Of a DNA stretch of 64,000 bases, positions 1 through 64,000 are shown one piece after another. Source of the stretch: Clostridia bacterium. Lineage in GTDB: Bacteria > Bacillota > Clostridia > TANB77 > CAG-465. Within the stretch, counting starts at the first letter, position 1. Each line of letters begins with the position of its first letter. Made by a program: the position numbers and the translations under genes. Location: contig JAUNGP010000009.1 of NCBI GenBank assembly GCA_030524345.1, positions 1-64,000 on the forward strand, written 5' to 3'. The notes under the pieces are model-generated. The model ran no database searches, had not been told where the DNA came from, and saw only the letters and a program-made list of their open reading frames with translations.

Positions 1-30
1 ATTCACTATTTTGTGTACTTTAGTTACCAT
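1..30 (-). CDS. 5' end of a gene cut by the window edge
   Basis: Only the first ten codons (MVTKVHKIVN) lie in the window. The ATG at 30 follows a GAGGAAAA Shine-Dalgarno-like run. It sits behind a promoter-like pair and a palindrome, so an autoregulated small regulator is possible, but ten residues cannot identify it. Confidence 0.4.
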   Translation of the reverse strand, partial: MVTKVHKIVN

Positions 31-47
31 AATCATTTTCCTCTTTT

Positions 48-102
48 CTGTAACCATCTTTGGTTACATCTATATGCTAACATTTTTCGATTCTTTTTTC
101 AA
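48..102 (-). promoter_or_regulatory. Promoter with palindromic operator upstream of the edge gene
   Basis: On the minus strand TTGAAA (97-102), a 17-base spacer and TAGCAT (74-79) form a plausible promoter. Just downstream, at about 49-68, is the palindrome TGTAACC-N6-GGTTACA, placed where a bound repressor would block transcription start. The regulator is unknown. Confidence 0.4.
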
Positions 103-151
103 GTATTATTGTAAAAATTAAAAGCCTTTTTATACTTATTATCCTTAGTAC

Positions 152-184
152 AAAAATGAAACCCAAGTTTTACTTGAGTTTCAT
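152..184 (-). terminator. Terminator of glmM
   Basis: A 13-base stem (156-168 with 172-184, one G-U wobble in the minus-strand RNA) is followed by a U5 run. It lies 6 bases after the glmM stop codon. Confidence 0.75.
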
Positions 185-189
185 CTTAT

Positions 190-1554
190 TTATTTTAATC
201 TTTCTTCAATGAGTTCTGCGATTGATTTTGCCTTTTCAGAAATATATTCTTGATTTTCTCCTTCAATCATAACCCTGATTAGTGGTTCTGTTCCAGAAGC
301 ACGTATTAGTACACGACCATTTCCTGCAAATTCATTTTCAACTTGTTCTATTTCAGAACGAATGACTGCATCTTTTTCAAAATCATATTTCTTATCATTG
401 CTTACTTTTGCGTTTACTAATACTTGGGGATAAATATTAATGATTTGACATGCTTCACTTGCTTTTAATCCTTCTTCAAATAATACCTGAATTAACATTA
501 AAGATGTTAATATTCCATCTCCTGTTGGATTGTAATCTAGAAAAATAATATGTCCTGATTGTTCACCACCAAGGTTATAGCCGTTTTTTAGCATTTCTTC
601 TAAAACATATCTATCTCCAACTTGAGTCTGTTTTAATTCCAACTGATTTTCCTTAGCATATTTTTTTAAGCCAAGGTTGCTCATTACAGTAGCAACAACA
701 GTATCTTGTTTTAATTCACCTTTATCTCTTAAATATTTTGAAGTGATGGCTAACATCTTATCTCCATCAATAATTTCACCTGTTTCGTCAATAGCAAGAC
801 ACCTGTCTCCATCTCCATCATATGCTATGCCTAAATCATAGCCATTCTCTACTACATATTTCTTTAGTCCTTCTAAATGTGTAGAACCACAAGATTTATT
901 AATATTAATTCCATTTGGAACATTGTTAATAATTTTATATTCAATTCCAAGTGACTCAAATATACTTTCTGCTACTTTATATGTAGCACCATTTGCTGTA
1001 TCTATTACAACCTTAAAGTTATCTTTTTTATACTTTTCTATATTATCTTTAAATATATTTACAATAAATTCTTTATATTCCTCTACTAAATCCTCTCTTG
1101 ACTCAGCAATACCAATGTTTTCATTAACAGCAGTAAACTCATTTAGTTTACCAGAATCCATCATTTCTTCTATTTCTTCCTCAATGGAGTCAGATATTTT
1201 CATTCCTTTATTACTAAAATACTTTACACCATTAAATTCAAATGTATTATGGGAAGCAGAAATTACAACACTAGCATCTGCATTTAGTTTTTTGGTTAAA
1301 TATGCAACTGCAGGTGTTGGGATCACACCAATTGATTTCACATTTGCACCATAACTTAAAAAACCTGCAGTCATAGCACTTTCAATCAAAGTTCCAGATA
1401 TTCTTGTATCTCTTCCTATTAAAATAGTAGGAGCATGGTTTGCATGTTTTGATAATACATATGCACCAGCTTTTGCTACTCTAAAAACTAACTCTGGAGA
1501 TAGCTCCGTATTTGCTATTCTCCTTATTCCATCTGTTCCAAAATATTTTCTCAT
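190..1554 (-). CDS. glmM: Phosphoglucosamine mutase GlmM
   Basis: GlmM converts glucosamine-6-phosphate to glucosamine-1-phosphate, feeding UDP-GlcNAc and so peptidoglycan and surface glycan synthesis in the cytoplasm. The 454-residue length is normal for the family. Visible are the N-terminal FGTDGIR, the phosphoserine loop SASHN (Ser101), the metal loop DGDGD (246-250), the sugar-binding GEQSGH and the C-terminal phosphate-binding RASGTEP. The loop reads SASHNT where most family members have SASHNP, a mild oddity. An AGGAGG site precedes the ATG. It is the last gene of a run that starts with rpoZ and is followed by its own terminator. Confidence 0.95.
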   Translation of the reverse strand: MRKYFGTDGIRRIANTELSPELVFRVAKAGAYVLSKHANHAPTILIGRDTRISGTLIESAMTAGFLSYGANVKSIGVIPTPAVAYLTKKLNADASVVISASHNTFEFNGVKYFSNKGMKISDSIEEEIEEMMDSGKLNEFTAVNENIGIAESREDLVEEYKEFIVNIFKDNIEKYKKDNFKVVIDTANGATYKVAESIFESLGIEYKIINNVPNGININKSCGSTHLEGLKKYVVENGYDLGIAYDGDGDRCLAIDETGEIIDGDKMLAITSKYLRDKGELKQDTVVATVMSNLGLKKYAKENQLELKQTQVGDRYVLEEMLKNGYNLGGEQSGHIIFLDYNPTGDGILTSLMLIQVLFEEGLKASEACQIINIYPQVLVNAKVSNDKKYDFEKDAVIRSEIEQVENEFAGNGRVLIRASGTEPLIRVMIEGENQEYISEKAKSIAELIEERLK

Positions 1555-1573
1555 AAAAACCTCCTACATTTTT

Positions 1574-2134
1574 TTAATTTTCTAGCCATTTAAAATATTT
1601 TTCTTTTACCTCTTCTTTTACCTTTTCTGGTGTAAGATAGGTTGTATCTAAAACTAGATCATAGTTTGACATATCTTCTCTTCTGATACCATAAGTCTCA
1701 AACCATCTTCTATTTTCTTCATGATACCTATATAATATTTTCTCTTTTGCTTGTTCAATACTTTCATAGTTTTCTGATGATTTTCTCTTTTCATCATGAA
1801 AAGCACGCCTAGCCGCAGTATCAATATCTACTTTTAAATAGACTTTAAAGGAATCGGGTACTGCATACCACCCAAGCTTAGCATCTATGATTAAGTTATC
1901 ATGTGAAGAGGCATATTCGGTTGCACTCTTCTCTATTTTTCGATCAAGTTCAGGATGTTCATTCAGATATGTTTGAAATTCCACAATAGACATTCCCATG
2001 TCAAGGGCCAGTTTTCTTGCATATTGTCCATTTCTATAAATTTCATAGCCTAGTTCTTGACTCAAAAAGTCCGTTAATGTTCCTTGACCGCTTGCATGAT
2101 CACCAGTTATAGTAATAATATGCTTTTTCTTCAT
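1574..2134 (-). CDS. Cytidylate kinase-like P-loop protein
   Basis: A 186-residue nucleoside-monophosphate-kinase-like protein of the cytidylate kinase-like (Cytidylate_kin2) type. The N-terminus has a beta strand and P-loop (ITITGDHASGQGT, about 7-19), and the C-terminal half has the Arg-rich lid-like stretch (YRYHEENRRW). The true substrate is unknown; CMP/dCMP phosphorylation is only implied by the family name. It starts 6 bases after rpoZ, where many Firmicutes have gmk (guanylate kinase) next to rpoZ, and lies 19 bases before glmM, so co-transcription is likely. A related domain is fused to the MATE protein at 42026-43987. Confidence 0.8.
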   Translation of the reverse strand: MKKKHIITITGDHASGQGTLTDFLSQELGYEIYRNGQYARKLALDMGMSIVEFQTYLNEHPELDRKIEKSATEYASSHDNLIIDAKLGWYAVPDSFKVYLKVDIDTAARRAFHDEKRKSSENYESIEQAKEKILYRYHEENRRWFETYGIRREDMSNYDLVLDTTYLTPEKVKEEVKEKYFKWLEN

Positions 2135-2140
2135 AGTAGA

Positions 2141-2398
2141 TTACTCCTCTTCTTTCTGAGTTATTTCTGTTTCTGCTTTTTCCTCTGGCTTACATACATA
2201 TTCACCTTTAAATTTTACAAGAACTTTTCCATCGACAATTTCCTGTGCTGCTATATCAACAGCATCTTTAATACAATTATCCCCTTCAATTACCCTTCTA
2301 TTTTCTATATTTCTTGCTCTTTTAGCAATAGCTAAAGCTGATTGATATCTATTTCCAGCCTTAGGCATTATTTTTTTCACATTAGGATCTGATAACAT
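2141..2398 (-). CDS. rpoZ: RNA polymerase omega subunit
   Basis: This 85-residue protein carries the conserved omega core (NRYQSALAIAKRAR) followed by the typical IAAQEI helix and an acidic tail. Omega helps fold and assemble the beta-prime subunit. A strong GGAGGAG precedes the ATG and a promoter lies directly upstream. It leads the rpoZ, cytidylate-kinase-like, glmM run. Confidence 0.9.
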   Translation of the reverse strand: MLSDPNVKKIMPKAGNRYQSALAIAKRARNIENRRVIEGDNCIKDAVDIAAQEIVDGKVLVKFKGEYVCKPEEKAETEITQKEEE

Positions 2399-2441
2399 GA
2401 AAACTCCTCCTTCAATTCACATATTTTATATTTTAACATAA

Positions 2442-2470
2442 ATTATACATATTTACAATAATTTAGCCAA
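2442..2470 (-). promoter_or_regulatory. Promoter of rpoZ
   Basis: TTGGCT (2465-2470), a 17-base spacer and a perfect TATAAT (2442-2447) on the minus strand, 44 bases ahead of the rpoZ start. Confidence 0.6.
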
Positions 2471-2477
2471 AACTTAC

Positions 2478-3353
2478 CTACTCAAATTCACAAATCGTAG
2501 TAATACCACATGGTAAAAATATATCTGTATCTTTCTGCTTTAGACCTATCTCATCAAAACTAATACTTGTAACTTTTTTATTCTTTACAGCCTTTTTAAC
2601 CACATTTTGAATGATTGTTCCAGAAAGTCCTCCAGTATATGTATTGACTATCATAAACATAGGATGATCTGACAGTAACTCAGAACATAAAGCGATAAGA
2701 TGAAATAAATCTTTCTCTATACTCCAAACTTCTCCATTTTTTCCTCTTCCATAAGACGGCGGGTCCATGATAATACAATCATACTGATTTCCTCGTCTAA
2801 TCTCTCTATTTACAAATTTAATTACATCATCTACTAAAAATCTAACAGGCTTATCCTTTAAACCACTTGATGCAAGGTTTTCTTTTGCCCAATTCGTCAT
2901 TCCTTGTGATGAATCGACATGACATACATGAGCACCAGCATATGCACAAGCAACACTAGCACCACCAGTATATGCAAATAAATTTAAGACCTTGACCTCT
3001 TTACCCAATTTGACCTTTTGAGATATTTTATCTATCATATAATCCCAATTTACTGCTTGTTCAGGAAAAAGCCCGGTATGCTTAAATCCCATTGGCTTAA
3101 TATTAAATGTTAGCTCTTTGTAATTGATTTTCCAGTCATCTGGCATTTTTTTGAGCTTCTCCCAATGTCCACCACCAGTATTACTACGGATATATCTTGC
3201 ATATGCTTCCTTCCAAAGCTTAGGATTGGTTTTCTCGTTCCATACAATCTGTGGATCTGGTCTTATTAAAATATATTCTCCCCATCTTTCAAGTTTTTCG
3301 CCTGATGACATATCAAGTAACTCATAATCTTTTAAATCCTTGCTATAACGCAT
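2478..3353 (-). CDS. Class I SAM-dependent methyltransferase (RlmI-like, probably rRNA)
   Basis: The 291-residue protein matches the Methyltrans_SAM group related to 23S rRNA methyltransferases such as RlmI/RlmK. A SAM-binding motif I (VLNLFAYTGGASV, 122-134), an acidic residue after the next strand, and the catalytic-type DPPSYGRG (197-204) are visible. It lacks an obvious N-terminal PUA domain, so it is shorter than RlmI. The RNA target is inferred, not shown. AAAGGAG precedes the ATG. It ends just upstream of the rpoZ promoter and starts back-to-back with ylbJ. Confidence 0.8.
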   Translation of the reverse strand: MRYSKDLKDYELLDMSSGEKLERWGEYILIRPDPQIVWNEKTNPKLWKEAYARYIRSNTGGGHWEKLKKMPDDWKINYKELTFNIKPMGFKHTGLFPEQAVNWDYMIDKISQKVKLGKEVKVLNLFAYTGGASVACAYAGAHVCHVDSSQGMTNWAKENLASSGLKDKPVRFLVDDVIKFVNREIRRGNQYDCIIMDPPSYGRGKNGEVWSIEKDLFHLIALCSELLSDHPMFMIVNTYTGGLSGTIIQNVVKKAVKNKKVTSISFDEIGLKQKDTDIFLPCGITTICEFE

Positions 3354-3394
3354 ATATAACTCTCCTTTATCATAAAATTAATTAGGTGTTAAAA

Positions 3395-4582
3395 ATGAAA
3401 CAATTTCATATTTACAAATTAAAAGAATTACTAAAACTAGTGCTATTTATCATTACGCTATTCATTTTACTAATCTTTTCTAAGGAAAACTTAGACTCTG
3501 TAAAATCAAGTATTCATCTATTTTTACAAAGCGTTTTTCCATCACTTTTTCCATTTATTTTATTTACTAATGTCATACTAAATACAAACATAACAAATCT
3601 ATTAGATAAACTACTTGGAAAAAGCCTATCTTATCTCTTTCATATTCCAAAAAATTCTAGTATAGCCATTATTACTGGATTTTTATGCGGATTTCCAATG
3701 GGAGCAAAAAGTGTGGCAACACTGTTCTCAGAAGGAAAAATAGATAATGTCAGTGCTAAAAAATTACTTACTTTTGTCAATAATTGTAATCCATCATTTA
3801 TTATCTCTACTATTGGAATTAGTATGTTCTATAATATAAAAGTGGGAATTTTGTTGCTCATTTCACATTATCTTTCTGCGATGATCATTGGTATTACCTA
3901 TACTAGATTAAACTCTTCTGTTATTATACACGAAAAAAAAGAGTTTTTAAATAGTTTTGATGAAAAAAGTATTAAAAACAAAGGAAAAAAAGATAGTTTT
4001 TTTAACATAATTAAAAAAAGTATCTCTAACACATTTATTTCACTTGGTACGATTCTTGGCTTTATTATCATATTTAACTTATTATTTCATATTATCAATA
4101 TATATTTGATAAAGCTAAATGTGCCAGAAACAATTAGAAGTACCATATCTTGTCTCTTCGAAGTAACCAAAGGTTGTCATGATATATCTTCTCTAAATAT
4201 AGATATTACATTGAAAGTAGTACTTGCTTCCTTTGGTTTAGGATTTAGTGGGCTTTGTATTATTTCGCAAATATACTCCACGATATCTGATTTTCATTTC
4301 AAAATTTCAGATATTCTAATACCCAAATTCATACAAGGTATAATTTCTGGATGTATTACATATATTTTAATAAAATTTACTAATATATTTGATTCTTCTA
4401 CTTTAAACGTATTTAATAATACGGATGCATACTATCTATATTACTTAAATAAAATAAAAAATGCATACTTAACTTCCACTATCATAATTGTACTGGCACT
4501 CATGCTATATTTAATTTTAGAAAATATACACAAAAAAAGTAGTCATAAGACTACTTTATTAAAGAAGGGGGGTAAACTATAA
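3395..4582 (+). CDS. ylbJ: Sporulation integral membrane protein YlbJ-like
   Basis: This 395-residue polytopic membrane protein has about eight hydrophobic segments and the nucleoside-recognition (Gate-like) motif CGFPMGAK near residue 94, as in YlbJ. YlbJ is made in the mother cell and is needed for a proper spore cortex. The ATG at 3395 is preferred over an in-frame GTG at 3386, because AGGTG (3384-3388) lies 6 bases before the ATG and overlaps the GTG. The last codons form a hairpin, so the 3' end doubles as a terminator-like element. It is one of the few plus-strand genes. Confidence 0.85.
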   Translation: MKQFHIYKLKELLKLVLFIITLFILLIFSKENLDSVKSSIHLFLQSVFPSLFPFILFTNVILNTNITNLLDKLLGKSLSYLFHIPKNSSIAIITGFLCGFPMGAKSVATLFSEGKIDNVSAKKLLTFVNNCNPSFIISTIGISMFYNIKVGILLLISHYLSAMIIGITYTRLNSSVIIHEKKEFLNSFDEKSIKNKGKKDSFFNIIKKSISNTFISLGTILGFIIIFNLLFHIINIYLIKLNVPETIRSTISCLFEVTKGCHDISSLNIDITLKVVLASFGLGFSGLCIISQIYSTISDFHFKISDILIPKFIQGIISGCITYILIKFTNIFDSSTLNVFNNTDAYYLYYLNKIKNAYLTSTIIIVLALMLYLILENIHKKSSHKTTLLKKGGKL

Positions 4583-4603
4583 GTTTACACTAATATTATT
4601 AGT
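4536..4603 (+). terminator. Three consecutive inverted repeats at the ylbJ 3' end
   Basis: Three back-to-back hairpins are visible: AAAGTAGTC/GACTACTTT (4536-4557, inside the ylbJ coding end), GTAAACT/AGTTTAC (4572-4588, spanning the stop codon) and ACTAATA/TATTAGT (4589-4603). The first ends with a TTTATT tract. They may end or attenuate ylbJ transcription or shield the next gene. Confidence 0.5.
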
Positions 4604-4645
4604 AAATAAATTTAAAATATACATTTTTTTCAAGGAGGTATAAAA

Positions 4646-4894
4646 ATGGAAAAAAATCAGGGATTCTTTGATCCATACAACTTTAATATTCCGCAAAATA
4701 ATATGAATATGAATCAACAAATGCCAAATCAAATGGCATCTGATATGTCCTTAGGACTTGATAATATAGCAAACCCTGCTATGTATTATGAACAACAATA
4801 TATGTATTATAGGTATCTTACTCAAGTTCTTGAATACAAAATAAAATTAAGAGAATGGGAAAATATGAACAGAGAACAAAAACAATCAAAATGA
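4646..4894 (+). CDS. Small Asn/Met/Gln/Tyr-rich protein of unknown function
   Basis: An 82-residue protein with a low-complexity N-terminal half rich in Asn, Met, Gln and Pro, a Tyr-rich patch (YYEQQYMYYRY) and a charged amphipathic C-terminal helix. It has no signal peptide or membrane segment. A strong AAGGAGG precedes the ATG and a perfect terminator follows. The composition and its place after ylbJ suggest a spore coat or spore-associated protein, but this is inference. I do not recognise a family. Confidence 0.7.
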   Translation: MEKNQGFFDPYNFNIPQNNMNMNQQMPNQMASDMSLGLDNIANPAMYYEQQYMYYRYLTQVLEYKIKLREWENMNREQKQSK

Positions 4895-4897
4895 AAA

Positions 4898-4934
4898 ATA
4901 TCTCTAAATGCTTTGGCATTTAGAGATATCTTTT
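4898..4934. terminator. Bidirectional terminator
   Basis: A perfect 14-base stem (4898-4911 with 4916-4929) with a TTTG loop and T-rich flanks on both strands. It separates the convergent small plus-strand gene and the minus-strand reductase gene. Confidence 0.85.
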
Positions 4935-5670
4935 ATACTACGATACCGCCATTTGGACTAATCACTTGTCCTGTGATATATTCTGCCTCTTTAGATGCTA
5001 AAAATTTTACCACGCCAGATATATCGTCAACATGACCTATTCTTTCTAAAGGTACATTTTCACAAAATTCTTTTAACTCCTCTTGGGTTAATATGGCATT
5101 CATATCCGTATCAATCGCACCAGGTGCCACAACATTTACTGTTATTCCAGATGGTCCAAGTTCCTTTGCAAGTGCTTTTGACATACCAATCACTGCTGCC
5201 TTGGCTGTAGAATAATTCACTTCCATAGAAGAACCTACCATTCCCCAAATAGATGAGATATTGATAATTTTCCCCGCTTTCTTATGAATCATACACTTTT
5301 TTAGTACAGACTGTGTTACATGAAATGTTCCAATAACGCTTACATTAAGCATATTTTGGATATCTTCAATTGTTATATCTGTAAATAATTTATACTCACA
5401 TATCCCCGCGTTATTTACCAATACATCAATATTTCCAAAAGTATCTAATACTGAATCTACCATCTTATCTACTTGATTTCTATCTGAGATATCTGCTTGG
5501 TATATCATAGAAGAATATCCTATTTCATCAAGCTCTTTTTTTAGAGCATTTGCCGACTCTTTTGAAGTATTATAATTAATACAAACTTGGTATCCACTTC
5601 TTGCAAATTCTTTTGCAATGGCTGCCCCAATTCCTTTTGCCGCGCCAGTTATTAATACTGTTTTATTCAT
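4933..5670 (-). CDS. Short-chain dehydrogenase/reductase (FabG-like)
   Basis: A 245-residue classical SDR. The NAD(P)-binding TGAAKGIG (8-15), NNAG (86-89) and the catalytic Ser140, Tyr153 and Lys157 (YSTAK) are all present, as is the C-terminal PNGG. It resembles 3-oxoacyl-ACP reductase, but many FabG-like proteins act on other substrates. The start overlaps the stop of the flippase-like gene by ATGA, so it is translationally coupled to a glycolipid-type operon rather than to fatty-acid genes. That context leaves its substrate open. Confidence 0.8.
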   Translation of the reverse strand: MNKTVLITGAAKGIGAAIAKEFARSGYQVCINYNTSKESANALKKELDEIGYSSMIYQADISDRNQVDKMVDSVLDTFGNIDVLVNNAGICEYKLFTDITIEDIQNMLNVSVIGTFHVTQSVLKKCMIHKKAGKIINISSIWGMVGSSMEVNYSTAKAAVIGMSKALAKELGPSGITVNVVAPGAIDTDMNAILTQEELKEFCENVPLERIGHVDDISGVVKFLASKEAEYITGQVISPNGGIVV

Positions 5671-6707
5671 TTAATCTCCTCACTTACCTTTTCTCTTCTT
5701 CTCACCATGATCATCACAATACTACCAATGATAATTGGTAAATAAAAAGTATATAGTCTCCAAAATAATATTCCCATGTTGATGGTTTGAGGAGTAAAGA
5801 AATTTTTAAATATAATTAAAAACCCCCCCTCCGCTGCAATTCCAGCACCTGGTATTGGTACAAACGCCATAACCATACTCAAAAAACTCTGAGCAGATAT
5901 TATTTTAAAAAGTGAAACCCCACTTAAGCCAAAAGCTCTATACACCATATATGTTACCGAAAAAAATACAGTATGTTGTATTAATGATAAAACTACCATT
6001 TCAAAAATCGCCATTTTTTGTTTTTTCATCATTTTAAAATTCGCATGAAAATTATCTATACTTTTTTCTAGCTTATTCATTCTTTCTTCTGGATTCTTTA
6101 CTATTTTGATTCTAGCTAATAATTTAAAAAATATTTTTGAAGCATTTAACACAATGTTTTTATTCACACCTATTAATACTAAAAAAACAATCACAGCAAA
6201 ATTTACTAAAAATCCAACCAATGCCAAATTCATAAAATTACTTACTAAACTTTTAAAATAGGAAAATTGAAATATAATAATCACGAGTGTATATAGTACA
6301 AGCGTTCCTTGATATACAATAAATTTAATTAGTAAAATATTAGCAGAATCACTAATTCTTTTTCCTTCTTTGACCAGCGAGACAGCTTGCATCGGTTGAC
6401 CTCCAGAGGAAAATGGTGTTATTGAATTAAAAAGCTGACCTATCATCGAAACTCTAAAACTATTAATGAATAATTGATCCTTATACATCGTTTTTGATAT
6501 AATGTATAAATTCAATGATTCTATAAGCCAATACATTACCATACAAGCAATACCTGCAAACATCCAATATATATTTACATTTTTGATAACATTTACAATA
6601 TTATCAATTCCATCTACTTTTAGCATATAGATTGCAATTCCAATGGTAAGTACAAAAATAAATGAAATATTGATAATATTTTTTAAATTACTCTTCTTAG
6701 TTTTCAT
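5667..6707 (-). CDS. Flippase-like membrane protein (LPG synthase TM-domain/YbhN family)
   Basis: The 346-residue protein has about eight transmembrane segments and the family signature around TPFSSGGQPMQA (residues about 96-107) and PIPGAGIAAEGG near the C-terminus. This family includes the N-terminal flippase domain of MprF and stand-alone YbhN/UPF0104 proteins, which are thought to move lipids across the membrane. Its start overlaps the end of the GT4 gene by 11 bases, with GGAG 8 bases ahead. The pairing suggests it flips or regulates the glycolipid made by that enzyme, an inference. Confidence 0.8.
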   Translation of the reverse strand: MKTKKSNLKNIINISFIFVLTIGIAIYMLKVDGIDNIVNVIKNVNIYWMFAGIACMVMYWLIESLNLYIISKTMYKDQLFINSFRVSMIGQLFNSITPFSSGGQPMQAVSLVKEGKRISDSANILLIKFIVYQGTLVLYTLVIIIFQFSYFKSLVSNFMNLALVGFLVNFAVIVFLVLIGVNKNIVLNASKIFFKLLARIKIVKNPEERMNKLEKSIDNFHANFKMMKKQKMAIFEMVVLSLIQHTVFFSVTYMVYRAFGLSGVSLFKIISAQSFLSMVMAFVPIPGAGIAAEGGFLIIFKNFFTPQTINMGILFWRLYTFYLPIIIGSIVMIMVRRREKVSEEIK

Positions 6708-7758
6708 TCCTTTTTCTCCATGTTTTTTTCAAGCCTCTTTTATATATTTTATTATAATAAGCTCTCCACATTTTTGCAACATTTTCTTCACTATAATATT
6801 TACTGCACTCATGCGCCATTTGCGATGCCTTATTATAATATATTTGATCTTGACTGAGCTTTTCTATCTCATTTTTAAACTCAAGATTGTTCTTTCCTTT
6901 TAAATAGTATCCCTCTAAAATTCCTTTATATAATTCAATATCTCTTAAAAGTATTGGTAATTTACAATTAGCACTTTCAAGTACTGTCATTGGAAACAGT
7001 TCCTCATAGGAAGGTAAAAACATGATATCAGCCATATTGTATACTTCGTTCATTTCTTCTCTTGGAACGATTCCTAAAAATTTAACATTACTTGGCGGAT
7101 TTTCTGTTAACTTCTTAATCTGACTATATCCATCAGAAATCTTTTTAAATGAAAACCCTCCTGCCCATACAAATTCAATATCAGGTAACATTTTTGCAAC
7201 TTCAATAAAGTCGGCTACCCCTTTTCTAGTTTGCAACTGTCCAACACAAAGTACCACAAACTTTTTGCTATCAACATGATATTTCTTCCTAATACTATTT
7301 TTACTCTTTTTGTCGATTTTATAAAATCTCTTTGAAGATACATAATTTGGAATATATGTAATTTTTTCTCTATTGATCCCATATGCAACCAATTTATCAA
7401 TAAAATATGGATTTACAGTAATTAAATAATCCATACTTTTATAAAAACTAATTACATATTTGTAAAATACCTTTTTAGCAAATCTTGGAAGTTTGATACT
7501 ACTTTCCAAAGTTTCTGGTAAAAAGTGTACATACCCAACAGTACTAGATTTTATCTTCGTAAACGGTATTGTTAAAAAGAATTCTAAATTAATTGTATGA
7601 TAATGTCTAATATCAGCAAACTTTACTTGATTGATTTCTACTTTATACATATCTTTTAAATTATTTTGAACTAAGCTTACTTGCTCCTCATATGCAGAAC
7701 CAACCCCCTGTCCTTTAACAGAAGTTGCCCTTGAAAGCATATTTATTGTTCTTTGCAT
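6697..7758 (-). CDS. GT4 glycosyltransferase, probably of membrane glycolipids
   Basis: A 353-residue GT-B fold enzyme. The acceptor half has GYVHFLPETLE, and the donor half has GQLQTRKGV and a nucleotide-sugar ExxE-type segment (EELFPMTVLES). This pattern resembles Firmicute glucosyltransferases that make (di)glucosyl-diacylglycerol, which anchors lipoteichoic acid, so a glycolipid role is likely but unproven. The ATG at 7758 is chosen over an upstream in-frame codon at 7788, because GGAAG lies 8 bases before it and the longer start falls within the -10 element. It leads a three-gene operon with a flippase-like protein and an SDR. Confidence 0.75.
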   Translation of the reverse strand: MQRTINMLSRATSVKGQGVGSAYEEQVSLVQNNLKDMYKVEINQVKFADIRHYHTINLEFFLTIPFTKIKSSTVGYVHFLPETLESSIKLPRFAKKVFYKYVISFYKSMDYLITVNPYFIDKLVAYGINREKITYIPNYVSSKRFYKIDKKSKNSIRKKYHVDSKKFVVLCVGQLQTRKGVADFIEVAKMLPDIEFVWAGGFSFKKISDGYSQIKKLTENPPSNVKFLGIVPREEMNEVYNMADIMFLPSYEELFPMTVLESANCKLPILLRDIELYKGILEGYYLKGKNNLEFKNEIEKLSQDQIYYNKASQMAHECSKYYSEENVAKMWRAYYNKIYKRGLKKTWRKRNEN

Positions 7759-7787
7759 AATAAAAACACTTCCTTTTTTATGCCTCA

Positions 7788-7816
7788 ATTATATCATATA
7801 ACGAGTATAAAAACAA
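7788..7816 (-). promoter_or_regulatory. Promoter of the GT4/flippase/SDR operon
   Basis: TTGTTT (7811-7816), 17-base spacer and perfect TATAAT (7788-7793) on the minus strand. The -35 region lies in the T-rich tail of the preceding gene's terminator. Confidence 0.55.
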
Positions 7817-7857
7817 TAAGATAACACATATATTACATTCTTGTAATATATGTGTTA
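7811..7857 (-). terminator. Terminator of the coiled-coil protein gene
   Basis: A perfect 16-base stem (7822-7837 with 7842-7857) and a U-rich tail in the minus direction, 24 bases past the stop codon. Confidence 0.8.
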
Positions 7858-7881
7858 CTACTAAACACTAAACTCTATAAC

Positions 7882-10095
7882 TTATACTACTGGTTCTTCT
7901 GAATTTTCCCTATCAGGGTTATCTCTATTAGGATTTGCAGTACGTTCTTCTGCTTCTACTTTCTTTTCCGCATCTTTTCTCAAATCATATTGATCTTGAT
8001 AGCTATCTCTTGTAGTCTCTGAACAATATCTCTCCATTCTAGGTCCAGATGCATTCATTCTTCCTGTGCCTATCATAATATGCATTTCCTCTTCAGTAAG
8101 TAGCATATCATCAGTAACGGCTTCACCACGGGCCAAAGCATCATCTATTGCACTTGCCTTATCAGAGATTGCATCTATTCTGTCTCTCATTGTTACCACT
8201 TCAGGAATGTTTGCCTCATCAATGTCTGGTAAATCACTTTCTGGTACGCCATATGCTATATATTGATTATATTTTGCATAGTCCTCAAATGTAAGTTCTT
8301 CACCTGCATCTATTTTTGCTTGTATCTCATCTCTAAATATTTCTCTTTCCCTATCAAATTTAGCGTTTATTTTTTCTTCTCTTTCATCTAATATATCTTC
8401 ATCATCTCTTGTTTGACCGCTTAAATCTTCTTCTAGATCAGGCTCTTCTTCAGGTGCTTCTTGCCTACGTGTTGGATCTGCTTTTACTTTTTCTGCTACT
8501 CTTTCAATTTCTTTTGTAAGAGCCAAAGCTTTACCAGTTCTTACAACACTTCCAAATACTCTCTCAAATCCCTTATTATCGTCAGCCATTCTCTCAGTCA
8601 TTAAATTAATAGTCTCTTTTAAACTGTCTTTTTCCTCTTTAGAAGTTGCAGGATCCTTAAGTTTTGCCCTCATTTTTTCTATCTCTTGAGACGCTTCTTC
8701 TTGAGATTCTTTGAAATCTTCTATTGCTTTATCAAACATTTTTCTTGTTGCCTCTGGAATATTATCATAATCATATATTACTTGTGGCTTTTTCTGCCAG
8801 AATTTCCATCCTGTATTAGGATCAAAGTATTTTTGTAATTCTTTAAACTCTGGACTTCTATTATCCATCTTTAAAACAAGTGATAATGGATGTCTACCAT
8901 CAGGCTTTTTAGAATCTTTTGCGACTAAATCTGCCATTTCCATAGTTGAGTCAGATATCGTACTTGCATATTCACTTAATAGATTTCTATCTGCCTGACT
9001 TAACTCACTACCTTTTTCATCTAATGTTTTAGTTGCTTTTTCTATAATTTCAAGACCACCATGTTTCAAACATATTTTTCTTTGCTCTGGTGTAAATGTA
9101 CTATATTTTCTCATATACTCAAGTGCTTGTCTTGCAGTCATTTCTGTTCCATTGAACTTTAATATAGCGTCAGTTTCACCAAGGATTTCTTCCTCTGTTG
9201 GAACATGCTCTTCTTCTCCTGGTTGTTGAGGCTGTCCTTGCTGTGGTTGACCTTGTTGTTGTGCAGGAGCTCCACCACCTGCTACTGGGGCACCGCCACC
9301 TTGTTGTCTTTGACCACCGCCTTGTTGCTGACCCTGTGGTTGACCTTGCTGTCCTGCTCCAGGATTTTGACCGCCTTCTTGCCCTTCTCCTTGCTCATGT
9401 CCTTCTCTATCTTGTCTTCCACCATTTTGCTCTTGGCCTTCTCTTTCCTCGTCTTCTCTTTTCTTAGAATTACGAACAGCCCATCCGCCAAATCTTTCTT
9501 GACATGTAACATTTAAAGCTTCTTTTTGATATGTAATTGTTTCTCTTGCATGTGACATTCTTTGTCCCATTACTTTTAATTGCTCAGGAAACTTAGTTTT
9601 AAAATACTCACGTTTTTTAGTAAGTTCAGCTAATGATTTTTGTTCGGCTTCAGTAAGCTCTGGATTTTCAGAATTCTCTTCATGCGCCCTTTGTTTATCT
9701 TCTAATGCTTTTATCTCCTGTTCAACTTTTTCAGCTTCTTTTTGTGCCTCTTCTTTTAGCTTATCTAATTGCTTTTGCATTGCTTCTAATAACTTTTGCT
9801 CTCTTTTGAAGAATTCCCCTGAAACTTCTCTTACTTGTTTTAAAATTTCTTCTGATATCACAGTGTCTTTTGCAGCTTCTACTCTTTGCTCAACCAAAGT
9901 ATTTTCCTCTGGAGTTAAATGATCAAGATCTTGAATTGTTCCATCTGCATATAAAGTATTTATAATCGCTACTCTTTCTGCATCTGTCATCTCTAATTCA
10001 ATTTGGTCTAAATTAATTCCAGATTTTAACCTCTCAGACATATTCTCAGAATATTCTCTTAAATCTTTTGTTAGATTTGTTACTTGTTCTTCCAT
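7882..10095 (-). CDS. Large acidic coiled-coil protein with Gly/Gln-rich centre, unknown
   Basis: I do not recognise this 737-residue protein. Residues about 85-165 form a long charged helix likely to coil. Residues about 212-293 are low complexity, starting with an Arg/Glu-rich basic-acidic stretch and passing into Gly/Gln/Pro repeats (GQQQGGGQ, QGQPQQGQPQQ). Residues about 300-560 are helical with Glu/Lys runs, and the C-terminus is acidic. There is no signal peptide or membrane segment, so it should be cytoplasmic. GGAGGAG precedes the ATG. A 39-residue ORF lies 21 bases upstream, and the pair has its own promoter and terminator. A scaffold or disordered-linker role is a guess. Confidence 0.8.
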   Translation of the reverse strand: MEEQVTNLTKDLREYSENMSERLKSGINLDQIELEMTDAERVAIINTLYADGTIQDLDHLTPEENTLVEQRVEAAKDTVISEEILKQVREVSGEFFKREQKLLEAMQKQLDKLKEEAQKEAEKVEQEIKALEDKQRAHEENSENPELTEAEQKSLAELTKKREYFKTKFPEQLKVMGQRMSHARETITYQKEALNVTCQERFGGWAVRNSKKREDEEREGQEQNGGRQDREGHEQGEGQEGGQNPGAGQQGQPQGQQQGGGQRQQGGGAPVAGGGAPAQQQGQPQQGQPQQPGEEEHVPTEEEILGETDAILKFNGTEMTARQALEYMRKYSTFTPEQRKICLKHGGLEIIEKATKTLDEKGSELSQADRNLLSEYASTISDSTMEMADLVAKDSKKPDGRHPLSLVLKMDNRSPEFKELQKYFDPNTGWKFWQKKPQVIYDYDNIPEATRKMFDKAIEDFKESQEEASQEIEKMRAKLKDPATSKEEKDSLKETINLMTERMADDNKGFERVFGSVVRTGKALALTKEIERVAEKVKADPTRRQEAPEEEPDLEEDLSGQTRDDEDILDEREEKINAKFDREREIFRDEIQAKIDAGEELTFEDYAKYNQYIAYGVPESDLPDIDEANIPEVVTMRDRIDAISDKASAIDDALARGEAVTDDMLLTEEEMHIMIGTGRMNASGPRMERYCSETTRDSYQDQYDLRKDAEKKVEAEERTANPNRDNPDRENSEEPVV

Positions 10096-10116
10096 AATTT
10101 TTTCTCCTCCCTATAC

Positions 10117-10236
10117 TTAATATACTAACTCTTTAAGTGATGCAATAAAATCATTAAAGCTATCATCAGCTTGCTCAAGCACCTCTGTAGCATCTTCTAG
10201 TTCTTTAAATTTTGCCTCTATCTCCTCAATTGACAT
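10117..10236 (-). CDS. 39-residue acidic helical small protein
   Basis: A short ORF (MSIEEIEAKFKELEDATEVL..., ending KELVY) preceded by AGGTGGAG and a consensus promoter 30 bases upstream. Its heptad-like Ile/Leu/Phe spacing predicts one amphipathic helix. It sits just before the 737-residue coiled-coil gene and is probably co-transcribed, so it may bind that protein. No family is recognised. Confidence 0.65.
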   Translation of the reverse strand: MSIEEIEAKFKELEDATEVLEQADDSFNDFIASLKELVY

Positions 10237-10265
10237 ATACACTCCACCTTTCATCTCTAATTTTA

Positions 10266-10294
10266 ATTATAATACATATATTAAAAAAAGTCAA
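10266..10294 (-). promoter_or_regulatory. Promoter of the 39-aa/737-aa unit
   Basis: TTGACT (10289-10294), 17-base spacer, TATAAT (10266-10271). The -35 hexamer is part of the stem of the upstream galE terminator. Confidence 0.7.
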
Positions 10295-10338
10295 CACTTT
10301 TCTAGTAGCATATTTTCTTAATTTATAAGTGTGTTGAC
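10283..10338 (-). terminator. Long-loop terminator after galE
   Basis: AAGTGTGTTGAC (10327-10338) can pair with GTCAACACTT (10290-10299) across a long AT-rich loop, followed by a run of seven U in the minus direction. The stem's 3' arm overlaps the next promoter. Confidence 0.5.
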
Positions 10339-10358
10339 CTTGTTTAAATTTACATAAT

Positions 10359-11363
10359 TTATTTTAATTGCTTTTGAAAATTCCAACTATCTTTACACAT
10401 ATCTTCTAATGTTCTTTTGGCTTCAAATCCAAGTTCTACCTTTGCCTTCGTTGGATCAGAATAACATGTTGCTATATCTCCTGCTCTTCTTGGTGCTATT
10501 TTATATGGTATCCTAACGTGGTTTGCTTTCTCAAAAGCTTTCACCATATCAAGTACACTATATCCAACGCCAGTACCAAGATTATATATATGCATTCCTT
10601 GTTTATCTTTTCTTAATTTATCCAAAGCTTTCAAATGTCCAATTGCAAGATCTACGACATGTATATAATCTCTGACTCCAGTTCCATCAGGTGTATTATA
10701 ATCATTACCAAATACAGATAATTCTTTTAATGTTCCATCGGCAACTCTAGCAATATATGGCATTAAGTTTGCAGGAATTCCTTTTGGTTCTTCCCCTATC
10801 AAACCACTTTCATGTGCACCGACTGGATTAAAATATCTTAAAATAGCAATATTCCACTCATTATCAGAATGATACAAATCTTTTAAAATCTGTTCTACCA
10901 TAAGTTTAGAAGTCCCATATGGGTTTGTGGTATTTCCAGTCTTAGTATCTTCAGTAATCGGAACTACCTCTGGATCTCCATAAACGGTAGCAGAAGAGCT
11001 AAATACGATACTTTTTACATTAAATTTTTTCATTGTATCCAGTAATACCAAAACAGTAGAGACATTATTAATATAGTATTCTACTGGTTTCTGAACAGAT
11101 TCCCCAACAGCTTTATATGCAGCAAAATCAATGACAGCCTCTATCTGATTTTCTGAAAATATTCTCTCTAATAATTCTCTATCTATCATATTCCCTTCAT
11201 AAAATTGAAAGTCTTTTCCTGTTATCTTCTTAATATTATCTAATGCCCTTTGATCACTATTTGAAAAATTATCTAATAATACTAATTCTTCTCCTCTTTC
11301 CAAAAGTTCTACACTTGTATGTGAGCCAATATACCCAGCTCCACCAGTTATTAAAATTGCCAT
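10359..11363 (-). CDS. galE: UDP-glucose 4-epimerase GalE
   Basis: GalE interconverts UDP-glucose and UDP-galactose, here the likely source of UDP-Galp for the Glf mutase at 15542-16699. The 334-residue protein has the NAD-binding GGAGYIGSH at 5-13, the catalytic SSATVYG and NPYGTSK (Tyr-xxx-Lys) and the RYFNPVGAH motif. The start at 11363 follows GAGGGGGAAAT; an upstream in-frame codon at 11420 falls in the promoter and is rejected. It has its own promoter, so it can be expressed apart from the polysaccharide genes upstream. Confidence 0.95.
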
Positions 11364-11391
11364 ATTTATTTCCCCCTCTAATTCGAATTTA

Positions 11392-11420
11392 ATTATAACA
11401 ATAATCATATCAAAAGTCAA
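11392..11420 (-). promoter_or_regulatory. Promoter of galE
   Basis: TTGACT (11415-11420), 17-base spacer, perfect TATAAT (11392-11397), 29 bases before the galE ATG. Confidence 0.7.
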
Positions 11421-11438
11421 TTCATATGATTTTCTAAC

Positions 11439-12575
11439 TTAGGCTTCCAAAAGCTTATCTAAGAATTCTTTCCATTCCTTAGAAATATTTGATACAAAAA
11501 ACTTTTCTGCAGTTTTTCTAGCTTTAGTACCAAATTCTACTCTTTTTACGCTATCCTCGATTAGCATACATGCTTCTTCTGCCATTTGATTTTCATTCCT
11601 ATCATCTACTAAAATTCCATCTTCTTTATTTGTAATAATTTCTCTTGGACCAACATCAATATCATAACTCACGCAAGGTACATTATGAGCCATAGCCTCA
11701 ACAATGACAAGAGAAAAGCTTTCCGATTTTGAGGTAAGCAAAAATATAGATGAATGATCAAGCTCATGTTCAATTTCATCACTTGTCAGCCTTCCAGTAA
11801 GTATTACTTTATCTTTAAGACCTAGTGATAGAATTTGCTTCTCCAATTTTTCTCTTTGGCTTCCCTCTCCAATTATTTTTAAACACCAATCAGGATGTTT
11901 TTTCTCAATAATAGAATACACATTAATAAGAGAGGTGAAGTCCTTTACTGGCTCTAGCCTTCCAACACTAATAATCTGCTTATTATGTAAGTTTGTCCCT
12001 TCTCCATGATAATCACTGATCATATTAGGTATTAGAACCACTCTTGGTCTCTCTCGACACTCTCTAAACCACGTCTCATATAACTCCCTTGCCCTTTCTG
12101 TCATGACAATAAGATAATCTACATTTTTAAAAGATTTTTTCACTTTTCTTTTATACTGATTTGTATTAATATAGGAATGTTCTTGAGATATAACAACAAT
12201 ATCCTTTCTTTTAATTTGCTTTGAAAATTCTATTCTAGATGAAATTAAAATATCTGTGTCTAATTCATCTACAATTTTGCCAATTCTAAAAAATTTAGTA
12301 TAAAGAATCTTAAGTCCTTTTTTTAGCTCACTAAAAAGTTTCTTTACTTGAAATTTTTTCAATGCTTGTACTATTTCTTTATGATTTGGACCATAATCAA
12401 ATATATATCTTACTTTTATTCTACTATCTAATTTGTAAAAGGGCTTTCCCAAAATATTATATAGTGAAATGATTTCAATTTCATATTGATCAGCAAGACT
12501 ATTTACAAGCGTACTCACTTGTTTTTCTATTCCCCCATAATTTAGATGTAGCATTAAAAAAGTTATTTTGTTCAT
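11439..12575 (-). CDS. GT4 glycosyltransferase
   Basis: A 378-residue GT-B enzyme with an N-terminal NYGGIEKQV acceptor-loop motif, the donor-site SVGRLEPVKDF and the C-terminal E-x7-E element (ESFSLVIVEAMAHNVP). It transfers a sugar from a nucleotide donor to a glycan acceptor; the sugar cannot be read from sequence. The ATG at 12575 has AAGGAG 6 bases ahead. An alternative ATG at 12593 overlaps the upstream stop as ATGA but lacks a good ribosome site. It is the last gene of the GtrB-like/GT4 pair. Confidence 0.8.
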   Translation of the reverse strand: MNKITFLMLHLNYGGIEKQVSTLVNSLADQYEIEIISLYNILGKPFYKLDSRIKVRYIFDYGPNHKEIVQALKKFQVKKLFSELKKGLKILYTKFFRIGKIVDELDTDILISSRIEFSKQIKRKDIVVISQEHSYINTNQYKRKVKKSFKNVDYLIVMTERARELYETWFRECRERPRVVLIPNMISDYHGEGTNLHNKQIISVGRLEPVKDFTSLINVYSIIEKKHPDWCLKIIGEGSQREKLEKQILSLGLKDKVILTGRLTSDEIEHELDHSSIFLLTSKSESFSLVIVEAMAHNVPCVSYDIDVGPREIITNKEDGILVDDRNENQMAEEACMLIEDSVKRVEFGTKARKTAEKFFVSNISKEWKEFLDKLLEA

Positions 12576-12589
12576 CTTTTTCTCCTTTA

Positions 12590-13525
12590 TCATTCTATAT
12601 TTATTTTCTCATCTATAATGTATTCTGGTCTTCCTTTATTTTCATCATAAATTCTAGAGATGTATTCGGACATGATCCAAATAGAAAGTAGTTGAACTCC
12701 AGCAAAAAAGGTAATAGCAACCATAATAGAAGCCCATCCAGGAGTTAAGTTTCCAAACTGAAAAATATAAGCAAGCAAAGCATATATTAACAACAGAAAA
12801 GATATCAGTATTGAGAACATTCCGATATATCCGACCAATTTTAAAGGCTTTGTTGAAAAACCAATAATACCATCTGATGCAAGTTTTAACATTTTCTTTA
12901 ATGGGTACTTAGTTTTTCCGGCAAACCTCTTTTGTCTTTCATATTCATATGCCTTTTGCTTAAATCCTACCCAACTAAAAAGCCCTCTAAAAAATTTATT
13001 ATGTTCTGGTAGTTCATTCATTACGTCTACTACTTTTCTATCAACAAGCCTAAAATCTCCAGTATCTTTTGGTATCTCAACATCAGATAATGCATTCAAT
13101 GTCTTATAAAACATCTTAGCAGAAATTAATTTAAAACCAGATTCTCCTTTTCTAGATTTTCTTTTTCCATATATAATCTGATTCCCATCTTTCCAAAGCT
13201 TTAACATATCTGGTAAACATTCTGGTGGATCTTGTAGGTCTGCATCTATGATGAGTATAACATCTCCCGTAACTACCTTAAGGCCTGCAGAAACAGCATT
13301 TTGATGTCCAAAATTCCTTGAAAACGATATGATTTTTACTTTATGATCAGTGCGTGCTATCGTTTTTAGAATTTCCAAAGTTTTATCTTGACTACCATCA
13401 TTAATAAAAATAAATTCATAGTCATATTCTGGCAATTTATATACAACTTCTTTGATTCTTTTATAGCATTCCTTTGATACTTCGGCCTCATTGTACATGG
13501 GAACCACAATTGAAATTTTTTTCAT
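12590..13525 (-). CDS. GtrB/DPM-like polyprenyl-phosphate glycosyltransferase
   Basis: The 311-residue protein has an N-terminal GT2 domain (VVPMYNEAE, NDGSQDKT, DADLQDPPE) and two C-terminal membrane helices (about 230-255 and 268-290), the layout of GtrB/YfdH enzymes. These attach one sugar to undecaprenyl phosphate on the cytoplasmic face, and a flippase then moves it outward for side-chain glycosylation by GT-C enzymes. AGGAG lies 7 bases before the ATG at 13525. The small carrier at 16715-17065 could be the matching flippase. Confidence 0.85.
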   Translation of the reverse strand: MKKISIVVPMYNEAEVSKECYKRIKEVVYKLPEYDYEFIFINDGSQDKTLEILKTIARTDHKVKIISFSRNFGHQNAVSAGLKVVTGDVILIIDADLQDPPECLPDMLKLWKDGNQIIYGKRKSRKGESGFKLISAKMFYKTLNALSDVEIPKDTGDFRLVDRKVVDVMNELPEHNKFFRGLFSWVGFKQKAYEYERQKRFAGKTKYPLKKMLKLASDGIIGFSTKPLKLVGYIGMFSILISFLLLIYALLAYIFQFGNLTPGWASIMVAITFFAGVQLLSIWIMSEYISRIYDENKGRPEYIIDEKINIE

Positions 13526-13552
13526 AATCAAACTCCTAAATCTAATATCTAA

Positions 13553-13581
13553 ATTATATCATTTAAAGATTTATGTGTAAA
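13553..13581 (-). promoter_or_regulatory. Promoter of the GtrB-like/GT4 pair
   Basis: TTTACA (13576-13581), 17-base spacer, perfect TATAAT (13553-13558), 27 bases before the start codon. The rest of the 147-base gap up to 13672 is AT-rich with no other clear signal. Confidence 0.6.
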
Positions 13582-13672
13582 CAGATTTTTTGCTAATTTA
13601 TTTGCTTTTTTGAAAAAATATATTACTATATAAACTGAAACATTTTTTCATTTTATACAATAATATATTTTT

Positions 13673-14464
13673 TTATTTATTTGTATTAATAGCATTTTTA
13701 TACTGTCTCATCAACATTTTAGCAATTACTTTAGGCCAAAATTTAAGAAACATTTGATAATCTTCTTCTAACCTTTTATTACTCTCTATTGTTGCGGAAG
13801 TTTCAGATTCTTCATGAATCCTATGAAACATTAAATATTCTGGTATATATTCAAAACTTCCTTTATATTGAATACACGCAAGCCACGTATCCCAATCAAT
13901 ATTAGATTTCATGCCCGTTTTATAAGGTGTTTTTCCAACAATTTTAGTATTTAGAGTAACACTTGGGCAACATATAGAATTTCCAAAGGCCAGAGCTATC
14001 TTTTTAAAGAATTTAGACCTCTTAAAAAACTTTAACGGAAAAAGTAACATCTCTTTAATTTTTAAATTTTTTGTAAGATTAATCACTTTTCCCTCTTTTA
14101 TTTCCTGATATTTTGTAAATAAAATGACAATATCCTCTCTTTTACTGTTACTTATTCTCTCCATTATTTTTTCTAAATAACTTTCTGAATATACATCATC
14201 TTGATGAATAATAGTAACATAATCTGTATCTGTTTTACTTACGGCAAAATTCCAGTCTTCACCAATTCCTTTTTTACCATTATTGATGTATAACTTAATA
14301 TGATATTTATCCGCAAGTGATGTAATATACTCGTTTGGAGTTGAAGTACTCATGATAACATTCGACTTTACCTTTTGATTGATGATTGATTTAATACACT
14401 CTTCCAAATATTTTGATTCCTTATATGCACATATAGCAAATGTATGATTTATATTATTTTCCAT
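13673..14464 (-). CDS. GT2 glycosyltransferase
   Basis: A 263-residue GT-A enzyme. FAICAYKESKYLEECIKSI opens the fold and the metal-binding IIHQDD (D-x-D-like, QDD) follows a GEDWNFAV segment. The fold is standard for family 2, but sugar and acceptor are unknown. The ATG at 14464 is preferred because GGAGG lies 8 bases ahead, whereas earlier in-frame starts overlap the ribosome site. A hairpin separates it from the upstream GT2 gene, so it may be expressed at a lower level. Confidence 0.8.
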   Translation of the reverse strand: MENNINHTFAICAYKESKYLEECIKSIINQKVKSNVIMSTSTPNEYITSLADKYHIKLYINNGKKGIGEDWNFAVSKTDTDYVTIIHQDDVYSESYLEKIMERISNSKREDIVILFTKYQEIKEGKVINLTKNLKIKEMLLFPLKFFKRSKFFKKIALAFGNSICCPSVTLNTKIVGKTPYKTGMKSNIDWDTWLACIQYKGSFEYIPEYLMFHRIHEESETSATIESNKRLEEDYQMFLKFWPKVIAKMLMRQYKNAINTNK

Positions 14465-14479
14465 ATTCATATCCTCCAC

Positions 14480-14509
14480 AAAAAATACAACACAAATTGT
14501 GCTGTATTT
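14480..14509 (-). terminator. Hairpin between two GT2 genes (attenuating terminator)
   Basis: AAATACAACACAA (14483-14495) and TTGTGCTGTATTT (14497-14509) pair with one G-U wobble, followed by a U run in the minus direction, directly behind the 14511-15545 stop codon and just before the next ribosome site. Partial read-through is likely, since I see no separate promoter for the next gene. Confidence 0.6.
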
Positions 14510-14510
14510 A

Positions 14511-15545
14511 TTACCACTTGATGTCTATTTTTAATACATTTATCATAAATTTATAACATAGCAAAAATGGTCTAAATAGATGTAATACATACACTTTCTT
14601 CATAACCGCACTTCTAAAATTACACTTATGCTTTAAAGTATACCCTATATTTAAGTATTTCGATTTTCTCCATAAACTAAAATTCTCATTTAAAAATTTT
14701 CGATTCTTTTTTAATTCTTGTGAAAAGTTACAATTCTTGTCACTCGATATTCGAAACATAAGCGATATACCAAAATGCACAAAAGCCATGTCATCTATAA
14801 TTTCTAAAAGTTTTTTTCCATTTTTATTACTAGCATATATCTTTTTAATCTCTATCATTGCATCCTGCGTAGAAGCAATTTGCTCCTGCTTAATTGTAGT
14901 AATAATAGAGCCTGCTCTTATCATGTAATAATATAGGGCTGCATCAATAAAAGCGATCTTTTTTACATTTAAATATGCCAAAAGTTGAAACATCATATCA
15001 TCTAATATTTTAGGTGGTTTTTCTAAATTTTTCATACTTTTCAAAACTTTAGCTTTAAACAGTTTATTCCAAGGCGCTCCATTAATGGAAATAATATCTT
15101 CTGGATTCTTACTCATATCAATTACTTTTCCGTTATATTGAGTCATTTCTGTAGAAAAGATATGCTCAGTTTCCGTATCCACTCGATAAAATCCACAAAC
15201 AGTAATATCTGCATTTGTCTTTTTGGCTGCAGTATACAATTTTTCTGCATAATCTAGAGCAACATAATCATCAGAATCCACAAAAGCAATATAGTCACCA
15301 GTTGCTTTTCTAATTCCATCATATCTTCCTTTCCAGACCCCTTCATTTTTCTTATCTATAATGACTACCTTATCTGGATATTTTTCTTGATAATCTTTTA
15401 ACATATTCAAGCAATTATCTGGAGAACCATCATTGATACATATAATTTCTATATCTTGCAATGTTTGGTTTACCAAACTGTCCATGCTTCTTTTTAAATA
15501 TTTTTCTACTTTATAAACTGGTACAATAATGCTTACCTTTTTCAT
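14511..15545 (-). CDS. GT2 glycosyltransferase
   Basis: A 344-residue GT-A enzyme with the canonical IIVPVYKVEKYL, INDGSPDNC and the metal-binding FVDSDDY (DxD) motif at about 91-97. Such enzymes are common in capsule and wall-glycan loci. It starts by overlapping the glf stop codon (ATGA), so glf and this gene are translationally coupled. A galactofuranosyltransferase role using the Glf product is attractive but is inference from this coupling. Confidence 0.85.
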   Translation of the reverse strand: MKKVSIIVPVYKVEKYLKRSMDSLVNQTLQDIEIICINDGSPDNCLNMLKDYQEKYPDKVVIIDKKNEGVWKGRYDGIRKATGDYIAFVDSDDYVALDYAEKLYTAAKKTNADITVCGFYRVDTETEHIFSTEMTQYNGKVIDMSKNPEDIISINGAPWNKLFKAKVLKSMKNLEKPPKILDDMMFQLLAYLNVKKIAFIDAALYYYMIRAGSIITTIKQEQIASTQDAMIEIKKIYASNKNGKKLLEIIDDMAFVHFGISLMFRISSDKNCNFSQELKKNRKFLNENFSLWRKSKYLNIGYTLKHKCNFRSAVMKKVYVLHLFRPFLLCYKFMINVLKIDIKW

Positions 15546-16699
15546 TCTTCCACCTCTTCTACTAAATTTAGCGCTCTATCTATTACAGCATCCATATTAT
15601 AATATTTATATTCAGCTAGTCTTCCACACAAATAAAAGTTTTTGATATTTGCCAAATCATTGACGTATTGGTTATATAATTCCAAATTCTCTTTTTGAAC
15701 AATTGGATAATAAGGATCAGACTTAGTATTTTGATAATCATATTTTAAAGGATACTCTTTTAAAATTGTAGTTTTATGATCTAATTTTTGATTTGTTAAA
15801 TATTTAAATTCTGTTATTCTTGTAAATTTTTCTGAGGTATTATAATTAACAACAGAATTTGTTTGATAATAGTCTTTATCATATTGCTCAAAAACCAAAT
15901 TTAAAGATCGATATGGTAGTGCACCATATTGATAATTTAAAAGCTCGTCCACTGCTCCTGTAAAAAATACTTTTCCATGAAATTCTTCATTGTTTACAAA
16001 AGTTTTTCCATTTTCAAAATCAAGTTTTAAAATATCTAAAGCATTGGTATTTAGTTTGATTGTAATATTTTCATGATCAAGCATATTTTCAATAATTGAT
16101 GTAAACCCCTCTTTTGGCATATACTGAAATTGATCAGAAAAGTATCTATCGTCGTATCCTAAAACTACAGGTACTCTATTGATCACTGAATTATCAATTT
16201 TATCTACCGGCATTTCCCACTGTTTTGCTGTATACTCGGCAAACACTTTTTGGTATACATATTTACCAAATTCCTTTATGATAACATTGTTATGATTAAT
16301 TAAGTCCAAAATAGATACTTTTGTATTTTCTCCGAATTCTTGATTTAACACTTCTTTTATTTGATCAGCTTTCTCTTTTTCAAATAAAATTTCAAGAGAT
16401 TTATAATTAAATGGAATTGGAACAAGTTGTCCATCAATATTTCCAATTACTTTATGATCATATGGATAAAATTCACCAAACTTTTTTAAAAATTCAAATA
16501 CATTTTTCTTACTTGTATGAAATATATGTGGCCCATATAAATGAATTCTTACTCCATTTGTATCGTAGCATTCATACATATTACCAGCAATATGTGGCCT
16601 TTTATCAATTAACAAAACTTTTTTTCCACGTTCTGCCATCTTTCTAGAAATAGTCGCACCTGCAAATCCAGCACCAACTACCAAAACTTCATAATTCAC
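15542..16699 (-). CDS. glf: UDP-galactopyranose mutase Glf
   Basis: Glf is a FAD enzyme that converts UDP-galactopyranose into UDP-galactofuranose. The N-terminal dinucleotide motif VVGAGFAGAT, the RPHIAGNMY segment, YGPHIFHT and the C-terminal FLCGRLAEYKYYNMD are family hallmarks, and 385 residues is the usual length. The start is GTG (16699), with GGGGGAG 7 bases ahead. Its presence says the exported glycan contains galactofuranose. GalE downstream can supply the substrate. Confidence 0.95.
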   Translation of the reverse strand: MNYEVLVVGAGFAGATISRKMAERGKKVLLIDKRPHIAGNMYECYDTNGVRIHLYGPHIFHTSKKNVFEFLKKFGEFYPYDHKVIGNIDGQLVPIPFNYKSLEILFEKEKADQIKEVLNQEFGENTKVSILDLINHNNVIIKEFGKYVYQKVFAEYTAKQWEMPVDKIDNSVINRVPVVLGYDDRYFSDQFQYMPKEGFTSIIENMLDHENITIKLNTNALDILKLDFENGKTFVNNEEFHGKVFFTGAVDELLNYQYGALPYRSLNLVFEQYDKDYYQTNSVVNYNTSEKFTRITEFKYLTNQKLDHKTTILKEYPLKYDYQNTKSDPYYPIVQKENLELYNQYVNDLANIKNFYLCGRLAEYKYYNMDAVIDRALNLVEEVEE

Positions 16700-16714
16700 A
16701 ATAATCTCCCCCTA

Positions 16715-17065
16715 TTATTTTATATTCATACAAATGACACCTGAAATTGTTAATGCTATTCCTATAAATCCCATAATACTGATATTTTCATGAAATAGCC
16801 CCATAGCCATTAAGAGTATGATAATTTGAGATATTCCGGTGGCTATTGGTACAATATAACTTAGATCAAACATTGTCAGTATTTTCGTCCAAAGTAGAAA
16901 ACTTACAATATAGATTAAATACCCAAGTATACTAATAAAGCTCATTGACAAAGCAAAATTGCCATCTTTAATTCCCATTGTAGTAGATGAGCCACCAAGC
17001 TTTATTAAAGCCATTCCAGATGTAGTACAAACTAAATAAATAGCTACTAATATATATTTTAACAT
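16715..17065 (-). CDS. Small multidrug-resistance/EamA-like membrane carrier
   Basis: A 116-residue protein with four membrane helices, resembling EmrE-type and half-size EamA-type transporters (SGMALIKLGGSS near the N-terminus, SYIVPIATGISQ in the third helix). In glycan loci such half-size carriers (compare ArnE/ArnF) can flip undecaprenyl-phosphate sugars. Neighbours are Glf and a GT2/DUF2304 pair. A flippase role is thus inferred from context, not shown. The start at 17065 follows GAGGAGAAAG; the longer frame to 17107 is hydrophilic and overlaps the preceding gene. Confidence 0.7.
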   Translation of the reverse strand: MLKYILVAIYLVCTTSGMALIKLGGSSTTMGIKDGNFALSMSFISILGYLIYIVSFLLWTKILTMFDLSYIVPIATGISQIIILLMAMGLFHENISIMGFIGIALTISGVICMNIK

Positions 17066-17093
17066 ATTATTCTTTCTCCTCTTTATTAAAAAA

Positions 17094-17450
17094 TTATTTT
17101 TTATCACTTGTCTCTTCCTTCTTCAACTTATCAACTTCATATTCCATAATAGATAGTCTTTGAGCAAGTTCTATTATTTTTTCGTTTTGCTTTTCCATCT
17201 TTTTTGTATTTCTAAAATTAATAAATAGTAAAAATACAATTGCAAGTAAAAACAGCAATGAAGGAGGATAAGCAATATTTAGCATAACAGATATTTTATC
17301 GATCAACTTTGGAAATATAGCAAGTATTAGCGAAACAATAGCACCAAATACCCAAAATATGCTTTCCTCAACTGAAAATTCTTTTTTTCTAATTACGATA
17401 AATATATAGATAATAAATATTACAGCTATTGCAATAAAAAAGTAATTCAT
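17094..17450 (-). CDS. DUF2304 membrane protein
   Basis: The 118-residue protein has three membrane helices (about 3-20, 31-50, 60-80) and a charged coiled C-terminal tail (LSIMEYEVDKLKKEE). It matches the DUF2304 type, which is regularly found beside DPM-like GT2 genes. Its ATG overlaps the GT2 stop codon by one base (TAATG), so the two are coupled and probably work as a complex at the membrane. The precise role is unknown. Confidence 0.8.
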   Translation of the reverse strand: MNYFFIAIAVIFIIYIFIVIRKKEFSVEESIFWVFGAIVSLILAIFPKLIDKISVMLNIAYPPSLLFLLAIVFLLFINFRNTKKMEKQNEKIIELAQRLSIMEYEVDKLKKEETSDKK

Positions 17451-18178
17451 TATTTTTTCCTCCTTCTACCTATATTATTTAGCATGATCACCAAAACATT
17501 ATAAAACATCAGCAACATATATTTAATAGGTTTAATAATTCCGCCATGCATACTTTCGCCAAACTCACGATTTCTCATTTTAATAGATACTTCTTCTACT
17601 TTATATCCTTGCATTATCATATCAATTACCAAATTAGCATCAGGATATTCTGGATATTCTCCTATTTTAGAATATTTTTCTATTACCCTTCTATTTAAAA
17701 CCTGAAAACCTGATAATGGATCACTAATTTTTTGCCTACAAGCAAGTTTGATTAAAAATGAAAAGAAACCTGTCCCAATCTTCCTAAAGAAAGGAGCATT
17801 GTAATTACCCTTCTCCAAATATCTAGAACCAATTACAATATCTGCGTTTGTTTCTTTCATTCTTTTTACAAGTTTATCCGCCTCTTTAGGAATGTGTTGA
17901 CCATCCCCATCTAATTGTATCACATAATCATATCCATTCTTATATGCATACTTAATACCAGTTTGAACCGCCCTTGCATATCTAAAATTAAATACAGTTG
18001 TAATACATTTTATCCCATTTTTTTCTACAATCTCTTTTGTGTTATCTTTTGAACAATCATTTATTACTAACACATCAGCATATGGCAAGTCTCTTTTTAA
18101 TTCGTCAAAAACTTTCTGTATATTTTGTGCCTCATTATATGCCGGTATTACTACTAACACCTTAAATTTTTCCTTCAT
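17450..18178 (-). CDS. DPM-like GT2 glycosyltransferase
   Basis: A 242-residue GT-A enzyme with VVIPAYNEAQNI, INDCSKDNT and the metal-binding QLDGDGQH (DxD) motif, similar to dolichyl/polyprenyl-phosphate mannosyltransferases but with only one weak C-terminal hydrophobic stretch. The coupled DUF2304 gene likely supplies the membrane anchor. It has its own promoter, and heads a run GT2, DUF2304, small carrier, glf, GT2. Confidence 0.85.
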   Translation of the reverse strand: MKEKFKVLVVIPAYNEAQNIQKVFDELKRDLPYADVLVINDCSKDNTKEIVEKNGIKCITTVFNFRYARAVQTGIKYAYKNGYDYVIQLDGDGQHIPKEADKLVKRMKETNADIVIGSRYLEKGNYNAPFFRKIGTGFFSFLIKLACRQKISDPLSGFQVLNRRVIEKYSKIGEYPEYPDANLVIDMIMQGYKVEEVSIKMRNREFGESMHGGIIKPIKYMLLMFYNVLVIMLNNIGRRRKK

Positions 18179-18226
18179 TTGTTCTAGCCTCTCCTTCCTC
18201 CATTATATCATAATGGCATTTACCAT

Positions 18227-18255
18227 ATTATAATATAAAGTTTTACATATTTCAA
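18227..18255 (-). promoter_or_regulatory. Promoter of the GT2/DUF2304/glf run
   Basis: TTGAAA (18250-18255), 17-base spacer, perfect TATAAT (18227-18232), located right behind the upstream DUF2142 stop codon at 18259. Confidence 0.6.
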
Positions 18256-18258
18256 CAA

Positions 18259-20253
18259 TTATCTATATACACTTGTAACAATTGTAAAAATACTAATAGA
18301 ATGTATCAAAATCGTCAAATAGCAATACATTAAATTCTTATTTTTACTCTCTACTTTCAATATATTAGAAGAAATTCCAATATATAAAATTAATACCGCT
18401 GGAATAAAATATCTTGATTGTATTCCCCATATTGTTCGGCTTCCAAAAGTAGTCCAACCAATAAAAGCTGCTGAATAAACGATTCCAAATAACATGATTG
18501 CAGGAATAATCAATATGATTCTTTCCTTTTTATTTAATTTTACATCATTTGCATCATCACAAAAAATTAGTAATAAATAACAAAGTGTTACAATAAAACT
18601 TAACAATGCTTTATGCGCAACAGTTGAATATAAAAATCCATCTGCAAGTGAAATTAAAACGTCTGATTGAATTCTTGTTACCATCGTATTATAATATATT
18701 TTTAATGTATCTATTGGATTAGATAATATATAACTTAATGAATAATGTTCGCCATCTTGAGCATCAATTTCTGGTGCCATAGCACTACTTACCAAATACG
18801 ATAATATAACAGAGAATACAAGGAACCCAATTTTTATTATCAAAGCTTCTTTTTTATTTTTAAATTTCTCACTTGGTATTAAGAATAATGTCAAGATAAT
18901 TGGAAAATATCCAAATTTACAAAGAGATATTACTAACATCAAAACTCCTAATAATATTTTATCCTTAATATCTAAGCTTTTATCTGAATATTTACATTTT
19001 AAAACATATGCCACAAACATAATACAGGCGATGTTTGTTAAATAATCTTGATTAATAGCTGCCGATTGTTGTAAGAAAATAGGAAATAAGCAAACTACAA
19101 AAAATATTTTTTGAAATTTTGGTGTCATTTTTAATGCCAAATATGCTCCAATTACCACTATCATCAAATCTACAAATCTTGACAATAATAACAATAATAA
19201 TGGAGAAAGTCCTATGTTTCTTCCTATCAAAATAACGATTGTAGAAGGCAAGTAAGGAAGTGGCGCCAAATATTTTGTATTACTATAATTAACATCCACA
19301 AGTTCAGTAGTATCTTCATAATCGCAATTCAAATAGATATCAGAATAATAATTGATACCCGAATATGCTGTTCCTTGCAAATGTACACTGTGAAGGTACT
19401 TATTACAAAAGTCATCCAAAAATTTTGGTATTTTTGTATATCCACCATCATCTTCATTTTTTAAATATGACATTTCAAAACTTTTACAAAAATGGCTTGA
19501 TTCATCTGGAACATTAAAAGGTGGTACTAAAAAAGCCATAGAAATGCCCATTATAATTGCAATATATAAAAAGATATTTTGTAGGTTATTCTTACTGTTT
19601 TCTCTTAAGAAATATACACCAGTAATTAGTGATAGTATGATCATCATTATTACTAAAATTTTTGACACCGAAAGTATAAAATAAAAGGTACTAACAAATA
19701 TAATAAACACTCCTATTGAAAAAGCTACAATATGTCTAATTTTTAAAGTATTCTCGTTCACTTTTTCAAAAAAACGATAGATCAAATAAATGCCAATATA
19801 TACTACTGGTAATAATACAATCAACCACAATATACTGTAAAAATTGAAAGATTCTTTTACTATACTAAAAATTGAATGATAATCACTGTATATATTTCCA
19901 TCCATTTCCTGAATGATCCCGTTTTTTCTTATATCAATATTGGCATGATCATCTGCTATAAATTCCATATAAAGACTATCAACAACAGAAAGCTCTAGGT
20001 TTATCTCTGTTTTCTCATTTGCAAATAATAAACCAGTTTCCTCATCTATCAATAACTGATGATTGTCTTTTTTTATTTTTTCAATTGGTATCTTAGTATT
20101 GTTGATATAAATACTGTTCAATTTTACATGGTCATCTAAATCAAAAGTACACTCTAATGTTTTTTGGGCAAGTCCACATATACTAAAATGAATCATGCCT
20201 ATCATTGATATAATGATTGTTATAACTCCTATTACAATATTCCTCTTTTTCAT
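18259..20253 (-). CDS. DUF2142 polytopic membrane protein (copy 1)
   Basis: The 664-residue protein begins with a signal-anchor helix, then an extracytoplasmic segment (about 30-125), then about a dozen membrane helices. It has the DUF2142 hallmark VPPFNVPDESSHF (about 245-257), which resembles the acidic-residue loop of GT-C glycosyltransferases. GT-C enzymes use lipid-linked sugars outside the membrane. It would therefore fit the GtrB-like partner, an inference. It is about 660 residues like its tandem neighbour and clearly a duplicate of it. Confidence 0.75.
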   Translation of the reverse strand: MKKRNIVIGVITIIISMIGMIHFSICGLAQKTLECTFDLDDHVKLNSIYINNTKIPIEKIKKDNHQLLIDEETGLLFANEKTEINLELSVVDSLYMEFIADDHANIDIRKNGIIQEMDGNIYSDYHSIFSIVKESFNFYSILWLIVLLPVVYIGIYLIYRFFEKVNENTLKIRHIVAFSIGVFIIFVSTFYFILSVSKILVIMMIILSLITGVYFLRENSKNNLQNIFLYIAIIMGISMAFLVPPFNVPDESSHFCKSFEMSYLKNEDDGGYTKIPKFLDDFCNKYLHSVHLQGTAYSGINYYSDIYLNCDYEDTTELVDVNYSNTKYLAPLPYLPSTIVILIGRNIGLSPLLLLLLSRFVDLMIVVIGAYLALKMTPKFQKIFFVVCLFPIFLQQSAAINQDYLTNIACIMFVAYVLKCKYSDKSLDIKDKILLGVLMLVISLCKFGYFPIILTLFLIPSEKFKNKKEALIIKIGFLVFSVILSYLVSSAMAPEIDAQDGEHYSLSYILSNPIDTLKIYYNTMVTRIQSDVLISLADGFLYSTVAHKALLSFIVTLCYLLLIFCDDANDVKLNKKERIILIIPAIMLFGIVYSAAFIGWTTFGSRTIWGIQSRYFIPAVLILYIGISSNILKVESKNKNLMYCYLTILIHSISIFTIVTSVYR

Positions 20254-20273
20254 GATATATCTATCCTTCCATA

Positions 20274-22250
20274 TTAATAAACTTCTAATAATATTGTAGC
20301 AAATGATATTAAATATACAATACTAATCCCATATGCATAAAATAGATTTTTATTTTTAATAGTTAAATTTATCTTTTTATTTGAAAGACCTATATAAAAT
20401 ACAAATGCAATCGGTATAAAATATCTTGGTTGCAATCCGTCTATAGCTCTTGCTCCTTTAAATGTCCAACCAATAAACAATGAAGCATAAATGACAAGCA
20501 TAAGTAAAAATGCTGTTACCAAAAATACTGCTCTTTCTTTTTTATTAAGTACTTTATCATTCTCATCACTGGAAAATAGTAGTGTTGCATAAATGACCGT
20601 AATGATAAATAAAAACAAACCATTATGCCATATAGTTGATATACCAAATCCATCCAATAATCCTCTAAAAATATCCAAACTAAATCGATCTAGTGCAGTA
20701 TTAAAAAATATCTTTATTGTATCGATTGGATTAGATAGAGCTTCACTTATTGTATAATATGGACTATTTTTTACTGCAACATTTCCTTTATTAATCCAAA
20801 ATGATATTAAAAATGCAACCAACAATGAAAGTACAAGCACTAAATTTGCGGTTTTTTGATTTTCATATTTTTCTCTTGGTATTATTAATAAAATTAAGAA
20901 AATTAGAAAGTATCCAAACTTGCAAAGGCCAAGAAGCACTGCAAATATTAAAGTGATCAAGTTATCCTTTCTTGTTATCTTTTGCTTTTCATATGCAAGT
21001 CTTAATATATGAGTTATACTAAGTATTGCAATAGAATTTGTCATAAAATCTTGATTGATTCCCGCAGCTTGATGCAAACATATTGGAAATAACGCAACAC
21101 AAAATATTACTTTCTTAAAACGAGGAATACGTTTTATTGCAAAATAACAAGAGCAAATTACAACAAGTAAATCTGCAAATCTACCAACTAATAATAGCAT
21201 TAGTGGAGAAAAATGAAGTATCTTCCCTATAAATATCGCAATCGTGGAAGGAATATAAGTAAATGCACTTAAATATTTTGTATTTGTATATCCACTTCTC
21301 TCATTAGATAGATTTCCATAATCCCCTGTTTCAAACATATCTGCAAAATAATTTTTACCAGAATAATTTGTTTCTATAATTTGTGATCCATGTATATATT
21401 TAAACATAATATTTTCAACAGAAATGGGAAAAGTGTTTCTACCATTGTCACCTATACTTCTGATCTCTGATCCCATAAAACTTCTTCTAAAATGTGCACC
21501 TTCATCTGGTACATTAAATGGAGGTATTACAAATAACATAGTAACCCCAGCTATTGCAGCAATATATACATATAAATTATGAAGATTATCTTTAAGTGAA
21601 TTTTTAAAATAGTATACTCCTCCAATTAAAATAGCAAGTAATGGAACGATGACTGCTATTCTAAACGTAGCAAGTAAAACATAAAACATGAGAAAATACA
21701 TCAAAAATATGATACCTGTAAATAATAATACATCCGAAATTTTTGTTGTGTTTTCTTTTAATTTTTGCACAATCTTTTTAAAAGTATATAAACAAATTAA
21801 TAATACTACATAGCTAATGACAAATATTACACCAAAGTAAATTCCTACATATTGAATACTTGTCATTATTACACTTTTCATACTGCTTTTACTCATATAA
21901 AGAGAAGTATCCAATATCTGTTTTTCGCCATTTTTTAATATTGTTATTTTATGATAATCATCCGCTATGAAATTGATAAACAGATCATCAACTTCGGACG
22001 CAACAATTGTTACCTTACCAGTCCCATTTGTACATATATTTTCATCTTCATCTAAAAATAGATTTTCCCCTAAATATCTAGTACGTGGAATAATTGTATT
22101 ATTCATTACAATATTATCAATTTTTATATCAGAATTTAACATAATCTCATATTTTACATTTTGTCTTGCATATATTCCTATACTGATATTGATAGTAGCC
22201 ACAAGAGCAAATATAAAAGTAATAAAATATATTAAATATTTTCTTTTCAT
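20274..22250 (-). CDS. DUF2142 polytopic membrane protein (copy 2)
   Basis: A 658-residue paralogue of the preceding gene's product, with the same layout: N-terminal anchor, external segment, many helices and the IPPFNVPDEGAHFRRS motif (about 240-255). Shared blocks such as GINQDFMTN and LCKFGYF show that the two arose by tandem duplication but have diverged widely. A lipid-sugar-dependent (GT-C-like) glycosyltransferase role is likely by family resemblance only. GAGGGG precedes the ATG; 20 bases separate it from copy 1. Confidence 0.75.
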   Translation of the reverse strand: MKRKYLIYFITFIFALVATINISIGIYARQNVKYEIMLNSDIKIDNIVMNNTIIPRTRYLGENLFLDEDENICTNGTGKVTIVASEVDDLFINFIADDYHKITILKNGEKQILDTSLYMSKSSMKSVIMTSIQYVGIYFGVIFVISYVVLLICLYTFKKIVQKLKENTTKISDVLLFTGIIFLMYFLMFYVLLATFRIAVIVPLLAILIGGVYYFKNSLKDNLHNLYVYIAAIAGVTMLFVIPPFNVPDEGAHFRRSFMGSEIRSIGDNGRNTFPISVENIMFKYIHGSQIIETNYSGKNYFADMFETGDYGNLSNERSGYTNTKYLSAFTYIPSTIAIFIGKILHFSPLMLLLVGRFADLLVVICSCYFAIKRIPRFKKVIFCVALFPICLHQAAGINQDFMTNSIAILSITHILRLAYEKQKITRKDNLITLIFAVLLGLCKFGYFLIFLILLIIPREKYENQKTANLVLVLSLLVAFLISFWINKGNVAVKNSPYYTISEALSNPIDTIKIFFNTALDRFSLDIFRGLLDGFGISTIWHNGLFLFIITVIYATLLFSSDENDKVLNKKERAVFLVTAFLLMLVIYASLFIGWTFKGARAIDGLQPRYFIPIAFVFYIGLSNKKINLTIKNKNLFYAYGISIVYLISFATILLEVY

Positions 22251-22274
22251 TCGTTTTAGCCCCTCTTTTCTTCT

Positions 22275-24110
22275 TTAAGTATTTTTTAAAAATTTATTGA
22301 TAATTGATTGAATCATAAATAATATGAGTGCAAAAAATATAAAAGTTGCAATATATATATAAAGATTCAAATCATATCCCATTATAAAAATAGAATTTAA
22401 AATTACTAATATTCCCAAAGATATATATTCTTTCTTTTGATTCATAAACACCAAAATTATACTTAATATAATAGATATATATACATATAGATTCGGATAT
22501 AGTAATAAACTTTTTTTATTAATCAACTCCTTAAAACGATTTCCGTATATATCTTTAGCAGCATTAAACTCTGTTATACTATCCTCTTCGTTTCCATACT
22601 CATCATATTCTTCAACTTTATTTAAAGTAAAAATAGAAGTGCTAGCTGACATCTTATTTATATGATTCCAATTGGGTACTGCAAAATTTATAATCAAACA
22701 TACGATAAGTGCTACGACATATGTTATGACAAAAGATTTTTTTCTCTTAGATTTTACTTTATTTTTCATTAATTCATATACTATAAAAGCAAAAGTAAAT
22801 ATAGAAATTAAAATTCCCGTACTTGGAAAGATAATTGCATATAAAGCAAGCATTATCGCATATGGAACTAATTCTAATATTCGGTACTTGAAATCCTTAT
22901 TGATTCCAACATAGATATAATATAAATTTAATACCATTAACCCTAAGTAAAAGATTTCATTTAACTGATTCGGGACAACTGTAAATATTTCTAATATAGG
23001 GAAAAATGCAACTATTAATGTCAAAATATATTGAATGACGTATATTACTTTTTCCGCTGTTTGAAATTTAACTGTCTGTTCTAAATTCAATTTAATTTCT
23101 TTGTATTCCTCATCACTAGTATCAGTATTTGTCATCTTATCACAGTAAAAGTTTAAATTGATATTGCGAACTTTAGCACAAAGAAACGTCCAAAGTGCCG
23201 ATGCCACAATGATTTGTAAAATTGATCTACCAGTATTTCCATCCAAAATACTAAACATGCCAGCATTGCTAATTGGTTTCAATGCAAACATACAAGCAAG
23301 CATTACAAAAAACATGGTAACAAATATTGTTATATCTCTATAATTACTGAAAAACTTAATTTTATTTTTTACACTGATAAAGAAGTCTATCAAATAAACC
23401 ACCCATATCATATTTTTTCTCTTCATATCTGTTTTAAATTTTTCCATTTTTGAAATCCATGTAGCATCAAAATGATGGATCATACAAGAGTTTTCTGTGA
23501 ACTTATTATGCTGATAATCATAACTTAATGGATAAAAATATTCCATCGGATAAATATAGGCACTATTATTATCTAATACCTGTACTTCTTCTAATTCCTT
23601 GTTAAATCCATATTTTTCAAAATAAGAAGTAAGTACTCTAGGTACACTCATCTCATAAAGATCCCCTGTAGGATTAAATTTTTCCATAGACTCATAGAAT
23701 TTTACAATATTTGCTATATGTTTGTTATTTTTCTCTTTTGCCCAGACAACTGCAGCATTTATCATTTTAGAATCTTCACATCCAAGAAAAAGATCATGCT
23801 CTAGATATTTTGAAATGTCTGCAGTAATTTCCATATCTGTATCAAGATAAAGGCCACCATATTCCTCTAAAGCTTTAAATCTTGCATAATCTGCAACAAA
23901 AGCCCATTTCTTTTGTTCATAAGCTTCTTTTACAAATGTGCATTGATTTACATCAAAGTTATTTTCATTCCAAGCCTTGATCTCAAAATCTGGCAAATAT
24001 TTCTTCCAAGTTTCAATACATTTCTTGGTTAATTCAGATAACGGATTTCCTCCAAACCAAAAATAATGAATAATTTTATTATTATTGTTTTCTTCTGTCC
24101 TTTTTCCCAT
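22275..24110 (-). CDS. GT32-type glycosyltransferase fused to a membrane domain
   Basis: Residues 1-240 form a DXD sugar-binding (GT32, Och1-like) domain: IIHYFWFGGNPL, the DYARFKALEEYGGLYLDTDMEI block with the DTD metal motif, and a WNEN donor-site segment. Residues about 255-611 hold roughly ten membrane helices that I cannot assign to a family. It probably adds a sugar to the membrane-bound glycan on the inside, and the membrane part could help transfer or transport. The length of 611 is far above the usual 230-300 for GT32 alone. Confidence 0.75.
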   Translation of the reverse strand: MGKRTEENNNNKIIHYFWFGGNPLSELTKKCIETWKKYLPDFEIKAWNENNFDVNQCTFVKEAYEQKKWAFVADYARFKALEEYGGLYLDTDMEITADISKYLEHDLFLGCEDSKMINAAVVWAKEKNNKHIANIVKFYESMEKFNPTGDLYEMSVPRVLTSYFEKYGFNKELEEVQVLDNNSAYIYPMEYFYPLSYDYQHNKFTENSCMIHHFDATWISKMEKFKTDMKRKNMIWVVYLIDFFISVKNKIKFFSNYRDITIFVTMFFVMLACMFALKPISNAGMFSILDGNTGRSILQIIVASALWTFLCAKVRNINLNFYCDKMTNTDTSDEEYKEIKLNLEQTVKFQTAEKVIYVIQYILTLIVAFFPILEIFTVVPNQLNEIFYLGLMVLNLYYIYVGINKDFKYRILELVPYAIMLALYAIIFPSTGILISIFTFAFIVYELMKNKVKSKRKKSFVITYVVALIVCLIINFAVPNWNHINKMSASTSIFTLNKVEEYDEYGNEEDSITEFNAAKDIYGNRFKELINKKSLLLYPNLYVYISIILSIILVFMNQKKEYISLGILVILNSIFIMGYDLNLYIYIATFIFFALILFMIQSIINKFLKNT

Positions 24111-24123
24111 ATATTTTTCCTTT

Positions 24124-25185
24124 CTATTTCATCTTTAAAAATTCTTCAACACTTTTTTTACTCTTCACATCATATTCCTTTTTCCATTCTTTGTATAGCT
24201 TTAATATTTCATCCCTATGCTCTATACAAAGTTTCATTTTTTCTGCTATTTCATCAATACTATCTTCACTTTTTACCACCAAATATTTTTCAAGTTCTGT
24301 ATCTGTAAAATAATGATTATTATCTCCCACAATACAAGGAACGCCTGACTCTAAACTTTCAAGTGGTACCATAGGGGCACACTCAGTAAACGTAACATAT
24401 AAATTAACTGTATTTTTACTCATTCTCTCAATTAATTCTTCCCTTAATACAGAGCCTGTATTACTTTCCTCCGAACATTTTATATTCATCAGTTTACAGT
24501 AACTTTTAAAAAGAGGAGTAGCAGGAACAGAATCAACAATAAGATCAGGACTCACAATACTACATGCACTAAGTTGATTATATGTATTCTTTTCCCATCT
24601 ATCACCTGAAGAATAAATTCCAACCCTTATACTCTTATCATTTTTACCCTTCCTCATCTTTTTAGATTTAATTGAATTTACTGTATTCATTACAAAACAA
24701 GATCGATACCCCTTTAAAGAATAAAACTTCGCCATACTTTCCTTTAAAAAGCCAATACTTGTTACAATTCCTCTCTTCTCCAAATCCAAAATACTTTCTA
24801 AAAAGTGTTCTTCATCTCTATTAACAAATAAGCTATGACTTCCATGCCACATAAATTTGATAATCATGTTTTGATTCTTCTCTTTTATCTTCTCAGAAAG
24901 TGTTTTGTATCCATGTGCTTGTGTTGCAAAGATCACCTGTTTAATGTTATTTTCCACGATAGCTTGAGATATATCTTCAATTGCTTTCTCATTAAATAAT
25001 TCATTTAATGAAATCGTATTTTTCAAAATTTCTTGAGTGGCATTTGTGATTCCAACACACTCTGGATTATAAAAAACAATGTAACTGCTTTTTTTATACT
25101 TTTCTATTTCTTCACATACTCTTTTTACATCTTTTTTAGGATATTTAAAAATAGTGAACACTTTTTTTACATGTCTATTCATCAT
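24124..25185 (-). CDS. GT-B (GT4-like) glycosyltransferase
   Basis: A 353-residue protein whose second half has VGIYSSGDRWEKNTYNQ and the donor-site block ECAPMVPLESLESGVPCIVG, typical for GT-B retaining enzymes. The N-terminal half is homologous to residues about 265-430 of the 25195-26961 product. The ATG at 25185 is chosen because GGGAG lies 5 bases ahead of it. It lies 9 bases downstream of that longer paralogue, and the two probably arose by duplication. The sugar is unknown. Confidence 0.7.
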   Translation of the reverse strand: MMNRHVKKVFTIFKYPKKDVKRVCEEIEKYKKSSYIVFYNPECVGITNATQEILKNTISLNELFNEKAIEDISQAIVENNIKQVIFATQAHGYKTLSEKIKEKNQNMIIKFMWHGSHSLFVNRDEEHFLESILDLEKRGIVTSIGFLKESMAKFYSLKGYRSCFVMNTVNSIKSKKMRKGKNDKSIRVGIYSSGDRWEKNTYNQLSACSIVSPDLIVDSVPATPLFKSYCKLMNIKCSEESNTGSVLREELIERMSKNTVNLYVTFTECAPMVPLESLESGVPCIVGDNNHYFTDTELEKYLVVKSEDSIDEIAEKMKLCIEHRDEILKLYKEWKKEYDVKSKKSVEEFLKMK

Positions 25186-25194
25186 CACATCTCC

Positions 25195-26961
25195 CTACAT
25201 CCTTAAAAACTCTTTTACGCTCTCAATACTTGTTTTATCATATTCTTGTTTCCACTCTTTATATAAATCAAGTATCTCGTCTTTATGTTCTAAAGCTTGT
25301 TTCATCTTCTCGTATATTGCAATCACGTCATCTTCTCTTTCAACCACAAGGAAATCATATAATTTTGTACCATTAAAATAATGATGATTATTACCAGTCA
25401 AGCAAATCGTTCCAGCCTCCATACTCTCAATTGGAAGCATTGGAGCACATTCAGAAAAAGTAACATATATATTAATATCATTTTCAGCCATTTTTACTAA
25501 TAATTCTTCTCTTTTAATATGAGATGTACTACCTACTGTTTTTAATCCATTTTTAGCAGCAGTAGCTTGTACTTCATACCTTAGTGGTACAAGTTCAAGA
25601 ACTGCATTATCAAATAAAGATGTAGCCATAACCTGGTTATACGTATTCTTTCTCCAATCAGTACCAGCAGAATAAAGACCGACATTGATGTTTCCGTCAT
25701 TTTTCTTTTTAGCTTGTTTCAATCTTGCATTAATTTCATCTGTAAAATTGACAGTATTCTTGATGAATGCAGCTCTATATCCTTGGGCTTTATAAAAGTT
25801 AACCATGCTTTCTTTACAGGTTCCCATGACATCAATAATACCTTTTTTATGAAGTTCAATTACCATAACATTTGTTTCCCAATTAATTTTTTCTATTACC
25901 TGAGAATGACTTCCATGCCAAAAGCTCTTTATCTTGATATTCTTATTCTTTTCCTTAAGCTTTATTGCTATTTTGTCCCAACCATAGTCAAAAGCACTAA
26001 ATATCACTTGAGAAACTCCGGTATCAATAATCTTATTTACAATTCTTTCTACATTAGAATCCAGATATACTTCTTCTAAAGGCAATAAATTTTCAAATAA
26101 TTCTTTTGTTGCACTGGTAACACCAAGCCATCTTGGATTATGTATGATAATATACTCTATTGGTAAACTTTTGCCTTGTTTTTTGTGATTGATTTTTATA
26201 TACTCATCTAAAACTTCTAAAGTTTTATCAATATTTGGATCCTCTTTGACATTAAAATGCTTCTTAATATCCTGTGTTAATAAATATTTTTTATATCCAA
26301 CACTATTTCTTACAGTGCTTAGCATACTTAAAAAATATTGGTATGAAGATGGTCCAACCTTTCTTAATACTCCCATTTTTGATTTTATTTTACCTGGAAC
26401 TTTAGCATTTTTATTATAATATAATGCTTTGGTATTATCAGAAAAAGTTTTACCTTGTTTTTCATAATCTATAGGATAAAAATAATCGTATGGATAAATA
26501 AGGTTATTTCCATCAAATTTTATCAGTCCATTAAAGTTATGCCTTAAGTCCTGATCCAAAAGTTTTGAAAAAATATCTGTTATATTATCATATTCATTTT
26601 TTTCTATCTCATCTAAAATACTTTTTATCAATTTATTTTTCTTGTTTTTTACCCATATTAAGTTAGTAGATATGCTTTGAACATCATTAAATGCTATAAA
26701 AAATTCATTTGTAAAAAAATTTTCTAGGCTACTAATAAATTCAAAATCTCCTTCTATTAATAGTCCACCGTTTTCATATAAATATTGAAATTTTAAATAA
26801 TCATTGTATAGTTTATTTTCTAAATTAAGTTTACATATATTAGCTATATTTTCAATATCTTTTCCAATACATTTTAGTTCCTTATCTTTAAAAAAGCAAT
26901 GATATCTTTTTTCAAATTTTTTATCGGAATCAAAAAAACCAACTTTTATATTATCTTTCAT
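25195..26961 (-). CDS. Fusion of a degenerate GT32-like domain and a GT-B glycosyltransferase
   Basis: The 588-residue protein has two parts. Residues 1-200 resemble the DXD (GT32) domain, with FQYLYENGGLLIEGDFEF where active members have a DTD motif after GG-x-Y. The acidic pair is thus altered to EGD, so activity is doubtful. Residues about 265-588 are a GT-B domain closely related to the 24124-25185 product (NVGLYSAGTDWRKNTYNQ, ECAPMLPIESMEAGTICLTG). It could work as one bifunctional polymer-extending enzyme or use the first domain only for binding. AAAGGA precedes the ATG. Confidence 0.7.
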   Translation of the reverse strand: MKDNIKVGFFDSDKKFEKRYHCFFKDKELKCIGKDIENIANICKLNLENKLYNDYLKFQYLYENGGLLIEGDFEFISSLENFFTNEFFIAFNDVQSISTNLIWVKNKKNKLIKSILDEIEKNEYDNITDIFSKLLDQDLRHNFNGLIKFDGNNLIYPYDYFYPIDYEKQGKTFSDNTKALYYNKNAKVPGKIKSKMGVLRKVGPSSYQYFLSMLSTVRNSVGYKKYLLTQDIKKHFNVKEDPNIDKTLEVLDEYIKINHKKQGKSLPIEYIIIHNPRWLGVTSATKELFENLLPLEEVYLDSNVERIVNKIIDTGVSQVIFSAFDYGWDKIAIKLKEKNKNIKIKSFWHGSHSQVIEKINWETNVMVIELHKKGIIDVMGTCKESMVNFYKAQGYRAAFIKNTVNFTDEINARLKQAKKKNDGNINVGLYSAGTDWRKNTYNQVMATSLFDNAVLELVPLRYEVQATAAKNGLKTVGSTSHIKREELLVKMAENDINIYVTFSECAPMLPIESMEAGTICLTGNNHHYFNGTKLYDFLVVEREDDVIAIYEKMKQALEHKDEILDLYKEWKQEYDKTSIESVKEFLRM

Positions 26962-26998
26962 AATAACAAATCCTTTTCTAATTAAATGAATAGAAAGC

Positions 26999-27760
26999 TT
27001 AACCTTGCTCTTTTATATACTCATCAAGAACTTGATTTACATCCCCATCCATTCTTATTCTACCTTCTTTTAACCAAATTGCCCTATCACAAAATGATTT
27101 TACTTGTGAGATATTATGAGAAACAAACACCATTGTTTTTCCTTGTTTCTTTAATTCTTGCATCTTATTCAAACACTTTGCTTGGAAATGAGCGTCCCCT
27201 ACTGCAAGTATCTCATCAATTAAAAGTACATCAGCTTGAACATTTACTGCAATAGAGAAAGCAAGTCTCATATACATTCCAGAAGAATATGTTCTAACAG
27301 GTGAGTCAATAAACTTTCCAAGTTCAGAAAATTCTATTATTTTATCTATTATTTTGTCAACATCTTTTCTTCCAAGCCCATACATAGAGGCATTAAAATA
27401 TATATTTTCTCTACCTGTAAAATCAGTATTAAATCCTGCGCCAAGTTCAAGCAAACTTGAAATTTTTCCTTTTATGTCGATTGTTCCTTTTTCAGGATAA
27501 ATGATTTTAGTCATTAGTTTTAAAAGTGTAGATTTACCACTTCCATTAACACCAATTAGTGCTACTGTTTGTCCTTTATTTATTTCACATGAGATATCAT
27601 GTAACACTACATGCTTTCTTTTCTTATTTCTTTTTAAATTTCCAAGTTTTTCTTTTAAAAAATATGCTTTATCTTCCCAAATCACAAATTCCTTAGTCAG
27701 ATTTTGTACTTTTATGACTACATCATTTTCTTTTTTATTTTTATTTCTCTTAGCCATCAT
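26999..27760 (-). CDS. ABC transporter ATPase for polysaccharide export (Wzt/TagH type)
   Basis: The 253-residue ATPase has Walker A GVNGSGKST (70-78), signature YSSGM (158-162), Walker B LLIDE (179-183) and the H-loop His (VSHN). The FEELGAGF-like segment (LLELGAGFNTDFTGREN) is typical of Wzt/TagH exporters. It ends soon after the nucleotide-binding domain and lacks the C-terminal carbohydrate-binding domain found in some Wzt proteins, as in TagH-like short forms. It follows the permease with no intervening base. Together they would export the lipid-linked glycan. Confidence 0.9.
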   Translation of the reverse strand: MMAKRNKNKKENDVVIKVQNLTKEFVIWEDKAYFLKEKLGNLKRNKKRKHVVLHDISCEINKGQTVALIGVNGSGKSTLLKLMTKIIYPEKGTIDIKGKISSLLELGAGFNTDFTGRENIYFNASMYGLGRKDVDKIIDKIIEFSELGKFIDSPVRTYSSGMYMRLAFSIAVNVQADVLLIDEILAVGDAHFQAKCLNKMQELKKQGKTMVFVSHNISQVKSFCDRAIWLKEGRIRMDGDVNQVLDEYIKEQG

Positions 27761-28543
27761 CTATACCTCCTCAGCAAAACGTCTTTGTAATTTAGCAAAT
27801 ACTAAATAGCCTAACACAAGAGCACCTAAAGCAATTAATACAGTGATACCAAGACTAGATAAATCTGGTAATTTTTGATTGTATAAAATATCCTGATAAG
27901 CAACCATAAGCCTTGTCATAGGATTCCACATATAAATACTTTGATACTTTTCTGGTACCATAGTTACACTATAAAGTATTGGTGTAGCATACATCCATAT
28001 CATCATAATTGGATTCATCATATATAGGACATATCTAAAATAAACATTTACATAACTTAAAAAGAATATAAGTCCTAAATTAAATATTGCCTGTATTAAT
28101 ATTATTACTGGTAAAAATAATGCTGTCCATGATATACCAACACCTGATACAAGTAAAGCAATAAAAATAATTACAGCACTACATAAGTAATTAAATAAAT
28201 TACTAATAACAGTTGCAATTGGCAATATCTCTCTTGGGAAATATACTTTTTTTAATATACTAGCATTATTACTTACACACGATGACCCCATAAATATACT
28301 ATTTTGGAAACAATTCCAAGGCATAAGACAAATAAACAAATATATTGGATAATTTTCTATATCATTTCTAAATACAATTGAAAATACTACTGAATAAACA
28401 AGTAGCATAAATAATGGATTTAATAAGGTCCATAAAAATCCTAAAACAGAACCTTTATATCTTCCTCTAATATCTTGTTTGACTAATGTATATAACATAT
28501 GTCTATATCTATAAATTTCTTTAAATTTTTCAATCAGTTTCAT
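27761..28543 (-). CDS. ABC-2 type polysaccharide export permease (Wzm/TagG type)
   Basis: A 260-residue membrane protein with six helices and the conserved VKQDIRGRYKGSVLGFLWTLLNPL motif at 19-42, typical of O-antigen and teichoic-acid export permeases. The last sense codons overlap the ribosome site of the ATPase gene. It has its own promoter, so the exporter can head the whole glycosyltransferase run behind it. Confidence 0.9.
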   Translation of the reverse strand: MKLIEKFKEIYRYRHMLYTLVKQDIRGRYKGSVLGFLWTLLNPLFMLLVYSVVFSIVFRNDIENYPIYLFICLMPWNCFQNSIFMGSSCVSNNASILKKVYFPREILPIATVISNLFNYLCSAVIIFIALLVSGVGISWTALFLPVIILIQAIFNLGLIFFLSYVNVYFRYVLYMMNPIMMIWMYATPILYSVTMVPEKYQSIYMWNPMTRLMVAYQDILYNQKLPDLSSLGITVLIALGALVLGYLVFAKLQRRFAEEV

Positions 28544-28632
28544 ATCCTTCTCCTTCTTTTAAACAACTTTTTATTTTACCCCTTACAAACTGCTATTTTT
28601 CAAGTATTTTTAATACATCACCACCTTCCCAG

Positions 28633-28660
28633 ATTATATCATACTATTATGATTTTTCAA
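28633..28660 (-). promoter_or_regulatory. Promoter of the ABC exporter operon
   Basis: TTGAAA (28655-28660), 16-base spacer, perfect TATAAT (28633-28638). I see no promoter as clear between here and 18255, so it may drive all genes down to the DUF2142 copies. Confidence 0.6.
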
Positions 28661-28679
28661 AGCTTTTTAGTAAAAAACA

Positions 28680-28727
28680 GACAAAAAAATAAATAACATG
28701 AATCATCATAATTCATGTTATTTATTT
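28680..28727 (-). terminator. Terminator of the phosphohexomutase gene
   Basis: A perfect 16-base stem (28687-28702 with 28712-28727) followed by a U-rich run in the minus direction. Confidence 0.8.
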
Positions 28728-28730
28728 ATA

Positions 28731-30104
28731 TTATTTTAAAAGGGACATAAATTCATTTTCAATTTCTTTTACATCTTCTTCTGTTTTTCCCTCAAATCTT
28801 GCTGTAATATTTGGACCCGTATTAGAGGCTCTGACCAAAGCCCAGCCATTATCAAATTCTGCCCTTACTCCATCAATATCATTGATTTTATATTCTTGCA
28901 TTCTACAATAAGATTTGACTTTCTCAATCACTTTAAATTTTTCCTCATCACTTGATTTGATAACAATCTCTGGTGTAGAATAATATTTATTAACACCTTC
29001 TAATAAACCATCTATGTCCTTATCAGTATGAGATAAAACCTCTATCAATCTTAATCCTGCATAGATACCATCATCTATATTTGGCCATTTATCATTGAAC
29101 CATACATGACCTGAAAGTTCATTTCCAAAAGCAAAATTTCCTTCTCTCATTTTAGCTCTCATGTATGAATTTCCCGTTCTATAACATACTGGATTTCCTC
29201 CAAGTCTTATGATTTCATCTGCTAGTGCTTTCGTACATTTTACATCAAATAACGCATTTTTATTGGATACTTTACTCATAATATCACGCCAAATAATAAT
29301 TGCATAAAAATCAATAAATATCATTTTACCTTTATTATCTATAATACCTACTCTGTCTCCGTCTCCATCTATTCCAATACCAATATCTGCCTTTTCTTCA
29401 AGTACTTTTTTCTTTAATGCTTCATTATTTTTTTCGACACTTGGATCTGGATGATGATTTGGAAAATCAGGATCTGAATCACAAAAGATTGGTACATATT
29501 CAATATTTTCAAACATGTCAAACACATCTTTTATAATAATAGAGCCAGTACCATTTCCTGCATCGATTACTGCTTTAATTTTTCTATCACCAAGGCTGAT
29601 AGAACTTCTAATTAAATTTAAATAATCTTCCCTTACGTCAACATTTTCTACTTTACCATCACCTGAGTAAAAACTACATGCCTCGGTAAACGTTCTAAAG
29701 TCTTGTATCATTTGTCCACAAGCATTTCCGAAATCATCAAAGGCCATTTTAAAGCCATTATATTCTTTTGGATTATGACTTGCAGTAATCATAATTCCAG
29801 GATCTATTTCCAAATGTTTTTGTGCAAAATAATACATTGGAGTTGTAACAAGTCCTAAAAACTTTACATCAACCCCAGTACTCGTTATTCCCTCAATCAA
29901 AGCATCTGATAGAGGAATAGAAGACACTCTATTATCATGGCCAACTAAACATTTTGTATACCCTCTATCTTGAATATAAGTTCCAAAAGAAAGTCCAATT
30001 GTATATGCTACATCTTCTGTTAAATCATCTCCATACACTGCTCTAATATCATATCCTCTGAAGATATTAGGATTTATATTCCTATCAATTTTATATTTAT
30101 TCAT
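28731..30104 (-). CDS. Phosphomannomutase/phosphoglucomutase
   Basis: A 457-residue alpha-D-phosphohexomutase. IFRGYDIRAVYG (N-terminus), the phosphoserine loop TASHNP (Ser109), the metal loop GIDGDGDRVG, NELSGH and the phosphate-binding RASNTGP are all present. The ASNTGP ending is typical of the bifunctional PMM/PGM (AlgC/ManB) group, which makes mannose-1-P or glucose-1-P for nucleotide sugars. The start at 30104 has AGGTGAT just ahead. It lies beside the exporter and likely supplies glycan precursors. It belongs to the same superfamily as GlmM at 190-1554. Confidence 0.9.
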   Translation of the reverse strand: MNKYKIDRNINPNIFRGYDIRAVYGDDLTEDVAYTIGLSFGTYIQDRGYTKCLVGHDNRVSSIPLSDALIEGITSTGVDVKFLGLVTTPMYYFAQKHLEIDPGIMITASHNPKEYNGFKMAFDDFGNACGQMIQDFRTFTEACSFYSGDGKVENVDVREDYLNLIRSSISLGDRKIKAVIDAGNGTGSIIIKDVFDMFENIEYVPIFCDSDPDFPNHHPDPSVEKNNEALKKKVLEEKADIGIGIDGDGDRVGIIDNKGKMIFIDFYAIIIWRDIMSKVSNKNALFDVKCTKALADEIIRLGGNPVCYRTGNSYMRAKMREGNFAFGNELSGHVWFNDKWPNIDDGIYAGLRLIEVLSHTDKDIDGLLEGVNKYYSTPEIVIKSSDEEKFKVIEKVKSYCRMQEYKINDIDGVRAEFDNGWALVRASNTGPNITARFEGKTEEDVKEIENEFMSLLK

Positions 30105-30169
30105 AACATCACCTGCCACCATTATATCATAGTTTTATTGAAATGAAAAGCCATTTTAAAAATAGAGCA

Positions 30170-30224
30170 TATAAAAATAGAAAATGAGATAAAGTACAAA
30201 ATTTTTACTCTATCTCATTTCCAT
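30170..30224 (-). terminator. Terminator of the 67-residue protein gene
   Basis: AAATGAGATA (30182-30191) pairs with TATCTCATTT (30211-30220), extended by AAGTA/TACTC with one mismatch. A U-rich tail follows in the minus direction. Confidence 0.6.
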
Positions 30225-30230
30225 TCAATA

Positions 30231-30434
30231 TTAAGCAGGTATCGGCACCGCTATACAAATCATGTTTCCATTCCCATCGTTTGTAGCGATACACTCAACT
30301 ACATCATGTCCATCAACATGTTTGATGATAGTAGCCATCTGCTCATCTGTATACTCTGAAAACAGATCCCGTGCTAAATCTTCAACGTAGTTACCATTTT
30401 TCTTGCTCACATTGATATAAACCTTTTCTGCCAT
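30231..30434 (-). CDS. 67-residue orphan protein, unknown
   Basis: A small soluble protein with a predicted alpha/beta pattern: VYINVSKKN (strand), an amphipathic helix (about 18-40), then VVECIATNDGNGNMICIAVPIPA (two strands). It has no signal or membrane segment. It has a perfect consensus promoter, a strong GAGGAG site and its own terminator, so it should be a well-expressed single-gene unit. I recognise no family. Confidence 0.75.
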   Translation of the reverse strand: MAEKVYINVSKKNGNYVEDLARDLFSEYTDEQMATIIKHVDGHDVVECIATNDGNGNMICIAVPIPA

Positions 30435-30496
30435 TTTTGTTTTCTCCTCTTTTAAATATTAATCTTCATTTCTATTTTAATATATGTTACATTAAT

Positions 30497-30525
30497 ATTA
30501 TATCATTTTTACATTTTTATGTCAA
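30497..30525 (-). promoter_or_regulatory. Perfect consensus promoter of the 67-residue gene
   Basis: TTGACA (30520-30525), 17-base spacer, TATAAT (30497-30502), both hexamers perfect, starting 6 bases past the pbp2 stop codon. Confidence 0.75.
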
Positions 30526-30530
30526 CAAAT

Positions 30531-32642
30531 TTAAAAATTAACACTACTTTCAACTATATTTTGCACCTTTTCATTTTCTTTATCTTCACTAGTCATGTTG
30601 AAATATTCATCTGTAATAGCTCTTACAACATGTGCTGTATATAGACCTTCTTCACCATGTTCTATAATAGCTACAACTGCAATTTTAGGATTATCATATG
30701 GAGCAAATCCAACAAATATTCCATTATTTGAACCAGTTGTTACCTGCGACGTACCAGTTTTTCCCCCAACTTGAATGCTACTTCCATAAAATATAGAACT
30801 TGCAGTACCTCCAGTCTCACTTGTAACAGATAACATTCCCTCTTTTACACGATTAATCAGATCTGCATCAAGTCCGATATTCTTAGCTTCAAAGTCTACT
30901 CCTGTAAACTTTTTAGAATACTCAATTAATTCTCTAAGGGAAATTTCTTCTCCATCGCTTTTTTCTACTTTCTTGATAATAGATACTTTATTTAGATTAC
31001 CACCATTTGCTATTGTTGCAATATAGTTTGCAAGTTGAATTGGCGTATAGGCATTATATGACTGCCCAATAGCTGCAGATAAGGTATCACCTAAGTACCA
31101 TCCACTATCCGGCTTGTTTTCTCCAGCAATAACGCCAGAAGATTCTTGGCTAAGTTCTATTCCTGTTTTTTGTCCCAGTCCAAATAACTTGGCGGTACTG
31201 ACAATTTCATCAATTCCAATTCTTCTTCCAACTTCATAAAAATAACAGTTACATGAACCTTTTATAGCTCCTGCCAAATTGATAGCTCCATGAGTTGTAC
31301 CATTATATGTATATAGCCAACATTTTGGATGATATCCATAAGGATAAATGCCCGGATCATAATATATTTCATCCGGAGTAATTCCATTTGATTTAACCCC
31401 TGCAATACCAACCAGCATCTTATAAGTAGACCCGGGAGAATAAATACCTGAAATGGCTCTATTTAACATAGGGTTTGTTTCATCATTGATAATTTTATTC
31501 CAGTTTTCTGTTGAAATGCCTCCAACAAAATCATTTATTTCATAAGTAGGATAACTTGCCATAGCAAGCACTTCACCAGTTTGAACATCTAAAACTACCA
31601 CCGCACCGGCATTGGTATCTTCTATAGGTTCTCCTGTTATCTCACCACTCTTAAGTCTATTTATTGTGTCCAATAATGCATTTTCTGCAACAGCTTGAAG
31701 CCTATAATCAATTGTTAGCGTTACATTATTTCCTGATATGGCATCCTTACTATAGGTCTCAGATGAAACATTTCCTTTGGAATCTGTGATAACTTTTTTT
31801 TCGCCATCTTCTCCCCTTAAATATTTTTCAAAAGATTCCTCGATTCCTGATTTTCCAATAATGCTATTTAAAGTATATCCTTCTTCTTTTTTATTTGCAT
31901 ATTCAGTACTATTTATTTTACTAACATATCCAATTACGTGTGCTGCCACGGTTCCATTAGGGTAATATCTTTTCGGAACAGTAACGATATTGATACCATA
32001 CAGCTCGCTTTTTGATTCCTCAATTTGTGCAACAGACTTGTCTGATATATCTTTAGCAATCAACGCACTATTAAATAAAGAGTATCCATTTAAGTTTCCC
32101 TCGTATTTTACCTCTATGATTTTAATTTGCATTGTTCTATCTTCTATACCCTCTAAATCATATTTTTTTATATAATAATCAATGACTTGTTCAAAATTAA
32201 GAGAAGTATCTATGTTTACAGATTCTTTCCATTTTATTTCTTTTTCTTCATCAGAAAAATTAAAGCCAGACAAATCCTCTTTAATTGGAAAAGTAGAATA
32301 TATTTTATCACCATTTGACTCTAAAATTTCAATGAGTTTTTTAATAGAGTCATTTTGCTCATATGCTTCTACTCTTACCTTATATAATTCAACGTTATAT
32401 GATAATTTATTGGTTGCAAGTACAATCCCATTTCTATCGTATATTTCACCACGAGATGCAGAAACAGTTTCAGTTCTAACCATTCTTTTTTCTGCCTGTT
32501 CCCTATAAGTTGATCCTTCTAGTATTTGTAAATTAAAAAGTTGAAGTATAAATATTCCAGAAATAATTAGAATGATAATGGACATAACAAGTTCTCTATT
32601 ATTAAAAAAGTCCATTATTTTTTCAAATATTTTTTTTAACAT
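30531..32642 (-). CDS. pbp2: Class B penicillin-binding protein 2 (elongasome transpeptidase)
   Basis: This 703-residue transpeptidase has an N-terminal membrane helix (about 20-38), a dimerisation domain with the RGEIYDRNG motif, and the penicillin-binding domain with STYK (405-408), SCN (463-465) and KTGT (628-631). It cross-links peptidoglycan with RodA during cell elongation. The ATG at 32642 overlaps the mreD stop by one base (TGATG), with GGAGG 5 bases ahead; a TTG one codon earlier is too close to that site. The position after mreBCD supports the elongasome role. Confidence 0.9.
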   Translation of the reverse strand: MLKKIFEKIMDFFNNRELVMSIIILIISGIFILQLFNLQILEGSTYREQAEKRMVRTETVSASRGEIYDRNGIVLATNKLSYNVELYKVRVEAYEQNDSIKKLIEILESNGDKIYSTFPIKEDLSGFNFSDEEKEIKWKESVNIDTSLNFEQVIDYYIKKYDLEGIEDRTMQIKIIEVKYEGNLNGYSLFNSALIAKDISDKSVAQIEESKSELYGINIVTVPKRYYPNGTVAAHVIGYVSKINSTEYANKKEEGYTLNSIIGKSGIEESFEKYLRGEDGEKKVITDSKGNVSSETYSKDAISGNNVTLTIDYRLQAVAENALLDTINRLKSGEITGEPIEDTNAGAVVVLDVQTGEVLAMASYPTYEINDFVGGISTENWNKIINDETNPMLNRAISGIYSPGSTYKMLVGIAGVKSNGITPDEIYYDPGIYPYGYHPKCWLYTYNGTTHGAINLAGAIKGSCNCYFYEVGRRIGIDEIVSTAKLFGLGQKTGIELSQESSGVIAGENKPDSGWYLGDTLSAAIGQSYNAYTPIQLANYIATIANGGNLNKVSIIKKVEKSDGEEISLRELIEYSKKFTGVDFEAKNIGLDADLINRVKEGMLSVTSETGGTASSIFYGSSIQVGGKTGTSQVTTGSNNGIFVGFAPYDNPKIAVVAIIEHGEEGLYTAHVVRAITDEYFNMTSEDKENEKVQNIVESSVNF

Positions 32643-33172
32643 CAATACCTCCTTTTTATCTCATACATATTTGATTCATCATCAACACTTTTTGCAATTT
32701 TATAAATGAGTTCATATATCACATATACAATAATAATATTGAGCACGGAACTCATAAACATTTGCTTGATTAAATAAAATATACTACTATAAGATCCCGT
32801 TACTACAGTATAAGCAATATACTGTATTGCCTCAAAAATAATCACTGCAATTAAAGTGACATATACAAGAGACAATTTATTCTCCTTTCTATAATTATAA
32901 TTTAAAAATCCGATCGTCATACCAGTAATGGTATAAGCTATCGTAAATATACCATAAGTATTGCCAAATAAAATATCTGTAAGAATTCCAATCAAAAAGG
33001 AAAAGATTCCTCCAGTATAAAGTCCAAACCAAAGGCTTACCACAATTACAGATATCAATATTAGATTTGGTTTTGTTCCAAACAATGTATGATTATTGAT
33101 TACAAATAATTGCAACATATAGATTACTACAATTATCAAAAAAATATAAATAGTTTTTAACGTTTTTTTCAA
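32642..33172 (-). CDS. mreD: Rod shape-determining membrane protein MreD
   Basis: A 176-residue protein with five or six membrane helices, including the MreD-like GGIFSFLIGILTDILFG segment. MreD is part of the MreBCD elongasome scaffold. The likely start is TTG at 33172, with no ATG available in frame before it and only a weak ribosome site, so it probably depends on translational coupling to mreC 16 bases upstream. Confidence 0.85.
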   Translation of the reverse strand: MKKTLKTIYIFLIIVVIYMLQLFVINNHTLFGTKPNLILISVIVVSLWFGLYTGGIFSFLIGILTDILFGNTYGIFTIAYTITGMTIGFLNYNYRKENKLSLVYVTLIAVIIFEAIQYIAYTVVTGSYSSIFYLIKQMFMSSVLNIIIVYVIYELIYKIAKSVDDESNMYEIKRRY

Positions 33173-33188
33173 TGTTTCATCATCCCAT

Positions 33189-34034
33189 CTAATTTATAAT
33201 TACTCCAACTTCTGATACTCTTCTAATATCAACATTAGGTTCTACGATTGCATATCTACCAATATCATTCTTCTTATTTACTACCTCTATTATTTTTCCA
33301 ACAGGAATAGAGCTTGGATACATCGAACCTAGTCCTGAAGTATATAGCACATCTGATACTGCAATTTCAGTATCTAGAGGTATATAAGTAAGTTTTAGTT
33401 TATTTTCAGATTTCAGTTCTAAGTCTCCTTTCAACATTGCAGGTTCGTTGATAGTACTAACCGTAACGCTAACAGAAGATGTTGGATCTAATATTGTTGT
33501 TACAACACTACTATCCTCATTTACAGCCGAAATATACCCTACAAGTCCCTTCTCATGTACCACAGCTTGTTTTAATTTCACTCCATCTTTGGAGCCTAAA
33601 TTAATGGTAAAAGTTTGTGTCCAATTATCATGCTCTCTAAAAATCACATTTCCAAGTTTAATATCAAAATGCTGATATTCCTTACTAATATTTAACATAT
33701 TTTTTAAAGAGACATTTTCATCTAATATTCTTTTACTCTCTAATGCTTGTAACTTTAATTCTTCATTTTCCTGTTTTAAGGCTTCATTTTCAGCAAGGAT
33801 ACTTTCTGAATCTTTGAATAAATTATTTACTCCAGAAGTAGTTCCAGTACAAATATCATATAGGAAAGTAATTGGTTTTGAAATGATAGTAGACAGTTTA
33901 TTTACAATCACATTAGAACTATTTCTAAAAAAGAAGGCAACAAACATAATCATAAATATAAAAAATACTATGACAAATATTATTCTTTTTTTATTGTTAC
34001 TTTTTTCTTCATTAAAATTATATCTATAATTCAT
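33189..34034 (-). CDS. mreC: Rod shape-determining protein MreC
   Basis: The 281-residue protein has one N-terminal membrane helix (about 15-37), a coiled-coil (about 75-110) and the two beta-barrel periplasmic-type domains (NLGSKDGVKLKQAVV, GLGSMYPSSIPVGKI) typical of MreC. It links MreB inside to PBP2 outside. The ATG at 34034 has AGGAG 6 bases ahead; a TTG one codon earlier is too close. Confidence 0.9.
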   Translation of the reverse strand: MNYRYNFNEEKSNNKKRIIFVIVFFIFMIMFVAFFFRNSSNVIVNKLSTIISKPITFLYDICTGTTSGVNNLFKDSESILAENEALKQENEELKLQALESKRILDENVSLKNMLNISKEYQHFDIKLGNVIFREHDNWTQTFTINLGSKDGVKLKQAVVHEKGLVGYISAVNEDSSVVTTILDPTSSVSVTVSTINEPAMLKGDLELKSENKLKLTYIPLDTEIAVSDVLYTSGLGSMYPSSIPVGKIIEVVNKKNDIGRYAIVEPNVDIRRVSEVGVIIN

Positions 34035-34043
34035 CAAATTCTC

Positions 34044-35060
34044 CTAATTATCTTTCTTTGTTTTTACAGCTTTTTTTAACACCTCAATACTATCAAGAGA
34101 CATTCCAACACCACGTATTACACACTCACTTGGATTTTCCGCAAAATACACTGGCATTCCAGTCTCATTACTAATAAATCTATCTAAATTTTTAATTTGC
34201 GAACATGCACCAGAAAGTACAATTCCTTTAGCCATTATATCTGCGGCAAGTTCTGGTGGTGTTTGCTCCAGTGTTAGCTTGATAACTCTCATGATCTCAT
34301 TTAAAGAATCACTCATAGCAAGTCTTATGTCCTCTGTAGTTACCGTGATTGTCTCTGGAAGACCTGTTGTTAAATTTCTTCCCTTAATATTAACTTTTTC
34401 CTCTGTCATAGCAGAAGTAGCAGCGCCTATTTGTTTCTTTACTTCTTCAGCTTCTCCCTCTCCAATGATGACATTAAATGTTCTCTTTATATATTCCACA
34501 ATATCTTTATCTAATTTTTCACCTGCAACTCTAATAGAGTGTGATACTACAATGCCACCAAGAGATAAAACTGCCATTTCACTCGTTCCACCACCTATAT
34601 CGATAATCATAGAGCCTTCTGGTTGTTCAACCTGTATTCCAGCTCCAATTGCCGCTGCCATAACTTCTTCCATTAAGTATACGTCTTTTCCAGCCTTGTA
34701 TGCTACACCTTCCACAGCTCTTTCTTCCACATCAGTAATCTCTGATGGAATGGAAATAACAATTCTTGGTCTAGAAAATAAACTTTTTGGTATCACTCTT
34801 GAAATAAGTGTTTGAATTAGCATTTTTGTAGCTCCAAAATCTGCTATCACGCCATCTTTTAATGGCTTTAATGCAACGATATTATCAGGAGTTCTCCCAA
34901 GCATTTCTTTTGCCTGGTTTCCAACTGCAAGTACTTCACCAGTTATTTTATTAATAGCCACTACCGTTGGCTCTGAAAGTACGATTCCCTTACCTCTCAC
35001 ATGAATTCTTATATTAGATGTTCCTAGATCTATTCCTACGTCTTTTGATATAACTCCCAT
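34044..35060 (-). CDS. mreB: Actin-like cell-shape protein MreB
   Basis: A 338-residue actin homologue. GIDLGTSNIRIHV (phosphate 1), MIDIGGGTSEMAV (phosphate 2) and GIVLSGACSQIKNL (adenosine site) are the expected nucleotide-binding loops. It forms membrane-bound filaments that direct the elongasome. The name MreB is used in the broad sense; whether it is MreB or an Mbl-type paralogue cannot be decided. AGGTGGGG precedes the ATG. It is followed 9 bases later by mreC. Confidence 0.92.
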   Translation of the reverse strand: MGVISKDVGIDLGTSNIRIHVRGKGIVLSEPTVVAINKITGEVLAVGNQAKEMLGRTPDNIVALKPLKDGVIADFGATKMLIQTLISRVIPKSLFSRPRIVISIPSEITDVEERAVEGVAYKAGKDVYLMEEVMAAAIGAGIQVEQPEGSMIIDIGGGTSEMAVLSLGGIVVSHSIRVAGEKLDKDIVEYIKRTFNVIIGEGEAEEVKKQIGAATSAMTEEKVNIKGRNLTTGLPETITVTTEDIRLAMSDSLNEIMRVIKLTLEQTPPELAADIMAKGIVLSGACSQIKNLDRFISNETGMPVYFAENPSECVIRGVGMSLDSIEVLKKAVKTKKDN

Positions 35061-35079
35061 ATTTTCCCCACCTTTTCAA

Positions 35080-35751
35080 TTAAAAATATTTTTCTTCCTT
35101 TAAACTAATATATTGATTATTTGCAATAATGATATGATCCAATAATTGTATTTCAAAAATATTAGCATATTCTTTGATATTCTTTGTAAATCTTATATCT
35201 TGTTTGCTTGGAACAATACTACCACTCGGATGATTATGAACAAGTATGATAGAAGATGCCATTTGTTTAAGAGGCTCAGCAAATAATTCTTTGATACCAA
35301 TATGAATTCTATCATTTCCGCCAATAGCATTTGTCACAATCGATATAATATTATTTTGTTTATTTAGTAAGATCGTTTTCAAGCACTCTTGCTTTTGTCC
35401 AATATATTCATTCACCAATAGTTTAAAAACATCAGATGGTGAAATAATTTTTTCCTTTTTAATACTATATATATTAGAGATTCTTTTTGAAAGCTCAATT
35501 ACTGCTTGTATTTGAATTGCTTTGACTCTTCCTATTCCTTCAAATTCCTTTAATTCTTGAAGTGAAAGACTTGTTAAATATTCAAGATCTGATACATTTA
35601 TTTTATCAGGCTTTCCTTTCAACATATTTTGTGCAATTTGTAAACAATTTAATCTTGTTGTTCCATTTTTTATGATAATTGCCAAAAGTTCTGAATTTGT
35701 CATAACGGACGGGCCATGTAGTTCCAACTTTTCATAAGGCCTATCACTCAT
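35080..35751 (-). CDS. radC: RadC-family JAB/MPN protein
   Basis: A 223-residue protein with an N-terminal helix-hairpin-helix (about 18-90) and a JAB1/MPN domain with the metal motif H172-x-H174, then S-x-x-x-x-D185 (HNHPSGSIVPSKQD). The biochemical role of RadC is unclear despite its name. Residues typical of the RadC N-terminus (D-L-P before MSDRP) are encoded in frame upstream of the ATG, but there is no standard start codon there. The ATG has no good ribosome site. Position between mreB and DUF4321 is the common Clostridia order. Confidence 0.85.
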   Translation of the reverse strand: MSDRPYEKLELHGPSVMTNSELLAIIIKNGTTRLNCLQIAQNMLKGKPDKINVSDLEYLTSLSLQELKEFEGIGRVKAIQIQAVIELSKRISNIYSIKKEKIISPSDVFKLLVNEYIGQKQECLKTILLNKQNNIISIVTNAIGGNDRIHIGIKELFAEPLKQMASSIILVHNHPSGSIVPSKQDIRFTKNIKEYANIFEIQLLDHIIIANNQYISLKEEKYF

Positions 35752-35762
35752 TGGTAAATCGA

Positions 35763-36023
35763 TTATAACTTAATCCATCCTGTTATTACTTTTCCAATAA
35801 AGGCAAATAGTATCATACCAATTACTCCGCCTATACTTACCTTACACCATATTCCAATTGTAAATTGTAGAAAACTCAAATCAACTGTAAGTGGTGTTTT
35901 AAGTCCAATTTCTCCTCCAATAGATAACCAACTTAACATTCTAACTCCTGATACTGCCTCTCCAAAGGCGATTCCTACAATCATACCTAGTACACAAAAT
36001 ACTATTATCATTACTCTTCTCAT
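35763..36023 (-). CDS. DUF4321 small membrane protein
   Basis: An 86-residue protein with two membrane helices (about 5-22 and 60-82) joined by a conserved loop (WLSIGGEIGLKTPLTVDLSFLQ), matching DUF4321. It is a regular neighbour of radC and mreB in Clostridia and is of unknown function. GAGGGGGAAAA precedes the ATG. Confidence 0.8.
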   Translation of the reverse strand: MRRVMIIVFCVLGMIVGIAFGEAVSGVRMLSWLSIGGEIGLKTPLTVDLSFLQFTIGIWCKVSIGGVIGMILFAFIGKVITGWIKL

Positions 36024-36058
36024 ATGTTTTCCCCCTCAAAATTTTATCTTTTGTTATA

Positions 36059-37546
36059 TTAGTTTACTTTTTGTATAATATATGAAATATCATCTTGATA
36101 TATCAATTGATACTCCGCATGTTCTAATATATTTTTAGCCAAATTAGAGCTCTTTCTAATAAACAAGTATTCGATATCATATTTTTCTAATAATTTGATA
36201 TAATTTCCAGAACAATTATTTATTTTAATATAATCAATTCCAATATCATTTTCCTTGCCACTATATTCTTTCGTGTAAAGATCCGCTCTTGAGTCAATGA
36301 ATACCTTGATATCATGAAACATCATTAAACTTCCCCAAGTATATTCATTAAAGATTCTCTTATCTTTTCCTATATTATTCTCTATATATTCTATTGCTTG
36401 TAAAGGATATTTATCCTCTGGCAAAAAACTAGTATTTTCGTTATTTAATGCTGATGCTGTAGCCATTCTTACTAAAACTAATACTGTCACAAAAGTAAAT
36501 GTAGCCTTTACTAATTTTTTCCCTCTCTTTTGTAAATCTTTATATATCAAATTCATGAGTTTATCAACTAAAGACTCTACATATGGCAAGCAAGTAACAC
36601 TACATATAATTAACAGTGAAAAATGTCTAAGAGACATCAGTGTCATAAATAACGTACCAAATAAAAGTAAAAAATGATGTAATTTTATTTTTTTGTCAGT
36701 AAAGATAAAAGTGAATATAAATATTGCAAAATAGGCAGCTATAATAACGCCACATGGATTCTTTAAACTAAATGGCTGAAACTCAGATATATAATTATTA
36801 ATAAAATTATTCGATAGCGTTTTAAATCCATAGGTAATAGCATCCATTCCAAAAGGATTTAAAAATATGACTAACATCCCAATCAAAATAGGGATTAATA
36901 AAGATAGACTTACTTTTTTTACCTTCTCATCATATTCAATTTTAGATACTTTTATCTTCAAAATATTTAAAAAATATACTCCTAAAATAATAAAATAAAA
37001 TGGTACCACACCTGCATGAATGTTGATTAATATCAGCGGTATGATTGATAAAATAATTAAGTATCTCTTTTTATTACACTTTACAAACTTTTCTATGACA
37101 AGTATTTCTAGCAAAAAGAATATATAACTATACATTTGCGCTCTAATAGATAGAAAACTTTGCATAAAATAAATTTCAAAAAATACTAATACATAAGCCA
37201 AACTTTTCCTATTTAAGAAATTCAGGTTAAGTCTATAAAAAAGTACTGCTATTAGCACTGTCAGCAAAAGACCTAATATATATAAACCATTATATCCAAA
37301 ATAGTGATACACCAAATATGTCACTATATTGACTCCTAAATGCTGGGCAATATAATTCATATCTTCATGAATGGAAAAATGATCTTCTTTTACGATCCCT
37401 TCTGATAAATACTTCTCACCAAGTTTAATATCAAAAAAAGTATCATTTTGAAGCTCTATTTTATATAGAGCCAAAATATATATTCCCATAAGTAAACAAA
37501 ATATAACTATTTTGATAATGCTCTTATATCCTTTTTTTTCACTCAT
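36059..37546 (-). CDS. Polytopic membrane protein, GT-C-like
   Basis: A 495-residue protein with about eleven membrane helices and a C-terminal soluble part with FNEYTWGSLMMF and FIDSRADLYTKEY. The N-terminal loop between helices 1 and 2 has DTFFDIKLGEKYL, an acidic start similar to GT-C glycosyltransferases, and the C-terminal block resembles membrane proteins seen next to lipid-linked glycan genes. The function is thus a guess. It leads the mre cluster with its own promoter; TAAGGAG precedes the ATG. Confidence 0.6.
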   Translation of the reverse strand: MSEKKGYKSIIKIVIFCLLMGIYILALYKIELQNDTFFDIKLGEKYLSEGIVKEDHFSIHEDMNYIAQHLGVNIVTYLVYHYFGYNGLYILGLLLTVLIAVLFYRLNLNFLNRKSLAYVLVFFEIYFMQSFLSIRAQMYSYIFFLLEILVIEKFVKCNKKRYLIILSIIPLILINIHAGVVPFYFIILGVYFLNILKIKVSKIEYDEKVKKVSLSLLIPILIGMLVIFLNPFGMDAITYGFKTLSNNFINNYISEFQPFSLKNPCGVIIAAYFAIFIFTFIFTDKKIKLHHFLLLFGTLFMTLMSLRHFSLLIICSVTCLPYVESLVDKLMNLIYKDLQKRGKKLVKATFTFVTVLVLVRMATASALNNENTSFLPEDKYPLQAIEYIENNIGKDKRIFNEYTWGSLMMFHDIKVFIDSRADLYTKEYSGKENDIGIDYIKINNCSGNYIKLLEKYDIEYLFIRKSSNLAKNILEHAEYQLIYQDDISYIIQKVN

Positions 37547-37582
37547 ATCAACTTCTCCTTAAAGCAAAATATAATCATGCTT

Positions 37583-37611
37583 ATTATATAACTTTTTACT
37601 TCATTTTTCAA
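37583..37611 (-). promoter_or_regulatory. Promoter of the mre cluster
   Basis: TTGAAA (37606-37611), 17-base spacer, perfect TATAAT (37583-37588). The next clear promoter in this direction is that of the 67-residue gene at 30525, so this one may drive the GT-C-like gene through pbp2. Confidence 0.6.
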
Positions 37612-37663
37612 TACAAAAAATTAAAATATAAAGTTTAATCATCTCAATAATTTTTTATTTTCT

Positions 37664-37690
37664 GGGCATGCCAAGTATATCAAGCTGCCC
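37664..37690. repeat. GC-rich inverted repeat before a plus-strand promoter
   Basis: GGGCA (37664-37668) and TGCCC (37686-37690) flank a spacer with two CAAG copies, within an otherwise very AT-rich divergent intergenic region, ending one base before the -35 of the next gene. It could be an operator for the plus-strand gene. Confidence 0.35.
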
Positions 37691-37691
37691 G

Positions 37692-37721
37692 TTGACATAA
37701 TTATGTAAAATGTGTTATAAT
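37692..37721 (+). promoter_or_regulatory. Promoter of the 37777-38451 gene
   Basis: Perfect TTGACA (37692-37697), 18-base spacer and perfect TATAAT (37716-37721). Confidence 0.75.
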
Positions 37722-37776
37722 TTTATTATGTATGATTTCAGCTATCTTTATTAATATAAAATATGGAGGAAAGTAT

Positions 37777-38451
37777 ATGAATAGAAGACATTTATTCTTG
37801 AGCGTATATTATGTATTATTCTGCTTTGTGACCAATGAAAACTTTTTTATTCCTGATAACCATGCCAAACTCTTTTTTAAAAATGATTCATTCTCGTTAA
37901 AACTTAGCTATAACAGACTTTATACAATCATAAGAGAATATGCACAAGGAATCTCTTTTGACGAGCAAAAATTTATCCAAGAATTAAAAAGTTTAGAAAA
38001 AAGCAAAAGAAATTCTTACAGAAAACTAAAGCGGAACTTATTCCAATATTTAAATGCTGAAGACATCTGTACACACGATATTGACCTTTTTGGATGTATC
38101 TATAAACTTAATCATGGATTTGATTTAAAAATAAATGATCAATTTATGATTGGAATTGTAGACTTTTTATCCACTGAATTTGACAATATCATATTAAAGG
38201 AAAATATGGCCATACAAATTAGCAGCTTTAAAAAGTTTACTGTAGGTCAAATGCCAGATATGGGTTATGTTTATACTTCAGAGAATTTTAAAAGTGATCT
38301 CATCCGTTTGGAAAATGCGGGATATATTACACGGGATGACACTTATTTTTATTTTACGGAAAAATTTGTTGAAGCATACAAAAAATCCTTTTTTTATGAA
38401 TTTGATGATTCTGTCAAGCATAAATTTGGGATAAAACTACTAGTAGCATAA
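37777..38451 (+). CDS. Unknown 224-residue protein
   Basis: I recognise no family. It is a soluble, mostly helical protein without signal peptide or membrane segment. The central part has a Lys/Arg-rich helix (KSLEKSKRNSYRKLKRN) and the C-terminal part has a winged-helix-like stretch (SDLIRLENAGYITRDDTYFYFTEKFVEAY), which resembles DNA-binding helix-turn-helix wings. A regulatory role is only a suggestion. The ATG at 37777 has GGAGG 7 bases ahead; the frame extends upstream to 37732 but that part is not preceded by a ribosome site. A strong promoter and a terminator make it a single-gene unit. Confidence 0.75.
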   Translation: MNRRHLFLSVYYVLFCFVTNENFFIPDNHAKLFFKNDSFSLKLSYNRLYTIIREYAQGISFDEQKFIQELKSLEKSKRNSYRKLKRNLFQYLNAEDICTHDIDLFGCIYKLNHGFDLKINDQFMIGIVDFLSTEFDNIILKENMAIQISSFKKFTVGQMPDMGYVYTSENFKSDLIRLENAGYITRDDTYFYFTEKFVEAYKKSFFYEFDDSVKHKFGIKLLVA

Positions 38452-38454
38452 TAG

Positions 38455-38488
38455 TAAAAGAGGAAAAAGTACTTTTCCTCTTTTATTT
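38455..38488. terminator. Terminator between convergent genes
   Basis: A 13-base perfect stem (38455-38467 with 38473-38485) with a T-rich tail on the plus strand. It overlaps the last codon of mtaB on the other strand. Confidence 0.75.
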
Positions 38489-39778
38489 TATAACTCCGTA
38501 TAGTAAATCTTCATCTATATTTTCAATATTGACATTGATACACTCGCCTACATATCTTTTTTCTCCTCTTACTCTTACTTTTATATAATTTTTTGTATAT
38601 CCATATAAAAAGCCATCTTGAAAAGATTCAAATAAAACTTCAATATTTTGACCAATATATGACTTCATGTATTCTTCTTTTTGAAATTTAGCAAGTGATA
38701 TTAATTCTTCACTTCTTCTTTGAGCGATTTTTCCCTCTACCTGATTTTCCATAGTAGCGGCTCTGGTCCATTTTCTTTTAGAATACTTAAAACAATGCAC
38801 CTCATAAAATCCAATTTTCTTCACATTTTCTATTGTCTCTTTAAATTCATCATCTGTTTCACCAGGAAAGCCTACAATAATATCACATGTAAAAGCAACA
38901 TCTGAAAAATAACATCTTATCATATCAGTAATATGAAACAAATCTTCTTTTGTATATTTTCTATTCATATTTTTTAACACATGATTGTTTAAACTTTGTA
39001 CAGAAATATGAAAGTGTGGGCATAGATTCTTTATCTTAGACAACCTTATAATATTATCATCTGTTAATATTCTAGGCTCTAAAGATCCAAGTCTTATTCT
39101 TTTTAATCCATCTATACAAGAAACCCTTTCTACTACATCAATTAAAGATATGTTCTCTTCTAAATCCTTACCATAAGACGCAATCTCTATACCAACTAAT
39201 ACAATTTCACCTACTCCGTTTTTAACTAACATTTTAATTTCATCTAAAATGTCATTTAAATTTCTACTTCTTACTCTACCTCTAACATAAGGGATGATAC
39301 AATAAGAGCAAAAATTATTGCAGCCATCCTCTATCTTAATACTCTCACGAATATTAACTCCCTGTTCCAATTGATTTGTCTGAATATATTTCTTTTGCTT
39401 TCCTATCTCCCCTATTTTATATAATATTTTGTGATCTCCCCTATGATGTGTTATATACTTTTCTACTAGTTGTACTACATCGTTTTTCTCTTGATTTCCT
39501 ATTACAATATCAACATTTTTTAGGTCTTCTTTCCCTTTTATCTCTTGTGCATAGCACCCCGCAAGAACGACTATCCCACCATTTCTTTTTGCCTTACTTA
39601 AATATTGTCTTGTTTTTCTTGTAGATAGATTTGTCACACTACAAGAATTGATAATATAAATATCTGATTTTTGATCAAAATCCACTATTTCATAGCCGTT
39701 ATCTATAAAGTTTTTCATCATAAGATCTGTTTCATATTGATTTACTTTACATCCCAATGTAAAAAATGCTACTCTCAT
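38483..39778 (-). CDS. mtaB: tRNA t6A37 methylthiotransferase MtaB
   Basis: MtaB is a radical-SAM enzyme that adds a methylthio group to t6A37 of tRNAs reading ANN codons. The N-terminal MTTase domain has the cluster Cys10, Cys46 and Cys75 (TLGCKVNQYE, NSCSVT, AGCYAQ), the radical-SAM motif is Cys153-x3-Cys157-x2-Cys160, and a C-terminal TRAM domain follows. Length 431 fits the family. It overlaps folC by ATGA, forming the ylmH-folC-mtaB operon. Confidence 0.92.
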   Translation of the reverse strand: MRVAFFTLGCKVNQYETDLMMKNFIDNGYEIVDFDQKSDIYIINSCSVTNLSTRKTRQYLSKAKRNGGIVVLAGCYAQEIKGKEDLKNVDIVIGNQEKNDVVQLVEKYITHHRGDHKILYKIGEIGKQKKYIQTNQLEQGVNIRESIKIEDGCNNFCSYCIIPYVRGRVRSRNLNDILDEIKMLVKNGVGEIVLVGIEIASYGKDLEENISLIDVVERVSCIDGLKRIRLGSLEPRILTDDNIIRLSKIKNLCPHFHISVQSLNNHVLKNMNRKYTKEDLFHITDMIRCYFSDVAFTCDIIVGFPGETDDEFKETIENVKKIGFYEVHCFKYSKRKWTRAATMENQVEGKIAQRRSEELISLAKFQKEEYMKSYIGQNIEVLFESFQDGFLYGYTKNYIKVRVRGEKRYVGECINVNIENIDEDLLYGVIK

Positions 39779-41079
39779 CTTTTTCTCCTTTTATCTTTCA
39801 TTTCTCTAATTTTTTGATTCACATCTCCATATACATAAAAGCTTCCCACTATCAAATTAACACATTTTTCATTACTTGAAAATATATTTTCTATTGCCTC
39901 TTCTAATTCTTGCATATATAAAGCTTGTCCTTCTTTTCTATATTTCATAGCGACATGATATAGTTCCTCTTTATCCACATATCTTGTCTTATCATTTCCA
40001 GATGTAAATACAAAGCTAGCACTCGTATCTTCAAGTAATATTTTTAGCATGCCTTCATAATCTTTTCTTCTTAAAATAGATACCACATATCGCCTTTTTC
40101 TATCATGATAATACATTCTGACAGATTTTTGTAAATTTAACATTGCAGGAGTATTATGTGCTCCATCATATACAACGAGCGGTTCTTTACTTAAAGTTTC
40201 CATTCTGCCTTTATGAATCACTGTAAGTAAGCCATGCCTTAAACTTGCTTCTGATACAGGGTATCCTAAATCATTGAGTATCTTTACACATTCAATACAA
40301 AGACTTGCATTATTAATCTGAATCGCTCCTTTTAAATTAATAGCTATATTTTTCAAATTTTCATAGTCAAAATACTGAAAATTTTCATCATATCTATCAT
40401 TTTTGATTTTTTCTTTTGTTACTAAATGTAATGTATTATGTTTCTTACAACATACTGTTCGAAATACATCATCTACCTCTTTTGTATTCTCAAAAACTAC
40501 AGTATTTGAGTTTTCTTTTATGATTCCAGCCTTTTGATAAGCAATCTCACTTAAAGTATTTCCTAAAAGATGCATATGATCAAATCCGATGGATACAATA
40601 ACAGATATAAGTGGGTTACTAATAATATTCGTGCTGTCATAAATTCCACCAAGTCCTGTTTCTAAAATCACAAAATCTACATTTTTTCTATAAAAATATA
40701 AAAGAGCCATGATGGTTTCAAGTTCAAATAAAGTGATCTTTGCCTCCACTTTTTCGTTATGCTCTTTTATTTTAGGCTCTAATTCTTCTATCATGTCTGA
40801 CATTTCTTGGTCAGATATATCAATGCCATTAATACTAATTCTCTCATTATATTTTACAAGATGTGGCGACAAAAACTTACCAACTTTATATCCTTCTGAG
40901 CAAAGTATATTGCTGATCATTTCTGTACAGCTGCCCTTTCCATTCGTACCAGCTATATGGATAAATTTCATCTCTTTTTGAAAGTTATGATATTCTTCCA
41001 TAAAATATTTCATTGTATCCAAAGATAGTTTTCTTGTTCCCCCAAAAAAATTACTCAAATAATTTTCTATATCTATCAT
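39775..41079 (-). CDS. folC: Bifunctional folylpolyglutamate/dihydrofolate synthase
   Basis: FolC adds glutamate to dihydropteroate or to tetrahydrofolate. The 434-residue protein has the ATP-binding P-loop GTNGKGS (44-50), the omega-loop region (LSPHLVKYNERI) and the Mur-ligase-like C-terminal domain with YDGAHN. AGGAGG precedes the ATG. It is 21 bases downstream of ylmH and overlaps mtaB. Confidence 0.92.
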   Translation of the reverse strand: MIDIENYLSNFFGGTRKLSLDTMKYFMEEYHNFQKEMKFIHIAGTNGKGSCTEMISNILCSEGYKVGKFLSPHLVKYNERISINGIDISDQEMSDMIEELEPKIKEHNEKVEAKITLFELETIMALLYFYRKNVDFVILETGLGGIYDSTNIISNPLISVIVSIGFDHMHLLGNTLSEIAYQKAGIIKENSNTVVFENTKEVDDVFRTVCCKKHNTLHLVTKEKIKNDRYDENFQYFDYENLKNIAINLKGAIQINNASLCIECVKILNDLGYPVSEASLRHGLLTVIHKGRMETLSKEPLVVYDGAHNTPAMLNLQKSVRMYYHDRKRRYVVSILRRKDYEGMLKILLEDTSASFVFTSGNDKTRYVDKEELYHVAMKYRKEGQALYMQELEEAIENIFSSNEKCVNLIVGSFYVYGDVNQKIREMKDKRRKR

Positions 41080-41100
41080 AAGAATTCCTCCTAAGTTTGC

Positions 41101-41904
41101 TTAGTTATATTTTAATATTTTTATTACAATATTTGAACTTTTTGTTCTTCGTATTTCATTTCCAACTCTTAATTTTCCACATTTTTTAAAAGAAATAACA
41201 TCATCTTTTTGGATCAAAGTATTGGGCTGAAAAATATTCTTATCATTGATGAAAAGATCCCCTTTTATAATCTTTTCTTTGGTTTCGCGTCTGCTAAGGC
41301 AATATACCTCACTCAAAAGTGCATCAACTCTAAATGAAGGAATCATACATTCCTTTTCAATCAATGAAACAGATAAATTCTTTACCTCATCAGACATCAA
41401 GTCGATTGGTTCTACTTTTACTTCTTGTTTTCCGACACTGATTAGATTCATTAAAAAGAATTCTTCCATATTTTTCATGCAAAAAAAATATGCTCCAGCA
41501 TGATCTAAAATAATGTCACCAATCAGCTCACGCCTAACCCCAAGAGAATAGATAGCACCCATATAATCCCTATGAAGAACTTTACTATTTCCAAAGGGCT
41601 CTATTTTTAAACACGAAACATGCTCTAAAAATACTCTTTCTGTATCCAAGTATTCTGGTACAAAAGCAATATTTTTCTTCTCAACATAGTCATTTGCACT
41701 AAAGACGACATATTTTACATTAAAAAAATCTAGTATTTTCTTAGCAATGTATAGTTCATTTAAGTTTAAAAAATTAGTAAATGATAAAGTATTTGATCTT
41801 TCAAACTTAATTGCTTTATCTAATATACTAGACATCAATATTCTCTCATCCTTATCTTTTATAGAAGCAAGTAAATTGCTCTTTGCTTTTTTATCTATCA
41901 TCAT
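41101..41904 (-). CDS. ylmH: YlmH-like S4-domain RNA-binding protein
   Basis: A 267-residue protein with an N-terminal YlmH domain (EPFGNSKVLHRDYMGAIYSLGVRRELIGDI) and a C-terminal S4 RNA-binding domain (about 180-250, RVDALLSEVYCLSRRETKEKI). YlmH is found near division genes in other Firmicutes and has been linked to ribosome rescue. Here it leads folC and mtaB instead, a different context. GAGG lies 6 bases before the ATG, and it has its own promoter. Confidence 0.88.
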   Translation of the reverse strand: MMIDKKAKSNLLASIKDKDERILMSSILDKAIKFERSNTLSFTNFLNLNELYIAKKILDFFNVKYVVFSANDYVEKKNIAFVPEYLDTERVFLEHVSCLKIEPFGNSKVLHRDYMGAIYSLGVRRELIGDIILDHAGAYFFCMKNMEEFFLMNLISVGKQEVKVEPIDLMSDEVKNLSVSLIEKECMIPSFRVDALLSEVYCLSRRETKEKIIKGDLFINDKNIFQPNTLIQKDDVISFKKCGKLRVGNEIRRTKSSNIVIKILKYN

Positions 41905-41921
41905 TAAGTTCCTCTAATAGA

Positions 41922-41950
41922 ATTATATCAAAAAAAGATAAGTTTAGCAA
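41922..41950 (-). promoter_or_regulatory. Promoter of ylmH-folC-mtaB
   Basis: TTGCTA (41945-41950), 17-base spacer, perfect TATAAT (41922-41927). Confidence 0.55.
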
Positions 41951-41987
41951 CAAGCAGTGCCTTCTTTACGATAAAAACAACATTTTT

Positions 41988-42020
41988 TAAGAGCAGAACT
42001 CAATTTGAATTCTGCTCTTA
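41988..42020 (-). terminator. Hairpin after the MATE fusion gene
   Basis: TAAGAGCAGAA (41988-41998) pairs perfectly with TTCTGCTCTTA (42010-42020), 6 bases past the stop codon. In the minus direction the stem is followed by A residues instead of U, so it may stabilise the 3' end more than terminate. Confidence 0.45.
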
Positions 42021-42025
42021 TAGCA

Positions 42026-43987
42026 TTACTGTTTTCTTCTATTTTCAATATATTCACAAATTATTTTTACGATCTTATCATTACCAATTTCACAATTTAG
42101 ACATAAATCATAATTTTCTTTCTTGCCCCAAGATCTATTTGAAATTACTTCATAGTACTCTGATCTTGCCTTATCAGAATTTAATACAAACTTCTTAGCC
42201 TCTTTATCATTATCTTTATAGATTTCTTTTACTTTATTAATTCTATATTCTAAGGGTGCATATAAAAATATCTTAATTAAATTTGGATAATCCTTTAATA
42301 TATAATCGGCACCCCTACCAACAATGACACAGTTGTTTTCTGAAGCAATCAATCTAATTGTTTCTGATTGCTTAATAATTGCATCCTTTTCTGCATCTAA
42401 GGATAAATAGAACTTATACAACTCATCCTCTGTATAATTATTTTCAACTAAAGAATGTGTTATTGCAAATTGCTTAATTTCTTCTTTATCATAAAATTGG
42501 ATACCTAAATTTTCGGCAACTTGTCTAGCAATTTCTTTTCCATTTGTTCCATGTTCACGAGAAATAGATATGATTAATTTTTCATCTGTTTGAGAATTCT
42601 CTTTTGTTACCTTTATGCCCTCTATCTTTTCATGATATGATTTCTTCAAAATAAATACAGAAATAATTGCTGTTAACGCTTCTGCTATTGGGAAAGTCCA
42701 CCAAACAATATTTGTAACATTATCAGATAAAGTAAATAAATAAGCAATTGGAAATACAAATACTACAAGTCTTAGCAAAGATATGAGCAAAGGCCTTAAT
42801 GCATATCCTAAAGATTGTAAAATTCCTTGTACTGCAACTGAAAATCCCATAAATATATATCCAATACTTGCAATTCTTAAAGCGATTGCACATATTGTAA
42901 TAATTTCAGTTGTACTTCCCCCAGTAAGACCAAATAAATTTGCCAACGGTTTAGCAAAAAGTTCAAAAAGTAATGTTAAAATCAATGTAACGATAAAAGT
43001 ATCTATGATTCCATATTTAATACAATCATTTATTCTTTCTTTATCTTTCATACCATAATTAAATGATAAAATTGAAATGATCGTATTTGATAAACCAAAT
43101 GCTGAAAATAACGCAATTTGCTGAATCTTATAATAAATTCCAAATGATCCTACAAGGATTGTCGGATCTGCATGTGATAAGCCAAGTATAGCATTCATTC
43201 CAGCCATCATGACTGATAGTAAAGCCTGCATAATAGCAGCAGAAATTCCTATTTTATAGATTCCTTTAATCAATCCAAATTCTGGTTTCATATATTTCAA
43301 ATTTCCATTAATTTCCTTATTCAAGATATAATGAAATATCATAGCAAGTATCAATGATACAAATTGCCCAATAATAGTAGCCCAAGCAGCACCGGCTACT
43401 CCCATATGACAAGGATAAATAAATACATAGTCCAAAACAATATTTACAACTGCACCTGAGATTTGAGCAATTGTAGAAAGCATTGTTTTTCCTGTTGATT
43501 GTAAAAATCTTTCATAAACAGTATAACCTATTGCGCCTAGTGAAAAACAACAACAAATTTGTAAATATGTGGTTCCTAAAGAAATGACCTCACTATTTCC
43601 CCCTGCAAATAATGAAATAAACCATTCTGAGCCAAATGCTCCAAATAGTAAGAATACAATAAAGATACAAATGCTCAGAAATATACCATTTCCTGCTACC
43701 TTATTGACTTTTTCATGATTCTTTTCTCCTAAACTCTTAGACAGTAGCGCGTTTAGACCAACGCCTGTTCCAACCCCTATTGCAATAATTAATATTTGTA
43801 TTGGAAAAGCAAGAGTTAATGCCTGATTTGCAATAGCTCCACTCTCACCCATATTCGCTACAAAAATACTATCAACTACATTATATAGCGCTTGTAAAAC
43901 CATTGATATAATCATTGGCAGTCCCATCTTCCAGAATAATTTTTTCATGGGCGCATCTGCCATTTTATTTCTTTTAGTTTCTTCCAT
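42026..43987 (-). CDS. MATE transporter fused to a cytidylate kinase-like domain
   Basis: Residues 1-450 form a twelve-helix MATE efflux protein (GLPMIISMVLQALYNVVDSIFVA at 22-44, QSTGKTM loop). After a short linker, residues 469-653 form a cytidylate kinase-like (Cytidylate_kin2) domain, starting ISISREHGTNGKEIA (P-loop about 477-485) and containing VGRGADYIL and NSDKARSEYY. MATE proteins export cationic compounds by ion exchange; the kinase could phosphorylate a nucleotide-like or signalling substrate at the inner face. The fusion is in frame with no stop. A possible leader attenuator lies upstream at 44175-44298. GGAGG lies 12 bases before the ATG, which is longer than usual. Confidence 0.88.
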   Translation of the reverse strand: MEETKRNKMADAPMKKLFWKMGLPMIISMVLQALYNVVDSIFVANMGESGAIANQALTLAFPIQILIIAIGVGTGVGLNALLSKSLGEKNHEKVNKVAGNGIFLSICIFIVFLLFGAFGSEWFISLFAGGNSEVISLGTTYLQICCCFSLGAIGYTVYERFLQSTGKTMLSTIAQISGAVVNIVLDYVFIYPCHMGVAGAAWATIIGQFVSLILAMIFHYILNKEINGNLKYMKPEFGLIKGIYKIGISAAIMQALLSVMMAGMNAILGLSHADPTILVGSFGIYYKIQQIALFSAFGLSNTIISILSFNYGMKDKERINDCIKYGIIDTFIVTLILTLLFELFAKPLANLFGLTGGSTTEIITICAIALRIASIGYIFMGFSVAVQGILQSLGYALRPLLISLLRLVVFVFPIAYLFTLSDNVTNIVWWTFPIAEALTAIISVFILKKSYHEKIEGIKVTKENSQTDEKLIISISREHGTNGKEIARQVAENLGIQFYDKEEIKQFAITHSLVENNYTEDELYKFYLSLDAEKDAIIKQSETIRLIASENNCVIVGRGADYILKDYPNLIKIFLYAPLEYRINKVKEIYKDNDKEAKKFVLNSDKARSEYYEVISNRSWGKKENYDLCLNCEIGNDKIVKIICEYIENRRKQ

Positions 43988-44181
43988 AATAATCTTATTC
44001 CTCCATTCTCCGATATATTTTTACTCATTATTTTAAATGAAAACATATGATATGTTAAATTAAATTTTAAAATTAAAAATCAATTGAATCAAAATCCCTT
44101 TTATTCTATTTGCCTCCTTCCACTAAGAATCATATCCACTTTCCTATTTCTGACCTTCTCATTCATTTTAGGTCAAAAAAT

Positions 44182-44218
44182 ATGTGTAAATCACAACTCA
44201 ATTGGATTTACACATTTT
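44182..44218. terminator. Bidirectional terminator-like hairpin in the MATE leader
   Basis: ATGTGTAAATC (44182-44192) pairs perfectly with GATTTACACAT (44205-44215). T/U runs follow on both strands (TTTTT to the right, U6 in the minus direction at about 44175-44180). In the minus direction it lies 188 bases before the MATE start. Confidence 0.6.
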
Positions 44219-44242
44219 TGTTACACATTGATTATTCATCAT
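44198..44242 (-). CDS. Possible 14-residue leader peptide ORF
   Basis: The minus-strand ORF MMNNQCVTKMCKSN runs into the 5' arm of the terminator hairpin and stops in its loop, the layout of a translation-controlled attenuator. It lacks a clear ribosome site, so translation is uncertain. Confidence 0.25.
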   Translation of the reverse strand: MMNNQCVTKMCKSN

Positions 44243-44269
44243 ATTAATTCTATTTATAAACCGAATATA

Positions 44270-44299
44270 ATTATACCACTTTTTTTTCAAAAATGTAAG
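44270..44299 (-). promoter_or_regulatory. Extended -10 promoter for the MATE leader
   Basis: TGGTATAAT (perfect TATAAT at 44270-44275 with an extended TGN) with CTTACA at 44294-44299, 18 bases away, as a weak -35. Confidence 0.45.
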
Positions 44300-44324
44300 T
44301 CATTTTTTTAAAATTTATCAAATT

Positions 44325-44522
44325 TTAGTCAAAAATGAACATTGATATATATAGCATAATATACATTCCTATTGGTATACATAGATATGTTATAATGCCT
44401 ACTATTCCTAATTTTAAATAATTCATTGCCTTTTTCTTATTCTTTTTTAGATTTACCACGCATAATATCATTCCTACTATCAGTATCATAAATGTAATGA
44501 TAACCGGTGCATCATGAATCAA
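44325..44522 (-). CDS. Short two-helix membrane protein, truncated paralogue
   Basis: A 65-residue frame opening at TTG (44522) or an internal ATG (44489), with two membrane helices. VGMILCVVNLKKNKKKAMNYLKLGIVGIITYL closely parallels the C-terminal half of the 44577-44930 product. It lacks the first helix and N-terminal tail and has no good ribosome site, so it may be a decaying copy. No function recognised. Confidence 0.45.
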   Translation of the reverse strand: MIHDAPVIITFMILIVGMILCVVNLKKNKKKAMNYLKLGIVGIITYLCIPIGMYIMLYISMFIFD

Positions 44523-44576
44523 AAATGCAGAAAAGTTAAATCCTCATATATTATATCAAAAACATTATTAGTTCAA

Positions 44577-44930
44577 TTAATGTGTTGTTATTACATATAC
44601 TCTCACTAAAAAGAATATATAAAAGACGATAAAGATGAGAAGATATATCATTACTCCCGCAATTCCTGATTTTAAATAATCAAGAGCTATCGTTTTATCC
44701 TTTTTTACATTCATAAAATATAGTATGATACCTACTATTGGTATGATATAAGATATTATTTTTAATGCCTTACTAGCATTATTTCCTATACGTTTTAATA
44801 CAAATAACAATCCTATTATAAAAATGATCAAATAAATTGCTATTCTAATATAATATGACACTGGTGTTGGTAGTGAAGATATTGGAACAGAAGTACTTAA
44901 ATCCGGTCTTGTAAAAGTTATATTATTCAT
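44577..44930 (-). CDS. Small membrane protein, unknown
   Basis: A 117-residue protein with a polar Ser/Thr/Pro-rich N-terminus (about 1-25) and three membrane helices (about 28-45, 57-75 and 88-112), with a charged loop (NVKKDKTIALDYLKSG). The ATG at 44930 has GGGGG 7 bases ahead. The next copy (44325-44522) is a shorter paralogue and the next upstream gene is a decayed peptidase, so this patch may be the remains of a small transported or secreted-peptide cassette. That is inference. Confidence 0.6.
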   Translation of the reverse strand: MNNITFTRPDLSTSVPISSLPTPVSYYIRIAIYLIIFIIGLLFVLKRIGNNASKALKIISYIIPIVGIILYFMNVKKDKTIALDYLKSGIAGVMIYLLIFIVFYIFFLVRVYVITTH

Positions 44931-45071
44931 AATCATTCCCCCTTATAAAATACATCTAACTAATTAAGTTTTTTTCTCTTGAAATCTGATCTTTTAAATC
45001 CCCCTCCTTTTAAATTAATTATGATATCCAAAAATTTATATAAAATAAGTATTTCATACCTATATGTTTCC

Positions 45072-45523
45072 TTATAAAAGGACATCTAATATTAGATGCC
45101 CTCTCGATATTAGTGATCCCATGGAGCCTGCATTAATTGTATTTCCAACAGTAATCCACATAAAATCATCAGGTGAAGTCCAACCTGTAGAAACATATAA
45201 GAGATTTCCATTACTTCCTCCCTCAGAATAACCAATAATAACATACATATGGCTATTTGCTAACATCAAAACCGGATACCCTTTATTAATATCCCGTTTA
45301 ACATCACTAAACAAATTAAGCCAATAGTGTTGATCCCCCACCTATAGGAGAATAATATATTTGCCACAGCTGTTGGACCACAAAAATTACCATTTTTTAC
45401 TCCTTGTTAAAACATTAATACTGGATAAATATCAGTATTTTCAATATTATGTAAAAAAACTACAGTCTCACTTCTACCAACAGAATTACTCTTGTCATTA
45501 ACAAACATAACTTCATCTTTCAT
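45072..45523 (-). pseudogene. Decayed C39-like (papain-fold) cysteine peptidase gene
   Basis: Starting at ATG 45523 (AGGAG ahead), a frame of 38 codons ends at an in-frame TAA (45407-45409). The same frame continues with QGVKNGNFCGPTAVAN, the catalytic-Cys motif of C39-like peptidases. It then shifts at a run of five C (45335-45339) into a frame with WLNLFSDVKRDINKGYPV and HMYVIIGYSEGG, the catalytic-His motif. One added base in that run would restore SYRWGDQHYW. With one nonsense codon and one frameshift the gene is non-functional unless these are sequencing errors. No signal peptide is visible. Confidence 0.75.
45074..45102 (-). terminator. Terminator at the peptidase pseudogene 3' end
   Basis: GGACATCTAA and TTAGATGCCC (about 45080-45101) form a stem with a T-rich tail in the minus direction. 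The final codons of the open frame lie inside it, which suggests that the original stop codon was earlier or in another frame. Confidence 0.55.
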
Positions 45524-45549
45524 AGGCAAATTCTCCTTTCTATGAAATA

Positions 45550-45592
45550 GTCAAATAATTATTTTGACATATTAGATTATGTATGATAATAT
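45550..45592 (+). promoter_or_regulatory. Promoter with inverted 0A-box-like repeats for the Spo0A-like gene
   Basis: TTGACA (45564-45569), 17-base spacer and TAATAT (45587-45592). GTCAAA (45550-45555) and TTTGAC (45563-45568) form an inverted repeat covering the -35. Read as TGTCAAA they are one base from the TGTCGAA core of Spo0A boxes, so autoregulation is conceivable. Confidence 0.5.
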
Positions 45593-45624
45593 TGTATCAA
45601 TCAAAATTTTACATAGCAATAAAA

Positions 45625-45664
45625 CTAGAAAATTTTGGAAAAAATTGGAAAGCTTTGGAAAATT
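45625..45664 (+). repeat. Helically phased TTGGAAA repeat array in a leader
   Basis: TTGGAA begins at 45635, 45645 and 45655, exactly 10 bases apart, with a degenerate CTAGAA at 45625. The spacing of one helical turn puts the motifs on one DNA face and puts A-tracts in phase. It lies between the promoter and the start codon of the Spo0A-like gene. Confidence 0.6.
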
Positions 45665-45686
45665 TTGCATAGTAAGAGGGATAAAA

Positions 45687-46391
45687 ATGTTAAAAATTGT
45701 AATAATAGATGATAATTATGAATATATAGAATCATTATTTAATATCATTGCATCTAATAAATTAAAAAAATTTGAAATTTTAGGAATATTCTCTGATGGA
45801 AAAAAAGCACTAGATTATATTCTAACTGAGAATATAGATGTTATTTTATTGGATTTAAATATGCCAAACTTCAATGGAATAGAAATGATCGAAAAATTAC
45901 AAAATTCTGATATAAAATCAAAAATAATAACAATGACAGCAGATAGTTCATTCATGATTAAATTAATCCAAAAAAACTTAATAGTATATAGAAGTTTTAT
46001 AAAACCTTTTGATATTAAACATTTAATTTATATTCTAAATGAGTTAGAAACAAGCTCCTCATCAACTATAAGGGATTCAATAATTAATTTACTTAACAAT
46101 TTTCATTTTAATAAAAATACAATTGGATATTTGTATATTATTGATTGTTTGGAGTTATGCATCAAAAATAACTACCATGCAATGCCAAAATCAAAGGCAA
46201 TCTATGAAAAGATTGCCAATATACACAATAATAACTATTTAAAAATAGGATGGAATATTGATAAATCCATAAAGGCAATGAATCGATTTACAACAGATGA
46301 GATAAAGAATAAATTTTTTCAAAATGATAAGATGCCATCTACCAAAAGTTTTATCAACTGTATGCTAAATAATCTGTATTCAAAAATATAG
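45687..46391 (+). CDS. Spo0A-family response regulator (divergent)
   Basis: The 234-residue protein has a receiver domain (1-120) with Asp8/Asp9, phosphoacceptor Asp56 (ILLDLNMP), Thr84 and Lys106, all intact. Residues about 125-234 align by eye with the Spo0A DNA-binding domain: NTIGYLYIIDCLELCI matches the Spo0A segment that starts HIKGYLYL, and MPSTKSFINCM matches its KPTNSEFI ending. The recognition helix (WNIDKSIKAMNR in place of SRVERAIRHAIE) has changed, so its DNA targets likely differ. Thus it may be a Spo0A paralogue or a very divergent Spo0A. The start at 45687 follows GAGGG; the frame extends to 45579 but that part covers the promoter. No histidine kinase is adjacent. Confidence 0.8.
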   Translation: MLKIVIIDDNYEYIESLFNIIASNKLKKFEILGIFSDGKKALDYILTENIDVILLDLNMPNFNGIEMIEKLQNSDIKSKIITMTADSSFMIKLIQKNLIVYRSFIKPFDIKHLIYILNELETSSSSTIRDSIINLLNNFHFNKNTIGYLYIIDCLELCIKNNYHAMPKSKAIYEKIANIHNNNYLKIGWNIDKSIKAMNRFTTDEIKNKFFQNDKMPSTKSFINCMLNNLYSKI

Positions 46392-46398
46392 CAGATAT

Positions 46399-46441
46399 AA
46401 AAGTTGAACTAAATTAAAATCATTTAGTTCAACTTTTAATT
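46399..46441 (+). terminator. Terminator of the Spo0A-like gene
   Basis: A perfect 16-base stem (46399-46414 with 46422-46437) with a short loop and a T-rich tail. Confidence 0.8.
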
Positions 46442-46533
46442 TATTTACATAAGTAAAAAGCATAATATCATAACACTAAAAATGTGAGAACATAACATAT
46501 GCATCATTTTGATATACGCAGTTCTTTACTATA

Positions 46534-47517
46534 CTATTCCATCTTTTTAAAATACTGCTCTAATATATTTTTTACTTCCTCAATATCATCTGTTCTATTT
46601 ACTAAATCTTTTATCTTAGTACTTCCAGAAAGACCTTTTAAATACCAAGCAATATGTTTTCTCATCTTAAGCATTGCCTGTCTTGGATTTTCTTTATCAT
46701 AATCTAGTGATTGATTGATATGTTCTAATATTATACAATATCTTTCTTCCATTGATGGTATATAATCTTGTCCGTCTAGTATACTCTTAAAAATCCAAGG
46801 ATTTCCGCAAGCGCCACGTGCTATCATAATTCCATCACAACCTGTATACTCAAACATATGATTAGCACTCTCTACATCAATAATATCTCCATTTCCTATT
46901 ACTTGTATTCCCACATTTTCTTTTACTTTTTTGATAATATCTAAATCTGCCTTTCCACTATAATATTCCTCTCTTGTCCTCCCATGAACAATCATTTGCT
47001 CTATTCCATAAAACTCACAAATTTTAGCTACTTCAACAGCGGTAATTCTAGTATCATCAAAGCCTTTTCTTGTTTTTACAGTAATAGGTTTTTGGGATAC
47101 TTGTGTTGCTTCTTTTATAATTTCTTCCACGTTTTTTAAATCAAGTAAAAGACCTGCTCCATCACCATTTTTCACAAGCTTTGGTGCAGGACAGCCCATA
47201 TTAATATTGATAATATCAATATCCTCATTCTGATTTAATTTTAAGATTGTATTTTTGATAACTTCTTTATTACTACCAAATATTTGCACTGCAGATGGTC
47301 TTTCACCGGGCATAATTTCAAGTAACTTTTCTGTTTTTTTACTATCATATTCCATTGCTTTAGAACTGGCCATTTCTGTAAAAGTAAGACCAGGATAAAA
47401 TTTTCTACATATTTTTCTAAAAGGAATATCGGTAACACCTGCCATTGGCCCCAAAAATACATTATTATTTAGTTTTACATCTCCTATACTGATTTCTTTT
47501 ATATAATCTTTTAACAT
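46534..47517 (-). CDS. dusB: tRNA-dihydrouridine synthase DusB-like
   Basis: A 327-residue FMN enzyme that reduces uridines in the tRNA D-loop. GPMAGVTDIPFR (N-terminus), the catalytic Cys in NINMGCPAPK, the FMN-binding VKTRKGFDD, GRTREEYYSGKAD and ARGACGNPWIF are as in DusB. GAGGG precedes the ATG. It follows the pilin-like gene by 12 bases. Confidence 0.92.
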   Translation of the reverse strand: MLKDYIKEISIGDVKLNNNVFLGPMAGVTDIPFRKICRKFYPGLTFTEMASSKAMEYDSKKTEKLLEIMPGERPSAVQIFGSNKEVIKNTILKLNQNEDIDIININMGCPAPKLVKNGDGAGLLLDLKNVEEIIKEATQVSQKPITVKTRKGFDDTRITAVEVAKICEFYGIEQMIVHGRTREEYYSGKADLDIIKKVKENVGIQVIGNGDIIDVESANHMFEYTGCDGIMIARGACGNPWIFKSILDGQDYIPSMEERYCIILEHINQSLDYDKENPRQAMLKMRKHIAWYLKGLSGSTKIKDLVNRTDDIEEVKNILEQYFKKME

Positions 47518-47529
47518 CTTTCTTTCCCT

Positions 47530-47958
47530 CTATATTTTATAATAAACTTTTGATTTATATTTAAATCCATTTAATGAATAGATATTATGAGAATTACTAG
47601 CAACCAAAAAGACATCTTGATTAGAAAAATAAATTGTATTATCATTTAACTTTGCAGTATCTATCACATACAAATCATTATTCTCGTCTCCCATCTCTAT
47701 TACCTGATTGTACAGCTCAGAATTAATAGAGGAAGGATCTACTACCATAATTCCCTCTTCATCAAATTGAATAGGTAAGCTATCATTTTCAACATAATAG
47801 TAGTTAACATCATCCTCTACTCTTGATAACACAGATCGATATTCTTCAAAATTAGCTGTGTTGATAGAATTCATTCCTATCACACTAGCAGAGGTAATGA
47901 TAATCATCATTACTGAAGTAGCTACAACAAGCATCATCATTGAAATTCCTTTTTTCAT
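47530..47958 (-). CDS. Pilin-like membrane-anchored protein
   Basis: The 142-residue protein starts MKKGISMMMLVVATSVMMIII, a type IV pilin-like leader (Gly at the cleavage position, then a hydrophobic helix), followed by a polar outer domain with DVNYYYVENDSLP. It lacks the Glu usual at position 5 after the cleavage site, so prepilin processing is uncertain. No other pilus genes are near. GGAGG precedes the ATG. Confidence 0.6.
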   Translation of the reverse strand: MKKGISMMMLVVATSVMMIIITSASVIGMNSINTANFEEYRSVLSRVEDDVNYYYVENDSLPIQFDEEGIMVVDPSSINSELYNQVIEMGDENNDLYVIDTAKLNDNTIYFSNQDVFLVASNSHNIYSLNGFKYKSKVYYKI

Positions 47959-47984
47959 ATTCTATCCTCCAAAAATATACCAAT

Positions 47985-48013
47985 ATTTTACTATATTTTT
48001 TATATTTTTTCAA
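47985..48013 (-). promoter_or_regulatory. Promoter of the pilin-like gene
   Basis: TTGAAA (48008-48013), 17-base spacer, TAAAAT (47985-47990). The -35 is right behind the U-run of the rodA terminator. Confidence 0.5.
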
Positions 48014-48043
48014 GAAAAAAGATCAAGCCTATTCAGCTTAATC
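48014..48043 (-). terminator. Terminator of rodA
   Basis: GATCAAGC (48021-48028) pairs with GCTTAATC (48036-48043), with one G-U wobble in the minus-strand RNA, followed by six U. The stop codon lies in the stem. Confidence 0.65.
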
Positions 48044-49153
48044 TAAAAACATATTATTTGACTTTCTAGCAGAAACATTTAATACAATTCCCATTGCTAA
48101 ACAGTTTGTAATTAAGTTACTTCCACCATAACTAACAAATGGAAGAGGCACACCAGTAATAGGTAAAAGACCTATTGTCATCCCAATATTTTCAATAAAA
48201 TGAAATGCAAACATTCCAGCAATTCCCATCACAGCATAACTTGCAAAATGGTCCCTTGCATTACGTGATACTCTAATAATTCTCAATAATAACACGGTAA
48301 ATAATACAATAACAGCAACAGATCCCACAAATCCAAATTCTTCTGATATCACAGAAAATATAAAGTCGGAAGATTTAATTGGTAAATATCCATATTGTGT
48401 CTGAGTACCCTTTAAAAATCCAGTGCCAAGTAACATACCAGAGCCTACAGCAATTTTGGATTGTATTGCGTTATATCCGCTTCCCAATGGATCCAGTGAA
48501 GGATCTATAAATACTTTAATTCTTTCTTGTTGAGTTGGATTTAATACAAAAAAGTAAATTACTGGAAGTAACGCAATTGCAATAACAAAAACAACCAGAA
48601 TATATCGATACTTGATTCCCATCTTAAATATCATAAAAGCACTAATTGACAAAAATACTACTGCAGTTCCAAAATCTGGTTGTAATAAAATTAAAACAAC
48701 TGGAACAATTAAAAGTGCACCCATACCAATACAAAACATAATTCTTTTTTTCTTTTCAATGGGATTTATGTCTAAGAACTTACTGATCATTTTTGCCATA
48801 GAAAGTATATAACCAATTTTCATTAGTTCGGACGGCTGATACAATACTCCTCCAAGATTAAACCAGCTACTTGCTCCCATAAGAGACGGCATAAATAAAA
48901 CTGCCACAAGTAAAATCAAATTAATTCCATAAATAATATATCCAACGACTCCAAATATAGAATAATCAAAGGCCCATACTATCACCATTAGTACAAATGC
49001 TAATCCAAACCATACAATTTGCTTAATATACTCATCTTTATTTAAATCTGTCATATAACCCGCACTAAATATAGCTACAACTCCTATCACAAATAATAGA
49101 AGCATCGCAGCAAGTGCGATATAGTCAGTATTTTTTAACAAATTTTTAAACAA
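48038..49153 (-). CDS. rodA: SEDS peptidoglycan polymerase RodA
   Basis: The 371-residue protein has ten membrane helices and the SEDS motifs QPSELMKI and TGVPLPFVSYGGSNL. SEDS proteins polymerise lipid II. With a rod-type PBP2 and mreBCD in the window, a RodA role is more likely than FtsW or SpoVE, but these are hard to tell apart. The start is TTG (49153) with GGGTG 7 bases ahead. It is not beside pbp2 but 16 kb away, as a single-gene unit. Confidence 0.85.
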   Translation of the reverse strand: MFKNLLKNTDYIALAAMLLLFVIGVVAIFSAGYMTDLNKDEYIKQIVWFGLAFVLMVIVWAFDYSIFGVVGYIIYGINLILLVAVLFMPSLMGASSWFNLGGVLYQPSELMKIGYILSMAKMISKFLDINPIEKKKRIMFCIGMGALLIVPVVLILLQPDFGTAVVFLSISAFMIFKMGIKYRYILVVFVIAIALLPVIYFFVLNPTQQERIKVFIDPSLDPLGSGYNAIQSKIAVGSGMLLGTGFLKGTQTQYGYLPIKSSDFIFSVISEEFGFVGSVAVIVLFTVLLLRIIRVSRNARDHFASYAVMGIAGMFAFHFIENIGMTIGLLPITGVPLPFVSYGGSNLITNCLAMGIVLNVSARKSNNMFLD

Positions 49154-49184
49154 TCTATATCACCCTACTTTTCTAATGGAATAT

Positions 49185-49213
49185 ATTATACACTCATTAT
49201 CTATTTTTTTCAA
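49185..49213 (-). promoter_or_regulatory. Promoter of rodA
   Basis: TTGAAA (49208-49213), 17-base spacer, perfect TATAAT (49185-49190). Confidence 0.6.
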
Positions 49214-49219
49214 TATTTT

Positions 49220-51718
49220 TCACTTGATATCCTTCACTACAAAGCCAGCATCTTCAATTGCTTTTACAATCTTTTCATTATCGACATCTTTCTTGTACGA
49301 TATAATTGCTTTTTTATCTTCTAAACTAACTTCTACTCTCTCCACAAATTCAAGTGAGCCTAATGCTTTTTCAACGCTCATTTTGCAATGATTACATTGC
49401 ATTCCATCAATATATATTTCTTTTTGATTTTCCATCATAACGTTCTTCTCCTCCTTAAAATTTGTTTTAAATCTTTTCAGTCTTAATGCATTGGTAACAA
49501 CACAAACAGAACTAAGACTCATGGCGGCTGCTCCTATCATTGGATTTAATTTTAAACCAAAACTAAAATAAAATACTCCAGCCGCAATTGGAATTCCTAT
49601 AATATTATAAATAAAAGCCCAGAATAGATTCATTTTTATATTTCTAATAACAGCTTTACTTAAATGAATTCCTGTTACCACATCTAATAATGTGTTTTTT
49701 ACAAGAATAACATCAGCAGATTCAATTGCTATGTCAGTTCCATTTCCAATTGCAATTCCAACATCAGAGCTGACTAGAGCTGGACTATCATTGATTCCAT
49801 CCCCAACAAAAGCAACTTTTTTTCCTTTATTTTGAAGTTTTCTTACTTCCTCTTCTTTGTTTTGTGGTAATACCTCTGAAATGATATTTTTAATGCCAAC
49901 TTTTTTTCCAATAGAGTTTGCTACAGCACTATTATCTCCAGTAATCATATACACATCGATTCCCATTTCCATTAGTTTTTCTACAGCATACTTACTTGTA
50001 TCTTTTATTGTATCGGAGACAGCGATAATACCTATCAAACTTTTTTCATTCGAAAAATATAGTAAAGTATTACTATTACTTTTTCTCATTATGCTATCGT
50101 CTATTGTAATATTATTTTCATTCATCCATTTAATATTCCCACCATAATAACATATGCCATCAATTTTTCCTTTAACACCTCTTCCAGGAATCACTTCAAA
50201 ATCGTCTACTTGACTAAGACTAATTTTTTCTTCTTTTATTTTTTTCAGTATTGCATTAGATAATGGATGCTCAGAATTTTTTTCTAAACTTCCAGAAATT
50301 CTTAAAAATTCTTCTTGATCCATTGTAGTGAAAATATCCTCTACTCTTAGTTTTCCCTCTGTAATTGTACCAGTTTTATCCAACAAAATCGCGTCCACCT
50401 GATGTAGCATTTCTAGGCTTTCAGCAGATTTTATTAATATTCCATTTTCTGCCGCTTTTCCAGTTCCTACCATAATAGCAACAGGGGTTGCAAGACCTAA
50501 AGCACAAGGACATGATATTACCAAAACTGCTATGCCAGTGGTAAGTGCAAATTCAAAGCTTTGCCCAAGTAATAACCATATAATCGTAGAACTGATTGCG
50601 ATCAAAATAACGGCAGGAACAAATATAGCACTTACTTTGTCAGCAAGTTTAGAAATAGGAGCTTTGGAACTTCCAGCTTCTTCTACCAATTTTATGATTT
50701 GTGAAAGGGTTGTATCATCTCCGACCCTCACTGCTTTCATTTTAAAATATCCGTTTTGATTAATTGTACCAGAAATCACATTATCGCCAACACTTTTATC
50801 TACAGGGATACTCTCACCAGTAATAGCAGATTCATCTATAGAAGAGCTTCCCTCCGTTAAAACACCATCTACGGGTATATTAGAACCGGGTTTAATAAGT
50901 ATTATATCTCCTACTAAAATATCCTTTACTTCTACCTCTATTTCTTTTCCATTCCTAATTAAAATAGCATTCTTAGGGGCAAGATTTATGAGTTTTTCAA
51001 TTGCACTATTTGTCTTACTTTTAGATTTTGCTTCCAAATACTTTCCAAGTGTAATCAAAGTAAGAATTGTTCCAGCAGATTCAAAATAGATATCCATCCT
51101 ATATTTTTCAACAAGTTCTATATTATGGTTTCCAAGACCTATTCCAATCATATAAATAGCAAAAATTCCATAAATAGTAGCAGCGCCACTTCCTAGTGCA
51201 ATCAAAGAATCCATATTGGGACTACCATGAAATAACTTTTTAAATCCTGAAATGAAATAATTTCTATTCACATATAAAATAGGAAGTAATAATAAAAACT
51301 GTGAAAGGCTAAAGGTAATAGCATTTTTACTCCCATGAAAAAAATTAGTCATAAACTGTGGAATTGGAAGTCCAAACCATTCATGAAACATATGATACAT
51401 TGCAAGATACATTAGTGGTATTAAAAAACATATAGAAATAATTAGTCTCTTCTTCATTGACTTTATATTTTCCTCTACGCTCTTCTTAGCTTTTTTCACC
51501 CTCTTATCATTTTGAACACTTGCTCCATATCCTGCATCCTCTACACTTTTTATAATATCTTTTGTATTTACTCTCTTTTCGTCATATTCAACTAACATAT
51601 AATTCGATAAAAGATTAACAGAAACATTTTTTACCCCTGAAAGCTTTCTTACTGCCCTTTCTACATGCGAAGAGCAACTACTACAAGTCATTCCTAAAAT
51701 ATCAAACTTTTCTTTCAT
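49220..51718 (-). CDS. copA: Copper-translocating P1B-type ATPase with N- and C-terminal metal-binding domains
   Basis: This 832-residue copper exporter has an N-terminal HMA domain (CSSC at 12-15), eight membrane helices, the SCPCALG ion motif, the phosphorylation site DKTGT, HP motif (NSEHPLSN) and GDGINDSPAL. Unusually, a second HMA domain with GMQCNHC (Cys at about 775 and 778) forms the C-terminus, preceded by MMENQKE, which looks like the start of a CopZ chaperone, so it appears to be a CopA-CopZ fusion. It exports Cu(I). AGGAGG precedes the ATG. It lies 10 bases after csoR. Confidence 0.92.
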   Translation of the reverse strand: MKEKFDILGMTCSSCSSHVERAVRKLSGVKNVSVNLLSNYMLVEYDEKRVNTKDIIKSVEDAGYGASVQNDKRVKKAKKSVEENIKSMKKRLIISICFLIPLMYLAMYHMFHEWFGLPIPQFMTNFFHGSKNAITFSLSQFLLLLPILYVNRNYFISGFKKLFHGSPNMDSLIALGSGAATIYGIFAIYMIGIGLGNHNIELVEKYRMDIYFESAGTILTLITLGKYLEAKSKSKTNSAIEKLINLAPKNAILIRNGKEIEVEVKDILVGDIILIKPGSNIPVDGVLTEGSSSIDESAITGESIPVDKSVGDNVISGTINQNGYFKMKAVRVGDDTTLSQIIKLVEEAGSSKAPISKLADKVSAIFVPAVILIAISSTIIWLLLGQSFEFALTTGIAVLVISCPCALGLATPVAIMVGTGKAAENGILIKSAESLEMLHQVDAILLDKTGTITEGKLRVEDIFTTMDQEEFLRISGSLEKNSEHPLSNAILKKIKEEKISLSQVDDFEVIPGRGVKGKIDGICYYGGNIKWMNENNITIDDSIMRKSNSNTLLYFSNEKSLIGIIAVSDTIKDTSKYAVEKLMEMGIDVYMITGDNSAVANSIGKKVGIKNIISEVLPQNKEEEVRKLQNKGKKVAFVGDGINDSPALVSSDVGIAIGNGTDIAIESADVILVKNTLLDVVTGIHLSKAVIRNIKMNLFWAFIYNIIGIPIAAGVFYFSFGLKLNPMIGAAAMSLSSVCVVTNALRLKRFKTNFKEEKNVMMENQKEIYIDGMQCNHCKMSVEKALGSLEFVERVEVSLEDKKAIISYKKDVDNEKIVKAIEDAGFVVKDIK

Positions 51719-51728
51719 ATCACACCTC

Positions 51729-52025
51729 CTATTGTAATTTTTTTACCAAATTCATAACTTCATCTAATATTTCCAAGTTATTTTCCTTTATATCACGAAC
51801 AACACAAGTATTGAAATGATTCTCTAATATATTATTACCTAAACTTTTCAGAGCATTACGTACTGCAGCTATTTGTATTAATATATCTCCACAATATCTA
51901 TCATCTAAGACCATCTGGTGAATTCCTCTAATTTGCCCTTCTATGATATTTAACCTATTATTTAATTTCTTCTTTTCTTTTTCACTTCGATATGTCATTT
52001 TCTGATAACATTTTTTACATTCCAT
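51729..52025 (-). CDS. csoR: Copper-sensing repressor CsoR
   Basis: A 98-residue all-helical repressor of the DUF156/CsoR family. The Cu(I) ligands Cys45, His70 and Cys74 are in the classic C-H-C spacing. CsoR binds DNA without copper and releases it on Cu(I) binding. The N-terminus adds a CKKC pair (Cys3, Cys6). The ATG at 52025 has GGGTG 6 bases ahead. It leads csoR-copA under an operator that overlaps the promoter. Confidence 0.92.
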   Translation of the reverse strand: MECKKCYQKMTYRSEKEKKKLNNRLNIIEGQIRGIHQMVLDDRYCGDILIQIAAVRNALKSLGNNILENHFNTCVVRDIKENNLEILDEVMNLVKKLQ

Positions 52026-52042
52026 AATCTTCACCCAAATCA

Positions 52043-52071
52043 ATTATATACCCCTACCGGGTATTTGTCAA
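52043..52071 (-). promoter_or_regulatory. csoR-copA promoter with CsoR operator in the spacer
   Basis: Perfect TTGACA (52066-52071), 17-base spacer and perfect TATAAT (52043-52048). The spacer contains ATACCC-N5-GGGTAT (52048-52064), the known pattern of CsoR operators. A bound repressor would cover both hexamers. Confidence 0.85.
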
Positions 52072-52078
52072 TATGTAT

Positions 52079-52121
52079 CAAAAAAATAAGGGATATATTA
52101 TGAACTATATCCCCTATTTTT
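52079..52121 (-). terminator. Terminator of the first TPM gene
   Basis: AAAATAAGGGATATA (52083-52097) and TATATCCCCTATTTT (52106-52120) pair with one wobble, with a U run after. It insulates the csoR promoter next to it. Confidence 0.75.
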
Positions 52122-52130
52122 ACCATCACT

Positions 52131-53618
52131 TTACCATTTACCAGAAAATCCTCTATGGGAAGAAGAATGACCACCTCCAAAACCACTTCCAAAAGATGAA
52201 CTATGTGAACTTTGCCTTGCCATTCTTGCTCTTCGATCAGCCGCCTCTTTTTCTCTTCTTTTGATCTCAGATTTTCTATTTTCCATATGCATGAATAAAA
52301 GTGGAAGCATCCAGGAATGATCATGATGTCTCTTGTAGTCTGCATATTCTCCAGAATTTTGAAGTATATGATAAAATTCAGATGAATCAAAATATCTTGT
52401 ATCAATGCTATCTTCATTTTCTTTGATAAAAGCATTATACTCATACTCAAAATTAAGCTTATGCAACTCTCTACAAAAGGCTTCTTCAAGCTCACTTTCT
52501 GTAATCAATATATCTTGTTTACAGTAGTTTTTTATTCTGCTTTTTAATGTAGATGTCGAAAGATTTTGATTCACTCTTGAACTATTTTTATTTACAAAGT
52601 CTTCTATAGCTACCTCATTTTTTCTTTCTACTTCTTTTTCATGTGCAATCTTTTGATCGACCTCATAAATAATAGTATCAACATCTTTTATCATGAAATG
52701 ATGGAAATTCTCAACAGAATTTTCTTCATCAAAATATGCTCTGTACTTTTCAATACTATTTTCAAGTTGTCTTTGCGACAATATACCATACACATATTGT
52801 CTATAATACTGATACAAGTATTGTAATAGTTCAGAGTCCAGCTCTTTTTCTTCAGAAGATTTTGTTTTGTCGATAAGATAAGAATATAACACTTCTTTAT
52901 CAATTTTGCAAAATGAAATTAACTTATCTTTTTGCTCTAAGAATCTGCGAATCTTTTTTCTTTTTAAATACCTTTTCACAAGTTTATAAGCAATAAATCC
53001 AACCAAAAGTGGCGGACAAATTATCATAATAATGTGAAATAATGTATTAAAAAACTTATCTGTCCTTTCTCTTTGAAGTTGTTCTTGTTCTTTTTTAGCT
53101 TGCTCTCTTTCAAGGTACACACCATTTTCTTCATCTGCCATCATAGTCTCAAGATGCTTGACAACTTCTAATACAACCGTGTCATATTTTTCTTCCCGTA
53201 ATAAACTTTTCATGTCACTTGTAATAAAATCTTTCTCAAGCTCTTCACAAAGCAATGAGCCTTCCACAAAGCCATCACCAATCTCCAAGCCATATTCTCT
53301 ATCTTCTATTGCAAAAACAAATAATAGCCCACAATCTTCCTTTTCTGTTCCAACACCATATTCATTGAATTTCTCAAATGTGTATTCATCAATGGTATAA
53401 CCACTTGGTAATTGATTAATCACCATAATTCCAAGCTGTGGTTTATTTTTGTAGTTAACAAAAACATTTTCATTGAGATTTTCTATATAGTCTTTTGTTT
53501 CTTGCGTCAGAACTTGTGGTTCATCTAAAACCCATTCATTCTCTTTTGCATATGCAACAGAGTAAGTCATAAGTAAGGTGAATAGTAACAGTACTGCAAA
53601 TAATAGTTTTTTCTTCAT
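52131..53618 (-). CDS. TPM-domain secreted/membrane protein (YgcG-like)
   Basis: The 495-residue protein has a signal peptide (1-24, cut probably after AYA), an extracellular TPM domain (about 28-165, VLDEPQVLTQETKDYI, GLLFVFAIEDREYGLEIGDG), one membrane helix (about 198-218) and a long cytoplasmic helical part. It ends with the Gly/Ser-rich FGSGFGGGHSSSHRG tail usual for the family. TPM proteins in other systems act in photosystem repair or have phosphatase activity; the bacterial role is not defined. It has its own promoter and terminator and neighbours a second TPM gene. Confidence 0.8.
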   Translation of the reverse strand: MKKKLLFAVLLLFTLLMTYSVAYAKENEWVLDEPQVLTQETKDYIENLNENVFVNYKNKPQLGIMVINQLPSGYTIDEYTFEKFNEYGVGTEKEDCGLLFVFAIEDREYGLEIGDGFVEGSLLCEELEKDFITSDMKSLLREEKYDTVVLEVVKHLETMMADEENGVYLEREQAKKEQEQLQRERTDKFFNTLFHIIMIICPPLLVGFIAYKLVKRYLKRKKIRRFLEQKDKLISFCKIDKEVLYSYLIDKTKSSEEKELDSELLQYLYQYYRQYVYGILSQRQLENSIEKYRAYFDEENSVENFHHFMIKDVDTIIYEVDQKIAHEKEVERKNEVAIEDFVNKNSSRVNQNLSTSTLKSRIKNYCKQDILITESELEEAFCRELHKLNFEYEYNAFIKENEDSIDTRYFDSSEFYHILQNSGEYADYKRHHDHSWMLPLLFMHMENRKSEIKRREKEAADRRARMARQSSHSSSFGSGFGGGHSSSHRGFSGKW

Positions 53619-53673
53619 TTTTTCTCTCCTTTAATTAATTATAATATTGGTACAATGAAAAACATCTGTATCT

Positions 53674-53702
53674 ATTATATATTGTTTTACATAAAAAGTC
53701 AA
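53674..53702 (-). promoter_or_regulatory. Promoter of the first TPM gene
   Basis: TTGACT (53697-53702), 17-base spacer, perfect TATAAT (53674-53679). The spacer is almost the same as that of the second TPM promoter. Confidence 0.65.
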
Positions 53703-53717
53703 TTTTTAATGCTACTT

Positions 53718-53757
53718 ACAAAAAAAATAGAGAATATCACAAAATTGCAATATTCTC
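53718..53757 (-). terminator. Terminator of the second TPM gene
   Basis: GAGAATAT (53730-53737) pairs with ATATTCTC (53750-53757) and is followed by a run of eight U in the minus direction. Confidence 0.65.
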
Positions 53758-53765
53758 CTTATCAA

Positions 53766-54335
53766 TTATTTACTTACAATTAAATCTGCCACATTATAAA
53801 GAGACTTTTTCCAAGCATCCTCTTTTGCACCCCAGCTAGAATCTATCTTATCAAAAAGTTCATCCATGGCAACTTCAGTAATAATTGTTTCTGCATCATC
53901 ACCAATGTAGTAGTATTGATCGGAATTTTTTCCATACTTAATGGGAAGTGCCACTATAATATGAGATTCGTCCGTAAATAATTCATAATATAGCTTTGTA
54001 GCATATCCCTCTGTTACATAATCACCTGTCGTATAGACAACCAATTGCACACCAGTAACATCATAAAAGTACTTCAAACCGTCCTTTAATTCTGATTCTT
54101 TTGAATCACTAAAATAATTAGCTTCATCATATAAATAGCTCCCTATTGTAATATCTGTATTCAGTTTTTCTTTTCCTTTAATCTGATTGGTTTTACTTAC
54201 CTCAGATGATATAAAAATGACCAAACAGATTACCAATAAAACGATATAAAATCCTAAAGGTAATTCACCACCTCTACCATGTCTATGATAATGATGATTA
54301 CTACACCGACTTGAATGATGACCACTTCTTCCCAT
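53766..54335 (-). CDS. Membrane-anchored TPM-like protein with His-rich tail
   Basis: The 189-residue protein has a short cytoplasmic N-terminus rich in His (GHHSSRCSNHHYHRHGRGGE), a membrane helix (about 27-45) and an outside TPM-like domain (YLYDEANYFSDSKESELKDGLKYF, VQLVVYTTGDY). The His/Cys tail could bind a metal, perhaps copper given csoR-copA nearby, but that link is speculative. It has a near-duplicate of the first TPM promoter, so the two are probably co-regulated. Confidence 0.75.
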   Translation of the reverse strand: MGRSGHHSSRCSNHHYHRHGRGGELPLGFYIVLLVICLVIFISSEVSKTNQIKGKEKLNTDITIGSYLYDEANYFSDSKESELKDGLKYFYDVTGVQLVVYTTGDYVTEGYATKLYYELFTDESHIIVALPIKYGKNSDQYYYIGDDAETIITEVAMDELFDKIDSSWGAKEDAWKKSLYNVADLIVSK

Positions 54336-54388
54336 TTCTTTTCTCCTCTGAAATAATTATTTTTTGTTTCCTATATTATACATTATAC

Positions 54389-54417
54389 ATTATATATCAC
54401 TTTACATAAAATGTCAA
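54389..54417 (-). promoter_or_regulatory. Promoter of the second TPM gene
   Basis: TTGACA (54412-54417), 17-base spacer, TATAAT (54389-54394), both perfect. Confidence 0.7.
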
Positions 54418-54433
54418 TATATCAAAATATCAC

Positions 54434-54467
54434 TGAAAGAAAAAGTGTTTGATTTCTCAAACACTTT
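54434..54467 (-). terminator. Terminator of the M18 aminopeptidase gene
   Basis: AAAGTGTTTGA (54442-54452) and TCAAACACTTT (54457-54467) form a perfect 11-base stem, 12 bases past the stop codon, with a U-rich tail. Confidence 0.75.
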
Positions 54468-54479
54468 CAATATCAATCG

Positions 54480-55859
54480 TTAATTTTCAAAGAATGCCTT
54501 ATATGCCATATATGTCATATACACATCGAATTTTGAAGTGACTTCAAAAGTAGAGTGCATTGCAAGAACTGGTGTTCCGCAATCTACTACTTCAACACCT
54601 TTATTTGCTAAAATGTATGCGATAGTGCCTCCACCGCCCATTTCAACTTTTCCAAGAGTACCCACTTGATATCCCACTTTATTTTTATCAAATATACTCA
54701 TTACTTCTGCTACATATCTTGCATTGGCATCACTTGAATTATATTTTCCTCCAGATCCACCATATTTTTCTACTGATACACCAGAACCAATGATACTTGC
54801 ATTTTGCATATCTTGCACTTCTTCATAATCAGGATTAACACCAGCTGTAACATCTGCAGATAACATTTTAGAGTTATAGTATACCTCTAATTCTGACAAA
54901 TTTTTAGATCCTGTTTTCTCTATTAGTTTTAAAACAAATAAATCAAACGCTCTTGAATTCATTGAAGTATTTCCTATACTTCCGATTTCTTCCTTATCAA
55001 CAATTAAAGCTATATTTGTCTTATTTTGAACTTTTTTAGAAGTCTCAATTAATGCTTTTAATGTAGCATAAGAACACACTCTATCATCTTGACCATATCC
55101 ACCAATTAATGCTTTATCAAAGCCAATATACCTTGCTTCAAAAGCAGGTACTAAAGATATTTCACTTCTTGCAAAGTCTATCTCTTTTATTCCATATTTT
55201 TGATTTAATATTTTTAAGATATTGGCCTTTACAGGATTTTCCTTTACTTCTTTATCCTTTGTATTTCCAACAATAACAGACATCTTTTCTGGATTGATAA
55301 ACTTTTCTGCATTCGCTTTTAATTGTTCTTTTGCAAGATGTGGTAATAAATCTGCAATTGTAAATACGGGATCATTTTTATCCTCACCAACAGAAATTAC
55401 GACTTTCTCATTTTTTTCATTATATACTACTCCATGCATTGCAAGAGGAATTGAAAGCCAATGATATTTCTTAATCCCCCCATAATATTGTGTCTTAAGA
55501 AGTGCAATATTATCTCTTTCTGTTAATGGGAAAGGTTTTAAATCAAGTCTTGGACTATCTATATGAGCACCAATAATATTCATACCAAGACTTAGATTCT
55601 CTTTTCCGATCGTTGCAGCAAATACCGATTTTTCTCTATTAACAAAATATACTTTATCTCCTGCTTTTAAAGTCTTTACGTCTTCTATTTTTTGAAAGCT
55701 ATTTTCCTCTAGCATTTTTATGGCTTCTTCAACGCATAAATATTCAGTTTTAGCAGTAGTGATAAACTTCATATATCCATCTGTATATTGAGTAGCTTTC
55801 TCCACCTCTTTTTCGCTTAAACCTGAATACACATCTTTTTTAGTATAATTTAATTCCAT
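54480..55859 (-). CDS. M18-family aminopeptidase
   Basis: A 459-residue zinc aminopeptidase of family M18. The metal ligands appear in GAHIDSPRLDLKP (His, Asp), GQDDRVCSY (Asp), DKEEIGS (Glu) and a late MHSTFE (His). Such enzymes remove acidic or neutral N-terminal residues in the cytoplasm. Its start is 19 bases after the M24 peptidase gene, so the two are probably co-transcribed and jointly recycle peptides. Confidence 0.9.
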   Translation of the reverse strand: MELNYTKKDVYSGLSEKEVEKATQYTDGYMKFITTAKTEYLCVEEAIKMLEENSFQKIEDVKTLKAGDKVYFVNREKSVFAATIGKENLSLGMNIIGAHIDSPRLDLKPFPLTERDNIALLKTQYYGGIKKYHWLSIPLAMHGVVYNEKNEKVVISVGEDKNDPVFTIADLLPHLAKEQLKANAEKFINPEKMSVIVGNTKDKEVKENPVKANILKILNQKYGIKEIDFARSEISLVPAFEARYIGFDKALIGGYGQDDRVCSYATLKALIETSKKVQNKTNIALIVDKEEIGSIGNTSMNSRAFDLFVLKLIEKTGSKNLSELEVYYNSKMLSADVTAGVNPDYEEVQDMQNASIIGSGVSVEKYGGSGGKYNSSDANARYVAEVMSIFDKNKVGYQVGTLGKVEMGGGGTIAYILANKGVEVVDCGTPVLAMHSTFEVTSKFDVYMTYMAYKAFFEN

Positions 55860-55878
55860 ATGATCTACCTACCTTTCA

Positions 55879-57084
55879 TTATTTTACAATATATAATTTC
55901 TTTTGTGTATTGCAAAGTGGGATTCCTCCATATTTTGTCACCTGTATCATTTCTTCAATAGATCCACCATTTGGTATATTAATTCTAGGTTCTAATGTAT
56001 ATACCCCATTTTCAACAAGTTTCATTTTAGATCTCTTACTTCCCCTCACACTAATAATTGCTCCAATATCATGAACATTGCGACCCACTGGATGACCGGT
56101 AGCATGAGGATAATCAGGATATCCTTCTTTTAATATTTTTCCCCTTACAATTTCGTCTATCTCATATCCTTTTATATCTGGTCTCATTTCGTCTATTCCA
56201 TCTTCTATTGCACTAACCAATGTATCAAAAACTTTTTCCACTTCTTTTGGAACTGTTTGATCCTTTAAGGCATATCCCATTCGTTGCATGTCTGTATATA
56301 AACTAGTGTTATCTTTAAAATCAACTTTTATACCAAAATCAAAATATATGGTATCTCCTTTTTGTAATTTTTTATCACTTGGCAAAGAATGGCCACCCTT
56401 TTCTAAATTTTGACCGGTAAGTACAATAGGACAATTCTCCCAAGCCATATCATAAGACACAATATCGTTTGACCCAACATATAGTTTCATAATGTCATTT
56501 GAACACTTCTGTGTCAGATTTGCAATATCAAGCTCAGTATATCCAATTTTTATATGTTTAAAAGTCTCCTCAAGTATTCTATCTGTAATACTAGCAATCA
56601 GTTTTAATCTCTCTAGTTCTTTATCACTTTTTTTAGCAAGTATATCATATATGATGTACTCTGCTGAATCAAATTTTACTTTCTTTTCATACTTGGAATA
56701 TACACCTTTGATAAGTTTTGTGATAAATATATATTTTCCATGTGATATGATATCTGTATTGGCATCACCCATTGTAGAATAAGAAAGAGATATGTTATTT
56801 GGAAAATGAATATCATCAAACACTTCTTCTAAAATATCGGTTAATTCTTCTTTCGTATTAAAAAAATATATATTGTTTTTATCGATATCTAAGTGAGTAT
56901 CATTTTCTTCATCTAATTTATGAATTACCATATAAGTATTATTTTGAGTAACAATACATATAGTATATGAAGATAAATGCTCAGATATGTTTTCTTTAAA
57001 AAACTTATCTGAATTATCATTATTTAACATAACCCACACTTCTTTATGATGTTTTTTAAGTAACTTCTGCAAGTCTTTTAACAT
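55879..57084 (-). CDS. M24-family metallopeptidase (Xaa-Pro aminopeptidase-like)
   Basis: The 401-residue protein has a creatinase-like N-terminal domain (1-165) and a pita-bread C-terminal domain with FDFGIKVD (Asp), HATGHPVGRNVHD (His) and TLEPRI (Glu) metal ligands. This pattern fits peptidases acting on Xaa-Pro peptides, though the second Asp region is less typical. Its ATG overlaps the end of ackA by 7 bases, which couples it to the acetate genes. Confidence 0.8.
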   Translation of the reverse strand: MLKDLQKLLKKHHKEVWVMLNNDNSDKFFKENISEHLSSYTICIVTQNNTYMVIHKLDEENDTHLDIDKNNIYFFNTKEELTDILEEVFDDIHFPNNISLSYSTMGDANTDIISHGKYIFITKLIKGVYSKYEKKVKFDSAEYIIYDILAKKSDKELERLKLIASITDRILEETFKHIKIGYTELDIANLTQKCSNDIMKLYVGSNDIVSYDMAWENCPIVLTGQNLEKGGHSLPSDKKLQKGDTIYFDFGIKVDFKDNTSLYTDMQRMGYALKDQTVPKEVEKVFDTLVSAIEDGIDEMRPDIKGYEIDEIVRGKILKEGYPDYPHATGHPVGRNVHDIGAIISVRGSKRSKMKLVENGVYTLEPRINIPNGGSIEEMIQVTKYGGIPLCNTQKKLYIVK

Positions 57085-58283
57085 TTTTCTACCACAGCTA
57101 CAGTCTGCTTAGCAATTTCTAACTCCTCATTTGTAGGTATCATATAAACATTGATAACAGAATCATCAGTTGATATTAATGACTCTTTTCCATTTGCTTT
57201 CTCATTTCTGATATCATCTATTACAATTCCAAGTCTATCCATATCTTCCACGCATCTTCTTCTCTCACAAGCATTATTTTCAGCAACACCACCAGTAAAT
57301 ACGATGGCATCCACTCTATTTAGTTCTGCCATATATGCACCAATATATTTTTTGGTTCTATTACATTGAATATTTCTTGCAAGAATTGCTTTCTCATTTC
57401 CCTCAATTGCAGCCTCTTTCATCATTCTAAAATCGCCAATACCGCAAAGACCTTGTCTTCCAGACTTTTTATTTAATACTTCATCTACTTCATCGACTGA
57501 TAAATTTTCTTCTCTCATCAGTTTTGTAACAATTGCCGGATCTAAATCTCCAGATCTTGTCTCCATCACCAAACCTTCAAGTGGCGTAAATCCCATAGAA
57601 GTATCATATGATTTTCCATCCTTAATCGCACAAATGCTTGCTCCACCTCCCATATGACAAACAATTGCATTGATCTTATCCTTTGGTTTATTTAAAAGTT
57701 CTTCCAGCCTTGATAAAATATACATATAGGAAGTTCCATGGAATCCATATCTTCTAATCTTATATTTCTCATAATATTTATAATCTATTGCATAAATATA
57801 ATTAAAATCAGGCATTGTTTGATGAAAGGCGGTATCAAAAACTGCAACATTTTTAAGACTTGGTGCTACTTCCATAATTGCTTGCATTCCCATAACTGCT
57901 CCTGGATTATGTAGAGGTGCAAGTGGTGATATTTGCTCAATTTCTTTTAATGTCTTATTTGTTATAAGAGTAGCATCTGTAAACTTTTCTCCTCCATGAA
58001 CAACCCTATGACCCACTGCATAAACTTCACTTAAATCTTGAATGACACCTATATCTTTATCTTGTAAAGTATCAAGTAATACTTTCATAGCCTCTTTATG
58101 ATTAGGCATTGAGATTGGTACTTCATCTAGACCTTTTGAATCTCTTAAATTTTTATATATGATATTTGAACTTTCATATCCTACCTTATCACATCTTCCT
58201 TTTGCGATTACTTCATTTTTTTCCATTTCTATTAGTTGAAATTTGATTGTAGAACTTCCACAATTGATCACTAAAATCTTCAT
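57078..58283 (-). CDS. ackA: Acetate kinase
   Basis: AckA makes ATP and acetate from acetyl-phosphate. The 401-residue protein has VINCGSSTIKFQLIE at the N-terminus, GHRVVHGGE, FHGTSYMYI (normal is FHGTSH), TRSGDLDP and FTGGVAENNA. The usual catalytic Arg (in TRSGD) and the conserved Glu near the C-terminus (TNEELEIA) are present. The HGTSY variant replaces a His and is worth noting. GGGAG precedes the ATG. It is the fourth gene of the pta operon. Confidence 0.95.
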   Translation of the reverse strand: MKILVINCGSSTIKFQLIEMEKNEVIAKGRCDKVGYESSNIIYKNLRDSKGLDEVPISMPNHKEAMKVLLDTLQDKDIGVIQDLSEVYAVGHRVVHGGEKFTDATLITNKTLKEIEQISPLAPLHNPGAVMGMQAIMEVAPSLKNVAVFDTAFHQTMPDFNYIYAIDYKYYEKYKIRRYGFHGTSYMYILSRLEELLNKPKDKINAIVCHMGGGASICAIKDGKSYDTSMGFTPLEGLVMETRSGDLDPAIVTKLMREENLSVDEVDEVLNKKSGRQGLCGIGDFRMMKEAAIEGNEKAILARNIQCNRTKKYIGAYMAELNRVDAIVFTGGVAENNACERRRCVEDMDRLGIVIDDIRNEKANGKESLISTDDSVINVYMIPTNEELEIAKQTVAVVEKC

Positions 58284-58351
58284 TTTTTTATCTCCCTTCT
58301 TTTTCCTCTATATTTTACATTATAATTATATTTATTACAAGTCAAAAATTT

Positions 58352-58675
58352 TTATTCAATGGGAAAATCTAATTGTTCTTCTGCTATTCCATGACTGATT
58401 CCATAATTTAGCGCATCTTTCCAAGTGGATTTATCATCATAGTTTAAATGAAAAATTTTATTTCTAAAGACAACTATCACTTCTCTATTTTTCCAAAAAT
58501 GCATATACCATTCTTCTTTTAAATAGCCAGCTAACTTTTTAATTTCATCCTCATTTACATTGACTCTGTATAACACCCAATCTGAATCTGTACTATTTTC
58601 TACATCTAATATTTGAACACTTTTTAGAATACTAATATCTTCTAAACTCTGCTCAACTATGATCCCCTTATACAT
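58352..58675 (-). CDS. 107-residue conserved-type hypothetical protein in the pta-ackA operon
   Basis: A small soluble alpha/beta protein (YKGIIVEQSLED, LYRVNVNEDEIKKLAGYLKEEWYMHFW, EVIVVFRNKIFHL). I recall similar short proteins of unknown function in Clostridia. No motif tells its function. It starts one base after the Ppx-like gene and ends 68 bases before ackA. Confidence 0.7.
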   Translation of the reverse strand: MYKGIIVEQSLEDISILKSVQILDVENSTDSDWVLYRVNVNEDEIKKLAGYLKEEWYMHFWKNREVIVVFRNKIFHLNYDDKSTWKDALNYGISHGIAEEQLDFPIE

Positions 58676-58676
58676 A

Positions 58677-59576
58677 TTAACGCTCCTTTTTCATTTTATC
58701 TATGATTCCATATACCATGGTAGCTTTTGTTGGAATGATAAATTTAGCATCCACACTATCTACAACCGCTTTGATGCATAGTCGCATTCCTCTAGTACCA
58801 TCCCACCAAACCTTTGTATTTGCATTTTCTTCTTTGACACTATTTAAAGAAGTTTTATATAAATACTGATAATCATATGCTTCCATTGCATTTTTTTCAA
58901 GGTAATATGGTTCATTTTCATCTATATAGAATATATTAGATTTTAAAGGATAATGTAATTTCTCATAGAACATAATATAGTTTCCACCTGCAAGTAGTAA
59001 AATCTCTGCTTTGTTTTCTGTAAAATTTAATGCACTTTTACACTCATTTACCATTAACTCATAATCTGTGGTAACAATATCTTCTTTTAAATCAGGATAT
59101 TTATTAATCATATCCATTGTTCCAAAATTAGACTTTGCCTTTTCTATAATTTTCCCATTTTCTGCAATAACAATTTCAGTAACACTTCCTCCTCCAATTA
59201 ATACCGCAATCTTATTAGAATGTTTAATATTTGCTACTGCTCCATATACAATATACTCGTTTTCTTCTTCTTGAGATATAATTTCAAAATCGATACCAGT
59301 ATTACAGAAAAAGTCTATCGAAAATGATTTTCTGTCTTCATCTGTTATATTCCTAAAAAAACTTGTCCCTACCACTTCGACATTCCCATATTCCTCTTTT
59401 AAGTCATTTACATATTGATATAGCTTTTTTTTATCTTCCTCTAAAAATTTTCCATATATTTTGTAATTTTCTTTTAATTTTAATACCAATGGATCTTTTT
59501 CCTCAATTTTATCCTCACTATATCCATAGCCTTTTGTAGTTGAGGATCCTACTTCAACAATTCCAAATCTTTTCAT
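58677..59576 (-). CDS. Ppx/GppA-like phosphatase of the actin-like ATPase superfamily
   Basis: The 299-residue protein starts FGIVEVGSSTTKGYGY (phosphate-1 loop) and has AVLIGGGSVTEIVI (phosphate-2 loop) and a catalytic-type Glu region (SQEEENEYIVYGAV), matching Ppx/GppA proteins that hydrolyse polyphosphate or (p)ppGpp. It is the short form without the C-terminal extra domains. Its place between pta and ackA is unusual, and it might act on an acetyl-phosphate-, polyphosphate- or (p)ppGpp-related step. The substrate is not known. Confidence 0.75.
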   Translation of the reverse strand: MKRFGIVEVGSSTTKGYGYSEDKIEEKDPLVLKLKENYKIYGKFLEEDKKKLYQYVNDLKEEYGNVEVVGTSFFRNITDEDRKSFSIDFFCNTGIDFEIISQEEENEYIVYGAVANIKHSNKIAVLIGGGSVTEIVIAENGKIIEKAKSNFGTMDMINKYPDLKEDIVTTDYELMVNECKSALNFTENKAEILLLAGGNYIMFYEKLHYPLKSNIFYIDENEPYYLEKNAMEAYDYQYLYKTSLNSVKEENANTKVWWDGTRGMRLCIKAVVDSVDAKFIIPTKATMVYGIIDKMKKER

Positions 59577-59593
59577 ATTTCCCTCTTTTCTTT

Positions 59594-60607
59594 TTACTCT
59601 TTAGCTTGTACACATGTAACTGCTATAGTACCAATAATATCCTCTACATTACATCCTCTTGATAAATCATTAATTGGTTTTTTTAATCCTTGTGTTACAG
59701 GTCCAAGTGCTAAAGCATTTCCAAACCTTTGAGCCATCTTATAACCAATATTTCCAGCTTCAAGATTTGGAAATATAAGTATATTGGCTTTCCCCGCAAC
59801 ATTACTTTCTGGTGCTTTTAGTTTAGCAACTTCAGGTATAATAGCGGCATCTAATTGAAGTTCTCCATCTAAATCAAAGTCCACATTTTCTTCTTTTAAT
59901 CGATGAACAACTCTTACAATTTTATCAATCGCCTCATTTTTAGCACTTCCTTTGGTTGAATAAGAAAGGAAGGCCACTCGTGGGATGTCTCCTACAATCA
60001 AGCGAAAACTTTCAGTAGAAGCTTTGGCAATATCTATCAATTGTTCTTCTGTTGGAAACTCAATTAGCCCGCAATCAGAGAATATAAAAGTTCCATTGCT
60101 TCCAAGTGTTTTATCTTGTGAATCAATTAGGAAAAAGGAAGATACCGTCTTTACACCATCACGCGCTTTCACAATTTGAAGTGCAGGTCTTAAAGTATCA
60201 GAAGTGGAATGAATTGCACCACTTACCATTCCATCTACTTCTCCTAATTTTACAAGCATAGTAGCAAAATACACATTATCCATAACAAGTTCATTTGCTT
60301 TTTCTTCAGTCATTCCTTTCTCTTTTCTAAGTTCATATAATTTTTGGGCATACATCCTCGAATTTAGGTCACTAGATGGATCTCTATATTCTATATTTTC
60401 GTTACCAAGTACTATTTGGTTCTCTTCACATATTTTTAATATATTATTCTGATTTCCAATTAAAACAATTTTTGCAATTTTTTCACTTGTCACTATTTGA
60501 ACCGCCTTCAATACCCTCACATCGGTAGATTCTGGTATTGCAATCGTTTTTAGATCACTTTTTGCAGTATCAATGATTTTTTTTAAAATCCCATCAAATT
60601 CCATCAT
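59594..60607 (-). CDS. pta: Phosphate acetyltransferase
   Basis: Pta exchanges CoA and phosphate to make acetyl-phosphate from acetyl-CoA. The 337-residue length fits the short Firmicute type. VDGMVSGAIHSTSDTLRPALQI, FLSYSTKGSAKN, KANILIFPNLEAGNIGYKM and the C-terminal ALGPVTQGLKKPINDLSRG are conserved signatures. AGGAG lies 5 bases before the ATG; a second ATG follows immediately. It leads the operon pta, Ppx-like, small protein, ackA, M24. Confidence 0.95.
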   Translation of the reverse strand: MMEFDGILKKIIDTAKSDLKTIAIPESTDVRVLKAVQIVTSEKIAKIVLIGNQNNILKICEENQIVLGNENIEYRDPSSDLNSRMYAQKLYELRKEKGMTEEKANELVMDNVYFATMLVKLGEVDGMVSGAIHSTSDTLRPALQIVKARDGVKTVSSFFLIDSQDKTLGSNGTFIFSDCGLIEFPTEEQLIDIAKASTESFRLIVGDIPRVAFLSYSTKGSAKNEAIDKIVRVVHRLKEENVDFDLDGELQLDAAIIPEVAKLKAPESNVAGKANILIFPNLEAGNIGYKMAQRFGNALALGPVTQGLKKPINDLSRGCNVEDIIGTIAVTCVQAKE

Positions 60608-60738
60608 TTCTTCTCCTTTCCTCTATATGATACTATTTGTTAAAACCTTTCTTGATTTGTAATTAACAAATTTCTTTTAATGAATTATCTGAATTTAAAC
60701 AATTTATCATAAAATATTCTTTGATCTCTTAAATTCAT

Positions 60739-62475
60739 CTATTTATCTATTTTATCAATTATCTTGCCAATATTTTCTATATTTTCAAATACTTTAAAAT
60801 ATCTTATATCATCAAACCCAGTAATATCTTTTTGATAAACAACATTAATATTTCTAGCCAGTATTCCAATACATGCTACTTCATTAGATAACACATTTTG
60901 CAAATTTACAATATTTTCGGGTAGTTTTTCTATACTAGATTCATTTACTTGCGAAATTGCATTCGAGATTTCTGAGTTTAATTCTAAGTAATCTTTTAAA
61001 TAGGTCAGATCAGGATAATCATCTATTAATATATCCGCCAAGACCATATCATACTCTTTGTTAGAAACCCTACTTACAATATCTTCTTGCAACAAATACT
61101 CTACATGAATATCAATACCAGAATTATAACACATTTCTTTTATTTTCTCTGCAATTGCAACCTTAGTAGTATCCTCAGAATTTACTAAAAGACTTAACTC
61201 CGCTCGTATTGTCTCCCCATCCTCATTTTTAATACAGATTCCATTGCTATCTTTGATCCATGAATTAGAACTAAGAATATTTTGTGCTCCATATATATCA
61301 TATTTATATTGGATATCAGAATAGATAAATGGTAAATCAATTACCTCTCCATAATGATTGCTTATTTCCTTTACAATTTCTTCTCTATTTAAAGAATATA
61401 CAATTGCTTGTCTTATTTCTTTCATACTATATAATTTTGATTCTTTATTACCAAGTATAAAAATGGTTTCACCATTCCTGTATTTTTTAACATTGTATTC
61501 ATGTTTTCCAATTAATTGTATTGCATTATTAGAGGATGTAAAAAACACATCTATGTTATCATTTCTAAAATCTTCTACCATTTTATCAGAATCTGTATAA
61601 TTTACCAATGAAATACTCTTCATTGTGCTACTCGAATCTTTTTTGGTAATCATCACACTACTATCTGTAATGGTATTTGCTTGATATTCACTTTTTCCCT
61701 CATCAGAACGGATAGGAAAATCCAGGGCATATAAAAAATATGGATTATCATTTATCAGTCGTATTTTAAACTGTTTATTTGATATTTTCTCAACACTTTC
61801 TATATTACTGAAATATTTATAATATATACTAGTGTCTCCCATCCCCTTGATCGAATTAATCGTATTTTCTATATCTTCTATTGTAATGTTAGATTTATCA
61901 TTTAAAAGAACATTATACTCTTTATTAGAAACTTTCTCAATTGTTTTAGCCCCCAAATACAATACTGTATAATCAGAGTTAATTTGAATTAACCTAGGTG
62001 AAGAAAGCTTTTCCAACTCCTTTAAAATAATATTTTTACTTTCCTGCATATTAGTCGTATCTAGGTTTGAAATTCCAACCTTTAATTCATAATCTTTGAC
62101 TAGGTCTATATTTTCATCTTTACTGGAAAAAACTTTTACGATAGGTGATTCCTCTATATTTATGATTTGAGATAAAAAAGCTACCATAACAATACAAAAT
62201 AGAATCCCTACAACTTTCAGTGACTTAGGAATATAAATATTTTTTTCTTTTACTTTTTTATCTAGTTCCAGTAAATGATTTACTTCATTTTCCGCGTTCT
62301 GAATTCTATTTGTTTGCTTTTCTTTTTTAGCTTTTTTTTGTTTTTCTTTTAAGTATTTTACTTCATTTTTTTTCTTACTATTAAAGTACTTATATTTTTG
62401 TTCTTTTTTATATTCTGCTTTCTTTCTGGTTGTTTTTTTATATCTATGTGAATTTATAATCTTAGCACTCAACAT
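60739..62475 (-). CDS. Membrane-tethered substrate-binding-like protein (SBP family 5), no transporter
   Basis: A 578-residue protein with an 80-residue cytoplasmic N-terminus rich in Lys (many KK pairs), one membrane helix (about 84-104) and an outside domain resembling the peptide/nickel-binding (SBP_bac_5) fold: MKEIRQAIVYSLNREEIVKEI and QNILSSNSWIKDSNG are typical of its second half. There is no signal peptide or lipobox, which normal substrate-binding proteins of Gram-positives have, and no ABC permease or ATPase nearby. It could be a sensor, an anchor, or part of sporulation (spoVS is next). The start lies 2 bases behind AGGTG, so the true start may be a few codons later. Confidence 0.75.
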   Translation of the reverse strand: MLSAKIINSHRYKKTTRKKAEYKKEQKYKYFNSKKKNEVKYLKEKQKKAKKEKQTNRIQNAENEVNHLLELDKKVKEKNIYIPKSLKVVGILFCIVMVAFLSQIINIEESPIVKVFSSKDENIDLVKDYELKVGISNLDTTNMQESKNIILKELEKLSSPRLIQINSDYTVLYLGAKTIEKVSNKEYNVLLNDKSNITIEDIENTINSIKGMGDTSIYYKYFSNIESVEKISNKQFKIRLINDNPYFLYALDFPIRSDEGKSEYQANTITDSSVMITKKDSSSTMKSISLVNYTDSDKMVEDFRNDNIDVFFTSSNNAIQLIGKHEYNVKKYRNGETIFILGNKESKLYSMKEIRQAIVYSLNREEIVKEISNHYGEVIDLPFIYSDIQYKYDIYGAQNILSSNSWIKDSNGICIKNEDGETIRAELSLLVNSEDTTKVAIAEKIKEMCYNSGIDIHVEYLLQEDIVSRVSNKEYDMVLADILIDDYPDLTYLKDYLELNSEISNAISQVNESSIEKLPENIVNLQNVLSNEVACIGILARNINVVYQKDITGFDDIRYFKVFENIENIGKIIDKIDK

Positions 62476-62523
62476 ATCACCTACTTTTTTATTAGTATAA
62501 CTCTTGTGCCAAATTATATCACA

Positions 62524-62563
62524 GAAAAACCCAAAAAGATAGCTTTTTTATCTTTTTGAGTTT
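62524..62563 (-). terminator. Terminator of spoVS
   Basis: A 15-base stem (62527-62541 with 62549-62563), one wobble, 7-base loop, U-rich tail in the minus direction. Confidence 0.7.
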
Positions 62564-62582
62564 AAATTATTTTTTATTAAAA

Positions 62583-62846
62583 TTAAGCTTTAGGTTCAAC
62601 AACAAATTTGATACCTGTTTTCTCCTCGTTATCAATTGTAACCTCTGTAAATGCTGGTGAACATACCAACTCAACACCTGTTGGTGCTACGAATCCTCTT
62701 GCAATTGCTACTGCCTTTATTGCTTGATTTATTGCCCCCGCACCTATTGCCTGCATTTCTGCCTTTCCATTTTCCTTAACAAGTCCTGCTATAGCGCCAG
62801 CAACAGAATTTGGGCTTGATTTTGCTGAAATTTTTAATATATCCAT
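62583..62846 (-). CDS. spoVS: Stage V sporulation protein S
   Basis: The 87-residue protein carries the full SpoVS (Alba-like) pattern: MDILKISAKSSPNSVAGAIAG, then GAGAINQAIKAVAIARGFVAP and a final beta-hairpin. SpoVS affects septation and coat/cortex development in Bacillus. It is small, soluble and likely nucleic-acid binding. AGGAGG precedes the ATG. Confidence 0.92.
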   Translation of the reverse strand: MDILKISAKSSPNSVAGAIAGLVKENGKAEMQAIGAGAINQAIKAVAIARGFVAPTGVELVCSPAFTEVTIDNEEKTGIKFVVEPKA

Positions 62847-62916
62847 TTTCTACCTCCTATTGATTCTTTTTTTATCATTTGTAAAATATGATGATATATA
62901 ATCATATTACAACTAG

Positions 62917-62945
62917 ATTATATATAATTTAAAATAAAAAATCAA
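62917..62945 (-). promoter_or_regulatory. Promoter of spoVS
   Basis: TTGATT (62940-62945), 17-base spacer and perfect TATAAT (62917-62922), a vegetative-type promoter. I see no clear sigma-H pattern, although spoVS is sigma-H dependent in Bacillus. Confidence 0.5.
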
Positions 62946-63107
62946 GTAGTTTTCTATTTTTATGAAAAAAACACTATATATGACAATAATTTCATGCTGA
63001 TACATAATTTTATTCATTAGTTTTATGTAAAGCATTTGACTTACATGATATAATATTAATATAAGGTTTATTATCTTAAGACAATTGTCACAAGAGGAGG
63101 AATATAT
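62946..63107. other. Divergent region between spoVS and the DUF3841 gene
   Basis: A perfect plus-strand TATAAT (63049-63054) has no good -35 at 17 bases, though a TTGACT lies 7 bases before it. The palindrome GACAATTGTC (63080-63089) sits between that -10 and the ribosome site and could be an operator. Nothing else stands out. Confidence 0.35.
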
Positions 63108-63743
63108 ATGACACTTAAGGAAAATACTGACCTTTATTTCATAAAAAATAATGAAATCTATATAAGAGTTTGGTCTTTTCAGCCAATAGAAGTATATCAA
63201 ATCACACAGAAACTTGGAAGTTTTACATGTAATCAAAACAAATCTACTTATTTACAGAAGACAAACTTCAAACTCGCTTATGATTGGCTAGTAAAAAAGA
63301 TGAAAAAATTGATTGGAAATCCAAATCCCCATATTCAATATCCAATATGGGCTTGGTATTTAGTAGACTCTGAAAACACCATGCCTACAGCCAACCACTT
63401 TCTTTTTTACGATCCACAAAGTGATCCAAAAGTAGTATGTTTAGAACTAGAAATATCTTTAAATCAAGTAGTATTAACCGATTTTAATGCATGGCATAAT
63501 GTTTTAAATCATCTATATTACTCTGCTATAGAAGATGATGATGAATGGGAACAGGAAATGGACTGGATTGATATGCAAAATTTCAATTTGAGAAATTATC
63601 TAATAAAAAGAAGTTGGGAAAAAATCTTTTTCTATTTTGATGAAAACTACTTAAGAGAACATACTTATCTTCAAGCGACCTTTTGGGAGTTAAAAAGATC
63701 TTATATAAAAAATGTTATTTTTTACGATAAAGATAGAGCTTAA
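63108..63743 (+). CDS. DUF3841 protein
   Basis: A 211-residue protein with the DUF3841 look: IRVWSFQPIEVYQITQKLGSF, then AYDWLVKKM and YPIWAWYLVDS. The family is soluble and of unknown function. The N-terminal WSFQP and the PIWAWY segment are the most conserved parts. An AAGAGGAGGAATATAT ribosome site precedes the ATG, and a palindrome upstream may control it. Confidence 0.75.
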   Translation: MTLKENTDLYFIKNNEIYIRVWSFQPIEVYQITQKLGSFTCNQNKSTYLQKTNFKLAYDWLVKKMKKLIGNPNPHIQYPIWAWYLVDSENTMPTANHFLFYDPQSDPKVVCLELEISLNQVVLTDFNAWHNVLNHLYYSAIEDDDEWEQEMDWIDMQNFNLRNYLIKRSWEKIFFYFDENYLREHTYLQATFWELKRSYIKNVIFYDKDRA

Positions 63744-63757
63744 TAGCTCTTTTTTTG
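63735..63757 (+). terminator. Terminator of the DUF3841 gene
   Basis: AGAGCT (63735-63740) and AGCTCT (63745-63750) with a TAAT loop that includes the stop codon, followed by six T. Confidence 0.7.
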
Positions 63758-63782
63758 TTTCTTTTGACAAATATGGTATAAT
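63755..63782 (+). promoter_or_regulatory. Extended -10 promoter before the last gene
   Basis: TTGTTT (63755-63760), 16-base spacer and TATAAT (63777-63782) with an upstream TGG, giving a leader of about 100 bases with no obvious structure. Confidence 0.45.
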
Positions 63783-63890
63783 GACTATGTGACATTTATG
63801 ATTATATGACAACTGCCATATAAAATTCTAATAATGTATTTTATAAAAGGTTCTTAATTTATGTATAAAACATGATAAAGGAGAAAAGAC

Positions 63891-64000
63891 ATGTTAAGAA
63901 GAAATAACGTTTTGGATTACTCAAGCTATCTTCTAAATCCCATTGGTGGTGGAAGTGAAAGTGAAGTTTTCATTACTACCTTTGGTGCTTTAAAACTTTT
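63891..64000 (+). CDS. Start of a gene cut by the window edge, possibly kinase-like
   Basis: AAAGGAGAAAAGAC precedes an ATG. The visible 36 residues end with NPIGGGSESEVFITTFGALKL, which looks like a glycine-rich loop followed by an ALKL strand as in protein kinases. So little is seen that this is only a suggestion. Confidence 0.45.
   Translation, partial: MLRRNNVLDYSSYLLNPIGGGSESEVFITTFGALKL

Follow-up and report, generated by a model that had tools for sequence, protein, structure and literature searches.

A genus of gut Clostridia, known from uncultured members, has as one of its core features a two-gene unit at a fixed locus, in which a short helical ORF precedes a gene for a large coiled-coil protein. 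At this locus the allele of the large gene has been replaced repeatedly, and the alleles are mosaic. The copy described here lies in the window, our term for the whole stretch of DNA that was analysed (64,000 nucleotides, positions 1 to 64,000 of contig JAUNGP010000009.1). Both ORFs are on the minus strand, at 10120–10236 and 7882–10095, just where the initial annotation of the sequence had put them, and they are bordered by the signals and anchor genes given below with the basis for each.

4933–5670 (within 4933–7788), minus strand: SDR, downstream anchor (gene-order comparison)
5667–6707 (within 4933–7788), minus strand: flippase-like membrane protein, downstream anchor (gene-order comparison)
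6697–7788 (within 4933–7788), minus strand: glycosyltransferase, downstream anchor (gene-order comparison)
7821–7858, minus strand: terminator-like hairpin with a 17-bp stem (sequence and folding)
7882–10095, minus strand: large ORF, 737 aa, net charge −59, without a membrane segment (ORF list)
10104–10110, minus strand: GGAGGAG, ribosome-binding site for the large gene, lying between the ORFs (sequence)
10117–10236 including the stop codon, minus strand: small ORF, 39 aa, acidic and helical (sequence, profile, dN/dS)
10266–10294, minus strand: housekeeping sigma-type promoter TTGACT-17-TATAAT (sequence, conservation in aligned genomes)
10290–10338, minus strand: inverted repeat read as the galE terminator, arms 10329–10338 and 10290–10299 (sequence)
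10359–11420, minus strand: galE, upstream neighbour and synteny anchor (gene-order comparison)

The dedicated promoter that had been proposed for the unit is borne out: the TTGACT-17-TATAAT element at 10294–10266, upstream of the small ORF, matches the consensus at 11 of 12 positions and is conserved in 14 of 14 aligned genomes; promoter-like matches in the region of the unit are no more frequent than expected by chance. Its −35 box falls inside the second arm (10290–10299) of the galE terminator repeat. This overlap of terminator repeat and promoter (window 10266–10338) recurs in most relatives, in which the position of the repeat is taken by a AAATAAAGTCAA...TTGACTTTATTT repeat with a run of T after it. 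At the other end of the unit, where a strong terminator had been noted, the 17-bp hairpin at 7858–7821 folds with z = −3.9 (z = −4.4 for its counterpart in the nearest relative) but has a weak U tail. Elsewhere in the window, an 82-aa Met/Asn/Gln-rich ORF (4646–4894, plus strand) adjoins a YlbJ-like membrane gene; this ORF shows ~51–64% identity across the genus and keeps its position.

The view that the unit belongs to no known family stands, as nothing emerged from six libraries (Pfam, NCBIfam, PHROGs, PADLOC, PDB, and BFVD). Searches of Pfam, NCBIfam, PHROGs, and PADLOC with the large proteins tested gave only weak coiled-coil noise, the matches to PADLOC anti-phage families being weak, coiled-coil, and to single members; a PDB sequence search with the large proteins tested gave nothing significant, and Foldseek returned no match with E < 0.001 against PDB and BFVD for the models searched. 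Searches of phages, plasmids, and viral contigs for relatives of the unit were negative, and we found no published report on the protein family. A BLAST-level search of 98 related genomes yielded one other copy of the large protein (in genome G024, 34% identity), and a scan of genome contigs with the large protein as query yielded no match. The same kind of scan with the small ORF as query yielded 13 loci in uncultured gut Clostridia.

Surveying gene neighbourhoods in related genomes, as had been suggested at the outset, placed the unit at the same spot in 23 of the 28 genomes of the genus, directly before the same SDR or glycosyltransferase-flippase-SDR genes. The typical locus holds a charged coiled-coil ORF of 400–760 aa, either between galE and SDR or upstream of glycosyltransferase-flippase-SDR. 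Fifteen of the 23 copies, including that in the window, carry a main-type small ORF, six form a second subgroup, and two others (G013 and G017) were assigned by position and architecture only. Two of the 23 (G015 and G021) came to light through a profile of the second subgroup; they lie away from galE and still directly before SDR. That the subgroups are joined by position rather than by sequence is a weak point. An HMM of the second domain gave a nonsignificant E = 2.1 between the window large protein and the main subgroup, and a profile-profile comparison gave 96% across a region in which part of the sequence is of low complexity; their homology, weak by sequence, is argued from position, from architecture, and from the small ORF. 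Among 241 genomes of the order, the main-subgroup profile matched nothing beyond the genus, and the second-subgroup profile had only weak coiled-coil matches outside it, none better than E = 1e-6.

In G007, the stretch directly upstream of the unit (L111:2527–7819) encodes a large SMC-like ATPase and holds one more ORF; the two are putative parts of a Wadjet-type defence system. G021 has two highly charged, coiled-coil-like ORFs just upstream of the unit (L175:1278–2684 and 3757–5463), and in G031, which belongs to a different genus of the family, a transposase-like fragment (L110:3–512) occupies the expected unit site upstream of the glycosyltransferase.

The small ORF precedes the large ORF in 22 of the 23 copies, against a background of 12 of 349 (~3%) other genes of at least 250 aa; being related, the 22 paired copies do not amount to 22 independent events. 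The initial annotation had cast the small protein as a partner of the large one and had counted any relative with the large gene and no small ORF as evidence to the contrary. Such a case exists in one genome only (L055 in G017), and the pairing in the remaining 22 agrees with a partnership in which the two proteins would bind each other. A profile of 12 other main-type small ORFs recovered the window small ORF at E = 9e-7 and that of G024 at E = 4e-5, each among ~1,080 ORFs. The small ORFs of the second subgroup have no detectable similarity to the main type and are likewise 39–43 aa long and in the same place, and the two copies found only via the large gene (G015 and G021) also carry one.

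The small ORF is real, coding, and under purifying selection, with dN/dS of 0.05–0.25 in seven species pairs. Its tiny size and its place just upstream of the large gene would also suit a regulatory leader peptide, a reading that we regard as very improbable given this dN/dS, the conserved amino-acid pattern FI.SLK..V..Y, a length that in 21 of 22 genomes stays within 39–43 aa (the remaining one has 55 aa), and a strong RBS of its own. We rejected the idea that read-through fuses the two ORFs: the window and five relatives have them in the same frame, and in eight aligned relatives their frames differ. Covariation between the small protein and the N-terminal domain of the large one beyond phylogeny was suggestive only (partial Mantel, r = 0.19, p = 0.08).

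AlphaFold2 supports the original description of the large protein as helical and coiled-coil segments with a disordered centre, and resolves the window protein into the following regions.

9424–9984, minus strand: N-terminal helical domain with a long coiled-coil hairpin, ~residues 38–224 (AlphaFold2, block pLDDT mostly 78–94)
9208–9423, minus strand: disordered Gly/Gln/Pro-rich linker, GC-rich, ~residues 225–296 (pLDDT <50)
8479–9195, minus strand: second helical domain, ~residues 301–539 (AlphaFold2, block pLDDT 43–95, uneven)
7903–8409, minus strand: extra C-terminal helical domain, ~residues 563–731 (block pLDDT mostly 76–96, and alignment)

The low-complexity tract, as had been remarked, stands out in composition, with a GC content of 53% versus 29% for the window, nowhere in which is GC higher. 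A main-subgroup large protein is predicted to have two helical domains (block pLDDT mostly >90) and a disordered linker; the window protein was modelled at lower confidence with the same domain order plus the third helical domain, which by alignment it shares with its nearest relative, L004, and which main-subgroup proteins lack. All 14 large proteins have a negative net charge and none has a hydrophobic segment, the highest 19-residue hydropathy in any of them being 1.3. Since they carry no signal peptide-like or membrane segment, their sequences point to a cytoplasmic location.

The most telling property of the unit is its variability between close relatives. We compared three pairs of sister species (G004/G014, G019/G006, and G016/G026). 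Across these pairs the proteins on either side of the unit are nearly invariant (galE 98–99% and SDR 98–100% identical), the small protein is 67–79% identical, and the large protein is 26–29% identical in its N-terminal half and 28–62% in its C-terminal half. By BLASTN, DNA similarity of ~89–93% breaks off close to where the large ORF begins and returns immediately past its stop; within the ORF, two of the three pairs can still be aligned, and only in the second domain. The flanking genes are 66–84% identical at four-fold degenerate sites, and the aligned DNA of the N-terminal half is ~52% identical. Because the N-terminal half has thus diverged beyond the synonymous sites of its flanks, unconstrained drift since the species split is insufficient, and the allele has been replaced. 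Moreover, the two halves of the large protein differ in their nearest relatives, with the N-terminal halves of the sisters L035 and L036 being nearest to L042 and L043, respectively; the alleles are therefore mosaic. The small ORF seems to travel with the large-gene allele because its pS in the three pairs (0.55–0.69) exceeds the genome median of 0.32. In one second-subgroup pair, L052/L107, there was no replacement, only faster divergence (67% versus 88–91%).

As a control, 53 syntenic orthologues were compared on one contig each of the sister species G014 and G004. Their median amino-acid identity was 92% (pS 0.32), and the large gene was among the very lowest. The other orthologues below 51% identity belong mostly to the adjacent polysaccharide/glycosyltransferase cluster (window 11439–28543, and its counterparts in G014 and G004), several genes of which are 46–51% identical between the sisters. 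Recombination that serves glycan diversity in this cluster could drag the unit along. That the large gene is simply a passenger of such a hotspot, carried by exchange of neighbouring polysaccharide genes and under no special selection, would fit the low-identity genes that lie a few kilobases off; we nevertheless consider it improbable, since galE, which lies between the unit and the cluster, and SDR on the far side retain their high identity in the same pairs and the breakpoints coincide with the ends of the large ORF.

A scaffold or condensate-forming role had initially been proposed, and the modelled architecture is compatible with a polar or condensate-forming scaffold. PopZ-, PodJ-, and DivIVA-type polar scaffolds likewise consist of helical domains and a low-complexity linker that is acidic, and self-assembly is plausible; the unit, however, has no sequence or fold match to them, and allele swapping between sister species is not known for such scaffolds. 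A housekeeping scaffold that serves the cell pole, division, or the cytoskeleton and needs no more than a propensity for helices and coiled coils, while the sequence drifts freely and orthologues from other species are occasionally swapped in by chance, is possible but doubtful in our view. It would suit a single-copy gene found in most of the genus behind a strong housekeeping promoter, an architecture that is kept while the sequence changes, and the simple accelerated divergence of L052/L107. The three sister pairs, however, have diverged beyond what drift alone allows, and if chance replaced the allele again and again at a single locus, this would itself call for a reason. Extreme allelic divergence is not accounted for by a plain housekeeping scaffold by itself, and the pattern is that expected of a protein in an evolutionary arms race.

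Among known systems, the S-layer cassette of C. difficile is the nearest parallel in evolutionary behaviour. There, slpA alleles reside in a hypervariable cassette (slpA, secA2, cwp66, and neighbours), hybrids occur, and Clostridioides difficile SlpA is a phage receptor (PMC8809339, PMC10100898). The unit shares with this cassette a fixed locus, one hypervariable gene, conserved flanks, and mosaics, but the surface features that define the cassette are absent: SlpA is secreted, while the unit has no signal peptide, wall-binding domain, or export system, and instead has a partner ORF of ~40 aa and proteins that are predicted to be all-helical and cytoplasmic. We think it quite unlikely that the large protein is a surface or secreted variable antigen of this kind, exported by an unrecognised route. 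The evolutionary pattern does fit hypervariable surface-protein loci, and the unit does adjoin a variable surface-polysaccharide cluster; the 14 large proteins, however, lack any segment suited to export or membrane insertion, no wall-binding family was matched in the family searches (Pfam and NCBIfam among the libraries), and no type VII secretion component exceeded its cut-off in the genus.

Type VII secretion was considered separately, as its pairs of a small helical partner with an LXG or large WXG substrate recall the layout of the unit, where a helical protein of large size is encoded right behind a small helical ORF. Small partners in type VII pairs are, however, about twice as long as this ORF. 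No WXG100 or LXG domain was matched for the unit, no WXG100 protein exceeded the cut-off in the genus, and no EssC-type ATPase was found over the family cut-off in any of the 28 genomes, the weaker matches being as expected for FtsK/SpoIIIE. With EssC and WXG100 absent over the cut-off, secretion of the large protein by this route is unlikely, and we rejected it. The HsdS specificity subunits of type I restriction systems are similarly hypervariable, mosaic, cytoplasmic, encoded at a conserved locus, and helical in part. Unlike them, the unit proteins had no HsdS match in the family searches, and no methylase or nuclease gene lies beside the unit.

The explanation that we tentatively prefer is a core cytoplasmic two-protein complex whose alleles are replaced by recombination and diverge rapidly under selection by an antagonist, most plausibly phages. 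The unit would be expressed constitutively, with the small and large genes probably co-transcribed. The large protein would consist of two helical domains (three in the window) tied together by the disordered Gly/Gln/Pro linker, and the helix of ~40 residues, translated from the shared mRNA immediately ahead of it, would most likely pack on the N-terminal coiled-coil domain and license assembly. The locus is fixed, whereas its allele, repeatedly replaced by recombination within the conserved flanks, would also diverge quickly, because an antagonist that recognises the large protein, or that the large protein recognises, would favour alternative forms. Phages or competitors as the driver are a conjecture, and the antagonist is a guess because searches gave no phage or defence homology for the unit. 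The divergence of L052/L107 without replacement and the lack of a small ORF at L055 count against the explanation that we prefer. A bolder form of it, to which we give rather little credence, is a novel allelic recognition system, namely a core, all-helical complex of two proteins in the cytoplasm, with a large subunit that occurs in many trans-species mosaic alleles, held diverse by pressure from phages or competitors, and a matching subunit of ~40 residues.

The unit illustrates that gene order and a short conserved companion ORF can join orphan genes invisible to homology search into one system. Genes that stay in place and exchange sequence between close relatives usually belong to the cell surface or to known immune systems. 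If a coiled-coil protein of the cytoplasm, accompanied by a tiny and seemingly obligate partner, behaves in this way in most species of a gut genus, selection would have a target within the cell that has not been recognised before.
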